64,000 bases of DNA. Origin: Aquisphaera giovannonii (GTDB taxonomy: Bacteria; Planctomycetota; Planctomycetia; Isosphaerales; Isosphaeraceae). Made by a program: the position numbers and the translations under genes. This document shows, piece by piece, positions 1 through 64,000 of the stretch. The stretch covers positions 8,556,001 through 8,620,000 of the forward strand of contig NZ_CP042997.1 of assembly GCF_008087625.1 (NCBI RefSeq), written 5' to 3'. Every line of letters begins with the position of its first letter. Positions within the stretch are counted from its first letter, which is position 1. Under the pieces are notes generated by a model. The model was not told the DNA's origin. It saw only the letters and a list, made by a program, of their open reading frames with translations, and did no database searches.

Positions 1-2236
1 GCGGATAGCTCAGCAGGCCGTCCAGGAAGCCAATCTTGTCCGCCTGCCTCACCTCCTCCGCCCGGGTCTTGCCCCGGCAGAGCGCCTCGAGCCCCTCGGC
101 GAGCCGATCGTCGCCGATCTCCGGCCAGTCGAGCTCCGTGACCGCCTCGCGGACGAGGGCGAATCGGGCGAGCCAGGCGGCCGCGGCCGGATCCTCCCGG
201 AAGAGGGCGGCCGCCCGAGGCCGCAGCGCCGAGGCCAGCACTCCCGCGGCCTCCTCGGCGGGGATCGACCGGCTGGCATCCTCCTTGAGCAGGAGGTCCT
301 GATACCAGAGCCGCGTCACCCCGACGACCCGCTCGCGCTCCTCGTCGTACCGCGTCGCCACCTCCCGACGGAGCAGGCCGGGCAGGAGCTCCTCCAGCCA
401 TTCCGGGCGGATGAGGCTGGCGAGGCGCACCAGCAATTCGAGCGTCCCCCGCCTCCGCTCCTGCCTCGGGTCGAGGGCCAGGAAGAGCTCGCCGTCGCGG
501 ACCACCGACGAGCGATCGAGCCTCACGCCCCGGCCGCCGACCATCACGCCGGTCTCCTCCGCCCCTCGGCGGCGGACGACCCGGTCGGGATACGCGAGGA
601 GGAGCCAGCGGAGCGGCGACTCGGCCTCGTCGCCGGGAGTCGGCGGGGAGCCTCCCCCCGATCCCAGCCGGCGGGCCAGGCGGATCAGGTCGTCGCGGAT
701 GCGGGCGACCTGGCGCGCGGCCGCCGCATCGATGCCCCGATCGCGGAGGCCGGCGCCGAAGCGGCCCCGCTCCGCCTCCTCCAGCAGGGCCATGCGGCCG
801 AGGAGGTCGGAGGCCCCGCGCCCCTGGGTCGCCCGCGGCGGGCCGGCCGAGGGGCCGGTCGCGCCTCCGCGTTCGACGACGTCCTTCTCCGACAGCAGGG
901 CCGCGATCGTGGCCCCTTCGGCCGCGCGCCCCTCCGCGGCCGAGGCGATCAGGAGGCGGGCGAGACGCGGGTGGACCGGCAGGTCGAGCATCCGCCGGCC
1001 CAGGCCCGTGACGGTCCCACGCCCGGCCTCGACCGCCCCGAGCATCGTCAGCAGGCGATCCGCCGCGTCCAGGCGGTCGGCGGCCGGGGGGTCGTACCAG
1101 CCGAAGCCGGATGGATCGCTCACGCCCCACGAATGGAGCGTCAGGACGGTGGAGCAGAGGTCCACGCGGTGCACCTCCGGCCGGTCGAACGGCTCCATCC
1201 CGCGATCCTCTCGCGGCGACCAGAGGCGGATGCAGCGCCCGGGGGCCGTCCGCCCGGCCCGGCCGGCGCGTTGGGTGGCCGAGGCCACGCTGATCCGCGA
1301 GAGCTCGAGCCGATCGAAGCCCCGCCGGGAGTCGTGGTGGGCGACCCGAGCCAGGCCGCTGTCGATCACGGTCGTCACGCCCTCGATCGTCAGCGAGGTC
1401 TCCGCGATGTTCGTCGCCAGGATGACCTTCCGGGCGGCGGACGGCCGCAGCGCCCGGTCCTGGTCCTCCGCCGGGATGGACGAATGGAGCACGTGGAGCA
1501 CCGCCCCGGCCTCGCGGACGATCGGCTCCGCGGCGGCGCGGACGCGGCGGATCTCCGCCATGCCCGGCAGGAAGACCAGGACGTGCCCGCGATCGGCGGC
1601 GGGCCCCAGCGCATCGCGGATCGCCGGCGTCACCGCCTCCGGCGAGGCGGGCCGGTCCGAGGGCCGGTACTCGACCTCGACCGGGAAGGCACGCCCTTCG
1701 ACGCGGACCAGCGGGGCGTCGTCGAGGAAGCTCGCCACCGGTCCGGCGTCCAGCGTGGCCGACATGACGACGAGCAGCAGGTCGGGCCGGACCTCCCGCC
1801 GTATCTCCTTCAGGAGGGCGAGGGCCAGGTCGGAGTGGATGCTCCGCTCGTGGAACTCGTCGAGGACCACGGCGCCGATCCCCTCGAGGAAGGGATCCGC
1901 GAGGACCTGCCGGTTGAGGATCCCCTCGGTCTCGACGATCAGCCGGGTTCGCGCCGAGACGCGGCGATCGAGCCGGACCTGGTAGCCGACCTCCTCGCCG
2001 AGCGCCCACCCCTGCTCCTCGCCGATCCGGGCGGCCGTGGACCGCGCGGCCACGCGGCGGGGCTGGAGGACGATTATCCCGGGATGCGAGGCCGGCAGGA
2101 GGCCGGACCGGACGACGGCCGGGGGCAGGCGCGTCGTCTTCCCGGCGCCCGGCGGGGCCACCAGCACGAGGCGGCGATGGCGGCCGAGCGCGTCGAGGAT
2201 CTCGGGCAGGCTCTCGTCGATCGGCAGGGGGTCCAT
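1..2236 (-). CDS. hrpB: ATP-dependent helicase HrpB, C-terminus cut by the window edge
   Basis: DEAH-box RNA helicase of the HrpB family. Translation of the minus strand starts MDPLPIDESLPEILDALGRH. The motifs come in family order: Walker A APPGAGKTT, the Walker B/DEAH variant LDEFHERS, motif III SATLD, ETSLTIEGV and motif VI QRAGRAGR. These are followed by the HrpB-specific C-terminal region. The frame stays open to base 1, giving about 745 residues against roughly 820-850 for the family, so only the C-terminal end is missing. The ATG at 2236 was chosen because the helicase core begins about 15 residues later; no strong ribosome site is visible. HrpB is a stand-alone helicase whose cellular role is poorly defined. 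The next gene upstream, on the same strand, starts at 4113 and ends 47 bp from this ATG, so co-transcription is possible. Confidence 0.93.
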   Translation of the reverse strand, partial: MDPLPIDESLPEILDALGRHRRLVLVAPPGAGKTTRLPPAVVRSGLLPASHPGIIVLQPRRVAARSTAARIGEEQGWALGEEVGYQVRLDRRVSARTRLIVETEGILNRQVLADPFLEGIGAVVLDEFHERSIHSDLALALLKEIRREVRPDLLLVVMSATLDAGPVASFLDDAPLVRVEGRAFPVEVEYRPSDRPASPEAVTPAIRDALGPAADRGHVLVFLPGMAEIRRVRAAAEPIVREAGAVLHVLHSSIPAEDQDRALRPSAARKVILATNIAETSLTIEGVTTVIDSGLARVAHHDSRRGFDRLELSRISVASATQRAGRAGRTAPGRCIRLWSPREDRGMEPFDRPEVHRVDLCSTVLTLHSWGVSDPSGFGWYDPPAADRLDAADRLLTMLGAVEAGRGTVTGLGRRMLDLPVHPRLARLLIASAAEGRAAEGATIAALLSEKDVVERGGATGPSAGPPRATQGRGASDLLGRMALLEEAERGRFGAGLRDRGIDAAAARQVARIRDDLIRLARRLGSGGGSPPTPGDEAESPLRWLLLAYPDRVVRRRGAEETGVMVGGRGVRLDRSSVVRDGELFLALDPRQERRRGTLELLVRLASLIRPEWLEELLPGLLRREVATRYDEERERVVGVTRLWYQDLLLKEDASRSIPAEEAAGVLASALRPRAAALFREDPAAAAWLARFALVREAVTELDWPEIGDDRLAEGLEALCRGKTRAEEVRQADKIGFLDGLLSYP

Positions 2237-2283
2237 CGAGGTGCTCGTCTCGGTCCGTCGGCCGGGCGATCGGGCCCGCCCGA

Positions 2284-4113
2284 TCAGTTGCTCTTCACGG
2301 CGACCAGTCGCCCCCGGATGAATCGATAATACGTGCCGCCCGAGGGCGTGGGCAGGAAGTTGCTCAGGTTGGGATTGGCGTTGCTGGCGTACGCCAGGAC
2401 CGTGGCGGAGGTCGCCTTGAAGCGGACATGCCCCTTGCGGCCGACCATCTCGTTGATCCCGTCCCCGGCGATGAGCGTCGTGCGCCCGTACCAGCCGTGG
2501 AGGATCGCCCCGCTCCCGCCGGCCTGGACCCTGTTCTTGCGGCCGTGGCCGCCGTTCAGGGTCACCGGCACCGTCACGTTCGGATCGACAGTGATCGAGG
2601 TGTTCGCCTTGGTGCCCGAGGCCATGATCTGGACGAGCGAATCCGTGGACGGCTGGAGCTGGTCGACCTGGCCGTTCACCAGGACCACGATCTTCTCGCC
2701 GCCGGTGGTCGACGTCGGATCCGGCTGCTGGAGGATCCGGATCGTGTTGCCGCCGCCGGTGGCCCTCGGCTGCGCCTGGATGATGAGGACGTCGGCGACC
2801 TGGCGGACCGCCCCGGTGTTCACGATCGCCTGGCCGACGTTCACGGTCACCGTGGCGTTGACGCTGGTCTGCCTCACGGGCGAGCTCTTGGGCCCCGTGG
2901 ACGACACGTTGTACTGGAACGTATCGGGGCCGGTGTAGCCGGGATTCGGCGTGTAGACGACGGTCCCCGCGCTCGCGTTGAGGTTGCTCAACGTCCCGTG
3001 TGCCGGCTGCGTGGCGATGGCATAGGCGAGGGTGGCCGGGGTCGAGGTATTCGGGTAGCCGCTCTTGCCGGCGAGCGTCACCAACACCGGGCTATTGCCG
3101 TTCGTGGACGTCGCCACGTTGCTGACCAGCGGGATGAAGTTGATGACGGGGCTCGTCGGGCCCTGGTAGGCGCCCACCGTCACCCGGAACGTCTCGGTGC
3201 GGGTGCTCCCGTCGGTCGGGTCGGTCGCGGTGACCGAGATGTTCGCGGACTGGCCGGCCGTGGCGCTGGTGGTGTCGATGTGGACGACGCCGTTCACGTT
3301 GCTCGACGAGAGCGTCGCCGAGTTGATGAGGACCGGATTCGTCGGCAGCGAGGTCTCGTTGTAGACGGTGTTGTAGGACTTCTGGACCTGGGTCATCTGA
3401 CCCAGGATGTTCGACCCCGCCACGAGCTGCCCGAAGATCGTGTGGTTGTAGTCGAGGAAGGTGGGCGTCCCGGTGGTGACGAAGAACTGGGTGTTGTTGG
3501 TGTTCGTCCCCACGCCGGAGTTCGCCATGGCGAGCTGGCCGGTGCCCGTGAAGGCGATGGACTGCACGAGCTCATCGGCGAAGTTCGCGAAGGGGCTGGT
3601 CCCCGATCCGTCGGGGTTCACCGAGCCTCCCTGGGCGATGTAGTCCGTCGTGCCCGGGAAATTGTTCATGATCCGCGCGAAGTTCTTGCCGTTGTAGAAC
3701 CCGGTGTTGGTGAAGTTGGAGATCTGGGTGACGGTGTTGGGGGTCAGGTCGGCGAAGAGCTGGAAGACCAGCGCCCCGGAGAAGGAGATGTCGGAGCTCG
3801 AGGCGGCCTGGTGGCTGACGTTGAGGGTCCAGTACGGGCCCTGGGCGACCGACACCTTCACCAGCGGGTTATCCGAGGTCACGGTGTACGTCTGGGTCCC
3901 GTCCGTATTCCCGCTCCCGTCCAGCGGGAGCTGATAGCCCTGCTGCGCCGGGACCGAGAGGTTGCTCAGTGCGCCCAGCGACGCGGTCAGCAACTGCCGG
4001 CCTTCGAGGATCTCCACCAGGGGCCGGCGCCGGCCCGCGGCGGCCGGACTCGTCGAGGCCCGGAGGCCCTGCCGCTTCCCGAGCTGGACGGTCTTGCGGA
4101 TCCGTTCCCACAT
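2284..4113 (-). CDS. Exported cyclophilin-type peptidyl-prolyl isomerase with LEPR-XLL-type motif
   Basis: 609 aa. A basic N-terminus leads to LEGRQLLT at residues 36-43, which fits the planctomycete LEPR-XLL export/anchoring motif. An Ig-like stretch follows, then a cyclophilin domain (about 100-270) recognised by FTNTGFYNGKNFARI, IAQGG, FADE, GQLAMANSG, NNTQFFVTT and HTIFGQLV. The C-terminal part is Ig/cadherin-like (TPNPGYTGPDTFQYNV) and ends in a beta-rich tail. Cyclophilins catalyse cis-trans isomerisation of X-Pro bonds, and the motif implies that this one acts outside the cytoplasm. The ATG at 4113 is preceded by AGGAG at good spacing. It is transcribed divergently from the kinase gene at 4377. 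Export and attachment are inferred, since no classical signal peptide is visible. Confidence 0.88.
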   Translation of the reverse strand: MWERIRKTVQLGKRQGLRASTSPAAAGRRRPLVEILEGRQLLTASLGALSNLSVPAQQGYQLPLDGSGNTDGTQTYTVTSDNPLVKVSVAQGPYWTLNVSHQAASSSDISFSGALVFQLFADLTPNTVTQISNFTNTGFYNGKNFARIMNNFPGTTDYIAQGGSVNPDGSGTSPFANFADELVQSIAFTGTGQLAMANSGVGTNTNNTQFFVTTGTPTFLDYNHTIFGQLVAGSNILGQMTQVQKSYNTVYNETSLPTNPVLINSATLSSSNVNGVVHIDTTSATAGQSANISVTATDPTDGSTRTETFRVTVGAYQGPTSPVINFIPLVSNVATSTNGNSPVLVTLAGKSGYPNTSTPATLAYAIATQPAHGTLSNLNASAGTVVYTPNPGYTGPDTFQYNVSSTGPKSSPVRQTSVNATVTVNVGQAIVNTGAVRQVADVLIIQAQPRATGGGNTIRILQQPDPTSTTGGEKIVVLVNGQVDQLQPSTDSLVQIMASGTKANTSITVDPNVTVPVTLNGGHGRKNRVQAGGSGAILHGWYGRTTLIAGDGINEMVGRKGHVRFKATSATVLAYASNANPNLSNFLPTPSGGTYYRFIRGRLVAVKSN

Positions 4114-4291
4114 ACCGGCTCTCCTGGCTCTCGAACGCCGTCGGCCCGGGGCCGCCCACGGACGGCAGCCGACCCCGACACTCCTATCCTACCCGGACTA
4201 TCGGCCCCCCGAGTCGGGCGGCTTGAGCCGGACTGGAGGGCTCCGGGCGACGGCCTCGCCATCGCGGCTAGGCCGGAGGCCCGGGATTGCG

Positions 4292-4297
4292 TATAAT
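4292..4297 (+). promoter_or_regulatory. Perfect -10 box TATAAT upstream of the kinase gene
   Basis: TATAAT at 4292-4297 is rare in DNA this GC-rich and lies 80 bp before the kinase ATG. I see no convincing -35 hexamer at 16-18 bp. A start near 4304 would place the following inverted repeat at the very 5' end of the transcript. Confidence 0.45.
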
Positions 4298-4302
4298 GAC
4301 GC

Positions 4303-4337
4303 GAGTGCGAGCGTCCGCGACGCAACTGCTCGCACTC
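4303..4337 (+). promoter_or_regulatory. Inverted repeat (10-bp arms) in the kinase leader
   Basis: GAGTGCGAGC at 4303-4312 is exactly complementary to GCTCGCACTC at 4328-4337, with a 15-nt loop. It sits directly after the TATAAT box and 39 bp before the kinase ATG. It could be an operator for a dimeric regulator or a 5'-UTR stem-loop. Confidence 0.5.
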
Positions 4338-4376
4338 AATCACATCTGAAGATCGCGTCGTGGTCCTGGCCGTGGC

Positions 4377-7300
4377 ATGGACGTAATCCCGGGGAATGGT
4401 TCCCGTCCGGACGAGCACCCGTCGATGCAGACACCCGACGACATCGCTGCCAACGAGCCTTCCTCCCACGCCGGAGGCCGTGCCCCGACCGGGGCGGGTG
4501 CCGGCGTGGCCCCGGGCGGTCCCCAGGACCCGCCGACGGTGGTCCGCTCGTCCAGCAGCATGGCGAGGAAGCTCCAGGGCCAGCCCGCCACGGCCCCGCC
4601 GGCCCCCGTGATGCTCCCCCGGCTCGGGGAGGCCGTCGACACGTTCGTCCTGGAAGAGGCCATCGGCGTCGGGGGGATGGGCGCCGTCTTCCGCGCGCTC
4701 GACGCCCAGCTCGACCGGCACGTCGCGCTGAAGATGCTCCCCCTCGATCAGACGGACGACCCCGAGATCGTCCAGCGGTTCTACCAGGAGGGCCGCTCCT
4801 CGGCGCAGCTCGACCACGAGAACATCGCGCGGGTCTACAGCATCGGCCAGGACGGCCCCTACCATTACATCGCATTCGAATACATCGAGGGCGTGACGGT
4901 CCGCCGCCGGGTCGACGAGAAGGGCCCGCTCCCCCCCGCGGAGACCGTCGACATCGCCCTCCAGATCGCGCAGGCCCTGGTGCACGCCTCGGAGCGGGGG
5001 GTCGTCCATCGGGATATCAAGCCGTCCAACATCATCCTCACCCCGCAGGGCCGGGCGAAGCTCGTGGATATGGGGCTGGCCCGCCGCTTCGAGCGCGACG
5101 CCGACCACGGCCTGACGCAGAGCGGCATGACCCTCGGGACGTTCGACTACATCAGCCCGGAACAGGCTCGCGACCCCCGCGACGTCGACGTCCGCAGCGA
5201 CCTGTATTCGCTGGGCTGCACCATGTTCCACATGCTCGCCGGCCAGCCCCCCTTCCCCGGCGGGACGGTCCTGCAGAAGCTCCTCCAGCATCAGGAGGAG
5301 CCGGCGCCGGACATCCGCGGCCTCAACCCCTCGGTGCCGGTCGAGCTCGCCCGGCTCGTCGCGAAGCTGCTGGCGAAGGACCGCGACCGTCGCTACCAGA
5401 CGCCGGAGCAGGTCGCGCGCGACCTGCTGGTCATCGCCGGGCAGATGGGGATGCCGGTGATCCCCTCCGACGCCCACCCCTGGGCATCGGGTGGCCATCG
5501 CGTCACCTGGGAGAGGCACCTGGCCTGGCTGCTGCCCGGTCTCGCCTTCGTGGCCGTCATCGGCCTCCTCGCCTGGTGGAGCCGCGAGCTGAACGACCCG
5601 GCGGCCGGGCCCGCCCTGCCGTCGCCGCGGACCTCGGTCGCGGAGTCCGCCGGCGCCGCACACGCCCCCGCCCCGTTCGCGGGCTCCGTCGCCAAGTCCG
5701 CCGGCACCGCCGAGGACGCCCGGCCCCTGCCCGCGCCGCCGCCGCGGAACATCGCCGTCCGCCCCGGCGAGGACCTCCTGGCCGTCCTCGCCGCCGCGCC
5801 GCCGAGGGCGGTGGTCACGCTCACCGAGGACGGGCCCTTCCTCGTCGGGGGCCGCAGCGGCGGCCATCGCGGGGCCGGCCCGCTGGACCGGCGTGACCTC
5901 ACGATCCGGGCGGATTCCGGGGCCCGCCCGGTCCTCCGCTTCGCCGCCGACTCGGGCTTCGGCGAGGGGGCGGGCCCGCCCGGCCGCCTGGTCGGCGCGG
6001 CCCGCGACGGCGGGCCCGAGGGGGACGGCCAGTCCGGCTCATCCTCGTCCGCCGCGCTCCTCTGGTTCGCGGGCGGCAACGTCACGATCGAGGGCCTCAC
6101 GTTCGAGCTCGACGGCGAAGGTCCGGCGGTGCAGACGGCCCTCATCGGCGAGGACACGGCCCTGACGGTGCGCGGCTGCATGTTCCGCCAGATCAGTCGG
6201 GGCGAGGGCCGGGACCGCACCGCGATCCGCACCCGGCCGGCCCGGTCGCCCGCCGACGCGGCGGACCGCGACCGGCCCCCTCGCCTCCTCGTCGAGACGA
6301 GCCACTTCGACGGCTTCCAGGTCGGAGTCGCCTCCGAGGGGGCCCTCGACCTCGTCCTCCGCGACTGCACCTTCGGGCCCTGCTCGCCGGCCATCCGGGT
6401 CGAGAATCGAGTGGCCGGCGCCGCCGTCCCGGTCGACATCCGCCTGCGGCACGCGAGCTTCATGGCCGGCAATGGGCCCGTCCTCGACTTCGAAGGGGCC
6501 CTGGCCCGGGTCCAGGCCGAGGACTGCGTCGTGGCCCCGGCCGCCGGGACCGCCGCGATCCTCGTGGCCGTGGACAGCCCCCGCGACCTCGAGTGGCAGG
6601 GCCGCTCCAACCTCTACTACCGCGTCCGCACGTTCCTCAAGCCGACCCGCGAGGCCGACGAGGCGCGGGCCATCGACGACTTCGACGACTGGCGGGACGC
6701 CCCCGGCGAGATCCGCGAGACCGACTCGCTCGTCGCCAACAGCCCCGTCTGGAACTCGGCCAGGCCGCTCCAGGACCTCATCATCGAGCAGGGCGACCCG
6801 ACCGAGGCCTTCTCGTTGTCTCCCGCCCTCCTCGCCACGGACTACTACGGCGCCCGCCAGGGCCCTTACGGGGCCCGCACCCTGGAGCCCCCTCGGGGCT
6901 CGCCCCAGCCTCGGTCGCCGGCGACCGCAGGCGTCGAGGCGACGGCCGGCGCGGCTGCGGGTGCGGCGACGGCCTCCCCCCTCGACCCCTCGATCCCGAA
7001 GTCGCCGCGCCCGGACTCCGAGCCACCGGCCGCCCTCGCCGCCGGGGCAGGTGCGACGAACCCCGCCTCGAAACCGGCCCCCGCGGCGGCCGGTGCCGGT
7101 GCCGCCCGGGGCGGGGGTGAAGCCCCCCAGCGGGCGACGATCGGCCCCTGGGACCCTATGCGGAAGGATGCCCGGCCGCCGTCGCCGGCCGATGTCGCGG
7201 GCTTCGCCGCCGGGAGCCCCGCGCCGGGCCGCACGCCGGCCGCCGCGGATGCGGCCGTCCCCGCGACCCGGCCCCGACCCGCCGCTCGGGTCCCCTCCGA

Positions 7301-8441
7301 CGAGGAGGACGTGATCCGAAGCGCCGAGCAGTTCGCCAACTCGGTGGCACGTTTCGGGGAGCGGGGCGGGATCCTGAAGATCGCCCGCGACGTCGATCTC
7401 GACCTGCCGCCCACCGAGTTCGGCGGCGGCGGCGACTGGGTCGTCCAGGCCGAGGACGAGGGGAGCCGGCCGCGCATCCGCCTGCGATCCCCGACCTTCG
7501 CGTCCCGGGCACCGTCGTCCTGGACGACCCTGTTCGGGGCACGCTCCGGCAGCCTCGAGGTCCGGGGGCTCGATCTCATCCTCCCGGAGCAGGAGTCCGA
7601 GATCGCCAGGGCCAATCCGCAGGCCGCCGTCGCGGTGTCGCCCGGCGCCCGCCTCAACCTCGTCGATTGCACCATCACCGTCGCCGACCGCTCCCCGAGG
7701 TCGGCGGCGATCGTCCTCCCGCCCGCGGACGCGGCCCAGAACGCGACCAAGCGGGGCATCCCGGAGGCGTCGGTCGTCGTCGCCGACTGCTTCCTCCGCG
7801 CCTGCGGCGACGCCATATCCGTCTCCTCCGGCCGCCCCCTCGACCTGCAGCTCCGCAACGTGCTCGTCGCGACCGACGGCAGCCTGCTCCGGGCCTCGGG
7901 GGAGGCCGCGTCGTCCGTCGCCGACGCGTTCCCCCTGAGATCGCCCTCGCCCACCATCCGCGTGAAGATCGAGCGGTCGACGGCCCGCACCAAGGGAGGG
8001 CTCGTCTATCTCGAGAGCACCCCGGATCAGGACGAGCCGCCCCTCACCGCGATCGACGCCACCAATTCCATCCTCACCACGGCGGGGCAGGAGCCGCTCT
8101 TCCGGGTGGACGGCCAGGGCCCGATGGAACGGCTCCGCGATCGGATCGCCTGGAAGGCCGACCGGGTCGCCTACGTCCAGATCACCACCTATCGCCGCGA
8201 CCAGGTCCGCCAGACCGGCGTCTCCCCGCGCGACTACACCCGCTCCGACTGGCGGACGGCGTTCGACCCGACCGACATCCTGCCCATCGTGGACGGCCTC
8301 AAGTTCCGGACCCGGCCCGACTCCGGCCGGACGGCCTGCTCGCTCTCCAGGGAGGACCTCACCCTGGACGCCCAGGGCCCGGGCCGCGAACGCGGCCCCG
8401 ACCTCGCCCGCGTCCCCGCCCCGCCCCCCGCCGACTCCTGA
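4377..8441 (+). CDS. Transmembrane Ser/Thr protein kinase with beta-helix-like extracytoplasmic region
   Basis: 1,354 aa. The cytoplasmic kinase domain spans about residues 88-355: glycine loop GVGGMG 97-102, VALK lysine 119, catalytic HRDIKPSN 211-218, then DMG at 231-233 where DFG is usual, and GTFDYISPEQA. A single membrane helix lies at about 381-402. Outside follow an Ala/Pro-rich linker and two stretches of short repeated beta strands (about 565-825 and 975-1310; for example GGNVTIEGLTF, LTVRGCMF, LVLRDCTF), separated by a low-complexity Ala/Pro linker. The pattern resembles right-handed parallel beta-helices of the pectate-lyase type, so ligand sensing at the surface is likely. The start is the first in-frame ATG; ATG 4422 (MQTPDDIAAN) is an alternative. 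Its stop lies 5 bp from that of the convergent MnmE-like gene. Substrate unknown. Confidence 0.9.
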   Translation: MDVIPGNGSRPDEHPSMQTPDDIAANEPSSHAGGRAPTGAGAGVAPGGPQDPPTVVRSSSSMARKLQGQPATAPPAPVMLPRLGEAVDTFVLEEAIGVGGMGAVFRALDAQLDRHVALKMLPLDQTDDPEIVQRFYQEGRSSAQLDHENIARVYSIGQDGPYHYIAFEYIEGVTVRRRVDEKGPLPPAETVDIALQIAQALVHASERGVVHRDIKPSNIILTPQGRAKLVDMGLARRFERDADHGLTQSGMTLGTFDYISPEQARDPRDVDVRSDLYSLGCTMFHMLAGQPPFPGGTVLQKLLQHQEEPAPDIRGLNPSVPVELARLVAKLLAKDRDRRYQTPEQVARDLLVIAGQMGMPVIPSDAHPWASGGHRVTWERHLAWLLPGLAFVAVIGLLAWWSRELNDPAAGPALPSPRTSVAESAGAAHAPAPFAGSVAKSAGTAEDARPLPAPPPRNIAVRPGEDLLAVLAAAPPRAVVTLTEDGPFLVGGRSGGHRGAGPLDRRDLTIRADSGARPVLRFAADSGFGEGAGPPGRLVGAARDGGPEGDGQSGSSSSAALLWFAGGNVTIEGLTFELDGEGPAVQTALIGEDTALTVRGCMFRQISRGEGRDRTAIRTRPARSPADAADRDRPPRLLVETSHFDGFQVGVASEGALDLVLRDCTFGPCSPAIRVENRVAGAAVPVDIRLRHASFMAGNGPVLDFEGALARVQAEDCVVAPAAGTAAILVAVDSPRDLEWQGRSNLYYRVRTFLKPTREADEARAIDDFDDWRDAPGEIRETDSLVANSPVWNSARPLQDLIIEQGDPTEAFSLSPALLATDYYGARQGPYGARTLEPPRGSPQPRSPATAGVEATAGAAAGAATASPLDPSIPKSPRPDSEPPAALAAGAGATNPASKPAPAAAGAGAARGGGEAPQRATIGPWDPMRKDARPPSPADVAGFAAGSPAPGRTPAAADAAVPATRPRPAARVPSDEEDVIRSAEQFANSVARFGERGGILKIARDVDLDLPPTEFGGGGDWVVQAEDEGSRPRIRLRSPTFASRAPSSWTTLFGARSGSLEVRGLDLILPEQESEIARANPQAAVAVSPGARLNLVDCTITVADRSPRSAAIVLPPADAAQNATKRGIPEASVVVADCFLRACGDAISVSSGRPLDLQLRNVLVATDGSLLRASGEAASSVADAFPLRSPSPTIRVKIERSTARTKGGLVYLESTPDQDEPPLTAIDATNSILTTAGQEPLFRVDGQGPMERLRDRIAWKADRVAYVQITTYRRDQVRQTGVSPRDYTRSDWRTAFDPTDILPIVDGLKFRTRPDSGRTACSLSREDLTLDAQGPGRERGPDLARVPAPPPADS

Positions 8442-8446
8442 TCGTC

Positions 8447-9589
8447 CTACGCCCAGCCTCGCAACGATTCGATCGCCCGGATGGCCGCCGCGACGTCGCC
8501 CGCTCTCAACGCGGCTCGCACGCGACCGAGCCCTTCGACCTGCCGGGCCCGGAAGGGGACGCCCGCGCACGGGGCCGGGGGTCCCGGGACGATCGCCTTC
8601 GCGATGGCCGCCGTCAGATCGTCCAGCCCATCGCCCCTCTCCGCCGAGACCCGTAGGGCCCGAAGGCCCCGGAGCGACGGCTCGTCGAGCCCCCACGCCG
8701 CCGGGAGGTCCGCCTTGTTCGCCACCACGAGGGAACGGCCGCGGGGCCATCCCGACGCGACGCCGAGGCTCTCCTCCAGCGGCCGCGACAGGTCGAGCAC
8801 CAGTACCACGAGGTCGGCCGAATCGGCCATCCGTCGGGCACGGTCGATGCCGTGACGCTCGACCGGGTCTTCCGCCGCCCGCTGCCCGGCCGTGTCGGCG
8901 AGCAGGACCGGCCAGCCATCGAACGCCGCTGTCGCGGTGACCACGTCCCGCGTCGTCCCGGGCGTCGGGGCGACGATCGCCCGGCGAAAGCCGGCCAGGG
9001 CGTTGAGCAGCCGGCTCTTCCCCACGTTCGGCGCCCCGGCGAGGATCGCCCGCCAGCCCTCCCGCAGCCGCACCCCGACCCGGCCGTCGGCGAGCAGGCG
9101 ATCGGCCCGGCCGATCGCCCGGTCCAACCGCCCGCCCCGGATCTCCGCATCGAGGCCCTCCAGCTCTCGGTCGAGGGCCCCTCCGGCCTGCTCCGCCAGG
9201 ATCTCCGCCGCGCGGAGCGTCGGGGCGTGCGGGAGGTCGACGAGGGCCTCGGCGCGGATCCGCGTCGCCGCCTGCGCCGCGGCCCATTGCTCCACCCCGG
9301 CGCGACCGACGCCGGCGCCCTCGAGGGCCTCGAGCACCAGCTCGGTCGCCGCGGGGCCGCCGTGGCACTGGATCTCCACCGCCGGCGGCTCGCCCTCCAG
9401 GACGACGGCGACGACCTCGTCGCCGGCCCCTCGCCCCATCCGCCCGAGGCGGAGCCGCCCGGCCGGCCCGAGCATGAGCCCGCCCCCACGCGCGGGCCGG
9501 AAGCACGCCTCGACCGCCCGGACCGCACCGGGCCCCCACACCTGGACCACCGCGATCGCGCCTCGGCCGGGGGGCGACAGGGCTGCCAT
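8447..9589 (-). CDS. mnmE: MnmE/TrmE-like tRNA-modification GTPase, shortened C-terminus
   Basis: 380 aa; typical MnmE has about 450. The N-terminal tetrahydrofolate-binding part is recognisable (SPPGRGAIAVVQVWGPGAV; VEIQCHGGPA). The G domain has G1 GAPNVGKS 185-192, G2 PGTTRD 210-215, G3 DTAG 232-235 and G4 NKAD 291-294. The protein ends IESLRGWA and lacks the closing helix and the C-terminal FC(I/V)GK segment whose cysteine is needed in classical MnmE. MnmE acts with MnmG in forming cmnm5-type modifications at U34 of certain tRNAs. The next gene's stop is 5 bp away, so no hidden C-terminal exon or frameshift tail fits. The ATG at 9589 was chosen because family similarity begins there; the open frame extends upstream into the opposite gene. 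It may be a planctomycete-specific divergent paralogue. Confidence 0.85.
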   Translation of the reverse strand: MAALSPPGRGAIAVVQVWGPGAVRAVEACFRPARGGGLMLGPAGRLRLGRMGRGAGDEVVAVVLEGEPPAVEIQCHGGPAATELVLEALEGAGVGRAGVEQWAAAQAATRIRAEALVDLPHAPTLRAAEILAEQAGGALDRELEGLDAEIRGGRLDRAIGRADRLLADGRVGVRLREGWRAILAGAPNVGKSRLLNALAGFRRAIVAPTPGTTRDVVTATAAFDGWPVLLADTAGQRAAEDPVERHGIDRARRMADSADLVVLVLDLSRPLEESLGVASGWPRGRSLVVANKADLPAAWGLDEPSLRGLRALRVSAERGDGLDDLTAAIAKAIVPGPPAPCAGVPFRARQVEGLGRVRAALRAGDVAAAIRAIESLRGWA

Positions 9590-9769
9590 CCGGGGCCCGG
9601 GCCGGCCCGCGGGATCGATGCCGCTCGGGAGCGAGAAAGGCTGAGATCCGCGGTTCAAGCCGTCGCCCCCATGGTATAGACTCCTGTCTCCCGACGCGCC
9701 CGGTCCCTCGCCACCGCCGACGGGGGCCCTTCCGGGCGGCGAGCCGGCGACGTCCGAGGCGAGCTGATC

Positions 9770-10324
9770 ATGGCCTACTGGCTGTTCAAGTCCGAGCCCG
9801 ATTGCTTCTCCTTCGCGGACCTCCAGGCCGCGCCCGGCGCCACGACCGGCTGGGACGGGGTGCGGAACTACCAGGCCCGGAACTTCCTCCGCGACTCCAT
9901 CAAGCTCGGGGACGAGGTCCTCTTCTACCACTCGAATGCAGATCCCCCGTGCATCGCCGGGGTCGCCCGCGTCGTCCGCGAGGCCCACCCGGATCCGACC
10001 GCCTTCGACCCCGACGCCGATCATTACGACCCGAAGAGCGACCCGGAGGACCCGACCTGGGTGCAGGTCTCCATACGGGCCGTCCGGGCGATCGACCCGC
10101 CGATCGGCCTGCCGCGCCTCCGGGAGATCCCCGAGCTGGGCGGCATGGAGCTCCTTCGCAAGGGGAGCCGCCTGTCCATCCAGCCCGTGACGCCGGGCGA
10201 ATGGTCCGCCATCATGGAGCTGGCCCCGGCCGCGGAGGCGAGCGACGCGCCCGCATCCGGCGCGGCCCCGGCGGCCCGGAAGCCCGGGTCGAAGGCGAAG
10301 TCGAGGTCAGCCCGGTCGAGATGA
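9770..10324 (+). CDS. EVE domain-containing protein
   Basis: 184 aa. The protein opens MAYWLFKSEPDCFSFADL, the standard start of the EVE domain (thymocyte nuclear protein 1 family, PUA-like fold). GWDGVRNYQARNFLRD and GDEVLFYHSN follow, also characteristic. EVE domains are thought to bind modified bases in DNA or RNA. The domain fills about residues 1-155; a short basic Ala/Ser/Lys tail (GSKAKSRSARSR) follows. A GAGG lies about 10 nt before the ATG. It is divergent from the MnmE-like gene (180 bp apart). The VOC gene follows on the same strand, its frame open from an ATGA overlap at the stop codon, so the two are probably co-transcribed. Confidence 0.93.
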   Translation: MAYWLFKSEPDCFSFADLQAAPGATTGWDGVRNYQARNFLRDSIKLGDEVLFYHSNADPPCIAGVARVVREAHPDPTAFDPDADHYDPKSDPEDPTWVQVSIRAVRAIDPPIGLPRLREIPELGGMELLRKGSRLSIQPVTPGEWSAIMELAPAAEASDAPASGAAPAARKPGSKAKSRSARSR

Positions 10325-10356
10325 CCGCGATCACCAGAAACCGAGGAACCACCGCC

Positions 10357-10737
10357 GTGGCACGAATCGAGCATTTCGCGATCTTCGCCCAGGACGCCCC
10401 CGCGCTGAAGGACTTCTACGTGCGGACGATGGGGATGACCGTCGCCCTGGAGAGCGGCGGCAGCCCGTCCGGCTTCTTCCTCGCCGACGAGGACGGCGTG
10501 GCCCTGGAGATCATCGGCCTCCCGGCCGGCTCCGCGGTCGCGAACACCCGCTGGGTCTGCCACGTCGCCTTCCTCGTGGACGACGTCGCCGCCCGCCGGA
10601 AGGAGCTCGAGGGCCAGGGGCTCGTCTTCGAAACCGGCACGGAGGTGGACACGCCGACGATGAAGACCGCGTTCTTCAACGACCCGGAAGGCAACCGCTG
10701 CCAGATCGTCTGGCGGAGCAAGCCCCTGGTGCCCTGA
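10357..10737 (+). CDS. VOC (glyoxalase/bleomycin-resistance fold) family protein
   Basis: About 126 aa from the GTG at 10357. The sequence ARIEHFAIFAQDAPALKDFY begins the first beta-alpha-beta-beta-beta module, and WVCHVAFLVDDV plus FFNDPEGNRCQIVW form the second. Possible metal ligands are the His in IEHF, Glu in ALEII, His in CHVAF and the Glu of the last module. This is the usual layout of a small metal-dependent VOC enzyme, but the substrate cannot be read from sequence. The GTG has GAGGAA at 8-nt spacing. An in-frame ATG at 10321 overlaps the EVE stop as ATGA and would add 12 residues that do not look like family sequence. It lies in a presumed operon with the EVE gene. Confidence 0.85.
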   Translation: MARIEHFAIFAQDAPALKDFYVRTMGMTVALESGGSPSGFFLADEDGVALEIIGLPAGSAVANTRWVCHVAFLVDDVAARRKELEGQGLVFETGTEVDTPTMKTAFFNDPEGNRCQIVWRSKPLVP

Positions 10738-10761
10738 GCGCCCGGCGCCGTGGACGCCGCC

Positions 10762-10980
10762 TCACCCCGCCGCGACGGACGCGGCGGGCGCCTCGGCCGG
10801 GATCTCGCCCCGCCACTCGATCTTGTAGCGGTTGGACGCGGCGAACTCCTCGATCTTCGCCCTCGACTGGGGGATCTCGATGCGCGAATACTCGCGATAG
10901 AAGCCGCTCCCCGATCGCTTGTGCGCGACCTCCTCGCCGTACCACTTCCCGTCGAGGTAGTACACGACCAGAATCGTCAT
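10762..10980 (-). CDS. Small conserved-looking hypothetical protein (72 aa)
   Basis: 72 aa: it starts MTILVVYYLDGKWYGEEVAH and ends in an Ala/Pro tail. Composition (beta-strand start, charged middle) and near-exclusive G/C third positions mark it as a real gene. GGGAG lies 8 nt before the ATG. No domain is recognised. It is convergent with the VOC gene, with stops 24 bp apart. The open frame continues far upstream of the ATG, but that sequence is not protein-like, so the long version was rejected. Confidence 0.65.
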   Translation of the reverse strand: MTILVVYYLDGKWYGEEVAHKRSGSGFYREYSRIEIPQSRAKIEEFAASNRYKIEWRGEIPAEAPAASVAAG

Positions 10981-11846
10981 GCTCGCGTCTCCCGGCGATT
11001 CTTGACGGTTTGCCGACGCGACCATGATAGGCCCCCCGCCTTGCCCCGCCAAGCTCGGACTGCCGAGCGGCGAGCCGCCCCCTACCCGGCCGGCCGCCGG
11101 GCACCAACCGCCTCCGATCGTCGGGCGACGAACAAACCGGGTTCGACACCTCGTCGCCGCACGAAGAATCGGGCCTCGATGCACACGCGTCAACCTGCGA
11201 CGGCCTCGACGCGGTGACGGTCCGTGACGCCATGACCCCGCCGGCCCGACGCCCGCCGGCGATGGCGAACGAGCCTCGTGACGCCCTCGGCCCGGCGTCC
11301 TCTCGCGTTGCCGACATGATCCGATCGCGTCGTTGCGAGGCGGCGGGGCGGCGGAACGACGGGCGGATGCGCCTTGCGATCCGAAGGCACTTTGGCTCTG
11401 TTCGTCGGCAGTCATGCCACGCACTGCGAGACGTAAGTCGTTCCATATCAGGACTTCGTTCGTATCCGACGATCGGCACTGATGGTGCGCCTTCGCCCCG
11501 AAAGCCTCACACCTCCCGTCAATTTCCTGCGATGCCCGCGGGTCACGACCGGCAGCTCGTCGCCAGATCCCGCGCGTTGCCCGCGGCGCTTGGCGCACAC
11601 GCACAGAGCGATGCCTCTATCACTACATAGCGCTATGTTTCACCATTTTCGCGAAGTCGTGAGAGATTTCTGAAAGATTGACGGCGGCGAATCCCCTAAA
11701 AATTTCGGCGAGCGGCGAGGCCTCACGCCGGGTCGTTCGCGACGCGAATCCCGGTCCCCGGTCGAGCGGCTCACGACCGATGGAAGGACCCGTCGGGCGG
11801 ACAGGAGCCGATGGGCTCACGGTTCCACGAATTCGGAGAGAAGGCC
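10981..11846. other. Gene-poor stretch of lower G+C upstream of the Imm21-like gene
   Basis: 866 bp with no gene I can support. Open frames here have random-looking, Arg-rich translations without ribosome sites. Between about 11600 and 11710 the DNA becomes clearly more AT-rich than its surroundings and contains a perfect 14-bp palindrome, listed separately. It probably holds the promoter of the gene at 11847. Confidence 0.5.
11625..11638. promoter_or_regulatory. Perfect 14-bp palindrome, possible operator
   Basis: ACATAGCGCTATGT at 11625-11638 is fully self-complementary. It lies in the AT-rich segment about 210 bp before the Imm21-like start codon. Its size and symmetry suit a dimeric helix-turn-helix regulator, but no regulator gene is adjacent. 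Confidence 0.35.
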
Positions 11847-12431
11847 ATGAAGGACGGTCTGACCTGGGTCGGCACGAACGGCGGTCCACTCATCGTGATC
11901 CCCGGCGAAATCGCCCCGCGCTGGCGTGGCGGCGATGACACGGACTATTCCCTGAAGGATCTCGATCGCTGGTGGGAGACCCTCGATGCCGGCAGCAGCG
12001 ATTATGGTCGAGCCTGCGGAATCCGGGAGGTCGTGGGGATGCTCGCGGTCGGGCCGGGCCGGGCGTTGATTTTGCGGAAGGCGTCCATGCCCACCGCTTT
12101 CGTGCCCCGCGAGGACGGCGGCATCCTCGTCCGCGGGATCTACGCCGAGGAGGAGGCCACGCTCCGCCGGGCCCTCTGCACGATGCCCGAATCGGCCTGG
12201 AAGCCCACGCCGCACCGGATCACCGTCTCGCGAGAAGGACTCCTCGTGTTCGACTCGGCGCAGCCCGGCGATCACCTCCCGACGTCGATGGACGAGGAGG
12301 AGACCATCCCCTGCCTCCGGCTCGGGCTCCACGCCGGCACCTATCACGTGGACACCGCCGACCACTCGCCGGTCAAGACGAACCGATTGTGCCTGCACCG
12401 CCTGAGGCGGGAGTGGACCTCGGCGGCGTAG
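11847..12431 (+). CDS. Imm21-like immunity protein family
   Basis: 194 aa from the ATG at 11847, which has GGAGAG at 6-nt spacing; an ATG at 11811 would add 12 residues with a poorer ribosome site. The opening (LTWVGTNGGPLIVIPGEIAP followed by W-R-G-G) and the DYGRACGI segment resemble the Imm21 family of contact-dependent or polymorphic-toxin immunity proteins. Such proteins neutralise a cognate toxin. The assignment rests on remembered family pattern only. No toxin gene, Rhs/YD repeat or secretion gene is nearby, so this would be an orphan immunity gene. It stands alone between a low-GC stretch and a repeat-bearing non-coding region, a context that suggests acquisition by transfer. Confidence 0.5.
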   Translation: MKDGLTWVGTNGGPLIVIPGEIAPRWRGGDDTDYSLKDLDRWWETLDAGSSDYGRACGIREVVGMLAVGPGRALILRKASMPTAFVPREDGGILVRGIYAEEEATLRRALCTMPESAWKPTPHRITVSREGLLVFDSAQPGDHLPTSMDEEETIPCLRLGLHAGTYHVDTADHSPVKTNRLCLHRLRREWTSAA

Positions 12432-12820
12432 CCGATCGACGACGACCATCCGCCTCACCAGTCCCGGGGCCGGCGAACGACCGGCGCCTTCGTCCAGGAC
12501 CGCGGCGACGTGGCCGCGGCGTGTTCGAGTGGTGAGGAGATCCCCGGGGACGGCCCCGGCGGCGCGCGGCCCCAGGAGGGCCCGGACGTGATGACTCAAG
12601 GCCCCGTCGCCCAGGCGCTCCCTCTCGACGACTCGGGCGGGGCGTGCGGGTGCGACGCGGTCGCCCACGAGAAATACCGAACGCGCCCGGTGTCAGCCGG
12701 CATGGGAACCTGCTATTGCGACGCAAGGCCGCCGGTTCCGCGGCTCAATCGCCGTTGGCAGCCCGGACCGTGGAGAAAACCGGCATCGTCCCAAAGGACT
12801 GCGTAGCCATCACGGGGAGG

Positions 12821-12913
12821 TTGACAGTTGGCACCGCCCCGCATGCACGGGTGACCACGATCGTCAGATCGTGGTTCGGACGGGCGAAGCCTCCAGCCTC
12901 GCACGTCAGTGCG
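12821..12913 (+). repeat. Structured repeat, copy 1
   Basis: The copy starts with TTGACA at 12821 and has a variable 26-nt spacer, GTGACCAC, then a hairpin ACCACGATC-GTCA-GATCGTGGT (12854-12875). The 30-bp core at 12871-12900 reappears exactly, inverted, at 12994-13023. A second small stem CGCAC-GTCA-GTGCG follows at 12900-12913 with the same GTCA loop. Copies 1 and 2 have the same 38-bp distance from TTGACA to the end of GACCAC, so they are homologous over their whole length and not only in the core. Confidence 0.75.
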
Positions 12914-12980
12914 ACCCGGGACCCCGGGACATCGAGGCGAGGACGAGGCTGCTCCCGCGGGCCGAGGCCGGCCCCCAGAT

Positions 12981-13073
12981 CCGGCTGACGCTGGAGGCTG
13001 GAGGCTTCGCCCGTCCGAACCACCCGCTCACGCGGGTGGTCACGCGTCCATGGATTCCCGGGCGAAGTGTCAA
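12981..13073 (-). repeat. Structured repeat, copy 2 (inverted)
   Basis: Inverted copy of the repeat at 12821-12913. It shares the exact 30-bp core (12994-13023) and TTGACA (complement at 13068-13073). Its hairpin at 13019-13040 reads, on the minus strand, ACCACCCGC-GTGA-GCGGGTGGT. Relative to copy 1 the inner stem has changed from GATC/GATC to CCGC/GCGG, so pairing is kept by changes on both sides, while the outer ACCAC/GTGGT is unchanged. Confidence 0.75.
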
Positions 13074-13205
13074 GTTGGGGCTCCAGCATTCGGGACAATC
13101 CCGGAAAACCGGAAGCATTTGTCGACGGGCGTGCCCGGCCTCGTCCGGAGGGGATTCATCGAGGCACGTGGCGGGGGGCGCATGAGTCGGGCAGCCCCCA
13201 GCCGG

Positions 13206-16200
13206 TCACGGCCGTATCCCGCGTGTGCGGGCCTTCTCCCGGCGGGCCGGCCCATCTTCCTCCCGCGGGTCAGCTCTGCCGCCTTTCGCCCCACGGGGCG
13301 AAAATGGGTCGGCCGGGAACGCCGCGTCGAGGATCATCGCGTCGGCCTGGTGGAGCAGGAGATGGAACTCCACCCGGTCCCACCAGGTGCCCGACGAAGC
13401 GAGGTATGCCACCCTGCGGCGGGCGGCCGCGTCGCCACTCCGGCCGTGCGCCCTCTCCAGACAACGCCAGGCTTCGTCGCGATGGCCGAGCCGATGGTGG
13501 GCCATCGCCAGGACCGGATGATTCAGCGGTACCGCCCCCCAGCCGGCCCCGCGATCGAGCGACGACTGCGCGAACTCGACCGCTTGCTCGTAGCAACCGG
13601 CGCGGAGGGCGGCCAGGCCGGCCACGTAACGGTTCCAGGCGAGCTCCGGCCCCCGGGAGAGCGCGGCCTCGACCCACCGCCGCGCTTCGGAGAGGTCGGC
13701 GGCGGCGTCCGCTTCGACCAGGCAGGAGCGGGCCGCCTCGACGATCAGGGGATGCTCGGACTGGCTGAACCAGCGGAGCGTCTGGGCGCAGGCGCGTCGA
13801 TAACCCCGGTGGTCGCCGGCCAGCGTCAGGGCCAGGGCGAGCCGATGCCGCAGGCTCGGGTCATCGGGGCTCGCGTCGACGGCCCGGAGCATCAGGACGG
13901 CGAGCGCACGCCCCCCGGCATTGGCCTCGGCAATCCGACCGCGAGTCATCTCCTCGGCAGCCTCGACGAAGCGACCTGCGAGCGTATCGGGATCGACCTG
14001 CACCCCTTCCGGGGCATCGCCGCCCACGTCGACGGCCCGGTCCGCGGCCGCCGGCGCGAAGCCGGCGACGGTCCGGGGGCGGGTCGCGTCGCGGGGCTCG
14101 GCGGGGGATGACCGGCGGTAGGCCCGCCAGCGTTCGAGCCATTCCTCGGCCGACAAGTTGACCGTGCCCCCCCCTTCGTGGACCCGCCGACCCGAGAGGA
14201 GCTCGGCGCCCAGGCACAGGGAGTCCGGGTCGGCGCCCGACGTCAGGGCAGTCAGGTCGAGCGTGGCCAGCGCGTCCACGAACCCGCCAACGACCGCGTG
14301 CCGGCTGTCCGGCGTCACGACGACGGACATCGGGCTCCCGTTCATCGCCAGGGGCGGGGTGACGGGCTTGCCGGTCCGCCAGTCCCAGACGCGCGCGGTC
14401 CCGTCATCGCTCGCCGAGATGACCCAGCGGCCGTCCGCCGTGAAGGTCGCGGCGTTGGCCTCCCTGGCATGCTCGAACGGAGGGCACGCCAGCCGGCCGG
14501 CCCGCCAGTCCCAGGCCCGCACCATGCGATCGCGGCAGGCCGTCACCAGCAGCCGCCCGTCGGGGCTGAATGCCGCCGAGTAGACGATGTCCGGATGCGC
14601 GGGGAGCTCGACCAGGACCGCACCGGTCTCAAGGTCGTGGACGCGGACCGAGCCGTCGTAGGAGGCGAGCGCGATCGACCGGCCGTCGGGCGAGAATTGG
14701 AGGTCGTGGCACTTGTCTCGGAAACGAAGGGGCGGGTAGCGCGGGCGGCCCGTGTCCGCCTCCCAGACCCGGGCGTCGTTGCCCATCCCCCAGGTCAGCA
14801 CGCCCCGGCCGTCGGGGCTGAAGCGGACCGCCCCGTTGTTGATCCAGTGGCCGGCGACCTCGCCGTCGTGGGCGTGCCAGCGGAGGGCCTCGCGGCGGCC
14901 CTCGGGATCGAGGACCAGGAGCTCCCCCCCGCCGCAGAGCACGGCGAGCAGGCGGCCGTCGCGTCGGTAGGAAAGGCTGCGGGGCTCGGAGGGCAGCGAC
15001 GCGCGCCAGCCGGACCGGCCCCGGGCCCAGTCCCAGGTCACGACTTCCTGACCCGCCTCCGAGGGGCCGTCCCGCGCGGTGGCCGCGGCGACCGTGCGCC
15101 CGTCGGGGGAGAAGGCCGCGTCGACGATCCGTCCCCCGGGCCGGAGGGGCGGCCCGGCCGGCCGTCCCGTCGCGACGTAGCTCACCGTCGTGCTTCGGAG
15201 CACGCGCCTGTAGGTCATCCCGGTCGGGATCGCGAGCGCGCCATCGGGGCTGATCGCGGCGAAGGAGCCGTCGCCGTCCAGGGGCAGGAAGGTCGTCGGC
15301 ACCCCCGCCTCGGGCGGCGCCCACAGGCGGACCAGGTCGCCGTCCTGGGTGGCCAGCGATCGGCCGCCGGTCGCGAACGCCACGACCCGGCCGGGGCGGT
15401 GGAGGTCGAGCGGCGGGGCCAGGGGCTCGCCGCCGGGGACGGACCAGAGCCGGGCCGTGTTGTCGCTCGAGCAGGTCAGGAGCATCCGGCCGTCCGGGCT
15501 GAAGGCCGCGCCGAACACGCTATTCCGGTGCTCCAGGGCGCGCCCCACGGGGCGGCCCGCGGCCGTCTCGAAGATCCGGATGGTGGCGGGCAATTCCCGG
15601 CCGTAGGCGGCGAAATGCCGCCCGTCGGGGCTGGGGACGATCTCGGCCAGCCGGCCCGAGAGGTCGGGCACGTCCAGCGTCCGGACCTTGGCCCCGGCCT
15701 CCGTGTCGCGCCAGGTGAGCCCCTCCTTGCCATCGTAGGTGATCAGCCCTCGACCACCGTCGACGAAAAGGGGCGGCGAGCAGAACCAGCGCACCCAGAC
15801 GCCGTCGGACTCGTGCTGGAGATGGGGCATCAGTGGCCAGAGCGGGCGAGGGGAGTCGCCGGGGACGGCGAAGAGGCGGGCCCGCTGATCGCGGCAGCCC
15901 GTCGCCAGTCGGCCGCCCGAGGGGTGGAACGCCAGCGACGTCACGTCCGCCGGATGGGTAAACCGCGGGGTCGCGAAGGCGCGGGCCCGGACGTCCCAGA
16001 CGCGGGCCGTGCTGCCGCCGGCGATCGCCAGGAACCGGCCGTCGGCGCTGTAGGTCAGGTGCCGGATTCGCCCCGGGAAGCGGGTGCGAACGGCCCCCTG
16101 CCCGTCGGGGAAGCCGGCGACGATCACGTCGCCCTCGGCGCGGCCCACCGCCAGGGCGTGTCCATCCGGGCTCCAGGCGGCGGCCGGCGCGTCGTCCATG

Positions 16201-17915
16201 CCGCTCAGGAACGGCACCGGACGTTCGGCGTCCAGGTCCCAGAGCGTGAGGCGTGCATCCCGCGTCACCCCGTTCGTGATCGTCTTCGTGATCAAGTGAT
16301 GGCCGCCCGGATGGAACACGATGCCCCCGGGCCAGGTCCCGTCGGCGACGAGGGCCCGCAGCGGCGTGAAGGCACCGCGGCCCCACGTCCGGGCGCGGAT
16401 GGCGTTGACGTCGCGCCGCTCGGGGTCGTCCCGGGCCCGCCGGGCGGCGTTGGCGAACCAGAGCGCGGCCCGCCCGTTGTCGCCCTGGTCGCCGGCCTGG
16501 ATCCCGGTCGTGGCGTACATGTCCACCAGGGTCGCCTCGGCCTCGAGCCGGGCGGCCTGGGCCGCCCGGCTCGCGACGGCCTCGGCCAGGGCCCGCCGCG
16601 CGGCCAGGTCGCGCGCCCTCACCGCCTCGCGCCATTGCCAGAGGATTCCGGCGATCCCCAGGGCGGCGACGAGCAGGATCGCCGCGCTGAGCGCGGCCGG
16701 CGCCGGGTGGCGTCGGCACCACCGCCAGGCCCGCTCGAGCGGGCCGACCGGGCGAGCCGCGATCGGCTCGTCTTCGAGGAAGCGCCGGAGGTCCTCCGCC
16801 AGGGCGTCGGCCGTCGCGTAGCGCCGGGCCGGCTGCTTCTGCAGGCAGGTCATCGCGATCGTCTCGACGTCGCGCGGCAGGCCGGGCACCAGCCGCCGCG
16901 GCGGGACGGGCTCCACGTCCCTGACCTGCTCGATCGTCTCCAGGGCGCTGGCCCCGCGGAACGGCGGGCGGCCGACGATCAGCTCGTAGAGGATCGCCCC
17001 CAGTGCGTGGATGTCGGCCGGCGGGCCGACCTCGCGGATCCTCCCCTGCGCCTGCTCCGGGGCCATGTAGCAGGGCGAACCCATGATCGAATCGGTGGCC
17101 GTCAGGCCCGAGTCTATGCCCGGCGCCTTCGCCAGCCCGAAGTCGGCGATCTTCGGCGTCCCGTCGGCGGCGAGCAGGATGTTGCCCGGCTTCAGGTCGC
17201 GGTGGACGATGCCCGCCCGATGCGCCTCGGCGACGCCGCGGGCCAGCGACGCGACCAGCGAGGCCGCCCGCCGTGCCGGCCAGGGGGTGCCGTCGAGCTG
17301 CCGATCCAGGCTCCCCCCCTCGAGATACTCGAGCTCGAAATAGGGCAGTCCGTCGGCCTCCCCGATGTGCCGGATCTCCACGATCTGGGGGTGATGCAGA
17401 CGCGCGACCGCCTGGGCCTCGATCAGGAAGCGCGAGTAGGCCTCGGGGGCCGCGTGGGCGCCGCCCAGGATCATCTTCAGCGCGCACGGGCGGTCGAGCA
17501 GGACCTGGCGGGCCTGGTACACGACCCCCATGCCCCCGCGACCGAGCTCGCCGATGATCTCATAGCCGGGGATGGCGTTCCGCGCGCAGGGTACCCCCGG
17601 CGGCGGGACGCCGACGCCGCGGGTCAGGGCCCCGGCGTCGGGCAGGTGCACCTCGCTCGCGGCGTGCGTGCTCGTGTTGTCGAGCGAGAGGTCGAGCTCG
17701 ACCTCCCGCCCCGTCGCCCTCCCGCCGCGGCCGACAATCGGCCGTTCCGGGGGACTCTCGCGACCGTCCCGGGCCCTCAGGAGGGCTTCGACCCGCTCGC
17801 GCAGCCCCGGGTCGTCGGCGCACTCGCGTTCGAGGATGGACTCCCGCTCCGCGAGGTCTTCGCACCCGACGACCGACAGGAACAGGCTCTGCACGCGACG
17901 CGGGTCGGGGGGCAT
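13206..17915 (-). CDS. Ser/Thr protein kinase with WD40 repeats and TPR-like C-terminus
   Basis: 1,569 aa. An N-terminal helical module (about 1-50) is followed by a complete kinase domain at about 117-385: GELGRGGMG 122-130, CALK lysine 147, HRDLKPGN 238-245, DFG 258-260 and APEQA 285-289. A single membrane helix lies at about 405-427. Then come many WD40 repeats (about 510-1250), seen as recurrent SPDGR and FSPDG turns and strands ending in R(V/L)WD. The C-terminus (about 1330-1530) has helical repeats resembling TPRs (ADLSEARRWVEAALSRGPELAWNRY). WD40 propellers and TPRs bind proteins, so this is a membrane-bound kinase with a scaffold or sensor region. It lies 72 bp downstream of a small same-strand gene. 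Substrate unknown. Confidence 0.93.
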   Translation of the reverse strand: MPPDPRRVQSLFLSVVGCEDLAERESILERECADDPGLRERVEALLRARDGRESPPERPIVGRGGRATGREVELDLSLDNTSTHAASEVHLPDAGALTRGVGVPPPGVPCARNAIPGYEIIGELGRGGMGVVYQARQVLLDRPCALKMILGGAHAAPEAYSRFLIEAQAVARLHHPQIVEIRHIGEADGLPYFELEYLEGGSLDRQLDGTPWPARRAASLVASLARGVAEAHRAGIVHRDLKPGNILLAADGTPKIADFGLAKAPGIDSGLTATDSIMGSPCYMAPEQAQGRIREVGPPADIHALGAILYELIVGRPPFRGASALETIEQVRDVEPVPPRRLVPGLPRDVETIAMTCLQKQPARRYATADALAEDLRRFLEDEPIAARPVGPLERAWRWCRRHPAPAALSAAILLVAALGIAGILWQWREAVRARDLAARRALAEAVASRAAQAARLEAEATLVDMYATTGIQAGDQGDNGRAALWFANAARRARDDPERRDVNAIRARTWGRGAFTPLRALVADGTWPGGIVFHPGGHHLITKTITNGVTRDARLTLWDLDAERPVPFLSGMDDAPAAAWSPDGHALAVGRAEGDVIVAGFPDGQGAVRTRFPGRIRHLTYSADGRFLAIAGGSTARVWDVRARAFATPRFTHPADVTSLAFHPSGGRLATGCRDQRARLFAVPGDSPRPLWPLMPHLQHESDGVWVRWFCSPPLFVDGGRGLITYDGKEGLTWRDTEAGAKVRTLDVPDLSGRLAEIVPSPDGRHFAAYGRELPATIRIFETAAGRPVGRALEHRNSVFGAAFSPDGRMLLTCSSDNTARLWSVPGGEPLAPPLDLHRPGRVVAFATGGRSLATQDGDLVRLWAPPEAGVPTTFLPLDGDGSFAAISPDGALAIPTGMTYRRVLRSTTVSYVATGRPAGPPLRPGGRIVDAAFSPDGRTVAAATARDGPSEAGQEVVTWDWARGRSGWRASLPSEPRSLSYRRDGRLLAVLCGGGELLVLDPEGRREALRWHAHDGEVAGHWINNGAVRFSPDGRGVLTWGMGNDARVWEADTGRPRYPPLRFRDKCHDLQFSPDGRSIALASYDGSVRVHDLETGAVLVELPAHPDIVYSAAFSPDGRLLVTACRDRMVRAWDWRAGRLACPPFEHAREANAATFTADGRWVISASDDGTARVWDWRTGKPVTPPLAMNGSPMSVVVTPDSRHAVVGGFVDALATLDLTALTSGADPDSLCLGAELLSGRRVHEGGGTVNLSAEEWLERWRAYRRSSPAEPRDATRPRTVAGFAPAAADRAVDVGGDAPEGVQVDPDTLAGRFVEAAEEMTRGRIAEANAGGRALAVLMLRAVDASPDDPSLRHRLALALTLAGDHRGYRRACAQTLRWFSQSEHPLIVEAARSCLVEADAAADLSEARRWVEAALSRGPELAWNRYVAGLAALRAGCYEQAVEFAQSSLDRGAGWGAVPLNHPVLAMAHHRLGHRDEAWRCLERAHGRSGDAAARRRVAYLASSGTWWDRVEFHLLLHQADAMILDAAFPADPFSPRGAKGGRADPREEDGPARREKARTRGIRP

Positions 17916-17987
17916 GGGATGCTCGCGGTGGTTGCGCGTGCCGGCCTGACTCGCAACCGGGGAGGCCCTCAGACGCCCGGCCGGTGA

Positions 17988-18203
17988 TCAGCCGCCGCAC
18001 TCGATGGAGATCCGGGCACGGGCGTAGGTCCACTCGGGGGCGATCCGGACGAGCGAGATGCGCCGGTCGGGGCGTTCACGCCGGTCGAGGACGCAGCGAC
18101 CGCGGTGCGGGGACTGCTCGCGAATGCGAGAGCTCGCGAGGTGGGCCTCGAAGGGCTCACCCGGGCTGAATGCGGGGACGCCGACGGCGGCGTTGATGAT
18201 CAT
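17988..18203 (-). CDS. Small hypothetical protein upstream of the WD40 kinase
   Basis: 71 aa, starting MIINAAVGVPAFSPGEPFEA and ending YARARISIECGG. Third codon positions are nearly all G or C, as in neighbouring genes. The translation is balanced, with two short beta-like ends. The frame stays open 30 codons further upstream, but that part looks random. The start is uncertain and no strong ribosome site is seen. No family is recognised. It may share a transcript with the kinase at 17915, 72 bp downstream. Confidence 0.45.
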   Translation of the reverse strand: MIINAAVGVPAFSPGEPFEAHLASSRIREQSPHRGRCVLDRRERPDRRISLVRIAPEWTYARARISIECGG

Positions 18204-18319
18204 GGGCGGTGGACCGGCTGAGTCTTCGGGTCGGCGACGGCCCGGAACCTGGTCGACTCCCGGGTGAAGGATGGTCCCGGTCGGATCGCTCACCTTGGGT
18301 GCGTCCCCAGCTCAGGAGT

Positions 18320-18640
18320 TTAAGCGAGAGAACGCGCGTTGTCCATCATGAACCCGACCGTGAAGGGGCGGAGGCGGTCGTCGCCGAGGACGATCTTCGG
18401 CCATGGCGTTTCGCGCCGTCGCCGGCCATCCTGCGGCAATATGTCCAGCCTCATGTGGTCGGCCTGCCAGGTGGCGTCGGGGCCGTTCGCTGGTGGACCT
18501 CGCCCGGGCCGAAGGCGTTGGCGTACCCCTGCGTCCCCTCGCGGACGAGCTTCACCTTCGCCCGGCCGCGGCCGCCGCGGGTGGCGATGGCCCTTTCGCG
18601 GGCCACGAGGGCGGCCGAGATGGCGGGTGCCACCGGAAAA
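18320..18640 (-). pseudogene. Relic of a Mu/TnsB-type (rve integrase-core) transposase
   Basis: Two adjacent minus-strand frames together spell a piece of a DDE/integrase-core transposase. The upstream frame (about 18640-18470) reads LVREGTQGYANAFG then VHQRTAPTP, like the segment before the catalytic core. The next frame continues TWQADHMRLDILPQDGRRRR and later PWPKIVLGDDRLRPFTVGFM. WQADHT-x-LDI with PWLTVILDDxSR is the signature of Mu/TnsB-like transposases and contains the first catalytic Asp; here T is M. A frameshift lies near 18470-18490, and a TAA at 18320-18322 ends the fragment, so it cannot make an active enzyme. No terminal inverted repeats were found. Confidence 0.55.
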
Positions 18641-18645
18641 CGCAC

Positions 18646-18679
18646 GGGGCGGCTGCTCTCCGGGAAGAGCAGCCGCCCC
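18646..18679 (-). terminator. Strong stem-loop behind the small gene at 18708
   Basis: A perfect 14-bp stem: GGGGCGGCTGCTCT at 18646-18659 pairs with 18666-18679 around a 6-nt loop. On the minus strand the stem is followed by GTGCGTTTTCC, a weak T-tract. It begins 28 bp after the stop of the gene at 18708-18950, as expected for an intrinsic terminator. Confidence 0.65.
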
Positions 18680-18707
18680 GTAGGATAGTCGCGGGATGAG
18701 GGTGGGC

Positions 18708-18950
18708 TCAGTTCGATTCGACGGACCGGGGGGCCTTCGCGAGTTGATTCACGATGTTCGCGGCGTCGGCCGCGCGCCTGGAGTCCGAGTATTTCGCCAT
18801 CGGTGCGGAGTACGTCTCGTCGCCATAGACGCCGACGACCGTGAAGAGACCGTTCAACTCGCCCGTCTCGGCCCTGGTAAACAAACCCGACCGGATCAGG
18901 GAGGCCAGGTTGGTCTGCCACATCTGGGTTTCGGCCAGCTTCGCAGTCAT
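18708..18950 (-). CDS. Small hypothetical protein (80 aa)
   Basis: 80 aa from the ATG at 18950 (MTAKLAETQMWQTNLASLIR), preceded by GAGG at 6-nt spacing; an ATG at 18962 would add MRLA. The sequence is balanced and helical, with YGDETYSAPMAKYSDSRRAA and ADAANIVNQLAKAP, quite unlike the Arg-rich shadow translations around it. No family is recognised. A strong stem-loop follows it, so it is probably a single-gene transcription unit. It lies next to a transposase relic and uses somewhat more A/T than neighbouring genes. Confidence 0.6.
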   Translation of the reverse strand: MTAKLAETQMWQTNLASLIRSGLFTRAETGELNGLFTVVGVYGDETYSAPMAKYSDSRRAADAANIVNQLAKAPRSVESN

Positions 18951-19633
18951 GGCGAGCCTCATTTTCTTTCTGGGTATCGACCCTCAGACGTCTCGCAACA
19001 CGGGAATCTCGCTCCTCTGCCGGCCGGCGGAACCCGGGACAGCCCGGGCCTTATCGAGAGTCATCGCCGTCCGGTCGTCACCCTGTCCGCGTTCGGATTA
19101 TTCCCGATTAACCACCCTTCGTGTAGACGAGCTTCCGGGCCTCAGGGTTCGCGGGTAACCCGCGAGATGAAGAAGGTTGAATCCTTTATTCAAATGTAGC
19201 CCAGGAGTCGCCCGAAGAAAGAGGTGCTCCGGCGAATTTCCTCCGATCACCGACCCGCAACATCATAGCCCTAAAAGCAAACGGAGCGCCGATTGTCTGA
19301 AAAAAAGATCAGCGCCACGCCGGCCGGCCCCGAAGATTCGGGCCATGCCGCATGACCCGCCCCGCGCCCTCGCCATCCCCGGCCCTAGCCGCCAATCTCC
19401 GGCCCGAAATCCCCGACATAAGTTGCTTTTCGCGTAGCCGTTACGATGAGCCATAGGGCCATCGTCGGGCTCGCCCCCGGGGCCGCCTGCCTCCCGGATC
19501 GCCCCGCCTTTCCACCGCAGGCATCGGAGGGGCGCCCGGGCCGCCTCCGTTGGCCCCCGGCGGGATCTGCAATCCTGCCCGCGAAAGTTGCAACAACTCC
19601 CGGCAGTCTTTGCCCACGATTGCGACCGGCCCC
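18951..19633. other. Non-coding region with short palindromes
   Basis: 683 bp without a supportable gene. The DNA is less GC-rich than average. Two short inverted repeats stand out: CGCGGGT-A-ACCCGCG at 19150-19164 and TTGAAT-CCTTT-ATTCAA at 19177-19193. They lie about 200 bp upstream of the small gene at 18950 and could belong to its control region. No tRNA-like or rRNA-like sequence was seen. Confidence 0.4.
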
Positions 19634-20659
19634 TCAGTCTGCCGTCGAACCTTCTCTCCGCGCGCGGGGCGATGACTCGGAGGCCGCCTCGAGGGCGAGG
19701 GCCAGGGCCCCGTGAACGACGACCTCCTCGCCGAGTGCGGCCGGGACGATGTCGAACGAGCCGCGGAATGGTGCGAAGACCTCCGCGTCCACGAGGCGGC
19801 GGATCGGCGCGAACCAGTGATCCTCGCCGATCAGCGAGACGCCGCCGCCGAGGATGATGCGGCGCGGGGCCAGCAACGCCACGGCCTGCCGCAGGGCGTA
19901 GGCGAGGGCGTGGCGAGCACGGTCCAGGACGGCGTCCGCCAGCGCGTCTCCCTCCCGGGCGGCGGCCGCGACGAGGTCGGCGGTGATCCGCCGAGGATCG
20001 CCCCCGGCGTTTGTCAGGACCACCCAGCTTTCCCCGGAGGCGGCCAGGCGATCGACGGCGACCGTCCGGGCGCGGGCGGCGATGCCCCAGCCGGAGGCGA
20101 TCGCCTCCAGCTCCGCGATCGGCGAGCCGGGGCTCATGACGTCCGGGACCTGGAGATGGCCGATCTCGACAGCCCCTCGCCCGGCCCCCCGATAGATCGC
20201 CCCATCCAGGATGACGGCGCCGCCGATTCCGCTGCCGATGGTCAGGTAGAGGAGCGGGGAGCACCCGACCCCCGCGCCGAGGAGTGCCTCGGCCAGCCCG
20301 GCGGTGTCCGCGTCGTTCTGCACGGCAACGGCCGGGACGTCGAGCTCCTCGCGGACCCAGTCAGCCAGGGGGAAGTCGGCCCAGCCGCCGACCTGGAATG
20401 AGGTCGTCGGGCGCCCCCGGCCCGCATCGACCGGCCCGCCGAAGCCGACGCCCGCGCCGCGGATGTCGCGAGGTGGAACGCCCTCGGCCCCGAGGAGGGC
20501 CCGGTGGGCCTCGCGGATCTGCTCCAGGATGGCCGGCGCGCCGGCGCCGGCGTCGATCGTCCGCCTCTGCAGGGCGGCGAGCCGGCCGTCGCCCCGGCCC
20601 AGCCCGAGCTGGAGCTTCGTCCCGCCGATCTCGATGCCGAGGAGCCAGCCGTCCGCCAT
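19634..20659 (-). CDS. ROK family sugar kinase
   Basis: 341 aa. The phosphate-binding start is IEIGGTKLQLGLG (residues 9-21), with GVGFGGPVD and the adenosine-side motif LTIGSGIGGAVILDG further in, all typical of ROK kinases (glucokinase, N-acetylglucosamine/mannosamine kinase). There is no DNA-binding N-terminus, so it is an enzyme and not a repressor. The family's zinc motif (CxCGxxGCxE) is absent: after EIGHLQV the sequence runs PDVMSPGSPIAELEA without cysteines. Substrate cannot be assigned. It starts 3 bp after the stop of the SIS isomerase gene, so the two are almost certainly translated from one mRNA and probably act on related sugar phosphates. Confidence 0.88.
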   Translation of the reverse strand: MADGWLLGIEIGGTKLQLGLGRGDGRLAALQRRTIDAGAGAPAILEQIREAHRALLGAEGVPPRDIRGAGVGFGGPVDAGRGRPTTSFQVGGWADFPLADWVREELDVPAVAVQNDADTAGLAEALLGAGVGCSPLLYLTIGSGIGGAVILDGAIYRGAGRGAVEIGHLQVPDVMSPGSPIAELEAIASGWGIAARARTVAVDRLAASGESWVVLTNAGGDPRRITADLVAAAAREGDALADAVLDRARHALAYALRQAVALLAPRRIILGGGVSLIGEDHWFAPIRRLVDAEVFAPFRGSFDIVPAALGEEVVVHGALALALEAASESSPRARREGSTAD

Positions 20660-20662
20660 CGG

Positions 20663-21274
20663 TCAGCGCGCCTTCGCGCCGTTGGCCGGGACGGCCTTCT
20701 CCTTGAATCGGCGATGCAGGTCGTCGATCAGCCAGTGGAAGACGACCTGGTGGAGCGACTCCACGATCCCCATGTCGTCCACGGCCGCGTGCAGCCCGTG
20801 ATGGGCCATCTTCCTGAGCTTGCCCCCGCCGAAGCCGGTGATGCCGACCGTGGTCAGGCCATGGGCGTTCGCCCACTCCATGGCGCGGAGGATGTTGGGG
20901 CTGTTGCCCGAGCCCGAGATCGCCAGCAGGAGGTCGCCGGGCGAGGACAGGTTCTTGAGCTGCTCCAGGAAGATCCGGTCGTAGCCCTCGTCGTTGGCCC
21001 AGGCCATGATGCCCGCGGTGTTGTCCGTCAGGCTGAGGACCTTGAGCCGCTTCTGGCCCTCGAAGTCGCAGAGGGTGCACTTGGCCAGGTCCTCGCACAG
21101 GTGCGAGGCGTTCGCGCCCGAGCCGCCGTTGCCGATGATGAAGACGAACCGGCCGGCGTCGTAGGCCTGCTCGATGAGGTCGCTGACCTTCTCGAGCTCG
21201 GCGGTGTCCATCTTCTCGATCTCCTGGCAGACCAGCGCCAGGTAGTCCTTCGCCGACATCGTCGCCCCGATCAT
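20663..21274 (-). CDS. SIS-domain sugar-phosphate isomerase, GmhA-like
   Basis: 203 aa from the ATG at 21274, which has GGGAGGGG at 6-nt spacing. The SIS fold is seen in FIIGNGGSGANASHLCEDLA (about 46-64), AISGSGNSPNIL and the C-terminal ESLHQVVFHWLIDDLH. Placement of Glu in HLCEDL and His in LHQVVFHWL fits the active site of sedoheptulose-7-phosphate isomerase (GmhA), the first step of ADP-heptose synthesis for lipopolysaccharide. No hldE/gmhB genes are in the window, and the partner is a ROK kinase, so another hexose-phosphate substrate is possible. It is in an operon with the ROK gene; the radical SAM gene ends 125 bp upstream. Confidence 0.88.
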   Translation of the reverse strand: MIGATMSAKDYLALVCQEIEKMDTAELEKVSDLIEQAYDAGRFVFIIGNGGSGANASHLCEDLAKCTLCDFEGQKRLKVLSLTDNTAGIMAWANDEGYDRIFLEQLKNLSSPGDLLLAISGSGNSPNILRAMEWANAHGLTTVGITGFGGGKLRKMAHHGLHAAVDDMGIVESLHQVVFHWLIDDLHRRFKEKAVPANGAKAR

Positions 21275-21399
21275 CGTCCACCCCTCCCGGACCGGAAAGC
21301 ATCGTCGTGCATGATGTTGCACGGTCGCTCCGCCCCATCATAGCCGCCCCCGGGCGGGGCGTAAAGCGCGCCCTCGGCCGTGGCCCCGGGCGCGCCACC

Positions 21400-22284
21400 T
21401 CAGCCGCCGAAGACGGCGACCGGCACGGGGATACGCTCGCGGAGCCGGGCCCCGATCCGGCCCAGCTCGGCGGCCTCCAGCGGGCCGACGGACCCCTCGG
21501 CCGGGGGCCTCGCCACGGTGTAGACCTGGACCTCGGCGATCCGCCCTCCGCCCTCCAGGATCTCCTCGAGCCGACGTGCGTAGGCGTCCAGCTCGTCCGG
21601 CGCGGGACCTTCGCCGTCGATCGTCATGAAGAGGCTCTGGATGACGATCGGCCGCCGCAGCGCGGCCCGGCGGAGATTGCCCAGCACGCGGCGGAACGGG
21701 ATGCTGGTCCGCCCGACGCGGCGGTAGAACGCCTCGGTGCCGGCGTCCAGCTTGGCCCAGATCTCGCCCCGGTTTTCATCCAGCGTCGCCAGGGCCTCGG
21801 CGACGGCCGGGCGGTCGAACATCGTCGCGTTCGTGATGAGCACGAGCTTCACCGCGCCCAGGCCGCGACGCCGCTTCAGCTCGGCGACGTCGCGGACGAC
21901 CGGGCCGAAGGCCGGGTACGTGGTCGGCTCCCCGTCGCCCGAAAACGCGATGTCGTTGAGCCGTCGGAGCGGCCCCGGCACGGACGCGAATCGCGGATCC
22001 TCGAAGAGCCGGCCGGTGCGGACCAGCTCCAGGGTCCCATCCAACTCGGCCAGGAGCCGCGGGCGATCGACCTCGCGGACCGCCGGCGCGACGTTGCGAT
22101 CGACCTGGCAGTAGACGCAGTCGAAATTGCAGGCCTTGTCCGGGTTGAGGTTGATGCCGACCGAGATGCCCCGGCTCCGCCGCGAGAGGACCGGGTAGAC
22201 GTAGCGATTCCCCCGGAAGAGACGCGCGTGGTCCCTGTGCGGGGGGAGGGTGCTCTCCTCGGGCGTTCGAGCCGTGGCGTCCAT
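21400..22284 (-). CDS. Radical SAM protein
   Basis: 294 aa. The [4Fe-4S]/SAM cluster motif is ACNFDCVYCQ, with cysteines 52, 56 and 59 in CxxxCxxC spacing. FSGDGEPTTYP is the glycine-rich SAM-binding strand, and LVLITNATM and AKLDAGT complete the half-barrel. The N-terminal YVYPVLSRRSRGISVGINLN plus overall length match the stand-alone radical SAM proteins often found in bacterial genomes (COG0731-like, wyosine-synthesis-related family). The reaction cannot be assigned. It is divergent from the membrane glycosyltransferase (192 bp) and possibly co-transcribed with the SIS-ROK pair downstream. Confidence 0.9.
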   Translation of the reverse strand: MDATARTPEESTLPPHRDHARLFRGNRYVYPVLSRRSRGISVGINLNPDKACNFDCVYCQVDRNVAPAVREVDRPRLLAELDGTLELVRTGRLFEDPRFASVPGPLRRLNDIAFSGDGEPTTYPAFGPVVRDVAELKRRRGLGAVKLVLITNATMFDRPAVAEALATLDENRGEIWAKLDAGTEAFYRRVGRTSIPFRRVLGNLRRAALRRPIVIQSLFMTIDGEGPAPDELDAYARRLEEILEGGGRIAEVQVYTVARPPAEGSVGPLEAAELGRIGARLRERIPVPVAVFGG

Positions 22285-22476
22285 CGCGGGTCCACCAGCA
22301 TGCCAGGGGTCGGGGGCCGGGTCCGGGAAGGGGCGTGGGGCTTTCCGCCCCGCTCCATTATCGCGGCCCGGAGGCCGGCATCGCCAGCGTGGAGGGCCCC
22401 GCGGCGAGGACGCGGGCCGGCGGTTCGGTTAGAATCGGTCGCCGGCTCGGGGCCGAGCGGGAGGTTCGAGCGTCGC

Positions 22477-24696
22477 ATGGTCGCACTCTGGGGTCTGCTC
22501 ACCAACCTCCTCCTCGGCCTCGGCGCGTGGTGCCTGGCGCGGCGGGTGTTCCGCCTGACGGGGGGCGTGGAGGCCGCCCTGGGCGCCGCGGTCGTCGCAT
22601 TCGCCTGGGTCGTCCTGGGGATGGAAATCCTGGGCACGATCGGCAGCCTCAACCCCGGGGCCATCCTGGGATGGTCGGCCTCCCTGGCCGGTGCCGGGCT
22701 GATCGCGATGCGGCGGAGGGCGCCGGCCGCCCCCCCGGAGGAGGGGGGCGAAGCATCGGGCGTCGAGCGATGGAGGCTGGACGTCCTGGCGGCGATCGGC
22801 ATGACGCTCTGGGCCTCGGCGGTCCTGGGCATGACCTCGCTCCTCCTGCCGGTCAAGGTCGTCAGCGATGCGCCCATCTATCATCTCTACTTCGCGGTCC
22901 GCTGGTGGAAGGCCGGGCGGCTGTTCCTGGTGCCCCTGCCCTTCGGCGAGAACGCGGCGACGTACTTCCCCGCCAATGGGGACGTCTGGTTCAGCTGGCT
23001 GACGATCGCGTGGGGGGGCGACCGGCTGGCGAGGGTCGGCCAGGCGCCGTTCCTCGTCGCGTCGGCCCTCGCGAGCTTCGCGATGGCCAGGCGGCTGGGG
23101 GCCGGCCGGAACGCCGCCGCCATGGCCTGCTGCTGGTTCGTCGCGTGCACGCCGTTCCTCATCTTCTCGTTCGAAGCCAACGTGGACACGATCTTCATCG
23201 CCATGTACCTCTGCGCGGCCCTTTTCTTCCTGCGGGCGGCGCACGGCGAGGCCCCCGGGCGGTCGCTGGCCCTGGGCGGGCTGGGGGCGGGCCTTTCGCT
23301 GGGGACGAAGTCCGTGGGCGTCGTCTTCGTGATCCCGCTGCTCGCCCTCGCGATCGCGACCGTCTTCGCCCGCGTCCGGCCGATCGGCCGCGCCCTGAGG
23401 CTCGCCGGGCTGGTCGGCCTCGCCGCGGTCGCGACGGGCGGATACTGGTACGCCCGAAACTGGCTGGTCACGGGGAACCCCGTGTATCCGCTCCGCGTGA
23501 CGCTCCTCGGCAGGGACCTGCTCCCCGGCTGCTACGACGCCTCCGCGATGCGACGGAGCATGTATTACATCCCCCGGGAGGATCTGGGGGCTCTCGGGGA
23601 CACGCTTCTGGCCGCGCTGGACCCGCGGATGGCGATCTTCTGGCTGGCCGCCCTGCTCGGAGCCTGGGGCCTTCGCGCCGCCGGGCATCGGCCGCCGGGT
23701 CTCGACCGCGGGACCTGGGCGATGTCGGGCCTGGCCGTGCTGAACGTCGTCTTCTACTGGGCGTTCATCCCGTACCGCACTCAGCAGCGATTCATGCTCC
23801 AGGCGATGGGGCTCGCGGCCGTGCCCCTGGCCCGGATGTTCGACCGGCGGATCGGGGTCTTCGGGCCGGTCGCGATGGGGCTCCTGGCACTCCACCTCCT
23901 CACGCCGGCGACCTGGCCCGTCGCACTCGAGGAGGCGAACATCCCCTGGGACCTGAGCCCACTCATCCCGAATACGGTCGGCGGCACGATCCGCGTGTTC
24001 GACCTGGCGAGGGACGCGGCCTCGGGGCGGGCTTCCCTGCGACCGGCCCCGGCGGCCGTCCTATGGACGTCGGCGGCGACGGGCTCGTGCGCCCTGCTCG
24101 CGGCCTGGGCCGCGGGGCGCCGCCGGCCGTTGGTCGCGTCGGCCGGGCTCATCGGGCTCGCGGCGGCCGCCGCGTTCGGCACCGGGGCGATCGGCGCGGA
24201 TCCGCGACTGCTCATGTACCCGGGCTTCCGCGATTTCCATGCGGGCTGGATGAACCTGGAAGGCCGCTCCGGCCCCGAGGGCGTCCGGGTGGCCTACGCG
24301 GGGACCAACATCCCCTATTACTTGTTCGGCGGCCAGCTGAGGAACGAGGTCCGGTACGTGAACGTGGACGGGCATCGGGACTGGCTGCTGCACGATTATC
24401 AGCGGGCCGCCGCGTCGCGCGGCGAGCCCCCCTGGCCCAACTCTCGCCCCGGCTGGGACCGTTCGAATCCCGACTACGACGCCTGGCTGGCGAACCTGGA
24501 GGCCGAGCGGATCCAGCTCCTCGTGGTGACGCGGGCCGATCCGGGCGAGGGCGCCCACAACGTGGCGGACGCCGAGCGGTTCCCCATCGAGCGGGCATGG
24601 GCGGATCGGCACCCGTCGCGATTCGAGCCACTCTACGGGCCGGCCGAAGGGGACCCATTCTTCCGGATCTACCGGCTGCGCCCGCGACCGCGTTGA
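22477..24696 (+). CDS. Polytopic membrane protein, glycosyltransferase (ArnT/PMT-like) type
   Basis: 739 aa from the ATG at 22477 (MVALWGLLTNLLLGLGAWCL). About a dozen hydrophobic segments fill residues 1-590. Between two of them lies DAPIYHLYFAVRWWKAG, an acidic-aromatic loop like the catalytic loop of GT-C glycosyltransferases that use lipid-linked sugars. A soluble C-terminal domain (about 600-739) is presumably periplasmic. The frame is open far upstream, but that sequence is antisense to the radical SAM gene. GGGAGG lies about 12 nt before the ATG, a rather long gap. The donor and acceptor are unknown. A role in decorating envelope glycans or proteins is inferred from fold type only. Confidence 0.78.
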   Translation: MVALWGLLTNLLLGLGAWCLARRVFRLTGGVEAALGAAVVAFAWVVLGMEILGTIGSLNPGAILGWSASLAGAGLIAMRRRAPAAPPEEGGEASGVERWRLDVLAAIGMTLWASAVLGMTSLLLPVKVVSDAPIYHLYFAVRWWKAGRLFLVPLPFGENAATYFPANGDVWFSWLTIAWGGDRLARVGQAPFLVASALASFAMARRLGAGRNAAAMACCWFVACTPFLIFSFEANVDTIFIAMYLCAALFFLRAAHGEAPGRSLALGGLGAGLSLGTKSVGVVFVIPLLALAIATVFARVRPIGRALRLAGLVGLAAVATGGYWYARNWLVTGNPVYPLRVTLLGRDLLPGCYDASAMRRSMYYIPREDLGALGDTLLAALDPRMAIFWLAALLGAWGLRAAGHRPPGLDRGTWAMSGLAVLNVVFYWAFIPYRTQQRFMLQAMGLAAVPLARMFDRRIGVFGPVAMGLLALHLLTPATWPVALEEANIPWDLSPLIPNTVGGTIRVFDLARDAASGRASLRPAPAAVLWTSAATGSCALLAAWAAGRRRPLVASAGLIGLAAAAAFGTGAIGADPRLLMYPGFRDFHAGWMNLEGRSGPEGVRVAYAGTNIPYYLFGGQLRNEVRYVNVDGHRDWLLHDYQRAAASRGEPPWPNSRPGWDRSNPDYDAWLANLEAERIQLLVVTRADPGEGAHNVADAERFPIERAWADRHPSRFEPLYGPAEGDPFFRIYRLRPRPR

Positions 24697-24836
24697 GAAA
24701 AATCGGGGCCGACGCACGGATCCCGCCGCGGGAAAGCACTCATATCGGAAAGGGGCGAGATCCCCCGGCCCGACTTTCGCTTCGGCGGATCTCGCCCATG
24801 GTGCCCGACGTCCCCGTCCTCACGGGAGCATCCCGG

Positions 24837-26834
24837 ATGCGTCTGACTCTCCGCACACTCCTCGCCTGGCTCGACGACACGTTGCCCCCGTCCCAGGTCC
24901 GGGAGATCGGCAAGCAGGTCTCGAGCTCCCCCTTCGCCCGCGAGCTGGTGGAGCGGATCCACCGGGTCACCCGCCAGCGGCGGTACACGGTGCCGGGCAA
25001 GACCGGGCCCGACGCGACCGACCCGAATATCGTGGCCGGCTACGTGGACAACGACCTCGGCCCCGAACAGGTCGCCGAGTACGAGAAGAAGTGCCTCACG
25101 TCGGACGTCAACCTGGCGGAGGTGGCGGCCGTCCACCAGATCCTGAGCCTGCTCGGCCAGAAGGTGCAGGTGCCCGCCGAGGTGAAGTCGCGGATGTATC
25201 TCCTGGTCAAGGGGAGGGAATCGATCCCGCCCCCCCTCGCCAACGGCACCGCGGAGCGGCCTCGCGAGCCGGTGACCCGGCCGATCCAGCCCTGGGTCGC
25301 CCCCGAGCCGCCCAGGCGACACTGGGCGGAGCGGTTCGGCCCGATCGCGGCGTGCCTCGGCCTGATCGCCCTGCTGAGCTGGTCCGCCTACCAGAGCCTC
25401 GGACCCGCCCAGGAGCCGAGCGGCGACGTGGGCTCGCCCGCCGTGGCGACGAGATCCGCTCCCGTCGCGAAGAAGGCCGAGACGTCCCCGCCCCCGGCAC
25501 CCGAGGATACCGGCCCGCCCAACCCGCTGGAGGGGACGGAGAAGTCGGCCAGCTCCGCGACGCCCGGCCCGGACGCCGGCAGGGCGGGCGAAGCCGCCTC
25601 CAAGGAGGCGGACGCCAGGGCGGCCGAGACGGCCGCGGGCGGGCCCAGGCCCGCGGACGCGAAGGCCGCCGACGCCAAGGCCGCCGAGACGGCCGCGAAG
25701 CCCAGGGCCGTACCCGCCGGCGCCCTCGGGGTGGTCGACGGGGCCCGCGGGGTCTTGCTCCGGTTCGACAACGAAAAGCAGAGCTGGGAGAAGCTGGCCG
25801 ACGGGAACCCGCTGGCGGCGGGCGATCGGCTGCTCTGCCTGGCCCCCTTCCGCGCCCGCCTCGTGATCGGCCGGGTCCCGGTGACCCTCGTGGGCGAGAC
25901 CGCGATCCGGCTCACGGGCAAGGCCCCGGACGATCCCCCCTCCTTCGAGCTGGCCGACGGCCGCGTCCTCGTGGAGCCGGCCGCGGCCCCGGCGACCGTG
26001 CGGGTCGAGTACGCCGGCCACGCCGCGACGGTCGAACGGGCCTCGCCGGGGGCCATCGGCCTGGAACGGATGTCGCAATGGGTCTTCGGCAAGCCCGCCG
26101 ACGCGCCCGCGCCGCTGGCCATCTTCGCCGCGGAAGGGGACGTCTCCGCCGCCATGGGCACCGCGAAGGAGGCGCTGTCGGGGCCGGGGCGGATCGTGGC
26201 GGATGCCTCCGGCTCCTTCCGCTCGTCCGCGGACAGGACCGTCCCGGACTGGATGACTGGGGCGGACGCCGCCTCCAGGGATCCGAAGCCCGGCCAGCAG
26301 TTCCTGGCCAAGTTCGCCCCCGATCGGCCCGTCATCGCCGACATCGTCGTGCTGATCGACGACGACTCCCCGGCGATCCGCAATTACGCGATCCAGGGCA
26401 TCAAGGCGATGGGGGACCTCTCCTACCTGATGCCGATCCTCCGGCGTCCCAACGACCCGAGCTCCCGCGCGAGCACCGCCGCGGCCCTCCGCTCGTACCT
26501 CGGCCTGGGCCCCCAGGCCGTCCGCCGCGTGCAGCAAGGGCTCGACGAGGACCTCGGCCCCGAGGACGGCCGCGTCGTCCGGAAGCTGCTGGCCGGCTAC
26601 TCCGCCGAGGAGGCCGCCCAGCCGGAGACGCTGAGGCGGCTCGTCGATCTGCTCTCCCCGAAGGTCGAGTCCCTCGTCGTCCGCGAATTGGCCCTCGAGA
26701 ACCTGAGGACCATCACCGGCCGCGACGCCCTGGGCTACGATCCCGAGATGCCCGACGAGAAGGGGTACAACGCGTGGAAGAACCTGGCGAGCAAGGGCGA
26801 GCTGAAGCCGGCGGCGAAGCGGAAATCCGCATGA
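24837..26834 (+). CDS. Membrane protein with FecR-like and HEAT-like regions
   Basis: 665 aa. MRLTLRTLLAWLDDTLPPSQ followed by a helical cytoplasmic domain (1-130) is a recurrent planctomycete N-terminus; with VAGYVDNDLGPEQVAEYEKK it resembles the zinc-less anti-sigma type. A membrane helix lies at about 168-188 (FGPIAACLGLIALLSWSAY). An Ala/Pro/Glu linker comes next, then a FecR-like beta domain (about 300-410: RLVIGRVPVTLVGETAIRL) and a helical HEAT-like end (about 500-650). GGGAG lies 8 nt before the ATG; ATG 24798 is an alternative. It precedes the two giant genes at 27070 and 30597 on the same strand. A role as membrane-spanning signal or assembly protein is inference; no sigma-factor gene is adjacent. 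Confidence 0.75.
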   Translation: MRLTLRTLLAWLDDTLPPSQVREIGKQVSSSPFARELVERIHRVTRQRRYTVPGKTGPDATDPNIVAGYVDNDLGPEQVAEYEKKCLTSDVNLAEVAAVHQILSLLGQKVQVPAEVKSRMYLLVKGRESIPPPLANGTAERPREPVTRPIQPWVAPEPPRRHWAERFGPIAACLGLIALLSWSAYQSLGPAQEPSGDVGSPAVATRSAPVAKKAETSPPPAPEDTGPPNPLEGTEKSASSATPGPDAGRAGEAASKEADARAAETAAGGPRPADAKAADAKAAETAAKPRAVPAGALGVVDGARGVLLRFDNEKQSWEKLADGNPLAAGDRLLCLAPFRARLVIGRVPVTLVGETAIRLTGKAPDDPPSFELADGRVLVEPAAAPATVRVEYAGHAATVERASPGAIGLERMSQWVFGKPADAPAPLAIFAAEGDVSAAMGTAKEALSGPGRIVADASGSFRSSADRTVPDWMTGADAASRDPKPGQQFLAKFAPDRPVIADIVVLIDDDSPAIRNYAIQGIKAMGDLSYLMPILRRPNDPSSRASTAAALRSYLGLGPQAVRRVQQGLDEDLGPEDGRVVRKLLAGYSAEEAAQPETLRRLVDLLSPKVESLVVRELALENLRTITGRDALGYDPEMPDEKGYNAWKNLASKGELKPAAKRKSA

Positions 26835-27069
26835 CCGTCGCGATCGGCGGCGGCCGGGCCGGGTGGCCGGGCCGCCGGCCCCCCCCAGCCCGCAAAGACT
26901 CGCTCGTCGTTGGATCTTCCGCATGGCGCGTGATATGATTCGACGGGAGGCCGGGGCGAACATGCACCCATCCCGCGCCGGCCCCTTCGTGAGCCGTGGG
27001 GTTCCGCCCCACGCCGGGCCGGCCGCCTCCGGGCGGCCGCGTGTGGCTCCTTGAAGAAGGTTCGGCACC

Positions 27070-30000
27070 TTGACTCGCATCGCCTGGCTCGTGGCGGCAA
27101 CGGCTGCGCTCTCCCTGTCGCGCGGCCTCACCTCGGACGCGCGGGCGCAGGGCCGGGCCCCGTCGCAGGCGAGGGGTGCGACGGGCGGCGCGGTCCGCCC
27201 CCCATCCCCCGCGGACGGGGGGGGCGGCGAGGCGGCGAAGGCGGCGACGGATCGGCTGCCGGACGAGTTCGTCATCCTCAACAACGTCGGCGACTTCGAC
27301 GAGTTCCTGAAGCGGCTGAAGCAGCCCGACTGGATCTTCATGCGCCCGGGCGCCCAGGTCGTGGCCGCCGCCGGTGCGGCGCAGGCCCCCGCCGCCCGCG
27401 ACTTCGTCGTGAAGCGGGTCGCCATTCGGGGACGCGTCGTCGGCGAGCTCGCCGACCTGCGGCTGGAGCTCGACCTTGAGCTGATGGCGCGCGGGGAGGC
27501 CTGGGTGCCGCTCGGGATCCGCAGCCAGATCGTCACCTCGGCGAGGGAGCGCGACCAGGAGCTTGAGCTCCGCGGGGCCGGGGAGGGCCGGTGGGACGTC
27601 CGCCTCCGCGGCACGGGGGAACACCGGATCGTCGTCGCGATGGAGCGCCCCTTGCGCGTCAGCCCGGATCGGACCCAGCTCGAGGTCGCCATCCCGGAGG
27701 CCGCGTCCACGTACCTGGAGCTCGACGTGCCGCAGGCCGTCCGGGACGTGGGCCTCGGGCCCGGCGAGTCGATCGCGACGGCCCCCCTGCCCGACGGCCT
27801 CGGCACGCGGCTCACGGCCCACCTGGCGCCGCGATCCAGCCTCGCCGTGGCCTGGACCAACCAGGACGGCGCGGGCAGCCCGCTCCCGCCGCTGCTGACG
27901 GCGCAGGTGGAGATGGCGATGGACGCGGACGCGGAGTCGATGACGACGCGGTCGTCCTGGGTCATCCGCTGCGTGCGCGGCCAGGCCCGCCGGCTGGAGA
28001 TCCGGCTCGACCCCACGGACGTCGCGCGCCAGGTCAAGCTCGACGACCAGTTCATCGCGGCCGGGATCGAGGGGAACGTCCTGACCATCCCGCTGGGGGA
28101 GCCGCTCCGGCCGGGCGACACCCGGCGGCTGATGATCGAGACCCGCCGCGGGTTCCCCCCCGGGGGAGGCCGAAAGTTCGCCTTCAACGGCCTGCCGCTG
28201 GCCGGCGCGGCGGAGCAGACCGGCGCGATCGCGCTGACCCAGGCGCCCAACCTGTGGCTGGACATCTCCGCGGCGGCGGGCCTGCGGCGGATCGACCCCC
28301 GCGAGCTGCCCACCGACCTCCGGACGCGCCCGGGCACGAGCATGGCCTTCCAGTTCCTGGACCAGCCGTTCCAGCTCTCGCTCTCGGTCGAGGACTCCCC
28401 GCCGCTCTATCGGGCCTCGACCGCCACGCGGATCGTCCTCGACGGGGAGGCCGCGCGGGTGGAGATGTCGGCGGAGATCCAGCGCGTCCGCGGGCGGCTC
28501 TTCGAGGTCCTGGTGGACATCCCGCCCGGCCTGGAGCTGACGTCGGCGGGCCCGCCGGACGTGGTGGAGTCGGTCGCCACGGCCGAGGAACCGGCGGCCG
28601 GCCCGCGGGGCGGCGGGCCGGCCTCCACCGCCGGGAAGCTCGCGCGGATCCACCTCACGGCGATGGCCCGCGACCTGGCCTCGATCCCGCTCAAGCTGGG
28701 GGGCCTCCAGCGGATCGGGGCCGACGGGGAGGTGGGCCTCGCCCTGTTCTCGCCGCGGGGCGACGTCGCGACGAGCGGGACCGTGGCCGTCCTGGCCCCT
28801 CGGAACGTCACCCTCGACGTCCCGGACGCGGCGCCCGGCGCCGACGGGTCGTCCGGATTCCGGAGCCTGGCCGGCGAGGACCGCGCCGCCGTCGTGACCG
28901 GCGCGGGCGGCGGGGGACGCGTGCCGGTCGCCGTGCTGGCCTCGCAGGGCAACCCCTCGCGGCTGCGGGGCCGCCTGGTCCGCCACCGGACGGAGATCTC
29001 CCACGACGTCAAGGTCGCCGCGCGGATCCTCGAGGGCTGGGTGGACGTCCGCCAGGAGACCGCGGTCGAGGTGCGTTACGGCTCGGTCCGCGAGCTGCAC
29101 GTCCTGGTGCCGGTCGCCCGGCGCGAGCTATGGCAGGTGAAGGGCAGGCCATCCATCACCGTCGGCGAGCTGGAGCCGGCCGCAGACGGCCGCCCGGCGC
29201 GATGCCGGCTCACCTTCGACCCGCCGATCGAGGACGCGACCACCCTGACGTTCAGCATGCGGCAGCCGATCACGCGGGCGGCAGGCCCGGACGCTCCGGC
29301 CGCGGGCAAGGTCTCCTGGGCCCGCATCGAGGAGGGGAAGGCGGCTGGCGTCGCGGTCGAGCTGAGCACAGCACCGGGGGTGATGGCCGACGTAGACGCC
29401 AGCGGCTGGGAGTCGCCCGAGGCGCGCGGAGACGCCGGCACCCCCGCGATCTACCGCCTGACGGGCGCCGGGGCGAACGACGGCCTGCCGTTCACGCCCA
29501 GGCGGGCCGAGCGGGCGGCGCTGCCCCCCCTGGTGGCGCCCCGCGCGCTGCTGCGGACGTCGCTGGGCCCGGACGGCTCGTGCCGGACCCAGGCCTGGTT
29601 CTGGATCGAGGACCATCCCGGCCACGCCGAGCTGGCCCTGCCGGCCGGCTCGCAGTGGATTCGGGCGCGGGTCGACGGGCGCCTGGCGGAGCAGGTGGAG
29701 CGGGCCGCCGAGGGCGACGCCTATCGGATCCCATTCCCGCCCGAGTCCGCCGGCCATCCCGTCCTGCTGGACCTCGAGTACCAGGCCGGGGTGGCCTCCG
29801 GGCGCGACTGGGCCCCGCCGGAGCTGCGCGGGGGGGCCGCGGTCCTGCAGTCGCTCTGGGAGGTCCGGGTCCCGTGGAACCAGGCGGTGGTCGGCGTGCC
29901 GGCCGGGTGGGACGACGAGAATCAGTGGTACTGGGACCTCTACGCCTGGAAGCGGCGGCCGCGGAGGCCGTTCGCCCGGCTGCTCGAGTGGCTGTCCGCC

Positions 30001-30549
30001 TCCCGGCCGGCGGAGGGGATCGCGGACGACCCGATGGCCGACTCGCAGGACGAGACGCACGCCTACCTGTTCGCGAGGCCGGGCCCGCCGTCGGCGATGC
30101 GGCCCCGGGTCGCCTCGCGGGCCTGGCTCCTGGCCGTCTGCTCCGGGGCCGTCCTGGCGGCGGGATTCTGCGCGATGTTCGCGAGGAGGAGGCCGCGATT
30201 CCTGGCCCCGGCCCTCGCCTCCGCGGCGCTGCTGGCGATGGCCGTCGTCGACCCGAGCGTCCTGCTCCTGGCGGCCCAGTCGTCGATCTGCGGCGTCCTG
30301 CTCGTGCTGCTGGGATTGGCCACCCGCCGCTACATCGACGGCGTGCCGGCGGCGGCCGCCGCGGCCTCCGCCCCTGGGGTGGGGGGCGGCTCCGGGATCG
30401 CCGAGCTGCCCGCGTCGCGGGTCGGCTCGGACGACTCGACGGCCGTCCGGAATCGCCCGTCGTCGACCATGGACTACGCCTCGCCGCTGAGCTTCTCCGC
30501 CGGCCCGGACCCGACGACGGGGTCGCGCCTGGGCCAGGGTGGGCGATGA
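27070..30549 (+). CDS. Large exported beta-rich protein with C-terminal membrane helices
   Basis: 1,159 aa. The TTG start at 27070 is supported by AAGAAGG 9 nt upstream and by a signal peptide immediately following (MTRIAWLVAATAALSLSRGL, cleavage near ARA-QG). About 950 residues of beta-rich sequence follow without a recognised domain. Two or three hydrophobic helices come near the C-terminus (about 1015-1090), then a short Gly/Ser tail. The predicted topology is a large extracytoplasmic body anchored by C-terminal helices. The same architecture recurs twice in the next gene. Its stop is 47 bp from the next start codon, so the two form an operon, perhaps including the FecR-like gene 235 bp upstream. 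Function unknown. Confidence 0.75.
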   Translation: MTRIAWLVAATAALSLSRGLTSDARAQGRAPSQARGATGGAVRPPSPADGGGGEAAKAATDRLPDEFVILNNVGDFDEFLKRLKQPDWIFMRPGAQVVAAAGAAQAPAARDFVVKRVAIRGRVVGELADLRLELDLELMARGEAWVPLGIRSQIVTSARERDQELELRGAGEGRWDVRLRGTGEHRIVVAMERPLRVSPDRTQLEVAIPEAASTYLELDVPQAVRDVGLGPGESIATAPLPDGLGTRLTAHLAPRSSLAVAWTNQDGAGSPLPPLLTAQVEMAMDADAESMTTRSSWVIRCVRGQARRLEIRLDPTDVARQVKLDDQFIAAGIEGNVLTIPLGEPLRPGDTRRLMIETRRGFPPGGGRKFAFNGLPLAGAAEQTGAIALTQAPNLWLDISAAAGLRRIDPRELPTDLRTRPGTSMAFQFLDQPFQLSLSVEDSPPLYRASTATRIVLDGEAARVEMSAEIQRVRGRLFEVLVDIPPGLELTSAGPPDVVESVATAEEPAAGPRGGGPASTAGKLARIHLTAMARDLASIPLKLGGLQRIGADGEVGLALFSPRGDVATSGTVAVLAPRNVTLDVPDAAPGADGSSGFRSLAGEDRAAVVTGAGGGGRVPVAVLASQGNPSRLRGRLVRHRTEISHDVKVAARILEGWVDVRQETAVEVRYGSVRELHVLVPVARRELWQVKGRPSITVGELEPAADGRPARCRLTFDPPIEDATTLTFSMRQPITRAAGPDAPAAGKVSWARIEEGKAAGVAVELSTAPGVMADVDASGWESPEARGDAGTPAIYRLTGAGANDGLPFTPRRAERAALPPLVAPRALLRTSLGPDGSCRTQAWFWIEDHPGHAELALPAGSQWIRARVDGRLAEQVERAAEGDAYRIPFPPESAGHPVLLDLEYQAGVASGRDWAPPELRGGAAVLQSLWEVRVPWNQAVVGVPAGWDDENQWYWDLYAWKRRPRRPFARLLEWLSASRPAEGIADDPMADSQDETHAYLFARPGPPSAMRPRVASRAWLLAVCSGAVLAAGFCAMFARRRPRFLAPALASAALLAMAVVDPSVLLLAAQSSICGVLLVLLGLATRRYIDGVPAAAAAASAPGVGGGSGIAELPASRVGSDDSTAVRNRPSSTMDYASPLSFSAGPDPTTGSRLGQGGR

Positions 30550-30596
30550 CGGCCGCCCCCGGGCACCAGGCGTCCTCGTGAGTGGGAAGCATCATC

Positions 30597-33500
30597 ATGC
30601 GACTCTTTTCCAGGCAGACGGGTCCACGGGGGGCGGCCATCGCCCGGGGCTGCCTCGCGCCGCTGGCGATGCTGGTCGCCCTGGCGAACGCCGGCCCGGC
30701 CCCGGCGGGGGAGCCGCCGCGGGTCGCCAGGATCCGGGTGCCGGCCGCGAAGGTCGCGGACTGGTTCCCCGCCGGGACGCCGCTCAGGATGATCTCGCCG
30801 GCGGAGCTGGACGGGCTGCTCCGCGCGGCGGCGAAGGGAGACGCCGCGGCCGGTCCCGACGGGCCGCGGCTGGTCCGGGCTCGCCACCGTGCCCGGTGGG
30901 ACGGCAAGTCGCTGGCGGGCCGGTCCGAGCTGGTGGTGGAGCCGCCCGCGGCGGGGACCGCCCCGCTCGCCCTGGACCCGTGGACCCCCACGATCCGTCC
31001 CGCCGAGGGGGTGCGTCCGCCGATCGGCTCGCTGGCGAACGGCCAGGCCGTCGTCCTCCTCGGCCCGGACGCGGCCCCCCGGCCGGGGGCCGCCGGCCCG
31101 CCGGCCGTCGCGACCGTCGTCCTGGAATGGGAGCAGCCGGCGCTCCCGGACTCGGAAGGCCGCAGCTTCGCGTTGGGCCTGCCCGGGGACGAGTCGACGG
31201 TCCTGACCCTCGAGCTGCCCGAGGGCTCGACGCCCACCGGGCCGGAGGGCCCCCGCGAGGGCCCGCTCGCGGCCGCGGGGGCCGGCGAGAGGTCGTGGAC
31301 GTTCCACGGGCGCCCGGGCTCGATGAACCTGCGGATCCACGACGCGAGGCGGCCGCGCCACGCCCGGGACGGGGACCTCGTGTGGGTGGGCGGCGACACC
31401 CGCATCGACCTCGGGCCGGGGCCGAGGCTCGACCCCCGCGCGGCGAACTGGCGGGCGGAATGGACCGTGCAGCCCGGCGCGAGGGGCTCGCTCGAGTTCG
31501 CGGCCGAGCTGGATCCGGGCCTCGAGCTGGTCGACGTGGTCGGCCCAGACCTGAGGGAGCACCGGGTGACCCGGCCGGGGGGCAGGACGCGCATTCGGGT
31601 CGTGCTGGGCCGGCCGGCCGGCCCCGAGACGAAGGTCACCTTCGTGGCCCACGCGAAGGTGCCGATGGAAGGCGTCTGGAGCGTCCCCGCGATCCGGCCC
31701 GTGGACGCCGTCTGGACCGGCGGCAGCACGACGATCCGGCTCGACCCGCTCCGCGTCGTGGCGGATTGCCGCGAGCGGGCCGGCCGGCGGGTGCCCGCGG
31801 CCGGCGACCCCGGGGGGGGCGATTCCCTGGTCTTCGAGGCGGAGTCGCCCCAGTCGGTGGCCGACCTGGTCTTCCGCGCCCCCGCGAGGGCGACGACCTG
31901 CCGCGTGTTCGGCCGCATGAAGGCGGACGGCTCGGGCGCGGGGCTCGAATGCCAGGTCTTCGGGCTGGGCGGCCAGGGGACGGCCGTGGAGCTCGAGGCC
32001 GAGTTGTCGCCGGGGTGGTCCCCCAGCCGCGTCGCCTGGGGCGGCGCCGAGCAGGCCCTCGCCTGGAACCACGCTCCCATGCCCGGGGGGGGGACGCGGC
32101 TCCGGGCGATCCTCCCCGCCGGGGAGGGCACGGCCGGTGCCGGCGTCCTGCGAATCGAGGCCACCTCCGCGGCCTCGGCGGGACGCCAGCCGCTGTCGCT
32201 GCCGCGGGTCCGGCCGATCGGCGTGGCCGTCGAGGATGAGGTCTGGGTCGCGATGGCGGATCGGGGCACCCGGCTCACGCCCACCTCGGCCCGGGGCCTG
32301 GCCTGGGTCGACGCCTCGAACGCCGGGGACCCGGCCCGCTTCGCACCGCCGCCCCCGGGGATGCAGGCCGCGTTCGCCTGGCGATGGGTCGGCGACGACG
32401 GCGAGGCCCGCGTCGATCGCGATCGCATCGAGCCGGCCGCCCAGGCCGAGGTCTCCGCGAGGGCCCGGATCGACCGCGGGGGCCGCCGACTGCTCGTGGA
32501 GGGCGAGATCGCGCAGAGCGGCCCCGCCGACCCCGGCGGGCTGCCCGTCTGGATCGGCGGGCCCGAGGACGACGCATCCGCCTGGACGTTCCGCGAGGCC
32601 GACGATGGCGCACCGATCGCCTCGCGGCCTTTGACGGCGGAGGAGCGGGCCCGCTGGGGCTTCCCGGGTGCGGGCCTCGCCCGGTCGCTGGATCTCCCGC
32701 GCCCGCCGGGCGGGAAGGCCCGAGTCGCCTTCCGCGCGGCGATCGACTGGGAGGGGCGGGGGCCGGTCCCCCTGCTCACGGTGCCGACGCAGTACCGGCC
32801 GAGGGCCGTCCTGCTCATCGAGGCCCCGCGCGAGCTGCCGACGAGCGCGCGGGCCGTCGGCGCGTCGCGGATCGACGCCGGGGTCGCCGAGAGGATGGCC
32901 GAGACCTGGCGTCGAGCGGGCCCCCAGGCCTCGGAGGCCCGCGACGCCTTCGCGGTCGCGCATGCCTTCTCGTACCGGGACGCCGGGGCCTCGGTCACCC
33001 TGGCCACGACGGCGCTCCCCGAATTGGCCTGGCGCGGGGTCGTCCGCGATGCCACCCTGACCACGCTCCTGCACCCCGACGGGCCCCGGCCCAACCGGCT
33101 GAGGCTGCTCGCGCAGATCGAGCCCGGCGCGAACCTGGGCTTCCGCCTGCCGGCCGGCGCCTCGCTCATCCGCGCCCGGGTCGACGACGAGGACGCCCCG
33201 GTGCTCTCGCGGGACGGCGGGCTGGCGGTCGTGACGCCGGCGGCCGCCGCGTCGCCGCGGCCGCGGACCATCGACCTGGACTACGAGACCGCCGGGGCCG
33301 CGCTGGCCGATGGCCTCGCGATCGCGCCGGCCTCGCCCGCCGTGGACATCCCCTGCCTGTCGTTCACCTGGGAGCTGGTCGCCCCCCCGGGCTGGCTCGC
33401 GGTCGCCGGCGGGGGTGACCTGCTCGCGACGGACCCGGAGGCCTCGCCGAGGTGGCCGTTCGAGCTCCTCGGCGTCCCGGCCCTGCCCTGGCGCGGGGCG

Positions 33501-36500
33501 GATCGATCGGCCTCGACCGTCGCGGAGGCGACCTGGAAGCGGCTCGACGAGAGCCTGTCGGGCCTGGCCGCGGGGGAGACGGCGCTCGCCGGCTGGCTCA
33601 CGCGGTGGGATGCCGCGCCGGCGCCGGTCGTCGTCGATCGCGTGTCGCTGGCGGCCGTCGGCTACGGGCCGAGGACGCTCTGCAGCATCCCACGCGACGC
33701 GACGGGCGAGTCCGTCGCCCGCCAGGCCCTCCGGCGCCATGGGCTGGCCCTCGTCCCGATCGACGGCGCGCTCGTCGTCACCACGGCCGCGGCCCTCCCC
33801 GACTTCGAGGCGAACCGCGCGTGGAAGCCGGCGGTCGGGGAGGCCCTCCTCTGGGGGAGCGACCGCTCCGATCGCCTCCAGGGCGTCGCCCGCTGGCGCG
33901 GGGAGTTCACCCCGGGCGGGGCCGCCGGGACGCCGGACTCCGCGACCTTCCGCCCGATGCCCGGCTGGTCCGCCTGGCACTTCGCCGGCGTGTCGTGGCC
34001 CGGGCCGTCGACGCGGGCGCGGATCCGCGATGCCCGCGCGGCCACCGCCCCGGGGTGGGCGATCGCCGCGGGCCTGTCGCTCGCGATCGCGTCCCTCGGC
34101 GCGAGGATGCCGGCCCGACGCGCCCTCGCGCTCCCGATCGCCCTCATGGCCGTCTGCGTGGCGGGGCGCCTCTGGCTGGGGGAGACGTTGTCCGGGCCGC
34201 TCGCCGGTGGATTCGTCGGTTCGGCGACCGGCCTGCTCCTGACCCTCGGCAGCACGATCTCGGCCCGCAACCTGCGCCGCCAGCCCGCCCAGGGCCCCGG
34301 CCACGCGGGCGTCGGCATCCGCCTCACCCGCTCGATGGCGCGCATCACTCCGCCGGCGGCGGCCCTGCTCCTGCTCCACGCCGCCACGGCCGCGGGCCGG
34401 GAGGACGCCCCGATCCCGATCCTCTTCCCCTACGAGGGGACCTATGAGCCGGGCCGGTTGCCGGCGCAGGTGGTGCTCCGGCAGGGGGACTATGAGGCCC
34501 TCCGCCGCATGGCGCGGCCGGCGCACGCGGCCGAGGCCCCCGGCCTCGTCCTCCTGGAGGCCCTGCACCGCGTCTCATGGCGTGGCGAGGATGACCTGGA
34601 CGTGGCCAGCGATCTCACGCTCCTGAAGTCGGATGGGCCGGCAGGCCGCTGGATCATCCCCGTGGACGGGTCCAGGGAGATCCGGGCGACCCTCGACGGG
34701 CAGGCGGTCCCCGTCTTCATCGAGCCCGGCGGCGCGAAGGCCGGCGTGTCCATCGACGGGGCGGGCCGGCACGAGCTGAAGGTCCGGCGGATCGTGGCCT
34801 TGCGGCCGGGCGACGCGTCGGGGGGGACGGAGGTCCCCGTCAACCCGCATCCCTCGGCGCGGCTCGTCGTGGAGAAGCCGCCGGAGGGACGGCAGGCGTA
34901 CGTCCCCGGCCTCGGCGGCGACGGGAAGCCCGGCGCGGACGGCTCGATCCGGGCGGCGATGGGGCCGGCCGGCCGCGTCGAGATCCGCACCGGGGCACCG
35001 GACGGCGGCGGCGTGCGAGCGGCGGGCACCAACATGGAGGGCCTGCTCCTCTACGACATCCAGCCCGCCGGCGACCGCCTCCGGGCCCGATTCACCTACC
35101 GGGGGTCGAGCCCCCTGCCCCGCGTGAGCTTCCTGGTGGACCCCGCGCTGATCCCGCGTTCGATGAAGGTCCCCGGCCTCGTCGCGGGGACCTGGGGCGG
35201 GACGGAGGAGGAGCCCGTCTGGACGGCCCGCGTCGACCCCCCGTTGCGAGACGGCGCGGTGGTGGAGCTCGACCTCTGGCGGCCGAGGGCGAAGGTGCGA
35301 AAGGGCGGCCCCGGCGGGCCCCAGGAGGGCGCGGCCCCCGCGGAGACCGGCCTGGACTACCCGCGCCTGGAGCCGCTCCAGGTGGACCGCTACTCGGGCG
35401 CGCTGGGCGTCCGCCGGCCGGGCCACTGGACGGGCCGGGTGGAGCCGCTCCGCGGGGTGGAGCCGCTCACCGACGAGGGCTTCGTCAAGCTTTGGGGGCC
35501 CCTGCCGGACGACCGCCTGACGCTCTGCGGGACGACGCGGCTGGGGCGCGACGACCGGCCGGAATTCCGCACCGAGCCCGGCGTGGCCCGGGTGCGGGTC
35601 CGGCCGGCCCTCGAGCTGACCATCGAGGAGGGGCGGATCCTGCTCCAGTACGACGCCGAGCTCGCCGACTCCGGAGGCGCGATCGACCACCTGGACCTGA
35701 CCATCCCCCAGGGCCTGGAGGTGATGAGTGTCGACTCCGAGGGCCTGACCGCCTGGACCCGGAGGTCGCCCCGATCCGTGGCGTTGCGATACGACCGCCC
35801 CATGCCCGCCCCGCGTCGGCGGCTCTCGATCGCCGGATGGATCGCCGTCCCGGAGGAGGCCGCGAGGCGAGGCGGGCGGGCCCATCGCCTGCCGACGCCG
35901 TGGATCGAGGTCGCCGGCATGGAGTCGCTCCCCGGGTCCCTCGCGGTTGCATCCGACGTGCCCGCGAGCCTCGCCGCGCCGCCGGGGGCCGTCACGGCGG
36001 CCTCGGCCGCGACCGCCGCGACGGCGGCGAAGTCGCCCGCGGGCAAGGCGTGGAACCAGGCGTTCCGGGTGGACGACCAGGCCCGGCTGGGGACGCTCTC
36101 GTGGACCCCCGCGCCGCCGCGTGTGGACGTCCGCATCGACAGCCAGGTGACGCTCGGCCCGGACGCGGCGGAATGGGTGGCCGCGCTCCGCCTCGACGTC
36201 CGGGGCGGCCCGCTCGAGTCGGTCCGGCTGAGGATTCCCAGGCCCTGGGCCGCGGCCGCGACGGCCCGCTTCGACGGCGAGCCGCCCCGACGACCCGCCG
36301 AGGACAGGAGCCCCGCCAGCACCTGGACCCTCACGCCGGATCGCCCCATCTGGGGGTCCCGGCGGCTGGTGATCCGATCCTCGATCGCCCTGACGGCCGG
36401 CCAGGAGATCCAGCACCCCGAGATCATCCTCGCCGGCGCCTCGTCCGTCGAGACGTACCTCGCGCTCGCCTACCCGGAGGGCTCGCCCCTCACGACGGCG

Positions 36501-37814
36501 GGTTCCAGCGCCTTCCAGCAGGTCGCCTACGCCGGCCGGTTCCGGGACGAGGAGTTCCGGCTCCTCCCCGGCATGCAGGCGAGGGCCTTCCACGTCGAGC
36601 GGGACCCCTGGTCGCTGAAGGTGCAGCTCCCCCCGGCCCCGGGCGCGTCGCGGGGGGACGCGGACGCGACGGCACGGGCCGTCTCCGCCGAGATGGACCT
36701 CACGGTGCTGCCCGACCGGTCGGTGCGCGGGCGTTCCGTCTTCGAGGTCCAGCCGCGATCCGGACGCTTCCTCGCGGTGGAGCTCCCGCCCGGGGGCGTG
36801 ATGCTATGGGCGACGGCCGACCAGGCACCGGCCCGGCCCGTCCGGGCGGCCGACCTCCGCTGGCTCGTGCCCCTGGGGGACCGGGCGGCCTCGCAGGTGG
36901 CGGTCTTCTGGGGAGCCCCGCCGCCCGAGGCGGGCCGCGCCGGGGCGGCATGGTCGCAGCCGATCCCGGCGGCCGGGCCGGACCGCGTGCCAGCACGCGT
37001 GACGATCCGCGTGCCGGAGGGGCTGGCCGTCCGCGCGGTCTCCGGCGAGCTGGAGGCCACGACGGCGGACCGGCTGATCTTCGACCGGGCGGACCGGATC
37101 CGGCGACAGGCCGGCGAGTTCATCAACCAGATGGACCGCGGATCGAGCCGGGATCGCGAGCACGTCGCGGGCCTCCTGATCGCCCACGAGCTGAGCTTGC
37201 GGGGCGCCGACCGGTCCATCCGCTGGTCGTCCCGGCACCTCGCCGCCGACCGCCGGGAACGGGCCGAGCGCGACCTCGCCGTGATCCAGTCCGCCCGCAA
37301 GGGCATGCTCGAGACCCTGCACGCCGCCGCCCTCGACGACGAGATCGCCGCCGGGCAGTCCTACCTGGGGGCGGGGCCGGCCCCCTCCCCGGCGGCCATC
37401 TCCGTCGCGGAGCCCGTCGCCGGCGACCGCATGCGCGGCCTCGGCAGGCCGGCATTCCTGCTCGGCATGGTCCCCGGGCTCTCCGACGTGCCCGCGGCCG
37501 TAACCCTCGCGGGCGTCGACCAGCCCGTCGCCTCGGAGGGCGAGACGGCCGACCGCGCCCGCTCCATGTTGATGCTCGGCGTGCTCGCGGCGATGGGCCT
37601 GGCCGCGGTCGTCCGGCCGCATCCGGGGGCATGGGGCCTGTTTATCCTCGGCGCGACGCTCGGCCTGCTGGCGTTCCTCGGGGGCCCGCTCCCGACCGCG
37701 GCGGCCGCCCTCGCGGCCTTCGCCGGCCGACTGTCCCGCGGCGCGGCGTCGCGGCCGTCGCGGCCCGCGGCCGAGCCTTCCTCACTCCGCCCCATGCCCG
37801 CGGGGACCGCCTGA
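30597..37814 (+). CDS. Giant exported protein made of two fused signal-peptide/beta/TM units
   Basis: 2,405 aa from the ATG at 30597 (GGGAAG 7 nt upstream); an in-frame GTG at 30582 is an alternative. Unit 1: signal-like segment (CLAPLAMLVALANAGPAPAG), about 1,130 residues of beta-rich sequence, then several membrane helices (about 1150-1230, ending LLLTLGSTISARNL). Unit 2 begins at Met 1247 (base 34335) with MARITPPAAALLLLHAATAA, which looks like a complete signal peptide with an AAG-R cleavage site. It then repeats the plan and ends with helices around residues 2325-2385. Short correspondences between units (HRVSWRGEDDLD; HRARWDGKS) and with the 27070 protein suggest common ancestry. No domain of known function. 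Fusion of two former genes is the simplest reading. Confidence 0.72.
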   Translation: MRLFSRQTGPRGAAIARGCLAPLAMLVALANAGPAPAGEPPRVARIRVPAAKVADWFPAGTPLRMISPAELDGLLRAAAKGDAAAGPDGPRLVRARHRARWDGKSLAGRSELVVEPPAAGTAPLALDPWTPTIRPAEGVRPPIGSLANGQAVVLLGPDAAPRPGAAGPPAVATVVLEWEQPALPDSEGRSFALGLPGDESTVLTLELPEGSTPTGPEGPREGPLAAAGAGERSWTFHGRPGSMNLRIHDARRPRHARDGDLVWVGGDTRIDLGPGPRLDPRAANWRAEWTVQPGARGSLEFAAELDPGLELVDVVGPDLREHRVTRPGGRTRIRVVLGRPAGPETKVTFVAHAKVPMEGVWSVPAIRPVDAVWTGGSTTIRLDPLRVVADCRERAGRRVPAAGDPGGGDSLVFEAESPQSVADLVFRAPARATTCRVFGRMKADGSGAGLECQVFGLGGQGTAVELEAELSPGWSPSRVAWGGAEQALAWNHAPMPGGGTRLRAILPAGEGTAGAGVLRIEATSAASAGRQPLSLPRVRPIGVAVEDEVWVAMADRGTRLTPTSARGLAWVDASNAGDPARFAPPPPGMQAAFAWRWVGDDGEARVDRDRIEPAAQAEVSARARIDRGGRRLLVEGEIAQSGPADPGGLPVWIGGPEDDASAWTFREADDGAPIASRPLTAEERARWGFPGAGLARSLDLPRPPGGKARVAFRAAIDWEGRGPVPLLTVPTQYRPRAVLLIEAPRELPTSARAVGASRIDAGVAERMAETWRRAGPQASEARDAFAVAHAFSYRDAGASVTLATTALPELAWRGVVRDATLTTLLHPDGPRPNRLRLLAQIEPGANLGFRLPAGASLIRARVDDEDAPVLSRDGGLAVVTPAAAASPRPRTIDLDYETAGAALADGLAIAPASPAVDIPCLSFTWELVAPPGWLAVAGGGDLLATDPEASPRWPFELLGVPALPWRGADRSASTVAEATWKRLDESLSGLAAGETALAGWLTRWDAAPAPVVVDRVSLAAVGYGPRTLCSIPRDATGESVARQALRRHGLALVPIDGALVVTTAAALPDFEANRAWKPAVGEALLWGSDRSDRLQGVARWRGEFTPGGAAGTPDSATFRPMPGWSAWHFAGVSWPGPSTRARIRDARAATAPGWAIAAGLSLAIASLGARMPARRALALPIALMAVCVAGRLWLGETLSGPLAGGFVGSATGLLLTLGSTISARNLRRQPAQGPGHAGVGIRLTRSMARITPPAAALLLLHAATAAGREDAPIPILFPYEGTYEPGRLPAQVVLRQGDYEALRRMARPAHAAEAPGLVLLEALHRVSWRGEDDLDVASDLTLLKSDGPAGRWIIPVDGSREIRATLDGQAVPVFIEPGGAKAGVSIDGAGRHELKVRRIVALRPGDASGGTEVPVNPHPSARLVVEKPPEGRQAYVPGLGGDGKPGADGSIRAAMGPAGRVEIRTGAPDGGGVRAAGTNMEGLLLYDIQPAGDRLRARFTYRGSSPLPRVSFLVDPALIPRSMKVPGLVAGTWGGTEEEPVWTARVDPPLRDGAVVELDLWRPRAKVRKGGPGGPQEGAAPAETGLDYPRLEPLQVDRYSGALGVRRPGHWTGRVEPLRGVEPLTDEGFVKLWGPLPDDRLTLCGTTRLGRDDRPEFRTEPGVARVRVRPALELTIEEGRILLQYDAELADSGGAIDHLDLTIPQGLEVMSVDSEGLTAWTRRSPRSVALRYDRPMPAPRRRLSIAGWIAVPEEAARRGGRAHRLPTPWIEVAGMESLPGSLAVASDVPASLAAPPGAVTAASAATAATAAKSPAGKAWNQAFRVDDQARLGTLSWTPAPPRVDVRIDSQVTLGPDAAEWVAALRLDVRGGPLESVRLRIPRPWAAAATARFDGEPPRRPAEDRSPASTWTLTPDRPIWGSRRLVIRSSIALTAGQEIQHPEIILAGASSVETYLALAYPEGSPLTTAGSSAFQQVAYAGRFRDEEFRLLPGMQARAFHVERDPWSLKVQLPPAPGASRGDADATARAVSAEMDLTVLPDRSVRGRSVFEVQPRSGRFLAVELPPGGVMLWATADQAPARPVRAADLRWLVPLGDRAASQVAVFWGAPPPEAGRAGAAWSQPIPAAGPDRVPARVTIRVPEGLAVRAVSGELEATTADRLIFDRADRIRRQAGEFINQMDRGSSRDREHVAGLLIAHELSLRGADRSIRWSSRHLAADRRERAERDLAVIQSARKGMLETLHAAALDDEIAAGQSYLGAGPAPSPAAISVAEPVAGDRMRGLGRPAFLLGMVPGLSDVPAAVTLAGVDQPVASEGETADRARSMLMLGVLAAMGLAAVVRPHPGAWGLFILGATLGLLAFLGGPLPTAAAALAAFAGRLSRGAASRPSRPAAEPSSLRPMPAGTA

Positions 37815-38106
37815 CGCCCGGACGACGAAGCCTCCCCGGACACCTCACCACGAGCCGGAAGCCATAGCCTCCCGCCGGTTCACCCGCGCGGGAATCGAGT
37901 CGTCGCCCCACGAGACTTCGATCGTCCCGGTGCCGCACGCGAGGAAGCTCGGGCAGAGGGGAGGCATGTTCCGAGGGGAGTTCTCACACGGCGCCCTGCG
38001 CTTTAGGTTTCTCCGGAGCTGGCGTCTCCCCCAGGGTCGGCGTTGCGAAGGTCGCACCGTCGACGACGTCGTCGAGCCGGCTCCCGCCCGCCAGGACGCA
38101 TCCCGC

Positions 38107-41100
38107 ATGAGTCGCCAGCCTCGCTCGACCCGCCGCCCTCGGAAGCCCGCCCGCCGCGCGATCCCGAACGCCGCGGAGGCGCGGCTTGAGCCCAGGATGA
38201 TGCCCGCGGTCATAACCCCGTTCGCGGTCCGGTACTCGTCGAACGCCAACGGCGACATCGTCTTCGCGGCGAATACGCTGATGACCTCGCCCGGGAACAC
38301 CTCCGCCGCCGTGAACGCGCGGAACGGGACCGGGAGCCAGGTCAACAACAACGACTTCTCCCAGGTCTACGTCGACGCGGACTCCGACCCCTCGACGTTC
38401 GACTCCAGCGCGGCGAACCTCTCGCTGCCGGCCGGCGGATCCGTCCTGTTCGCCGGCCTCTACTGGGGCGCCGATTCGTCCTCGAGCAGCCGCAACAAGG
38501 TCTCGTTCAAGGCCCCGGGGGCCTCGTCCTACTCGACCGTGACCGGCACGATCATCGGCTCGACCTCGGACAACAACTACCAGGGATTCTCCGACGTCAC
38601 CTCCACGGTCCGGGCCGCCGGGGCCGGAACGTATGCGGTGGGCAACGTCCAGGCGACCACGGGCACCGACGAGGAGGCCGGGTGGTCGCTCGTCGTCGTC
38701 TACGGCGACCCCTCCGCGCCGCCGCGGAACCTCACCGTCTTCGACGGGTTCGCCGTGGTGGACTCGAAGACGCCCAACGTCACCATCCCGATCAGCGGCT
38801 TCAAGGCCCCCCTCACCGGCACGGTCAACGCGAGCCTCGGCTTCGTCAGCTACGAGGGGGACCTCGGCTTCACGGGCGACGCGGTCAAGTTCAACGGCAC
38901 GACCCTGTCGGACGCGCAGAATCCGGCCGACAACTTCTTCAACAGCACCATCAGCAACCGCGGCTCGCTGGTGACGACGAAGAGCCCCAACTACGTCAAC
39001 CAGATGGGCCTGGACGCGGACATCATCTCCAAGTCCGGCCTGATCGCCAACGGCGCGACCTCGGCCTCGATCGCCCTGACCACCGGCGGCGAGACGTACT
39101 ATCCGGGCGTCGTCACCACCGCCATCGACCTCTACGCCCCGATCGTCAGCGTGTCCAAGTCGGTCGTGGACCTCAACGGCGGCGGAGTCGAGCCGGGCGA
39201 CGTCCTGGAGTACACAGACACCATCAGCGTCACCGCGGGCGAGGCCGCCACCCAGTTCGTCTACGCCGAGCCGATCCCGACGAACGCCACGTTCCAGGCC
39301 GGCTCGCTGACGATCAACGGCTCCTCCCAGACCGACGCCTCGGGCGACGACCAGGCCGACTACCAGGCCGCACTCGGCAAGATCACCTACCGCCTGGGCA
39401 CCGGCGCCTCGTCGTCGGCGGGGGGCACGCTGGCGGTCGGGCAGTCGGCGACGGTCAAGTTCCGGGTCGTCGTCAATGGCACGGCGTTGAACGGCGACGT
39501 GGTCGATTCTCAGGGCTCGGCCGCGTTCGTCGGCCAGTCCACGGGGGCCAGCCTCACGGCCACCAGCAACGACGTCCGGAAGGTCGTCGCCCGGGAGGAG
39601 GACCTCGCCCTGACGCAGACGGTGGACAACCCCACGCCCCAGGTCGGCCAGACGATCAAGATCGACCTCTCGGTCGTCAACTCGGAAGACGTCGTGGTCT
39701 CCGGCGTCGCCGTGAAGGACCTGCTGCCGGCGGGCCTGACCTACGTCTCTTCCACGCCCGCTGCGGGGACGACGTACGACCCCACCACCGGCACCTGGAG
39801 CGTCGGCACGGTGGACGGGCTCTCGCCGCTGACCCTGACCATCTACGCGAAGGTCGTCGGCACCGTCGCAGTGACCAACACGGCGACGATCACCGCCTCC
39901 GGCTCGCCCGACTCCGACACGGCGAACAATGTCGCCTCCGTGACGATCACGCCGCAGGTGGCCGACCTGTCCCTCACCAAGGCGGTGGACGTCGCCAGGC
40001 CGAACGTCGGCGACACGGTCACGTTCACCACGACGGTGAACAACCTCGGCCCCGCCGCGGCCTCGGGCGTCAGCATCCAGGACGGGCTGCCGGCCGGCTT
40101 CTCGTTCGTCTCCGCCTCCGGCGGCTCGTATTCGAACGGGACGTGGACCCTCTCCTCCGTGCCCGTCGGGACGACCACGCTGACGATCAAGGCCGTCGTG
40201 AGCAGCCCCTCGGCCGCGACGATGACGGCCACGATCCTGGGCAGCTCGACGTACGATCCGGCCTCGTCGAACAACTCCGCGTCCGTCTCGGTCACGCCCC
40301 GGCAGGTGGACGTCGCGATCACGAAGTCGGTGGACGTCGCGCAGCCGAACGTCGGCGGGGCCGTCGTCCTGACGACGAGGGTCAGGAACCTCGGGCCCGA
40401 CGCCGCCACGGGGATCGTCGTCCTCTCGCCGGTCGGCGCGGGGCTGACGATCGTGAGCGTCTCGGCCCCCGCGGGCACGACCTACAACCAGGCGACGGGC
40501 GTCTGGACGGTCGGCTCGCTGGCGCCGTCCGGTCAGCTCACCCTGGCCGTCACGGCGACGGTCGCCTCGCCCGACCTGATCACGAGCTCCGCCTCGCTCT
40601 CGGACGTGGACCAGTACGACACGGTCGCCGGCGACGACTCGTCGTCGATCACCGTCTCGCCGCAGTCGGCGGACCTCGCCCCAACCATCACGCTGAGCAC
40701 GTCCTCGCCGGTCGTCGGCCAGAACGTGACGCTGACCGTCCAGGTCACGAACTCGGGCCCGAACGCCGCCACCAACGTCAAGATCGCCGAGACCCTGCCG
40801 GCCGGCTTCCAGTACGTCTCGTCCTCGGCCGACGCGGGGACCTATAGCTCCGCCACCAATTCCTGGAGCCTGGCCTCCATCGCGTCCGGCCAGACGCGGA
40901 CGCTGACGATCGTCGCCAGGGTCCTCTCCACCGGAGCCGCGACGAGCACGGCCTCGGTCGCGGCCGCGGACCAATACGACCCGAACGCGGGGAACAACTC
41001 GGCGTCGGTCACCAGCTCGGCGGTCCAGGTGGACCTGGCGCTGGCATCGGCCTTCTCCGACTCCAATCCGAAGGTCGGGGACACGGTCCGCTACGTCATC

Positions 41101-44100
41101 ACGCTGACCTCGCCGGGGACGGCGGACGCGACCGGGGTGCAGGTTTCCGCCCCCTTGCCGGCCGGCCTGACGTTCGTCTCCGCCTCCGCCGGCGCGGGGA
41201 CGTATGACTCGGCTTCCGGAGCCTGGACCGTCGGCGCGGTCGCCCACGGCTCGACGACCCTCCTGACCATCCAGGCGAAGGTCGGCCCCGCGGCCACCAC
41301 CAGGACGACGGCCACGGCCTCCCTCTCGCCGGCCCCGTCGGGCGACGCGGTGGCGTCCAATAACGCCGCCTCGGCCTCGCTGACGGCCCAGTCTGCCGAC
41401 CTCGCGTTGACCGTCTCGACGGACAGCACCACGCCGAAGATGCAGTCCACGATGACGTTCACCCTGACGGTCACCAACCGGGGGCCGGGAGACGCCACGA
41501 ACATCGTCGTGCAGCATCAGCCCATCCCCACCGGGTTGACGTTCGTCGGGTTCTCCGGGGACGGCAGCTACGTCCCGGGGACCGACGTCTGGAACCTCGG
41601 CTCGATGGTCCTGAAGCCGGGCCAGTCCGCGACCCTGAGGATCCAGGCGACCCCGACCGACTCCGACCCGCACACGATCTCGGCGAGCATCGTCGCCTCC
41701 GATCAGTACGACGGCGACGACTCCAACGGTTCGGCCTCGGTGACGTTCGAGGCCCAGGAGGCGGAGCTGGGCGTCTCGGTGGACCTCCCGGAGACGGCCC
41801 CGACGCCCGGCGAAGCGGTCTCGATCGTCGTCCACGTGACCAACAGCGGGCCGGACGCCGCCACCAACGTACGAGTGCAGACGGCGCTGCCGCCGGGGCT
41901 GACCTTCGTCTCCGCGAGCGGTACCGGGACGTACCAGGCGGCGACGGGCCTGTGGACCGTCGGCGGCCTGCCGTCCGGGGCGGCGGGCACCGTCTCGCTG
42001 ACGATCAACGCCATCGCCACGAGCTCGTCCTCCGGGGATTTCACCGCGACCATCCTGCCCCAGGAGCAGTACGACTCCATCCCCGACGACGACTCCGCCT
42101 CGGTCCTCGTCTCGCCCCGGGCCGCCGGCCTCTCGGTCGCGACGGCCGTGGACGACGCCACCCCGAACGTCGGGGACGCCGTGACCGCGACCGCCACCGT
42201 CACCAACGCCGGCCCCGACACGGTCACCAACCTCGTCATCCACGTCGTCATCCCGGACGGCACGACGCTCAGCTCTTCGATCGTCCCCGACGGCACGACC
42301 TACGACCCGGCCACCGGCACGTGGACCATCCCCAGCCTCGCACCCGGGGTCCCGATCTCCCTCCCGCTCAAGCTCCTGGTCGGAGATCCGGCCGTCAAGC
42401 CATTCTCCGCCTCGCTCCAAACCGTGGACGCGTTCAATACGGACCCCGATCACACCGCGTCCTCCGTCGCGATCACCCCGCAGCAGGCCGACCTGTACGT
42501 CGCCGCGACCGCCGACGTGACCCGGCCGGACGCGAACCAGGTCGTCACCTTCACGTTCACGCTCAGCGACCTGGGCCCCGACCCGGCGACCAACACCTCG
42601 GTCTCGATCCCGATCCCGTCCGGCTACACCTTCAGCTCGGCGTCGGCGACGGTCGGGTCCTATGACTCGGCGGCCGGCGTGTGGACCGTGGGCACGGTCG
42701 CCCCCGGCACGCCGGTCGTCCTGACCTTGCAGGCGGCCGTGACGGCGGCCACCGTCCCGCCGATGGTCGCGACGATCTCCGGCGCCGACCAGTACGACGC
42801 CAGCCCCGCCAACAACACGGCCAGCGTCTTCATCAAGCCGAGGACCGTGGACCTGGTGATCGGCAAGGTGGTCAGCGACCCGACGCCCAACGTCGGCGAC
42901 ACCGTCTCCTACACGATCGTCGTCAAGAATGGCGGCAACGACGATGCGACCGGCGTGGCCGTCTCCGAGGTCCTGCCCACCGGAATGGTCTACGTCAGCT
43001 CGTCCGGCGACGGCTCCTACGACGACACCACCGGCGTGTGGACCGTCGGCTCGGTCGCAAAGGGCGGCGAGGCGACGCTGAACCTGGTCGTGACCGTGGA
43101 CACCGGCTTCTCGACGATCAACACGGCGACGGTCTCCGCCGTCGACCAGTTCGACGTCGACTCCGCCAACGGGGCCGCGACGACCACGGTCGATCCCCTT
43201 CAGGCGGACCTCCTGCTGACGACCGTGGTGGACGACCCGAGCCCCCTGGTCGGCCAGTCCGTCACGTTCACGATTGACCTCAAGAACCTCGGCAAGGACG
43301 GAGCCGGCGGCGTGGCCGTGACGGTCAGCCTGCCCGCCGGCCTCACGCTCGACACGTTCAACGCACCGGCCGGGACCTCGTACGACTCCACCACCGGCAT
43401 CTGGACGATCGGCGCCGTCGCGGTGGGCGAGACGACCTCGCTGACGATCACGGCGACGGTCGGGACCACCGACGCCTCGACGCTCACCGCGGCGGTCACC
43501 GCGGACGACCAGTTCGACCCCAACGTCAACGACGACTCGGCCTCGGCCACCGTCCGGGCGCAGACGGCCGACCTCGGCCTCAAGTTCACGATCGACCAGC
43601 CGAGGCCCGCCAAGGGCCAGTTCATCACCGCCACGCTCGACCTCACGAACGCGGGCCCGGACGACGCGACCGGCGTGACGGTCCGCGTGCCGATCCCCGC
43701 TGGCTTCGAGCTCGTCTCGCCCATCCCCTGGGATGGCAGCTACGACCAGGCCACGGGCGTCTGGACCGTCGGCAATGTGGCGGCCGGGAGCTCGACCCGG
43801 CTCATGCTGGGCCTCCAGGTCCTCTCCGGCGACCCGGCCACGCTGACGGCCCAGGCGACGGCCGACCAGGAGGACCCGGCCCCGGACGACGACAACATCG
43901 CGGCCGTCGTCACGCCGCTCGTCTCCGGCCTCTCGATCGCGACGGTCGTCGACGACGACCGGCCCAACTCCGGCGAGCTCATCGCGTTCACCGTCACCCT
44001 CGCCGACGCCGGCCCGGACGACGCCCCGAACGCCCTCGTCCAGGCCCTCCTGCCGGCCGGACTCGTCTACGTAGGCTCGCAGACGACCCGCGGGACGTAT

Positions 44101-46653
44101 AACCCGAACGACGGCATCTGGTCGATCGCCGACGTCCCTTCCGGCTCGACGAGCACCCTGACCATCTGGGCCCGCACCAGTTCCCCCTTGGCCGCGACCC
44201 TCGTCGCGTCGATCGTCGGCTCCGACGCCTTCGACCTCGGCCAGGGCGCCCAGTCGGCCTCCGCGACCGAGACGCCGCACGCGGCGAACGTCCAGGTCAC
44301 CTCCTCGGTCGACAACGACCACCCGAACGTCGGGGACACCGTCACCGCGACCGTGACCGTGTCCAACGCCGGCCCGGACGACGCCACGGGGATCACCGTG
44401 AACAGCGTCATCCCGGCCGGGGCCGTGCTCCTCGGCTACACGACCGCGCAGGGCGTCTTCGTCCCGATCACGGGCGACTGGACCGTGGGAGACATCCCCG
44501 CCGGCCAGTCCGTCACGCTAACCTACCAGTTCCGCGTCGCCGCCCCGGGCGCGATGACCCTGACGACGACCGTCGCCTCGTTCGACCAGTTCGCCGCCGC
44601 GGCCGCAGAGCCTTCCTCGGTCGAGGTCACGCCGCAGTCGGCCGAGGTCGGCCTGACGATGACCGCCGGCACCGCGAAGGCCAACGTGGGCGACGTCGTG
44701 GACTTCTTCATCGTGGCCTCCAACTCGGGCCCCGACGCCGCGACCGACCTGCGGATCTCCACCGGCCTGGGCGCGGGGCTCTCCTACCAGCTCGTCAACC
44801 CGCCCGACGGCACGACCTTCGATCCGATCACCGGCGACTGGATCGTCCCGAGCCTGGCCGCCAACTCCTCCATCACGCTCACGCTGAAGGCCCTGGTCAC
44901 CTCCCCGGGCACGCTGCCGGCGACGGCGACCATCTCCGGCGCGGACCAGTACGACCCGGACGCGACCGATCAGTCGGTGGAGGCGTCGGTCCAGACGAGG
45001 GTGGTCGGCCTGGCCCTGGCCCAGTCGCTGGACGACGCCTCGCCGACGGCCGGGGCGATCGTCACGTCCACGGTCACGGTGAGCAATGCCGGACCGGACG
45101 ACGCCACCGACGTCGTGATCCACCAGCCCCTGCTCCCCGGGATGGAATGGGTCTCGGGCTCGTCCGGGGGGGCGACCTACGACCCGGCGACGGGAGACTG
45201 GACCATCCCGAGCATCCCGGCCGGGGGGAGCGTCACACTGACGCTCCGGGCCAGCGTGACCGCCCCCGGCGAGAAGGAGCTGGCGGCCGGATTGAGCTCC
45301 GTGAGCGAGCAGCAGCCCTCCGGTGTGCTCCCGGCCATCGCGACCCTGACCCCGCAAGCGGCGTCCGTCTCCGTCACCACCGTCGTGGATGACGACCGGC
45401 CCGACGCCGACCAGCTCGTCCACGTCACGATCACCGTCGCCAACTCCGGCCCCGACGCGGCGACCGGCGTGATCGTGGGCACATCCCTGCCGGCGGGCCT
45501 GACGTTCGTCTCCTCCGACGCGGCCGAGGGTGCGTACAACGCGGCGACCGGGGCCTGGACGCCCGGGACGGTCGCCGCCGGCGGCTCACGGGTGCTCCAT
45601 CTCGTGGCCCGCGCGACGGCCGCCGGCACCGAGACCGCCTCGGCGACGCTGACCTCGGTGGACCAGTTCGACGCGACCACGGCGGACGACTCATCGTCGG
45701 TCACCCTCACCCCCCATCAGGCCGATCTCTTCGTCCGCCTGGAAGGCCTGCCGTCGTCGGTGACGGTGGGTAGCCGGTATGACCTCCGCGTCGTCGTCTC
45801 CAATTCCGGGCCCGACGCCGCAACCAACGTCGGCCTTCCGGTCTCCATCCCCGCGGGCTTCCGGCTCGTCGCCCACGCCGACGGCCTCGGATCGTTCGAC
45901 CCGACGTCGGGCGTGTGGGCCGTGGGCGAGGTCCCCTCCGGCGGCTCCTTCGTCCTGACGCTGACGCTCGAGCCGATCTCCGCCGGTTCCCTCCAGGTCT
46001 ACGCCGGCCCCGCATCCTCGAGCCAGTTCGGAACCGACGCGGCCGTGGCAACCGCGAGCGCGGTGTCGCAGGAGTCCACCACCACGACGCCGACCGGCCC
46101 GACCGGCCCGACGACCCCGGCCGGCCCGACGCCCCCGACCGGCCCGACGGCGACGGCGGCCAGCCTCACCGGCGTGGTCTACCTCGACCGCAATCGCAAC
46201 GGGGTCTATGACGCGGGCAAGGACATGGGGGTGGCTACCATCCGGGTCATCCTCGTCGGTACGGACGCGGAGGGTCATGCCGTGCGGATGACGACGACCA
46301 CGGGCGCCGACGGCTCGTTCGCCTTCCGGGACGTCCCCTCCGGAACCTATTCCGTCATCGAGCAGGCCCCCGCGCGGTACTTCCGATCGGCCCGGGCGGC
46401 GGTCGGCACTCTGGGAGGCACGACGATCGGCGGCAAGCAGGTCCAGCAGGTGACGATCACGACGGCGTCGGCCGGTGCCGGCTACGACTTCGGCAACGTG
46501 CCCCGCCCCGGCTGCCGCATGAACCTCCTGATGCACGCGACCCGAAGCGGCGGCTTGCCACGAGGCCCGATCCTCTCGAGGTTCTTCCCCGCGACTCGCA
46601 CGCCCATCGCAGCCAGGGCCAGCCATACGGCCAAGCGGGGCGCGGCGCACTGA
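38107..46653 (+). CDS. Giant DUF11-repeat surface protein with LEPR-XLL-type motif
   Basis: 2,848 aa. The basic N-terminus carries EARLEPRMMPA (LEPR at 27-30), the planctomycete LEPR-XLL-type motif. Residues about 35-340 form a beta-rich Ser/Asn/Gly domain. From about 343 to 2658 run some 19 tandem units of about 125 residues, each opening like ADLSLTKAVDVARPNVGDTV and containing NxGPDAAT, LPAGLxFVSAS, YDxATGVWTVG and DQYDxxxxNN. These are DUF11 (TIGR01451) repeats. A Thr/Pro/Gly hinge and an SdrD-B/carboxypeptidase-regulatory-like domain (about 2685-2800: GVVYLDRNRNGVYDAGKD) close the protein. DUF11 proteins are long surface stalks or adhesins, and that is inferred here. The start was chosen at the motif-bearing Met; an upstream extension is open but unlike protein. 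Confidence 0.88.
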   Translation: MSRQPRSTRRPRKPARRAIPNAAEARLEPRMMPAVITPFAVRYSSNANGDIVFAANTLMTSPGNTSAAVNARNGTGSQVNNNDFSQVYVDADSDPSTFDSSAANLSLPAGGSVLFAGLYWGADSSSSSRNKVSFKAPGASSYSTVTGTIIGSTSDNNYQGFSDVTSTVRAAGAGTYAVGNVQATTGTDEEAGWSLVVVYGDPSAPPRNLTVFDGFAVVDSKTPNVTIPISGFKAPLTGTVNASLGFVSYEGDLGFTGDAVKFNGTTLSDAQNPADNFFNSTISNRGSLVTTKSPNYVNQMGLDADIISKSGLIANGATSASIALTTGGETYYPGVVTTAIDLYAPIVSVSKSVVDLNGGGVEPGDVLEYTDTISVTAGEAATQFVYAEPIPTNATFQAGSLTINGSSQTDASGDDQADYQAALGKITYRLGTGASSSAGGTLAVGQSATVKFRVVVNGTALNGDVVDSQGSAAFVGQSTGASLTATSNDVRKVVAREEDLALTQTVDNPTPQVGQTIKIDLSVVNSEDVVVSGVAVKDLLPAGLTYVSSTPAAGTTYDPTTGTWSVGTVDGLSPLTLTIYAKVVGTVAVTNTATITASGSPDSDTANNVASVTITPQVADLSLTKAVDVARPNVGDTVTFTTTVNNLGPAAASGVSIQDGLPAGFSFVSASGGSYSNGTWTLSSVPVGTTTLTIKAVVSSPSAATMTATILGSSTYDPASSNNSASVSVTPRQVDVAITKSVDVAQPNVGGAVVLTTRVRNLGPDAATGIVVLSPVGAGLTIVSVSAPAGTTYNQATGVWTVGSLAPSGQLTLAVTATVASPDLITSSASLSDVDQYDTVAGDDSSSITVSPQSADLAPTITLSTSSPVVGQNVTLTVQVTNSGPNAATNVKIAETLPAGFQYVSSSADAGTYSSATNSWSLASIASGQTRTLTIVARVLSTGAATSTASVAAADQYDPNAGNNSASVTSSAVQVDLALASAFSDSNPKVGDTVRYVITLTSPGTADATGVQVSAPLPAGLTFVSASAGAGTYDSASGAWTVGAVAHGSTTLLTIQAKVGPAATTRTTATASLSPAPSGDAVASNNAASASLTAQSADLALTVSTDSTTPKMQSTMTFTLTVTNRGPGDATNIVVQHQPIPTGLTFVGFSGDGSYVPGTDVWNLGSMVLKPGQSATLRIQATPTDSDPHTISASIVASDQYDGDDSNGSASVTFEAQEAELGVSVDLPETAPTPGEAVSIVVHVTNSGPDAATNVRVQTALPPGLTFVSASGTGTYQAATGLWTVGGLPSGAAGTVSLTINAIATSSSSGDFTATILPQEQYDSIPDDDSASVLVSPRAAGLSVATAVDDATPNVGDAVTATATVTNAGPDTVTNLVIHVVIPDGTTLSSSIVPDGTTYDPATGTWTIPSLAPGVPISLPLKLLVGDPAVKPFSASLQTVDAFNTDPDHTASSVAITPQQADLYVAATADVTRPDANQVVTFTFTLSDLGPDPATNTSVSIPIPSGYTFSSASATVGSYDSAAGVWTVGTVAPGTPVVLTLQAAVTAATVPPMVATISGADQYDASPANNTASVFIKPRTVDLVIGKVVSDPTPNVGDTVSYTIVVKNGGNDDATGVAVSEVLPTGMVYVSSSGDGSYDDTTGVWTVGSVAKGGEATLNLVVTVDTGFSTINTATVSAVDQFDVDSANGAATTTVDPLQADLLLTTVVDDPSPLVGQSVTFTIDLKNLGKDGAGGVAVTVSLPAGLTLDTFNAPAGTSYDSTTGIWTIGAVAVGETTSLTITATVGTTDASTLTAAVTADDQFDPNVNDDSASATVRAQTADLGLKFTIDQPRPAKGQFITATLDLTNAGPDDATGVTVRVPIPAGFELVSPIPWDGSYDQATGVWTVGNVAAGSSTRLMLGLQVLSGDPATLTAQATADQEDPAPDDDNIAAVVTPLVSGLSIATVVDDDRPNSGELIAFTVTLADAGPDDAPNALVQALLPAGLVYVGSQTTRGTYNPNDGIWSIADVPSGSTSTLTIWARTSSPLAATLVASIVGSDAFDLGQGAQSASATETPHAANVQVTSSVDNDHPNVGDTVTATVTVSNAGPDDATGITVNSVIPAGAVLLGYTTAQGVFVPITGDWTVGDIPAGQSVTLTYQFRVAAPGAMTLTTTVASFDQFAAAAAEPSSVEVTPQSAEVGLTMTAGTAKANVGDVVDFFIVASNSGPDAATDLRISTGLGAGLSYQLVNPPDGTTFDPITGDWIVPSLAANSSITLTLKALVTSPGTLPATATISGADQYDPDATDQSVEASVQTRVVGLALAQSLDDASPTAGAIVTSTVTVSNAGPDDATDVVIHQPLLPGMEWVSGSSGGATYDPATGDWTIPSIPAGGSVTLTLRASVTAPGEKELAAGLSSVSEQQPSGVLPAIATLTPQAASVSVTTVVDDDRPDADQLVHVTITVANSGPDAATGVIVGTSLPAGLTFVSSDAAEGAYNAATGAWTPGTVAAGGSRVLHLVARATAAGTETASATLTSVDQFDATTADDSSSVTLTPHQADLFVRLEGLPSSVTVGSRYDLRVVVSNSGPDAATNVGLPVSIPAGFRLVAHADGLGSFDPTSGVWAVGEVPSGGSFVLTLTLEPISAGSLQVYAGPASSSQFGTDAAVATASAVSQESTTTTPTGPTGPTTPAGPTPPTGPTATAASLTGVVYLDRNRNGVYDAGKDMGVATIRVILVGTDAEGHAVRMTTTTGADGSFAFRDVPSGTYSVIEQAPARYFRSARAAVGTLGGTTIGGKQVQQVTITTASAGAGYDFGNVPRPGCRMNLLMHATRSGGLPRGPILSRFFPATRTPIAARASHTAKRGAAH
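39130..46080 (+). repeat. Tandem array of about 19 DUF11-coding units
   Basis: Each unit is about 365-375 bp and encodes one DUF11 domain. Units are diverged in amino-acid sequence, but the turns NSGPDAAT and YDxxTGxWTVG are kept throughout. It is a protein-level repeat, noted because such arrays vary in copy number and are easily misassembled. Confidence 0.85.
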
Positions 46654-46801
46654 GCCCGCCGCCGACGATTGCCGGCATCCAGGCCCCTAGCCGCGCGACG
46701 CGAGTCGGCGGCCGGCGGGGGCACCCGATCGCGACGCCGCGGGACGGCGAGGGGCGGGAGGCCGGTGCCCGTTGCAGCCGCGTCGGGGGATCGAAGGCGC
46801 C

Positions 46802-48082
46802 TCAGCCGATCAGCTCCTTGATCGGCTGGCCGCCGTCGACCACCTTGATGGGCCGGCCGCGGGGCGTCGTGTACTGGGTCTCGACGTTGATGTTCATGCT
46901 CTTGGTCATCGTGGCGATGAGGTCCATCACGCCGACCGGCCGGTCGACGACGTCGACGCCGTCCTTGTCGGTCGCCCCGATCGTCTGGCCCCCCTTGAGG
47001 CCGCCCCCGCCGACGACGACCGACCAGCTCCTCGGCCAGTGGTCGCGGCCGGCGTTCTGGTTGATCCGGGGCGTCCGGCCGAACTCGCCCATCCAGACGA
47101 CGAGCGTCGAGTCGAGCAGGCCTCGCTGGGCCAGGTCGGCAACCAGCGTCCCCATGCCCTGGTCGAGCTCGGGGAGCAGGCGATTGGAGAGGGTGTCGAA
47201 GTTGTTCGCGTGGGTGTCCCAGCCGCCGAGCGCGACCTCCACATACGTCACGCCCTGCTCCACCAGCCGGCGGGCCAGCAGGCAGCCGGATCCGAACGAG
47301 CCCTTGCCGTACGCCTCGCGGATCGCGGGGGATTCGGTGTTCAGGTCGAAGATGGACTTCAGCCTCGAGTTCATCATCCGGACCGTCTTGGAGTAGACGG
47401 CCTTGTGGTCGGTGGCCATCTGGCTCTTGCGCTGGGCGATGAAGTCGTTCTCCACCTGGCCGAGCATCTCCAGGCGGCGGGCGAACCGGGCGCCGTCGAC
47501 CTCCGCCGGCGGCCTCATGTTGGCGATCGGCGCGTTGGGGTTCTGGATCATGAAGGGCGAGTACGACATGCCCAGGAACCCGGCCCCCTGCCCCGGCTCG
47601 TTGATCGCGATGCAGTGCGGCAGGTCGAAGTTCTTGAGCTGCTCGCCGACCTCGAACGCGCAGACCGACCCCCAGCCCGGGTGCACGACCGTGGGGTTGG
47701 GCACGTAGCCGGTGTGCATCAGGTAGTTGCCGCGGTCGTGGTTCCCCTCCTTGGAGTCGAGCGAGCGGATGATGTTCAGGTGGTGCATCTGCTTCGCGAC
47801 CTTGGGCAGATGCTCGGTGATCTTCACGCCGGCCGCGGAGGTGTCGATCGGCCGGAACGGGCCGCCGTTCTTCTCGCTCTCGGGCTTGAGGTCCCAGATG
47901 TCCAGGTGGCTCGGGCCGCCGGACATCCAGAGCACGATGCAGCTCCGGTGGTTCCTCCTGGCCGTCTCCGCGCCGGCCCGCAGGGACGAGAAGAACTGCA
48001 GCGCCGGCACGCCCATCGCGGTGCCGGCGAGGTGGCCCAGGAAGTGGCGGCGGCTGGGATTCGGCAGCGGGCGGGGGGTCAC
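46802..48082 (-). CDS. DUF1501 domain-containing protein
   Basis: 426 aa. GTG start with AAGGAG at 8-nt spacing. The N-terminus NPSRRHFLGHLAGTAMGVPA is a twin-arginine-type signal. DUF1501 landmarks: CIVLWMSGGPSHLDIWDLKP, GNHDRGNYLMHTGY, YVEVALGGWDTHANNFD, VVWMGEFGRTPRINQNAGRD and HWPRSWS. The family is related to sulfatases/alkaline phosphatases and is amplified in planctomycetes, almost always encoded with a DUF1549/DUF1553 protein, as here. The reaction is unknown. It is probably periplasmic and follows the DUF1549/1553 gene by 40 bp in one operon. It is convergent with the DUF11 gene. Confidence 0.93.
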   Translation of the reverse strand: MTPRPLPNPSRRHFLGHLAGTAMGVPALQFFSSLRAGAETARRNHRSCIVLWMSGGPSHLDIWDLKPESEKNGGPFRPIDTSAAGVKITEHLPKVAKQMHHLNIIRSLDSKEGNHDRGNYLMHTGYVPNPTVVHPGWGSVCAFEVGEQLKNFDLPHCIAINEPGQGAGFLGMSYSPFMIQNPNAPIANMRPPAEVDGARFARRLEMLGQVENDFIAQRKSQMATDHKAVYSKTVRMMNSRLKSIFDLNTESPAIREAYGKGSFGSGCLLARRLVEQGVTYVEVALGGWDTHANNFDTLSNRLLPELDQGMGTLVADLAQRGLLDSTLVVWMGEFGRTPRINQNAGRDHWPRSWSVVVGGGGLKGGQTIGATDKDGVDVVDRPVGVMDLIATMTKSMNINVETQYTTPRGRPIKVVDGGQPIKELIG

Positions 48083-48122
48083 GAGGTCGGCTCCTTGGTC
48101 GGGCGTTGGGGGCGAGGCCGGC

Positions 48123-49790
48123 TCAGTGGATCAGGATGAACTCGTTGGAATTGAGGAGCGCCCAGAAGAGGTCCTGGACCACCTGCAGCGAGTCCGGGTG
48201 GTTCTCCAGATAGTGGACGGCACGGTCGGCCTCCTTCCGGTTCGGCAGCCGGCTGAGGGCCGCGAGGTAGACCTGGTTGACGAGGTACGCCCCGGGGGCC
48301 CGCGATTGCTGCTGGGCCTGCTCGACGGCCCCCTCCAGGAAGCTGCCCCCCTTGCCGGAGAGCGCGTCGTTCATGAGCTCCCCGTTCATCATCATGAGGG
48401 CCTGGGGGATCGTCCCCTGGAAATTCGTCGCCTCCTCGCCCTCGTCGTTGCCGAAGGCGAAGGTGAACTGGCGGAGCCAGGCGTCCCTCTTCCGGTCGGC
48501 GGCCTGGGCGTTTCCGGCCTTGTGGGCCCCGGTGGCCGTCAGGAGCGAATCGAAGAGCTGCTCGGGGGTCATGGGCCGGAGCTGCATGACCTGGAAGAGG
48601 GTGTCTTCCTTGTCGGCGCCCTTGGGCTTGTAGCTGCTGAGGTGGTAGGAGCGCCCGGAGGTGATCCAGCGGATGAGCTGCTTCACGTCGTAGCCGGACG
48701 ACTTGAACTCCAGCGCCAGCTTGTCCAGGATCTCCGGCTGGACCGGCGCGTTGTGCGGCCCCATGTCGTCCACCGGGTTGACGAATCCCCGGCCGTGGAA
48801 GTGCGCCCACATCCGGTTCACGAAGGCCCGCGCCATCAGGTCGCTCTTGGGATCGGAGATCATCCGGGCGAGTTCCAGCCGGCGATTCACGTCCGTGCCC
48901 TGGCTGATCTTGCGACCGTCGAGGAAGCGGGGGAAGGCGATGCCTACCAGCCCGTTCCGCTTGTCGAACCGGACGAAGGCGTCGGTCGGCTCGTCGCGCA
49001 GCTCGGTGTGGTCGTAGGCCTCCAGGCCGGTCTCGTTGACGGCCGTCCTGTCCTCGGCCTTCAGGCCCTTGAAGAAGGCGTTGATGCCCCAGAAGTCGCC
49101 CTGCTTCCAGTCGTTCGACGGGTGGTCGTGGCACTGGGTGCACTGGATCTGCTGGCCCAGGAACAGCCGCGTCGTCCGCGAGGTGAGCGGGACGGCCTCG
49201 CCCTCCAGGTGAGCCAGCGTGTAGTTGACCGCGCCGTTCTCCTTGTTCGAACCGGAGGCGGAGACGAGGTCGTTGACGATCTCGTTCCACGGCCTGTCGG
49301 CGGCGAACTGCTTGCGCAGCCACCCCGCCAGCGCGGCCCGGTCCACCATCCGCCCCTGGTTGCCCCGCCCGATCAGGAGGACCGTCCAGATCGTGCCGTA
49401 GTTCTTGGGATAGTCCGGGTGCTCCAGCAGCGAATCGACGAGCTTCTCCCGCCTGTCCGGCTCCTTCGTCAGCAGGAACGCCCGCGCCTCCGCGACCGAC
49501 GGGATCCGCCCCAGGACGTCGAGGTAGACCCGCCGGAGGTATTCCTCATCCGTGGCCGGCCGCGCGGGGGTCACGCCCGCGGACTTCCAGCTCTGCTCCA
49601 GCAGGCGGTCGAGGAACGCCGCCCGGCCCGGCGGGCGGGCGGGGGCGGGCTTCGACGAAGCGGCCGACCGGGGCGTGTCCCCCGCCCGGGCCGTCGCGGC
49701 GGCCAGGGCCGCAGTCAGGATCATCAAGATGGCCGACCGGCCCGCGCGCAGGGGGCGTCGGCGCTCTCGCCAACGTCTCGGGCGATTCAT
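48123..49790 (-). CDS. DUF1549 and DUF1553 domain-containing protein
   Basis: 555 aa from the ATG at 49790, which has GGAGGA about 7 nt upstream. Signal peptide at about 15-37 (SAILMILTAALAAATARA). The DUF1549 region (about 56-265) contains DEEYLRRVYLDVLGRIPS and QIQCTQCHDHPSNDW, with a CxxCH heme-type motif at 217-221. The DUF1553 region (about 320-555) has RMWAHFHGRGFVNPVDD and LFWALLNSNEFILIH. The family occurs next to DUF1501 in planctomycetes and is linked by context to extracellular polymer degradation or electron transfer; the activity is not known. First gene of a two-gene operon with DUF1501. The 250 bp upstream presumably hold the promoter. Confidence 0.93.
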   Translation of the reverse strand: MNRPRRWRERRRPLRAGRSAILMILTAALAAATARAGDTPRSAASSKPAPARPPGRAAFLDRLLEQSWKSAGVTPARPATDEEYLRRVYLDVLGRIPSVAEARAFLLTKEPDRREKLVDSLLEHPDYPKNYGTIWTVLLIGRGNQGRMVDRAALAGWLRKQFAADRPWNEIVNDLVSASGSNKENGAVNYTLAHLEGEAVPLTSRTTRLFLGQQIQCTQCHDHPSNDWKQGDFWGINAFFKGLKAEDRTAVNETGLEAYDHTELRDEPTDAFVRFDKRNGLVGIAFPRFLDGRKISQGTDVNRRLELARMISDPKSDLMARAFVNRMWAHFHGRGFVNPVDDMGPHNAPVQPEILDKLALEFKSSGYDVKQLIRWITSGRSYHLSSYKPKGADKEDTLFQVMQLRPMTPEQLFDSLLTATGAHKAGNAQAADRKRDAWLRQFTFAFGNDEGEEATNFQGTIPQALMMMNGELMNDALSGKGGSFLEGAVEQAQQQSRAPGAYLVNQVYLAALSRLPNRKEADRAVHYLENHPDSLQVVQDLFWALLNSNEFILIH

Positions 49791-50041
49791 GGAGCTTCCT
49801 CCGGAGGCCGAACGCAGCGAGGCCGGGATCGAGGGAAGCGACCCGGCGGGACGATCCGGTGTGCTCACCGCCCGGGGGACCATGGGACGGCCCCCCGGGA
49901 ATGTGGTCCGGGTGTTTACGCCGGCCGGTCCGGCGCGTGACGGGCCCTCACATCGAATTGTATGCCCCGGGCGTCCCCGGATTCCAGGCGGGCGGCGGAT
50001 CGCGGGCGGGCGCCGCGGCCGGCGATGCCCGTACGCATCGC

Positions 50042-52288
50042 TCAGGCCGACTCGCGGTGGTAGTGGATCTCGTACAGCTTCCGGTAGAGCGGGGAGGTGC
50101 GCCTCAACTCCTGGTCCGTCCCCTGGGCGATGATCCGGCCGTCGTCGATGAGGATGATCCGGTCGGCGAACTGGATCGTGCCCAGGCTGTGGGAGATCAG
50201 GAACGTGGTGCGGCCCTTCGAAAACTCCTCGATCGCCTTGCGGATCAGGGCCTCGTCCTGGATGTCTACCGCGCTGGTGGCCTCGTCGAGGATCAGGATG
50301 GTCGGGTTGCGGAGCATCGCCCGGGCCAGGGCGATCCGCTGGCGCTGGCCGCCGGAGAGCCCGTGGCCGCGTTCGCCGATCAGGGTGTCATATCCCTGCG
50401 GCAGCTGCATGATGAACTGGTGGGCGTAGGACCGCTTCGCCGCCTCGATGATCGCCTCGCGGCTCGCCGAGGGGTCGCCGTAGGCGATGTTCCGCGCGAT
50501 CGTGTCCTGGAAGAGGATCGTCTCCTGGGGGACGATGCCGATCTGGCGGCGGAAGTCGCGGAGCCGGACGCCCCGGATGTCCTCGCCGTCCACGCGGATC
50601 GCCCCGGACTCCACGTCCCAGAACCGCGGCAGGAGGCTCATGAGGGTCGTCTTGCCGCACCCGTTGGGGCCGACGAGCGCCACGGTCTCGCCGTGGCGGA
50701 CGTTCAGGCTGATCCCCTTCAGGAGCGGCTGGCGGCCGTCGTAATGGAAGTGGACGTCGTCGAACTCGATCGACTCCTTGTGCCGGGGGAGCTCGATCGC
50801 GGCGTGCTTCTCCACGACCTGCGGCTCGCGGTCCATCAGGGCGCAGATCCGGTCCGAGGCCGCCGCCGCGCGCTGGATCTTCGAGTGCACGTTGGACAGC
50901 TTGCGGATCGGGTCGGAGGCCCCGGCCAGCATCGCGTAGAGGGTCAGCAGCTCCTCGATGGCCATCACCTGGCCCGCGAGTTGGAGGTTGAACGGGCCGA
51001 TGGGGAGGTAGATCGTCTTCTTGAGCACCAGGTACGACCCGGCCAGCAGCGCGATGGCCACCGTGATCAGGGTCAGCATCTCGAGCACCGGGTCGGACAT
51101 CGCGTCGATCATGGCCACGCGGATGGCCTTGCGGTAGAAGTTCTTCGTCTCCACGAAGAACCGCCGCCGCTCGGGGCGCTCCATGGCGAACGCCTTGACG
51201 ACCTTGATGCCCAGGAAGCTCTCCTGGAGGATCTTGTAGATCGACGACATGCTCTCCAGCGACCGCCGCATGGCCCGCTTCATCGTCCGGCCGACGCGGT
51301 AGGTGACGAGCCCGGAGATCGGCACGACGATCAGCGTCAGGCCGGTCAGCCGCCAGTTCAGGTAGAAGGCCCCCGCCAGCAGGAAGCCCACGCGAAGGGG
51401 CTCGCGGATCAGCTTGGATAGCAGGGTCACTAGTCCCTGGCCGAACGAGTCCATGTCGTTGGTGAACCGCGCCATCAGCTCGGCCGACCCCTGGTCGGAG
51501 AAGCTGCCCAGGTCCAGGGCCAGCGTGCGCTTGAAGAACAGGTTCCGGATGTCGAACTGGGTCCGCTGCATCACGTCGGCGACCAGGACTTCCTGGATGA
51601 ACATGAAGAAGCCCTTGATCGCCACGCCGATCACGACCAGGCCGAGCAGCAGGAGCAGGCTGCGGAAGCTGTCCGAGGGCAGGTACTTGAAGACGAACGG
51701 CCGGGCCCGCTCGTACACGCCCAGCCATTTCTGCTCGCTCCGGCGGTCCTTCTCGAGCTGCTCGAGGCGATAGCGGATCGCGGCGCGGTCCCCGTCCTTC
51801 AGGGACTTGCTGCCGTGGTTGAACTCGGTGATCCGGCCCTCGACGATCTCATTCTGGAGTCGGAGGTCGTCGATCGCCGCCTTCTCCTGCTCGATGTCCT
51901 TGCGCGACAGGCCCGCCACCGTCCCCAGGTCGACGGCATGCTGTCGATCCCTGAGCCTCTTCTCGAGGTCGTCGGATTGGCGGTTCAACCGGTCGAAATA
52001 GGCCGGCAGGTCCTCCGCCGCGCCATCGCCCAGCTCCATCGCCTGCGCGATCTTCCTGGCCTCTTCCGCCTGCGCATCGAGCAGCAAGATCCTGGACTCG
52101 ATCGTGTGGATCTTGCTCGTGATCCAGAGCTGCGGGGTCTCGCTCTTGAAGAGGATGTTGAGCAGGGGCAGCACCGCCCCCAGCTCCGTGAAGTAGAAGA
52201 GCGCGACCATCAGCGCCGCACCGATCGACATCACGAAGCGATACCGATGGGGCCAGGCGTGTCGCACGAGGCGTACGAAGTTTTTCAT
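50042..52288 (-). CDS. ABC exporter, fused permease-ATPase, with coiled-coil insertion
   Basis: 748 aa from the Met of MKNFVRLVRHAWPHRYRF; an ATG at 52345 would add 19 residues. MsbA-like half transporter. TM1 is near residues 18-40. A long, charged, helical insertion (about 50-165, for example RLNRQSDDLEKRLRDRQ) precedes TM2 near 178-200, and the remaining helices end near 440. The nucleotide-binding domain has Walker A GPNGCGKTT (about 535), Q-loop VPQETILFQD, signature LSGGQRQRIALARA (about 640), Walker B ILILDEATSA and H-loop LISHS. It exports lipids, glycans or peptides as a homodimer; the substrate is unknown. The insertion is not part of classical MsbA and may be a family feature of planctomycetes. 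Same strand as the AIM24 gene, 188 bp downstream of it. Confidence 0.92.
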   Translation of the reverse strand: MKNFVRLVRHAWPHRYRFVMSIGAALMVALFYFTELGAVLPLLNILFKSETPQLWITSKIHTIESRILLLDAQAEEARKIAQAMELGDGAAEDLPAYFDRLNRQSDDLEKRLRDRQHAVDLGTVAGLSRKDIEQEKAAIDDLRLQNEIVEGRITEFNHGSKSLKDGDRAAIRYRLEQLEKDRRSEQKWLGVYERARPFVFKYLPSDSFRSLLLLLGLVVIGVAIKGFFMFIQEVLVADVMQRTQFDIRNLFFKRTLALDLGSFSDQGSAELMARFTNDMDSFGQGLVTLLSKLIREPLRVGFLLAGAFYLNWRLTGLTLIVVPISGLVTYRVGRTMKRAMRRSLESMSSIYKILQESFLGIKVVKAFAMERPERRRFFVETKNFYRKAIRVAMIDAMSDPVLEMLTLITVAIALLAGSYLVLKKTIYLPIGPFNLQLAGQVMAIEELLTLYAMLAGASDPIRKLSNVHSKIQRAAAASDRICALMDREPQVVEKHAAIELPRHKESIEFDDVHFHYDGRQPLLKGISLNVRHGETVALVGPNGCGKTTLMSLLPRFWDVESGAIRVDGEDIRGVRLRDFRRQIGIVPQETILFQDTIARNIAYGDPSASREAIIEAAKRSYAHQFIMQLPQGYDTLIGERGHGLSGGQRQRIALARAMLRNPTILILDEATSAVDIQDEALIRKAIEEFSKGRTTFLISHSLGTIQFADRIILIDDGRIIAQGTDQELRRTSPLYRKLYEIHYHRESA

Positions 52289-52476
52289 GGGGACCGCGGC
52301 CGCCGAGGGGTTCGCCCGATGCGCCTCCATGCATTCCCGGAGCATCGAGACGGGCTCCGGCCATCGGGCTCGGCATCTCTACCACGTCCCCCGGCCCCCG
52401 GCAATCCGAAGTTGCCGGGGCCGACAGGACTCAGGCGAGGCCGCCGCCCCCGCCCGCCAAGGCTGACGGGCCGGCG

Positions 52477-53193
52477 TCAATTGCCGCCGGCCCTGGGCAG
52501 GAAGGGCAGGAGCTGGCGTGCGAAGCCCGGCAATTGCCGCGTCTGCATGTAGATGCTGCCGGGCCCGCGGTAGCGGCAGACGAACCCCTCGCCGGACAGG
52601 GCCGACTGCACCATCCCCTTGAGGAAGCCGCCGATGCCCTGGCCCTGGCCGCCGCCCGTAGCCTTCTCCAGGCGGTACTGCACGGAGCCCTCGAAGGCGA
52701 CGATGTGGCCGGTGTCGACGATGTACTCCTCGCCGGGCCCGAGACGCTTCTCGTGGATGGCTCCGAACGAGGACAGGAGCAGGAGCCCGCTCCCCTCGAC
52801 CGTCAGCAGGAACAGGCCCTCGCCGCTGAGCATCCCCCGCATCGACCCCTGGACGCCGATGCTCAGCGCCGGGTGGCCGGCCAGGTAGCTGCCCGGCTGG
52901 ACGTAGAACCGCGAGCCGGCCATCTCCACGGCCATGACGTCGCCGAGCGCCGAGGGCGCCAGCGTGATCTCCCCCGGCCCGTCCTCCGCCGTGAAGGTCG
53001 TCCGGAAGAGCGACTCGCCCCCCACCGCGCTCTTCACGGCGCCGAAGAGCCCCCCGCCGGACATCGCCGCCTGGAGGCGGATCGTCGGCGACATGCTCAC
53101 CATCGCACCCGACTCCGCCATGATCTGCTCGCCCCGCGCGAGCTCCACGACGGCCATGCTGAACGACGGCTGGTACAGGATCTTGTAGCGCAC
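52477..53193 (-). CDS. AIM24 family protein (TIGR00266 type)
   Basis: 238 aa from the GTG at 53193, preceded by AAGGGG at 5-nt spacing. The sequence RYKILYQPSFSMAVVELARG starts the conserved beta-sandwich. Family hallmarks are ESGAMVSMSPTI, SGGGLFGAVKSAVGGESLF, GPGEITLAPSALGDV, GEGLFLLTVEGSG and VDTGHIVAFEGSV. These proteins are named after yeast mitochondrial AIM24 and are common in bacteria, but their biochemical role is unsettled; a trimeric or beta-helix-like lipid-associated fold has been suggested. It lies between the ABC exporter and the aldo/keto reductase, all on the minus strand. No signal peptide is visible. Confidence 0.9.
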   Translation of the reverse strand: MRYKILYQPSFSMAVVELARGEQIMAESGAMVSMSPTIRLQAAMSGGGLFGAVKSAVGGESLFRTTFTAEDGPGEITLAPSALGDVMAVEMAGSRFYVQPGSYLAGHPALSIGVQGSMRGMLSGEGLFLLTVEGSGLLLLSSFGAIHEKRLGPGEEYIVDTGHIVAFEGSVQYRLEKATGGGQGQGIGGFLKGMVQSALSGEGFVCRYRGPGSIYMQTRQLPGFARQLLPFLPRAGGN

Positions 53194-53263
53194 CGGTGCC
53201 CCTTGGCGGCTGGGAGTGCGGGATCGCCCGCGACCACACCGGGTCTTCGCCCCGCGGGCCCGA

Positions 53264-54256
53264 CTATTGATCGATCGCCTTGAGGGCCTGGGCGTGATAG
53301 CGATCGCCGGAAGCCGCCCCCGCCGGCAGGATGGCGTCGACCTGGGCCAGGTCATCGGCCGTCAACGACACGTCGAGCGCCCCCAGGTTCTCCTCGAGAT
53401 ACTTCAATCGCTTCGTGCCCGGGATCGGGACGATGTCCTCCCCTTGCGCGAGCACCCACGCCAGCGCGAGCTGGCTCGGCGAGCAGCCCCTGGCGCGGGC
53501 GATCTCGCCGACCTTCTCGACGAGCTGGAGGTTCTTGCGGAAGTTGTCGCCCTGGAAGCGCGGGGCGTTGCGGCGGTAGTCGTCCGGCGGGAGGTCGTCG
53601 ACGGACCTGAACTGGCCGGTCAGGAAGCCTCGCCCCAGCGGGCTGTAGGCGACGAAGCCGATGCCCAGCTCGCGGACTGTCGGCAGGATCGCCTCCTCGG
53701 GCTCGCGGCTCCACAGCGAGAATTCGGTCTGCAAGGCCGCGATCGGGTGGGCCTTGGCCGCGCGTCGGATCGTCGCGGGCGCCGCTTCGGAGAGGCCGAG
53801 GTATCGCACCTTGCCGGCCTTCACCAGGTCGGCCATCGCGCCGACCGTGTCCTCGATGGGCGTCTTCGGGTCGACCCGGTGCTGATAGTAGAGGTCGATC
53901 GCATCCACTCCGAGCCGCTTCAGGCTGGCCTCGCAGCAGTCTCGCACGTATTGCGGGTCGCCGCGGACGCCGAGGAACTCGCCGCTCGGCCCGCGGACGT
54001 TGCCGAACTTGGTCGCCAGCACGACCGCCCCGCGACGGTCGCGGATCGCCTTGCCGACGAGCACCTCGTTCCTCCCCACGCCGTACATGTCGGCCGTGTC
54101 GAGGAAGTTCCCCCCCGCGTCGAGATACGCGTGGATGACCCGGATCGACTCCGCGTCGTCCATCTGCTTCGGGTCGTAGAACTCGCTCATCCCCATGCAG
54201 CCGAGCCCCTCGGCCGACACGCGGAGGCCGCTCTTCCCGAGTTGCCGCTCCGTCAT
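53264..54256 (-). CDS. Aldo/keto reductase
   Basis: 330 aa from the ATG at 54256, preceded by GAGGTGAAGG. The catalytic tetrad is complete: Asp53 (FLDTAD), Tyr58 (MYG), Lys83 (ATKFG) and His126 (YYQHRVD). The NADPH site is seen in [11 protein letters not shown] and [17 protein letters not shown]. Closest in pattern to the AKR13/YakC group of general aldehyde/ketone reductases. It reduces carbonyl compounds with NADPH in the cytoplasm; the physiological substrate is unknown. The frame continues upstream, but the Met chosen is the usual family start ([20 protein letters not shown]). It precedes the AIM24 gene by 70 bp. Confidence 0.95.
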
Positions 54257-54768
54257 CGCCTTCACCTCGAACCTCGATGAAATCCGGTCCCCGAAACAAT
54301 CGTCCGGCATCATCGTACGGGCCGGGTCCACCGAGGACCCGGGCCGCGACTGCCCTCGACGCTCCCGCACCCCGGCTGCATCGGTGCCGGGCGATCGGGG
54401 CTCGGATTGCCGGGCCGGGGCGGCCCCCTCCGCACCGGCCGTGCGTCAGCTCCCGCCGACATTCCCGGACCCAGGCATCGATCGCGATCCCTCGGAGGTG
54501 TGCCGCCCTCCGCCCGAGCCGATCGGCCCCCCGTGACGTCGGCATCGTTGAATATTGGGAAGTTAGGAGTAGGCCCATTGAAGGGCGGTTCGCGAAAGGT
54601 ATATTAAGTTTCGACGAATATCTTCGATCCCGGCCACGGGTCACCAGAGGTTTCCCGACGCAGAACCCCGACGCCCCGAAGCAGGGGCCGCGGCCGGAAT
54701 AGATCCATCCTGAACGTGGGCGAGGCCGACCCGGGGCAAGGTCGCGCCCCGAGCTGGACCTCCTCTCC
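54257..54768. other. Divergent intergenic region with promoter-like AT-rich part
   Basis: 512 bp between the aldo/keto reductase and the CotH-type gene. Bases 54540-54630 are clearly AT-rich for this genome and contain a plausible promoter directed to the right. I see no gene. Confidence 0.5.
54578..54605 (+). promoter_or_regulatory. Candidate sigma-70-type promoter for the CotH/lamin-tail gene
   Basis: TTGAAG at 54578-54583 and TATATT at 54600-54605 are separated by 16 bp. They match the -35 and -10 consensus at 4 and 5 of 6 positions in an AT-rich island. A start near 54612 would give a leader of about 155 nt before the ATG at 54769. Confidence 0.4.
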
Positions 54769-57700
54769 ATGATCCTCCGCGACAAATCCCGCCGGGCGCG
54801 CCGCCCGAGCCGACGCCCGGGCATCGGCTCGGACCTCGCGCTCGAGGCTCGCCGGCTCCTCGACGGCGGTTCGCCCGGGCTGATGATCAGCGAATTCGTG
54901 GCATCGAACAAGAACGGCCTGAAGGACCAGGACGGCGATGCGTCCGACTGGCTCGAGGTCTACAACCCCACCGCGGGCTCGATCGACCTGACGGGCTGGG
55001 GGCTGACCGACGACTCCGCGGTGCCGCGGAAGTGGCTGTTTCCCTCGGAATCGCTCGCGGCCGGCGGCTTCCTCGTGGTCTTCGCCTCGGGGAAGAATCG
55101 GGCGGCCGCGGGATCGGAGCTGCACGCCAGCTTCAAGATCGGGGCGAGCGGCGGGTATCTCGCGCTCGACAGGCCCGACGGCACCGTCGCCGACGTCTAC
55201 GACTCCTACCCGCAGCAGTACACCGACGTCTCCTACGGCCACCCGTTCGGCACGACGTACCTCGTCGGCGCGGGGGCCCCGGCGACGTACAAGGTGCCGA
55301 CGGACGGCTCGCTGGGGACGACGTGGACGGGCACGCGCTTCACGCCCGACGCGTCGTGGTCGCAGGGCCCGACCGGGCTGAGCTACGGCATGGTGCAGCC
55401 GGGATTCACGGTCCATTACGTCGAGTCCACGCTGGACCTCACCGACCTGGCGACGGTCAAGACGATGCTCGCGACGCCATCGGAGCAGCTCGAGGCCCGC
55501 GACGCCACGCCGGGCGTGATCAACTACCTCGACACCGGGCCGTCGGGGAATTTCGGCGACGACAATCCCTTCCCGGGCCAGGACATCGGCGTGGACAACG
55601 ACCGCTTCGCCCTGCAGGCGAACGGCACGATCCGGATCCCGGCCTCGGGCGACTGGACGTTCGGCGTCAACAGCGACGACGGCTTCGAGCTGGTCCTCAC
55701 CGGGAACGGGCAGACCTACCGGATGGCCTACGACGCGCCCAGGGCCCCCGGCGACACCCTGGCCACCTTCAACCTCGCTGCGGGCGATTACGCCGCCCAG
55801 CTCGTCTACTTCGAGAACAACGGCTGGGCGAGCCTGGAGTTCTTCGCCGCGCAGGGGGCGAAGGACTCGATGGACGGCTCGTTCCGCCTGGTCGGCGACG
55901 CCGCGTCCGGCGGGCTGGCCGTGTCGAGCCCTCCGTCCGACCCCGCCGTGATCGCCACCGACGTCGGCCCGGCCATGGCCGGCAGGAACGCCACGGCGTA
56001 CGTCCGGCTCCCGTTCGACGCGTCCGACCCCTCGGCGTTCGACACGCTCGCGCTGAAGATCCGCTACGACGACGGGTTCGTCGCCTACCTCAACGGCGTG
56101 GAGGTCGCGCGGCGCAACGCGCCGGCGGCGACGTCGTGGAGCTCGGCCGCGACCGCGTCGCGGGGCATCGGCGACGCGCTCGGGACGGAGATCATCAGCC
56201 TCACGGACAAGGTCGGCCTGCTGGAATCCGGCACCAACGTCCTGGCGATCCAGGCGCTCAACGCCTCCGCGAGCGACTCCGACTTCCTGCTCCTCCCCGA
56301 ACTGGTCGCGACGTCGATCGACACGACCCGGGGGAGCTATTTCAAGACGCCGACGCCCGGCGACTTCAACGGCCAACCTTATCTCGGCGTGGCCGCCGAC
56401 GTCTCGGCGAGCACCGGCCGCGGCTTCTTCAGCAGCCCGTTCGACCTGACGCTGGGCACGGCGACGGCGGGCGCCTCGATCTATTTCACGACCGACGGCA
56501 GCACGCCGTCGCCGACGAACGGCACGCTCTACGCCGGCCCGATCCACATCGCGGGCACGACCGCGCTGCGGGCGGTGGCCTTCCTGGACGGCTACATCCC
56601 GTCGCACGTCGAGTCGGACACCTACATCTTCGTGGCCGACGTGATCCACCAGTCGGAGGACGGCTCGCCGCCGCCCGGCTGGCCGAGCGCCTCCAACGGC
56701 CGGTTCACGATCAATTACGGCATGGACCCGACGATCGTGGACGACCCGACGTACGGCGGCCAGGCCCTCGAGGAGGCCCTGAAGGCGATCCCGACGATCT
56801 CGATCTCGACCGACCTGTCGAACCTCTTCGACCCGGCGACGGGCATCTACGCGAACCCGTATGGCAAGGGGGACGACTGGGAGCGGGCCGCCTCGGTCGA
56901 GCTGATCAACCCGGACGGATCGCAGGGCTTCCAGATCAACGCCGGGCTGCGGATCCGCGGCGGCTACAGCCGCAGCACGGACAATCCGAAGCACGCCTTC
57001 CGCCTCTTCTTCAACAACGACTACGACGGCGCCCTCGACTTCCCGCTCTTCGGCTCCGAGGGCGTCTCCGAATTCGCCAAGCTGGACCTGCGGACCGACC
57101 AGAACTACTCGTGGAGCTTCGACGGCAGCGGCGCCAACACGGCCGTCCGCGAGGTCTTCTCGCGCGACGTGATGCGCGACATGGGCGATCCCTACACCAG
57201 GAGCCGCTACTATCAGCTCTACATCGACGGCCAGTACTGGGGCCTCTACCAGAGCGAGGAGCGGCCCGAGGCCAACTGGGCGGCCAGCTACTACGGCGGC
57301 AGCAAGGACGACTACGACGTCATCAAGGTGGAGAACTACTCCTACGACGTCTACGCCACCGACGGCAATCTGGACGCCTGGACGAGGCTCTACAACGCCG
57401 CCGTCGCGGGCTTCAGCTCGAACGCCGACTATTACCGGATCCAGGGCAAGAACCCCGACGGGACCGCGAATCCGGCCTACGAGGACCTGCTCGACGTCGA
57501 CAACCTGATCGACTACATGCAGACGATCCTCTTCACGGGCAATTTCGACGCGCCGATCTCGGCCTTCCTGGGCAACGAGCGGCCGAACAACTTCTACGCC
57601 TTCCGGGATCGCACGGGCCAGCACGGAGGCTTCCGGTTCGTGACGCACGACAGCGAGCACACGCTGTTCGACGTCAACGAGGACCGCAACGGCCCATGGC

Positions 57701-60700
57701 CCGCCGGCTCCACGCTGGAGACCTTCAATCCGCAGTGGCTGCACCAGCAGCTCATGGCCAGCCCCGAGTACCGCCAGCTCTTCGCGGACCACGCCCGGAA
57801 GAACTTCTTCGACGGCGGGGCGCTCACGGCGGACAGCAACATCGCACGGTTCCAGGCCCGCGCCGCCCAGATCGTCCAGGCGATCGACGGCGAGTCGGCC
57901 CGATGGGGCGACTCCAGGCGCGAGCCGGCCTACACGCCCGCCGACTGGCAGAACGCGATCAACTACGTCCTGCACGACTACTTCCCCGCGCGGAACGCCG
58001 TGGTCCTGGGCCAGCTTCGCAGCAACGGCCTCTTCCCGGGCCTGGACTTCCCGGAATTCTACGTCAACGGCGTCGTCCAGGACGGCGGCCGCGTGCCGTC
58101 CGGGACGAAGGTCCATCTCTCGGCCCTTGCCGGCCGGGTCTACTACACGACCGACGGGACCGACCCTCGCCTCATCGGCGGGGCGATCAGCCCTTCGGCG
58201 ACGCTCTTCGACCCGGCCACCTCGGCCGACCTGGTCCTCACCGGGACGACCCGACTCGAGGCCCGGGCGTTCGACGGCACGACCTGGTCGGCGATCCAGT
58301 CGGCCGACTTCCAGGTCAACGACCCGGCATCCGCCGACAACCTTGTCGTCACCGAGCTGAACTACAGCCCGTACCCGGCCGCCGACACGTCGGTGGACCG
58401 CGAGACGTTCGAGTTCATCGAGCTGAGGAACGTGGGCGCCCGCGAGCTGGACCTGACCGGGGTGAGGATCACCGATGGCGTCACGTTCGCCTTCCCCGCC
58501 GGCACCTACCTGGCGCCGGGGGCCTACATCGTCGTCGTCCACGACCTGGCCGCGTTCCGATCCAGGTACGGGAACGCCCCGACGGTCGCCGGCGCCTACG
58601 CGGGCAGCTTCAGCAACAAGGGCGAGCACGTGCAGATCGTCGACGCCGCCGGCGCCGACATCGCCAACTTCGCCTATTCGAACAAGGCCCCGTGGCCGAC
58701 GGCGCCCGACGGCAAGGGGGCCTCGCTCGTGGCGGTCGCCACGGCCCCTCGCAGCGACCTGAATAGCGCGTCGTCCTGGCGGGCGAGCGTCGACCATGGG
58801 GGCTCCCCGGGGAGCCTCGGCGACACGGCGCCGGACCTGGCCGCGCCGGATGCCGCCGCCACCGACGAGGACACGCCGGCGAACCTGGCGATCACCGTCG
58901 CCGACGCCGAGACGGGCGCGGCGGGGGTCCTCGTCACGGCGACGTCCGACAACCCGGCGCTGCTGCCCGCGGGCGGGCTCGTGCTCGGAGGCGCCGGCTC
59001 CGCCCGGACGCTCGCCCTCACGCCGGCGAAGGATCAGTCGGGCAAGGCCACCATCACCGTCACGGCCGACGACGGCCAGGGCGGCGTGACGACCCGGACC
59101 TTCGTGCTCACGGTCAATCCGGTCGACGACCCTCCCGTGGCGGCCGACGACTCCTACGCCGGGGATGAGGACTCCCCCATCCGGGCGGACGCGGCCCACG
59201 GCGTCCTCGTCAACGACACCGACGTGGACAGCCCCACGCTCTCCGCGATCCTGGTCGCGCCGCCGAAGCACGGCACCGTGGATCTCTATGCCGACGGCAG
59301 CTTCACGTACGTGCCGGACGCCTATTTCCACGGCACGGACGGCTTCACCTACGTCGCCAGCGACGGCCAGGCCCAGGGCCCCGCGGCGACCGTCTCCCTC
59401 GTGCTGCGATTCGTGAATCATGCGCCCGTCGCCGCGGCCGACGCCTACGCCACCGACGAGGATACGCCGCTCCTCATCGGCGGGGCCGGCGGCGTGCTGG
59501 CCGACGACGCCGACGTCGACGGCAACGACCTCGCCGCGCAGCTCGTCTCCACGACGTCCCACGGCACGCTCACGCTCCACGCCGACGGGGGATTCTTCTA
59601 CATGCCGGACCCGGACTACAACGGGACTGACAGCTTCCGCTACCGCGCGAGCGACGGGGCATCGCAGAGCGCCGTCGTCACGGTCTCGCTGACGGTCCGG
59701 CCCGTGGACGACCCGCCCCTGCTGGGCGCGATCGCCGTGCAGACGGTCGTCGAGGGCTCGACGCTGCACTTCACGGCGACGGCCCGGGACGTGGACACTC
59801 CCGCGGGCGGGCTCACGTTCTCGCTGGCGGACGGGCATCCGGCCGGCATGACCATCGACCCGAAGACGGGGGTTATCACCTGGAAGGCCGACCGCGGGCC
59901 GCAGGCGCTGGACGTCGGCGTGGACGTCCGGGACGATGCTGCGCCGGGGGTCGTGAGCCATGGCGACGTGACGATCAAGGTCCTCAACGTGGCCCCGACC
60001 GTGGACGCGGGGCCGGACGGCCAGGCCGAGGCGGGCTCGCCGTTCGCCGCATCGGGCTCGTTCGACGACCCGGGCACCGAGTCGTGGTCCGCGACAGTGG
60101 ACTACGGCGACGGCACCCCGGCCGCGAGCTTGCCCCTGGATGCGGACAAGTCCTTCCGGCTCTCCCACGTCTACGCCGCCGCCGGGAGTTACACCGTGAC
60201 GGTCGGCATCGGCGACGGCACGGCGACGGGCGTGGACTCGCTCGTGGTGACCGTCTCGCCCCCGCCGGACCGGACGCCGCCCGTCTTGGTGGCCGTATCT
60301 TCGACATCCAGCAAGAAGGCGGTGACCGGGCTCGCCCTGGCCTTCAGCGAGCCGATCGCGGGCGGGACCGCGACCAACGTCGATGCCTACCGGCTCGTGC
60401 AGGCCGGTCGCGACCGCAAGTTCGGGACGAAAGACGACGTGGTCGTCCGGCTCCGCTCGGCGACCCTCGACGGTTCGGGCACGCACGTCATCCTCGCGGC
60501 CCGGAAGAAGCTCCAGGCCAACAGGAAGTACCAGCTCCAGGTCTCCGGCTCGGGAGCCACGGCCCTGACCGACGCGGCGGGCAATGCCCTCGACGGCGAC
60601 GGTGACGCCCTGGCCGGCGGCGACGCGGTCCGTCGTTTCACGGTCGCCCGCGACCGGACGGTGCGTCCCGCGTCGCTCGCGGTCCCGAGCGGGGCCGCGG

Positions 60701-60747
60701 CGAGGCGTCTCCACGCGTCCCGATCGAGCCGATTCGGGGCCCGTTGA
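54769..60747 (+). CDS. Multidomain surface protein: lamin-tail, PA14, CotH, cadherin-like, PKD
   Basis: 1,992 aa. LALEARRLLDG (25-31) is a LEPR-XLL-like motif. Domains in order: lamin-tail (about 38-150), PA14-like (about 265-375: GDWTFGVNSDDGFELVL), chitobiase-C-like (about 555-620: ASIYFTTDGSTPSPTNG), CotH (about 675-1010: GLRIRGGYSRSTDNPKHAFR, GQYWGLYQSEERPEANW, FVTHDSEHTLFD), a second chitobiase-C-like piece, and a second lamin-tail (about 1193-1330). Then come two cadherin-like/VCBS repeats (DEDSPI, YVPDAYFHGTDGFTYVASDG), a putative-Ig domain, a PKD domain (about 1744-1830: VDYGDGTPAA, SHVYAAAGSYTVTV) and a Big_5-like end. CotH domains are protein/carbohydrate kinases in spore coats and bacterial surface proteins. 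Export through the N-terminal motif is inferred; no ribosome site stands out. Confidence 0.87.
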   Translation: MILRDKSRRARRPSRRPGIGSDLALEARRLLDGGSPGLMISEFVASNKNGLKDQDGDASDWLEVYNPTAGSIDLTGWGLTDDSAVPRKWLFPSESLAAGGFLVVFASGKNRAAAGSELHASFKIGASGGYLALDRPDGTVADVYDSYPQQYTDVSYGHPFGTTYLVGAGAPATYKVPTDGSLGTTWTGTRFTPDASWSQGPTGLSYGMVQPGFTVHYVESTLDLTDLATVKTMLATPSEQLEARDATPGVINYLDTGPSGNFGDDNPFPGQDIGVDNDRFALQANGTIRIPASGDWTFGVNSDDGFELVLTGNGQTYRMAYDAPRAPGDTLATFNLAAGDYAAQLVYFENNGWASLEFFAAQGAKDSMDGSFRLVGDAASGGLAVSSPPSDPAVIATDVGPAMAGRNATAYVRLPFDASDPSAFDTLALKIRYDDGFVAYLNGVEVARRNAPAATSWSSAATASRGIGDALGTEIISLTDKVGLLESGTNVLAIQALNASASDSDFLLLPELVATSIDTTRGSYFKTPTPGDFNGQPYLGVAADVSASTGRGFFSSPFDLTLGTATAGASIYFTTDGSTPSPTNGTLYAGPIHIAGTTALRAVAFLDGYIPSHVESDTYIFVADVIHQSEDGSPPPGWPSASNGRFTINYGMDPTIVDDPTYGGQALEEALKAIPTISISTDLSNLFDPATGIYANPYGKGDDWERAASVELINPDGSQGFQINAGLRIRGGYSRSTDNPKHAFRLFFNNDYDGALDFPLFGSEGVSEFAKLDLRTDQNYSWSFDGSGANTAVREVFSRDVMRDMGDPYTRSRYYQLYIDGQYWGLYQSEERPEANWAASYYGGSKDDYDVIKVENYSYDVYATDGNLDAWTRLYNAAVAGFSSNADYYRIQGKNPDGTANPAYEDLLDVDNLIDYMQTILFTGNFDAPISAFLGNERPNNFYAFRDRTGQHGGFRFVTHDSEHTLFDVNEDRNGPWPAGSTLETFNPQWLHQQLMASPEYRQLFADHARKNFFDGGALTADSNIARFQARAAQIVQAIDGESARWGDSRREPAYTPADWQNAINYVLHDYFPARNAVVLGQLRSNGLFPGLDFPEFYVNGVVQDGGRVPSGTKVHLSALAGRVYYTTDGTDPRLIGGAISPSATLFDPATSADLVLTGTTRLEARAFDGTTWSAIQSADFQVNDPASADNLVVTELNYSPYPAADTSVDRETFEFIELRNVGARELDLTGVRITDGVTFAFPAGTYLAPGAYIVVVHDLAAFRSRYGNAPTVAGAYAGSFSNKGEHVQIVDAAGADIANFAYSNKAPWPTAPDGKGASLVAVATAPRSDLNSASSWRASVDHGGSPGSLGDTAPDLAAPDAAATDEDTPANLAITVADAETGAAGVLVTATSDNPALLPAGGLVLGGAGSARTLALTPAKDQSGKATITVTADDGQGGVTTRTFVLTVNPVDDPPVAADDSYAGDEDSPIRADAAHGVLVNDTDVDSPTLSAILVAPPKHGTVDLYADGSFTYVPDAYFHGTDGFTYVASDGQAQGPAATVSLVLRFVNHAPVAAADAYATDEDTPLLIGGAGGVLADDADVDGNDLAAQLVSTTSHGTLTLHADGGFFYMPDPDYNGTDSFRYRASDGASQSAVVTVSLTVRPVDDPPLLGAIAVQTVVEGSTLHFTATARDVDTPAGGLTFSLADGHPAGMTIDPKTGVITWKADRGPQALDVGVDVRDDAAPGVVSHGDVTIKVLNVAPTVDAGPDGQAEAGSPFAASGSFDDPGTESWSATVDYGDGTPAASLPLDADKSFRLSHVYAAAGSYTVTVGIGDGTATGVDSLVVTVSPPPDRTPPVLVAVSSTSSKKAVTGLALAFSEPIAGGTATNVDAYRLVQAGRDRKFGTKDDVVVRLRSATLDGSGTHVILAARKKLQANRKYQLQVSGSGATALTDAAGNALDGDGDALAGGDAVRRFTVARDRTVRPASLAVPSGAAARRLHASRSSRFGAR

Positions 60748-60970
60748 CCGGGGCCGAGGCCGCCCACGCGGCCCCCCGAGGGTGGGATCGGCCGGCGCCG
60801 CGCCCACCCTCTCGCCCATCCTCCCGCCTGGCGTCGCCTTGATTTCTCCCCGATCCGGCTTGGCTTCCGGGGGCATGGGGGCTATGATCCAGCCGCGCGG
60901 CCCGGAAGGTCGCCGGATTCTCCCCGTCAGATGCGCCTCGAAGTGGTGTCCAGCCGTCACGGAGGACGGG

Positions 60971-62122
60971 ATGCGACTACTCGCCCTGGTGGATTCGCCG
61001 GAGCACGTCTGCTGCCGGTATCGGATCCGAGCCTTCGACGAGGCCATGGCGCGGGCGGGCTGGGGCGTCCAGTACCGGGCGATCCCGACGGGGCTGATCT
61101 CGAGGCTGCGGCTGCTCGCGGCCGCGGCGGAGTTCGACGCCGTCATCCTCCAGCGCAAGCTCCTGCCCGGCTGGCAGCTCGGCATCCTCCGACGGCACGC
61201 GCGCAGGCTGATCTTCGATTTCGACGACGCGGTGCTCTACCGCGATTCCTACGACCCCCGCGGGCCCTATTCGAGGCGGCGGTCGGCCCGATTCGCGGCG
61301 ACGGTCCGGGCCTCGGACGCGGTGATCGCCGGGAATGACTTCCTGGCGGATTGCTCCCTCCGGGCCGGGGCGCCGGCGCATCGGGTCCGCACGGTCCCGA
61401 CCTGCATCGATCCCCGGGAATACCCCTCGCCCGCCTTCCTGAGCCCGGGGAACTCCGGCGAGCACGTCGACCTCGTCTGGATCGGCTCGGCCAGCACGCT
61501 CCAGGGGCTCCAGGCCCGGAAGCCGCTCTGGGACCACCTCGGCCGCGAGGTCGCCGGCCTGCGGCTGCGGGTCATCTGCGACGCATTCCCGGCCTTCGAC
61601 GCCCTGCCCGTCATCCCGATCCCATGGTCCCGCGCCTGGGAGGCCGCCGACCTCGCGGCCGGGCAGATCGGCGTGAGCTGGATCCCGGACGACCCCTGGA
61701 GCCGGGGCAAGTGCGCCCTGAAGGTCCTCCAGTACCAGGCGGCCGGCCTGCCCGCGGTGGCCAATCCGGTGGGGATGCACGCCGAGGTCATCGAGGAGGG
61801 CGTCACGGGCTACCTCGCCGACACGCCAGGCGAATGGGCCGCGGCGATCCGCACGCTGGCGGCCGATCCCGGCCTCCGTCGACGGATGGGCCGCCAGGCG
61901 AGGGAGCGGCTCGAGGCCCGGTATTCCGTCGCGGCCTGGTCGGACGCCTTCGTCGGGGCGATCTCGGGCGACGACGATCGCGGCGAGGTCGAGCCATGGC
62001 CCCCCCGGGCGACGACATCCCACGCCATCCGGGAGCCCTTCTCCCTGAGATTGCGGCGGGCCCGGTTGGGCGGCACCGCCGCCCCGGCCCGATTCGACGG
62101 CGGCGATTGGGACCACGAGTGA
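60971..62122 (+). CDS. Glycosyltransferase (GT4-like)
   Basis: 383 aa from the ATG at 60971, which has GGAGG at 5-nt spacing. The N-terminal half binds acceptor (VILQRKLLPGWQLGILRRHA; LIFDFDDAVLYRD is a motif common in planctomycete and cyanobacterial GT4-like enzymes). VDLVWIGSASTLQGLQ starts the C-terminal Rossmann half, and CALKVLQYQAAGLPAVANPV with HAEVIEEGVTGYLAD forms the nucleotide-sugar site. It transfers a sugar from an NDP-sugar; donor and acceptor unknown. It is 29 bp upstream of the Kdo-kinase-like gene, with which it surely shares a transcript, pointing to envelope polysaccharide or lipid A-core synthesis. Confidence 0.88.
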   Translation: MRLLALVDSPEHVCCRYRIRAFDEAMARAGWGVQYRAIPTGLISRLRLLAAAAEFDAVILQRKLLPGWQLGILRRHARRLIFDFDDAVLYRDSYDPRGPYSRRRSARFAATVRASDAVIAGNDFLADCSLRAGAPAHRVRTVPTCIDPREYPSPAFLSPGNSGEHVDLVWIGSASTLQGLQARKPLWDHLGREVAGLRLRVICDAFPAFDALPVIPIPWSRAWEAADLAAGQIGVSWIPDDPWSRGKCALKVLQYQAAGLPAVANPVGMHAEVIEEGVTGYLADTPGEWAAAIRTLAADPGLRRRMGRQARERLEARYSVAAWSDAFVGAISGDDDRGEVEPWPPRATTSHAIREPFSLRLRRARLGGTAAPARFDGGDWDHE

Positions 62123-62151
62123 GGGAGCGGCGCGGACGGTCAGGAACCCCC

Positions 62152-63936
62152 ATGACGACCCTGCAACAAGACAGGACGACCAATCCGCGGCGGCAGCCTC
62201 CGCATCGGATGTTCAAGCCCCCCGAGTGGCATTGGACGGACGCCGGCGAGGTCGGCTGGTGGTGTCGCGGCCCCTGGCGCGACACGCTCCTCGGCCCCGA
62301 CGGCCTCCGGCTGGAGCAATGGCGGGCGGAGGGGCGGCTCTCCACGGTGAAATCCGGCCCCCATCGCGTCGTCTACCGGGTGGACCTGCCCGAGGGGCCC
62401 ATCTTCATCAAGCACTACCTCGTGCCCGACTACCGGGCGATGTTCCGCCAGTGGTTCCGCCGCGGCAAGGGCCGCAACGAGGGCAAGCGGTCCGAGCTCC
62501 TCCGCTCGATCGGCGTGCCGACGATCTACCCGATCGCCCTGGGCGAGCGTCGGAAGCGGAAGTTCCTCTTCGAGAACTACCTGGTCACCTGGGAGATCCC
62601 CGGCTCGCTCGCCCTCGACGAGTTCCTGGAGGGGCACCTGCACGAGCTGCCGGAGCCCGGCCGCTCCCGGGTCCGTCAGCGGATCGCCAGGGAGCTCGGC
62701 GTGCTCACCGCCAGGCTCCACAACCACGGCCTGACTCACATCGACTTCCACCCGGGGAACGTCCTGATCCGCCTCGAGGGCGGCGACCGCGTCGAGCTGA
62801 GCATGATCGACCTGGACGCGCTGCGGCAGTCGAAGCGGCTGACCTGGAAGCAGGCCCAGCGGAACCTGGCGCTGCTGGATCATTACTTCTGGGTGCGGAG
62901 CAGCCGGGTCGAGCGGCATCGGTTCGTCAGGGCCTACCTGGAGGCCCGGGAGGGCGAGACGCCCGACCCGCGGCGGTTCGCCCGGGGCATCGAGGAGATG
63001 ACGCGGGCCTGGGCCGAGCGGCTCTGGAGGCGATGGGGCCGCCGCTGCCGCTCCACCAACAAGTATTTCCGCGTCCACCCGGGCCGGGGGACCTGGGCGG
63101 TCGCGGCGCAGGACGTGGAGCCGGCCCAGGTCGAGGCCCTGCTCGCCGACCCCGACGCCCCGTTCCGCGGCGAGGGGGCGGCGATCCTCAAGGACTCGAG
63201 GACGACCACCGTCGCCGAGGCCAATATGTCCGTCGCCGGGGAGCCGACGCGCGTGGTCTACAAGCGGTTCAACCGCAAGAAGTGGATCGACCCCTGGCTC
63301 AACCTGTTCCGCCCCTCGCGCGCCTGGCGGTCCTGGCAGGCCGGCCAGGACCTCTGCAGCCGGGGGATCCCGACGCCCAGGAACCTGCTCTTCGTGTCCC
63401 GGAAGCGGCGCTTCCTCACCCACCCGTTCTCGTGGTTCCTGCCGCACGAGACCTACCTCGCCACGATCAAGGAGGACGGGGTCCAGCCCCTCTCCCGCTA
63501 CATCCGGACGGTCCTGCCGGCCCTGCCGCCGGAGGACCGCCGCCGCCGCGTCCGGCGCCTCAACGACGAGCTGGCCCGGCTCATCCGCGACCTCCACGAC
63601 CGCTCGCTCTCGCATCGCGACCTGAAGGCCTCGAACATCCTGATCCGCCTCGACCCGTCCGGGCACGGCGAGCTGCTGAGCCTCATCGACCTGGTCGGCG
63701 TCCGCCTGATCACCCCCGTCCCCCGTGGACGGCGGGTCCAGAACCTGGCCCGGCTCAGCCTGAGCCTGGCGCACGCACCGGGCCGGACGCGAACCGAGAC
63801 GCTGCGATTCCTCCGCGCGTACCTCCCCTGGGGGCTCTCCCCCCTGTCCGACTGGAAGGGCCTCTGGCGCGACGTGCAGGCGGCCATCTCGGCGAAGCAG
63901 GAACGCAACCACCGACGCGGACGCCCGCTCTCCTGA
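62152..63936 (+). CDS. Tandem lipopolysaccharide-kinase-like (Kdo/InaA family) protein
   Basis: 594 aa from the ATG at 62152 (AGGA upstream). Two small kinase folds lie in one chain. The first (about 60-260) has VYRVDLPEGPIFIKHYLVPD for the ATP lysine, LTHIDFHPGNVLIRLEG (about 199) as catalytic loop and MIDLDALR as metal-binding segment. The second (about 345-560) has VVYKRFNRKKW, LSHRDLKASNILIRLD (about 488) and LIDLVGVRL. Both keep Lys, the catalytic Asp and Asn, so both could be active. The family phosphorylates Kdo or heptose in lipopolysaccharide cores. With the glycosyltransferase before it, it probably modifies a cell-envelope glycan. Two in-line domains are unusual, as most members have one. 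Confidence 0.85.
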   Translation: MTTLQQDRTTNPRRQPPHRMFKPPEWHWTDAGEVGWWCRGPWRDTLLGPDGLRLEQWRAEGRLSTVKSGPHRVVYRVDLPEGPIFIKHYLVPDYRAMFRQWFRRGKGRNEGKRSELLRSIGVPTIYPIALGERRKRKFLFENYLVTWEIPGSLALDEFLEGHLHELPEPGRSRVRQRIARELGVLTARLHNHGLTHIDFHPGNVLIRLEGGDRVELSMIDLDALRQSKRLTWKQAQRNLALLDHYFWVRSSRVERHRFVRAYLEAREGETPDPRRFARGIEEMTRAWAERLWRRWGRRCRSTNKYFRVHPGRGTWAVAAQDVEPAQVEALLADPDAPFRGEGAAILKDSRTTTVAEANMSVAGEPTRVVYKRFNRKKWIDPWLNLFRPSRAWRSWQAGQDLCSRGIPTPRNLLFVSRKRRFLTHPFSWFLPHETYLATIKEDGVQPLSRYIRTVLPALPPEDRRRRVRRLNDELARLIRDLHDRSLSHRDLKASNILIRLDPSGHGELLSLIDLVGVRLITPVPRGRRVQNLARLSLSLAHAPGRTRTETLRFLRAYLPWGLSPLSDWKGLWRDVQAAISAKQERNHRRGRPLS

Positions 63937-63958
63937 CCCCGGCTAAGAGGGCCCGAGC

Positions 63959-64000
63959 GTGATCGAGCCATCCCCGACCCCCAGGCGGCGCGCAGGCGAG
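63959..64000 (+). CDS. Possible start of the next gene, cut by the window edge
   Basis: A GTG at 63959 begins an open frame (VIEPSPTPRRRAGE) 22 bp after the kinase stop, with AAGAGG about 8 nt before it. Fourteen codons are too few to judge; it is listed only because the spacing suits an operon continuation. Confidence 0.2.
   Translation, partial: MIEPSPTPRRRAGE

Follow-up and report, generated by a model that had tools for sequence, protein, structure and literature searches.

Hairpin doublets in Aquisphaera giovannonii form the body of a MITE and are probably retained ends of a Y1 element

Positions 12821-13073 of the window (the whole 64,000-nt stretch of the A. giovannonii chromosome analyzed here) are the core of a 321-bp MITE, 12782-13102, that inserts with an 8-bp target duplication. 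The core is a doublet of two inverted, non-identical half-units, termed A and B. We found that A/B doublets occur both with and without the MITE, and that a Y1 transposase gene lies between A and B at one locus of Aquisphaera insulae. Taken as a whole, we read the structure as the retained ends of a Y1 element that now serve as the body of a DDE-type MITE, a reading to which we assign a probability of roughly three in four.

The window copy is a complete MITE

A sequence-only reading of this DNA (72% G+C across the window) had described an inverted pair of structured repeats at 12821-13073. Inspection of the letters confirmed that 12871-12900 and 12994-13023 are exact reverse complements, that TTGACA lies 50 nt outside the core on both sides (starts 12821 and 13073) and that two 9-bp stems are present as claimed (ACCACGATC-GTCA-GATCGTGGT and ACCACCCGC-GTGA-GCGGGTGGT), with three pairs differing on both sides. 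The inverted pair is therefore real, but the bounds of the element lie outside the interval given, at 12782 and 13102. A 21-base core pattern, allowing up to three mismatches, matched twice in the window against 0.01 matches expected, and a 27-base pattern returned 100 near-matches across the 10.5-Mb genome versus 0 for its reversed control.

The complete copy, whose ends are common to 31 pairs, starts with a left terminal inverted repeat, GGCATCGTCCCAAAGG (12782-12797, + strand; 15/16 match), followed by arm A (12798-12852, +), which includes TTGACA at 12821-12826 and scores 61 against the A-arm consensus (site 8568853). Next come the A-type half-unit (12853-12916, +; C1:8568853-8568916; 93 bits with model R2), a 61-bp centre (12917-12977) and the B-type half-unit (12978-13041, −; C1:8568978-8569041; 89.5 bits with model R2). 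The centre that separates the half-units is of the long type found in 25 of the 31 MITE copies, the remaining 6 having a short centre. Arm B (13042-13086, −), with a minus-strand TTGACA at 13068-13073 and a score of 51 against the B-arm consensus, leads to the right terminal inverted repeat, GGGATTGTCCCGAATG (13087-13102, −; 15/16 match). The target site duplication consists of the 8-bp left copy AGAAAACC (12774-12781) and the right copy GGAAAACC (13103-13110), identical at 7/8 positions. The whole sits in the convergent spacer between an open reading frame of 206 aa (11811-12431, +) and a long gene of 1569 aa (13206-17915, −), which, judged by eye, we take to encode a protein-kinase and WD40-repeat protein.

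Across the genome, 31 pairs, this one included, carry conserved arms on both sides, always one A and one B arm, and end sharply at the 16-bp terminal inverted repeat GGSATCGTCCCRAATG; their lengths range from 304 to 329 bp (mode, 322 bp). At a duplication length of 8, 186 of 248 flanking positions were equal across the 31 copies, compared to a mean of 76.9 and a maximum of 114 in 10,000 shuffles, none of which reached 186, while all other lengths from 4 to 12 failed (0.17-0.35). Per copy, the duplication is perfect in 13 of 31 and has at least 7/8 matching bases in 21, with 8 copies showing 4 or fewer. The commonest target, GGCGAAGC on either strand, accounts for 13 of the 62 flank octamers. 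Since the window copy is bounded by terminal inverted repeats and its 8-bp target site is duplicated, it is also a plain transposition product, which runs against the earlier view that the pair was "not simple duplication." By gene context, as judged with a crude codon-usage caller, 5 MITE copies are convergent, 7 divergent and 14 tandem, and 5 were not called.

A search with the terminal repeat pattern revealed no autonomous element with MITE ends in A. giovannonii, and none among the matches listed from the same search of 39 relatives; three stray sites in A. giovannonii resembling the terminal repeats have no transposase. An IS4-type transposase of G001 (taken as A. insulae) with partly similar ends was dropped as a partner because its copies in its own genome end differently. 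Separately, one locus (L134 from 509; G000:C1:568508) appears to be a collapsed copy, in which a MITE-type end precedes just one short hairpin, GTGACCACCGGC..GCCGGTCGTCAC.

Half-units comprise three hairpins with paired changes

The structure within each half extends beyond the single stem first described: every half-unit comprises three hairpins, i.e., two more per half (columns 31-39 and 47-62 of alignment A1). In the window, these are the first stem at 12854-12875, the middle hairpin at 12883-12891 and the third at 12899-12914 in the A half (+), and 13019-13040, 13003-13011 and 12980-12995, respectively, in the B half (−), where the third has a single mispaired position (CAG/CCG). When each half of the window copy was folded alone as DNA, the best structure held only the first hairpin, the other two losing to rival pairings.

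We aligned 81 distinct half-units out of 85, four being excluded as misaligned or degenerate, and found standard pairs in 97.0% of 1458 cells. Both-side changes affected six pairs and 217 cells, compared to 95.8 on average in shuffles; when the partners were shifted by 1-3 columns, pairing fell to 30-40% and the number of both-side cells to 5-41. Two of five measures (the number of pairs with a both-side change and of further pair types) did not exceed the shuffles. These figures and the stem types below count sequences, not events, and A. giovannonii has few stem types. The inner first stem is CCG/CGG in 35 of the 81, GAT/ATC in 30, ACG/CGT in 4, GGG/CCC in 3 and CGG/CCG in 1; the third hairpin is GCA/TGC in 34, CGG/CCG in 31 and GGG/CCC in 10, the remainder being imperfect in both cases. 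Middle loops are mostly GAA (n = 67), followed by GGA (10), GTA (2), GCA (1) and GAG (1).

The strongest support for structural selection comes from the relatives, in which 97.4% of cells pair and 81 cells changed on both sides versus 20.8 in shuffles (44 matches, 23 relative loci), in an alignment that was fitted to the model and is hence biased towards it. Relatives also show stem types absent from A. giovannonii (GGA, GTT, GTC and others). The expectation of further copies was thus borne out by a genome-wide repeat whose hairpins are retained through paired changes, also in related genomes.

The sequence-only reading had raised a small RNA as one source of such structure. A structured small RNA or riboregulator duplicated around the genome would fit the 321-nt strand, which as RNA folds well below shuffles (z = −6.5), as any long inverted repeat would. 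However, no Rfam family reached threshold within 12000-14000, the only match to E 1 being rsmX at 25.2 bits (threshold, 56), and the copies have terminal inverted repeats and target duplications. We regard this explanation as very improbable; the structure can be explained without invoking a host RNA role.

Head-to-head pairs exist with and without the MITE

Of the 124 half-units on the A. giovannonii chromosome, all but 8 singles are arranged head to head in 58 pairs; one more match is on a second contig. In none of the 58 pairs do the two sides share a first-stem type. Since all 58 join different types, the paired change seen in the window is an old difference between the two ends that was copied along; selection on structure, as proposed earlier, is upheld by paired changes genome-wide, but the change in question did not occur at 12821-13073. 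The pairs are extragenic, with only 1 of 58 (a bare pair) called inside a gene. In two of them, the third hairpins are swapped between the halves, a pattern that would fit inversion of the centre through recombination between the inverted cores.

The pairs that do not carry both arms in full (27 of 58) are referred to here as bare pairs. Weak traces of one arm or the other, A or B, persist in nine and are absent from 18, the cut between the two groups having been set by eye at a score of ~14. The simplest account would be that there is only a MITE, of which the bare pairs are old copies with decayed arms, while the hairpins serve DDE transposition or nothing; the nine traces agree with this, as does the finding that nearly all MITE-type ends in A. 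giovannonii belong to MITE copies. However, the cores of bare pairs score up to 94 bits even though their flanks are armless, and therefore bare pairs are not simply decayed MITEs. They also have a conserved centre of their own, which is found in five of the six short-centre MITE copies and differs from that of the other 25. Moreover, within MITE copies the halves are 93-95% identical versus 75-78% for the adjoining arms, so the core is the conserved part. Together with the unrelated arms in another genus described below, these observations make a MITE-only origin unlikely, and bare pairs may have been mobile independently.

According to the crude codon-usage caller, bare pairs adjoin genes in 11 convergent, 4 divergent and 11 tandem spacers (n = 26). 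Two bare loci have unusual layouts: L061 (G000:C1:6199095-6199506) has a centre enlarged by ~230 bases, starting near GTCTGTCCCATAAG, which could reflect the insertion of another MITE, and L059 (G000:C1:5504564-5504950) consists of two bare pairs in tandem, 32 bases apart.

The core occurs in different shells in other genomes

Among named records, exact cores were found in A. insulae. Model R2 matched 6 of 45 Isosphaeraceae genomes and 7 of 397 genomes of the class, the seventh through a single weak match. One of these genomes, G013 of genus g10, holds 65 half-units. Six of the 15 pairs inspected there have arms of a different end, TGAGAGTCTGTTCC, which is clear on both sides in one pair and on at least one side in the other five. 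These arms have no similarity to the Aquisphaera arms (the loci compared also supplied the reference strings), and the core is thus found in two or more distinct shells. In G020, from another genus, we observed a doublet whose centre is longer and whose conserved flanks are of a third kind, carrying a sequence similar to CCAACGGATT(G/C)TGGCATTCGG close to the outer end (L090, L101 and L109).

One A. insulae locus has a Y1 transposase gene between A and B

In A. insulae, a Y1 transposase gene is located between an A half (L172 1280-1345, +) and a B half (2038-2101, −), within a span of ~827 bp from GTGACCAC to GTGGTCAC (L172 1279-2105); a second A/B pair directly adjoins this locus. The link between Y1 and the repeat rests on this one locus, and none of the nine Y1 matches in G013 is bracketed by the repeat. 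The protein matches PF01797 (98.5 bits) and is of the IS200 type, scoring 101.8 bits with NF033573 (cut-off, 55) and 30.4 with the RAYT model (cut-off, 80). It contains the motifs HVH and YIGKQ and aligns to solved IS200/IS605-type transposases, with spurious matches to designed repeat proteins as well. In a tree of 49 Y1 proteins, its branch is long and of unsure place, lying next to the IS200 clade (94/76), apart from the A. giovannonii RAYTs (100/100) and outside a third clade of 17. No relative of this protein was detected in the A. giovannonii genome at E ≤0.001. Given the gene between the A and B halves, the doublets resemble the paired ends of an element of this kind that has lost its gene.

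The suggestion that the repeat is REP-like holds for its layout, which resembles that of REPs and REPINs, and a search for a REP-associated transposase had been advised. A REPIN or BIME moved by a RAYT-type gene of A. giovannonii, with a host role such as at transcript ends, would be in line with the eleven RAYT-type matches in that genome and with the position of bare pairs near genes, where, by the crude caller, convergent spacers outnumber divergent ones. Nevertheless, the repeat brackets none of the 11 RAYT loci; two of them have ordinary MITE copies in the vicinity, at distances of ~1.5 and 3 kb, and the hairpins have no GTAG foot. The two strongest RAYT genes carry canonical GTAG repeats of their own, and A. 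giovannonii therefore has at least three unrelated palindromic repeat families. We rejected the A. giovannonii RAYT genes as partners of the repeat and consider this explanation improbable; the transposase that does accompany the repeat is the Y1 enzyme of the sister species, of the IS200 and not the RAYT type. The GTAG repeats lie at L116 1203-1388 and 1953-2076 (G000:C1 near 4903185) and at L117 1246-1443 (near 511129). In addition, short degenerate tandem repeats (GGQTGPPSF-like translation) make up an extended array next to one of the long RAYT-like genes (L126 5400-6900).

A proposed origin of the doublets

Under our preferred reading, A and B would be the ends of a single-stranded DNA (Y1) element with inverted ends, and bare pairs would be internally deleted derivatives that had lost the gene and were moved by a Y1 enzyme that A. 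giovannonii no longer has. One A/B doublet would then have been turned into a MITE body, and the MITE would have been spread by a DDE-type transposase, an enzyme that the terminal-repeat searches described above did not reveal. The paired changes in the stems may be explained by the need of a Y1 enzyme to recognize folded single strands.

More generally, we tentatively propose, at somewhat less than even odds, that doublets of the REPIN kind can form by deletion from a Y1 element whose ends are inverted but not identical, and that more than once they became the body of an unrelated DDE-type MITE (a GGSATCGTCCC shell in Aquisphaera and a TGAGAGTCTGTTCC shell in g10). The resulting composite would carry transposition signals for single strands as well as double strands. 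For the origin of REPINs, both stages can be seen in the two sister species, with an A/B element that bears its enzyme in one and doublets only in the other. The MITE shell shows a way for a palindromic doublet to spread after losing its own enzyme.

Comparison with known systems

REPINs, MITEs and derivatives of IS200 are all established types of element. Like MITEs of DDE transposons, the Aquisphaera element is short and gene-free, with terminal inverted repeats, a target duplication of fixed length and tens of copies; it differs in that its body is a pair of Y1-type ends and that no autonomous parent was found. With IS200/IS605 elements, it shares a Y1 transposase with HUH and YxxxQ motifs and subterminal hairpins at both ends. 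The ends of canonical IS200 are not inverted relative to each other, whereas A and B are head-to-head inverted repeats, and we therefore file the element as working like IS200/IS605 and not as a member. Five G104 copies used in this comparison have, by eye, different hairpins at each end.

The passages of PMC6006769 drawn on here describe a class 3 of TnpA-Y1 proteins in Planctomycetes, with YxxxQ and atypical high-copy structures that have a CnGA foot and combine IS and REPtron traits. The A. insulae protein, compared with class 3 by description, has the YxxxQ signature (YIGKQ), and the foot of the first stem, the only stem considered, reads CCGA on the opposite strand in 59 of the 81 aligned A. 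giovannonii half-units. A clade of Isosphaeraceae Y1 proteins with YxxxQ has tandem two-hairpin flank modules, AGCCCCGGAAGGGGCGA...TAGCCAGGGGTGAAACCCCTGG (L202, L204, L205, L206, L208 and L218), and is possibly the published class 3; in our tree, the A. insulae protein falls outside this clade.

REPINs and BIMEs consist of two inverted palindromic units and a spacer, with many extragenic copies, compensatory changes and singlets as remnants, and an ancestral IS200-like element has been suggested as their origin, according to the parts of PMC3116915 consulted. The Aquisphaera repeat resembles them in its 58 inverted doublets, extragenic location, compensatory changes and singles. In contrast, its hairpins are preceded by GGT/GAC with no GTAG foot, each half has three hairpins, no doublet joins two halves of one type, and the gene linked to the repeat belongs to the IS200 type and is missing from A. 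giovannonii. It also differs from CGTC-tagged REPs in having no unpaired CGTC end tag, GTC being found in hairpin loops.

In open-licence PMC text, mostly judged from listings, we found no paper that deals with the Aquisphaera repeat or describes a MITE whose body is a REPIN. Plasmid searches returned nothing. The sections seen of PMC3116915, PMC3733652, PMC6006769 and PMC5352709 mention REP dimers in longer palindromes and an IS200 origin of REPINs, and describe no MITE with such a body and a target duplication. A parallel in layout comes from A. variabilis and H. neapolitanus, in which, as far as the portions used of PMC3733652 report, REP dimers lie inside longer conserved palindromes and no empty outer palindromes were found. 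The nesting of REP dimers in a conserved outer palindrome is shared with Aquisphaera; the same portions report no target duplication, whereas the Aquisphaera shell is a 304-329-bp MITE with an 8-bp target duplication.

Follow-up and report, generated by a model that had tools for sequence, protein, structure and literature searches.

The window analysed here is the whole 64,000-nucleotide stretch of Aquisphaera giovannonii DNA (contig NZ_CP042997.1, forward strand), and all coordinates are given within it. Two adjoining genes, A and the fused gene BC, lie on the plus strand. A preliminary description of the longer frame had taken it for a fusion of two exported proteins, with a signal peptide in mid-chain. 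Our analysis supports this reading, and the two halves, B and C, are moreover paralogues with a third copy upstream. The features are listed below, with a slash marking a predicted cleavage site.

27070–30549, + strand: gene A, third paralogue, 1,159 aa; adjoins BC upstream, with profile homology to both halves
30597–37814, + strand: fused gene BC, 2,405 aa from the ATG; an alternative GTG at 30582 would add 5 aa
30597–30707, + strand: predicted N-terminal signal peptide of half B, residues 1–37, site GPAPA/GE (hydropathy and AxA site)
30708–34043, + strand: beta-rich body of half B, residues 38–1149 (profile A1); paralogue of half C and gene A
34044–34262, + strand: three transmembrane (TM) helices closing half B, at about 1150–1168, 1175–1195 and 1203–1222 (family-mean hydropathy, AlphaFold)
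34263–34349, + strand: basic linker, predicted cytoplasmic, putative n-region of the internal signal peptide (charge, disorder in the model)
34350–34397, + strand: h- and c-region of the putative internal signal peptide, residues 1252–1267 (short predicted helix, AxA enrichment, acidic residues behind)
34398–37541, + strand: body of half C (AlphaFold model me459e69d3f94, mean pLDDT 76.7; profile A2)
34542–35006, + strand: beta saddle of half C resembling the M1-aminopeptidase N-domain, residues 1316–1470 (VIA-align)
35583–36656, + strand: tandem beta-sandwiches of half C resembling ribophorin I/Ost1, residues about 1663–2020 (VIA-align, Foldseek)
37542–37739, + strand: three-helix membrane anchor at the C-terminus of half C, AlphaFold helices 2316–2339, 2346–2362 and 2364–2381 (also hydropathy)

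Three paralogues and their surroundings

The BC frame (30597–37814) runs through 2,405 codons without an internal stop, and GC3 is 0.94–0.97 in each full 600-base block. The absence of a separating stop, as first described, is thus borne out by an open frame with a coding signal throughout. Met1247 was verified at base 34335 and is directly followed by MARITPPAAALLLLHAATAAG-REDAPIPI. The membrane helices placed earlier at about residues 1150–1230 correspond to three helices at about 1150–1225 in both hydropathy and AlphaFold, and a second beta-rich body with terminal helices of its own lies further along the chain. At the other end of the chain, a signal-like N-terminal start is also seen in most BC orthologues. 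Neither gene A nor BC matches any Pfam or NCBIfam family above cut-off, and the family orthologues of half B and half C have no Pfam match.

Single-sequence comparison was too weak to establish paralogy among A, B and C, and profiles decided the matter. Profile-profile comparison gave E values of 2.9e-22 for B versus C, 7.9e-32 for A versus B, and 3e-27 for A versus C, each alignment being collinear over about 820 columns, while controls with one profile reversed gave nothing significant. All three share a common plan of an N-terminal signal, a beta-rich body (beta-sandwich) and three membrane helices, and BC therefore consists of two complete units joined. Only 47 bases separate the stop of gene A from the ATG of BC. 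Gene A stands before BC wherever the loci reach far enough upstream, in the family, the class and the phylum, and the two genes are probably in the same operon. The tail of gene A (30400–30480) carries a near-invariant VGSDDSTAIRxRxxST motif, predicted to be cytoplasmic and kept across Isosphaeraceae.

Two further genes are syntenic upstream of A in Isosphaeraceae. One (21307–24696) encodes a PMT_2-type GT-C glycosyltransferase (Pfam E 4.8e-8); within the limited class-level stretches, no such gene was found beside A outside Isosphaeraceae. The other (24834–26834) encodes a protein with one membrane helix, FecR-like by eye and with a sub-threshold HEAT match. In six loci from outside the family (L096, L103, L105, L107, L109 and L110), the gene adjoining A upstream appears inositol-monophosphatase-like, a call made by eye from its start sequence. 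Downstream of BC, the frame at 37930–46653 encodes a 2,907-aa protein with 19 DUF11-type repeats; none of the related loci that were fetched contains a match to it.

Conservation of the fusion and anatomy of the junction

Searching with half C gave matches in 33 of 45 genomes of the same family, mostly frames of 2,300–2,500 aa. Both halves lie in a single open frame at 30 of the 34 family loci fetched, the remainder being fragments or loci without BC. In the 24 of these that are complete, the halves are homologous and in register. Fused BC is present in the finished chromosome of Singulisphaera acidiphila DSM 18658, in Aquisphaera insulae of the same genus (about 60% identity over the fused protein) and in Paludisphaera soli. 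Profile searches recovered gene A together with fused BC in most sampled families of the class and also in other classes of the phylum. The BC frame is shorter in some genomes of one family (f3), at about 1,600 aa. The question of one gene or two in orthologues, posed with the preliminary description, is thereby answered by a single fused frame in most sampled lineages of class and phylum. Open-frame length alone is no strong evidence at 70% GC. The fused frame is found at GC down to 48%, where a stop-free extension of 1,200 codons is not expected by chance. Judged from these comparisons, BC is a real, old fusion across Planctomycetota and not an artefact. Three candidate unfused frames were rejected: contig ends cut the 1,267-aa frame that resembled a separate B (G044), and likewise those at L124 and L125.

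Family-mean hydropathy peaks at residues of about 1160, 1185 and 1210 (membrane helices), 1255 (signal-like), and 2330 and 2355–2370 (C-terminal helices). Across 27 family orthologues, the order is a helix, a basic loop (+3), two more helices, a basic linker, a short hydrophobic core, small residues, acidic residues and then body C. The linker has a mean net charge of about +6 over these orthologues, and the signal-peptide anatomy is kept in all 27. AlphaFold modeling of residues 820–1659 placed helices at 1146–1170 and 1173–1227, disorder at about 1229–1252, and a 13-residue helix at 1253–1265, past which confidence is low again before a new beta domain begins. A single continuous fold spanning residue 1247 is absent from this model, and the claim of separate halves survives. 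An odd number of predicted helices (three) before the internal signal, with the basic linker behind them, fits a chain end in the cytoplasm. The junction is accordingly predicted, from model and sequence, to obey the positive-inside rule, with a new inside-to-outside signal following.

At L123, a locus from another class, separate genes encode A, B and C. Gene C there has its own ATG 48 bases past the stop of B, and where fused BC has the internal segment, its product starts with the signal peptide MNRVIVRVCVLAACLAVVLRSAVRA/EESS. This unfused case rests on one metagenome-type assembly. The gene A tree, with moderate support, places L123 inside a group in which, L148 aside, every other complete member is fused. 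This nesting among fused lineages suggests that the split is probably secondary, exposing the internal signal as an N-terminal one. Secondary or not, the sequence of L123 presents the segment as a predicted N-terminal signal. L148 (G208) has an in-frame TAG at 10778–10780, which could be an error, decay or recoding; it falls within TM3 of a frame that is fused in all other respects, and the locus was not accepted as a clean split. L147 (G215) is a complex array that appears to carry more than one A/B/C set, with extra helices ahead of the internal signal.

Probable processing of the internal signal

The best SPase I-like site of the internal segment lies after A1265 (HAATA/AG), with alternatives after A1266 or G1267. 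Using hand-set, approximate SPase I preferences, the AxA site score in the family had a median of 5.35 for the internal segment versus 1.7, 2.4 and 1.3 for TM1–3, respectively; true N-terminal signals scored 3.7 on the same scale. At 28 loci outside the family, the same hand-set scoring gave 5.46 versus 1.0–2.1 for TM1–3 (p = 6e-5, with rows that are not independent). Sites outside the family are often textbook examples, such as ...SVATAHA/QN, ...SPARA/AEP and ...NAQA/GPV. These scores are to be read with the alanine richness of the A/B/C proteins in mind, as AxA is frequent by chance and certain C-terminal helices also score high. The enrichment favours cleavage by SPase I, most likely at about residues 1265–1267 of BC.

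The preliminary description had left three options open, namely a fusion whose second signal became a membrane segment, an internal Met that is still used, and a stop lost in sequencing. The first is correct as to the fusion and the inside-to-outside signal role of the segment. Its plain TM helix fits less well, since the predicted helix is short and an AxA c-region recurs, features suggestive of a cleavable signal peptide instead. If the chain nevertheless stayed uncut, the internal segment would serve as a fourth TM helix (a signal anchor), and a single chain would carry two large ectodomains joined via four helices. The fusion and topology evidence is equally compatible with this arrangement, several orthologues (L050, L052 and L057) have no good AxA site, and by the crude measure of charge-free run length, the internal segment (median 17) is no shorter than TM1–3. 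Against it, the predicted helix (1253–1265) is flanked by chain modelled at low confidence and, with its 13 residues, would hardly span the membrane comfortably; AxA enrichment over TM1–3 recurs in two separate sets of loci; and the unfused homologue in L123 employs the segment as an N-terminal signal peptide. We regard the uncleaved chain as unlikely, though it is the most serious of the alternatives.

That half C is also made separately, with translation beginning internally at Met1247 or at another start codon close by, is far less probable. The ATG at 34335 does immediately precede the signal-like segment, and the closest congener (L031) likewise has a Met there. However, an in-frame ATG occurs in the linker of just 9 of the 27 family orthologues, rising to 18 of 27 when any of ATG, GTG and TTG is counted. 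Nothing resembling a Shine-Dalgarno sequence can be seen upstream of 34335, but such a motif is frequently missing in planctomycetes. The option of an internal Met in use thus found no support. A stop codon or frame boundary erased by sequencing error or recent mutation, leaving genes that are really separate, can be practically dismissed. The three genes of L123 and the TAG within TM3 of L148 would fit such a history, but the fused frame recurs in dozens of independent assemblies, the finished S. acidiphila genome included, and at GC down to 48%, and we reject a stop lost in sequencing.

We consider it likely that BC is an ancestral fusion in which an internal signal restarts export of C and is cut by SPase I, yielding two anchored subunits.

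Fold of half C and a proposed double precursor

The AlphaFold model of half C has a mean pLDDT of 76.7 and a pTM of 0.35, and the latter value makes the arrangement of its domains unreliable. Within it, the beta saddle at 1316–1470 resembles the N-terminal domain of M1 aminopeptidases (ERAP1, LTA4H and PepN), with VIA-align Z of about 12–12.6 and an rmsd of about 3 Å over 135–152 residues. Pfam found no M1 catalytic family in half C or its orthologues. The best fold match is ribophorin I/Ost1 (Foldseek E about 1e-7 to 1e-9), a membrane protein that carries M1 N-type tandem beta-sandwiches, an arrangement half C may share. The tandem region at about 1663–2020 aligned to it with Z 15.7 over 347 residues and Foldseek E 5e-8, but the rmsd of 19 Å overall limits this to a domain-by-domain likeness. 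Superposition is poor overall (rmsd 16–19 Å), and half C has no detectable sequence similarity to ribophorin I/Ost1. Profiles A1 and A2 gave no credible match against PDB chains. In the model, the domains of half C are scaffold-type beta-sandwiches, and the shared fold reveals no function. We weighed, and did not adopt, an OST-like complex involving the PMT-type enzyme encoded nearby; in the stretches covered, that neighbour is seen in Isosphaeraceae only. A by-eye resemblance of half B residues 977–1075 to an STN/secretin N-domain has no Pfam support and was likewise set aside.

A known precedent for such an arrangement is FbcH, the cytochrome b-c1 precursor of Bradyrhizobium japonicum, in which two membrane proteins are made as one chain and signal peptidase cuts an internal signal peptide after insertion. 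BC similarly holds two membrane proteins in one chain, the second behind a putative internal signal peptide whose cleavage we infer from site anatomy. Whereas FbcH joins two unrelated respiratory subunits, BC joins two paralogues of a giant family, and the junction is old across a phylum. Giant genes of planctomycetes are given as counts in the relevant part of PMC5352709. BC belongs with them as a gene of more than 5 kb, from Isosphaeraceae and of envelope type; that part describes no internal signal or fused paralogues. The fused uvrA pair of planctomycetes (PMC8567305) is a paralogue doubled within one frame in the same phylum as BC, but its product is cytoplasmic and without an export signal, unlike BC.

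The anatomy and the comparative evidence suggest the following pathway. The array, ancestral in planctomycetes, would comprise three paralogues, A, B and C, each an exported membrane protein, with B and C joined in one frame. The N-terminal signal would send body B over the cytoplasmic membrane, and the three helices of B would stop, return and stop, leaving the chain end in the cytoplasm. The basic linker and the short hydrophobic segment would then form a second Sec signal, internal to the chain, from which export of body C begins. Signal peptidase I would most likely cut past the AxA site, at about 1265–1267, as the conserved site anatomy indicates, and the three helices at the C-terminus of C would hold that half in the membrane. 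In this way a single messenger, translated into a single chain, would supply two membrane-anchored subunits at a 1:1 ratio. From paralogy and operon conservation, B and C presumably assemble with A into a scaffold in the periplasm or at the cell surface. In its broadest form, which we put forward tentatively as something that may or may not hold, BC would be a phylum-wide double precursor that is exported twice, by way of two signal peptides, and from which signal peptidase releases two paralogous subunits at 1:1; with A, these would form a planctomycete-specific three-paralogue envelope complex.

To our knowledge, cleavable internal signal peptides are rare in bacteria. Here, an internal export signal appears conserved across a phylum, in a widely kept gene pair for very large envelope proteins. 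Annotation pipelines would predict one giant multi-pass protein from BC, possibly with the wrong topology and mature size. BC bears on the question of whether processing of the polyprotein type persists in bacteria over long spans of evolution, and A, B and C together point to a planctomycete envelope complex, in cells whose membranes remain debated.
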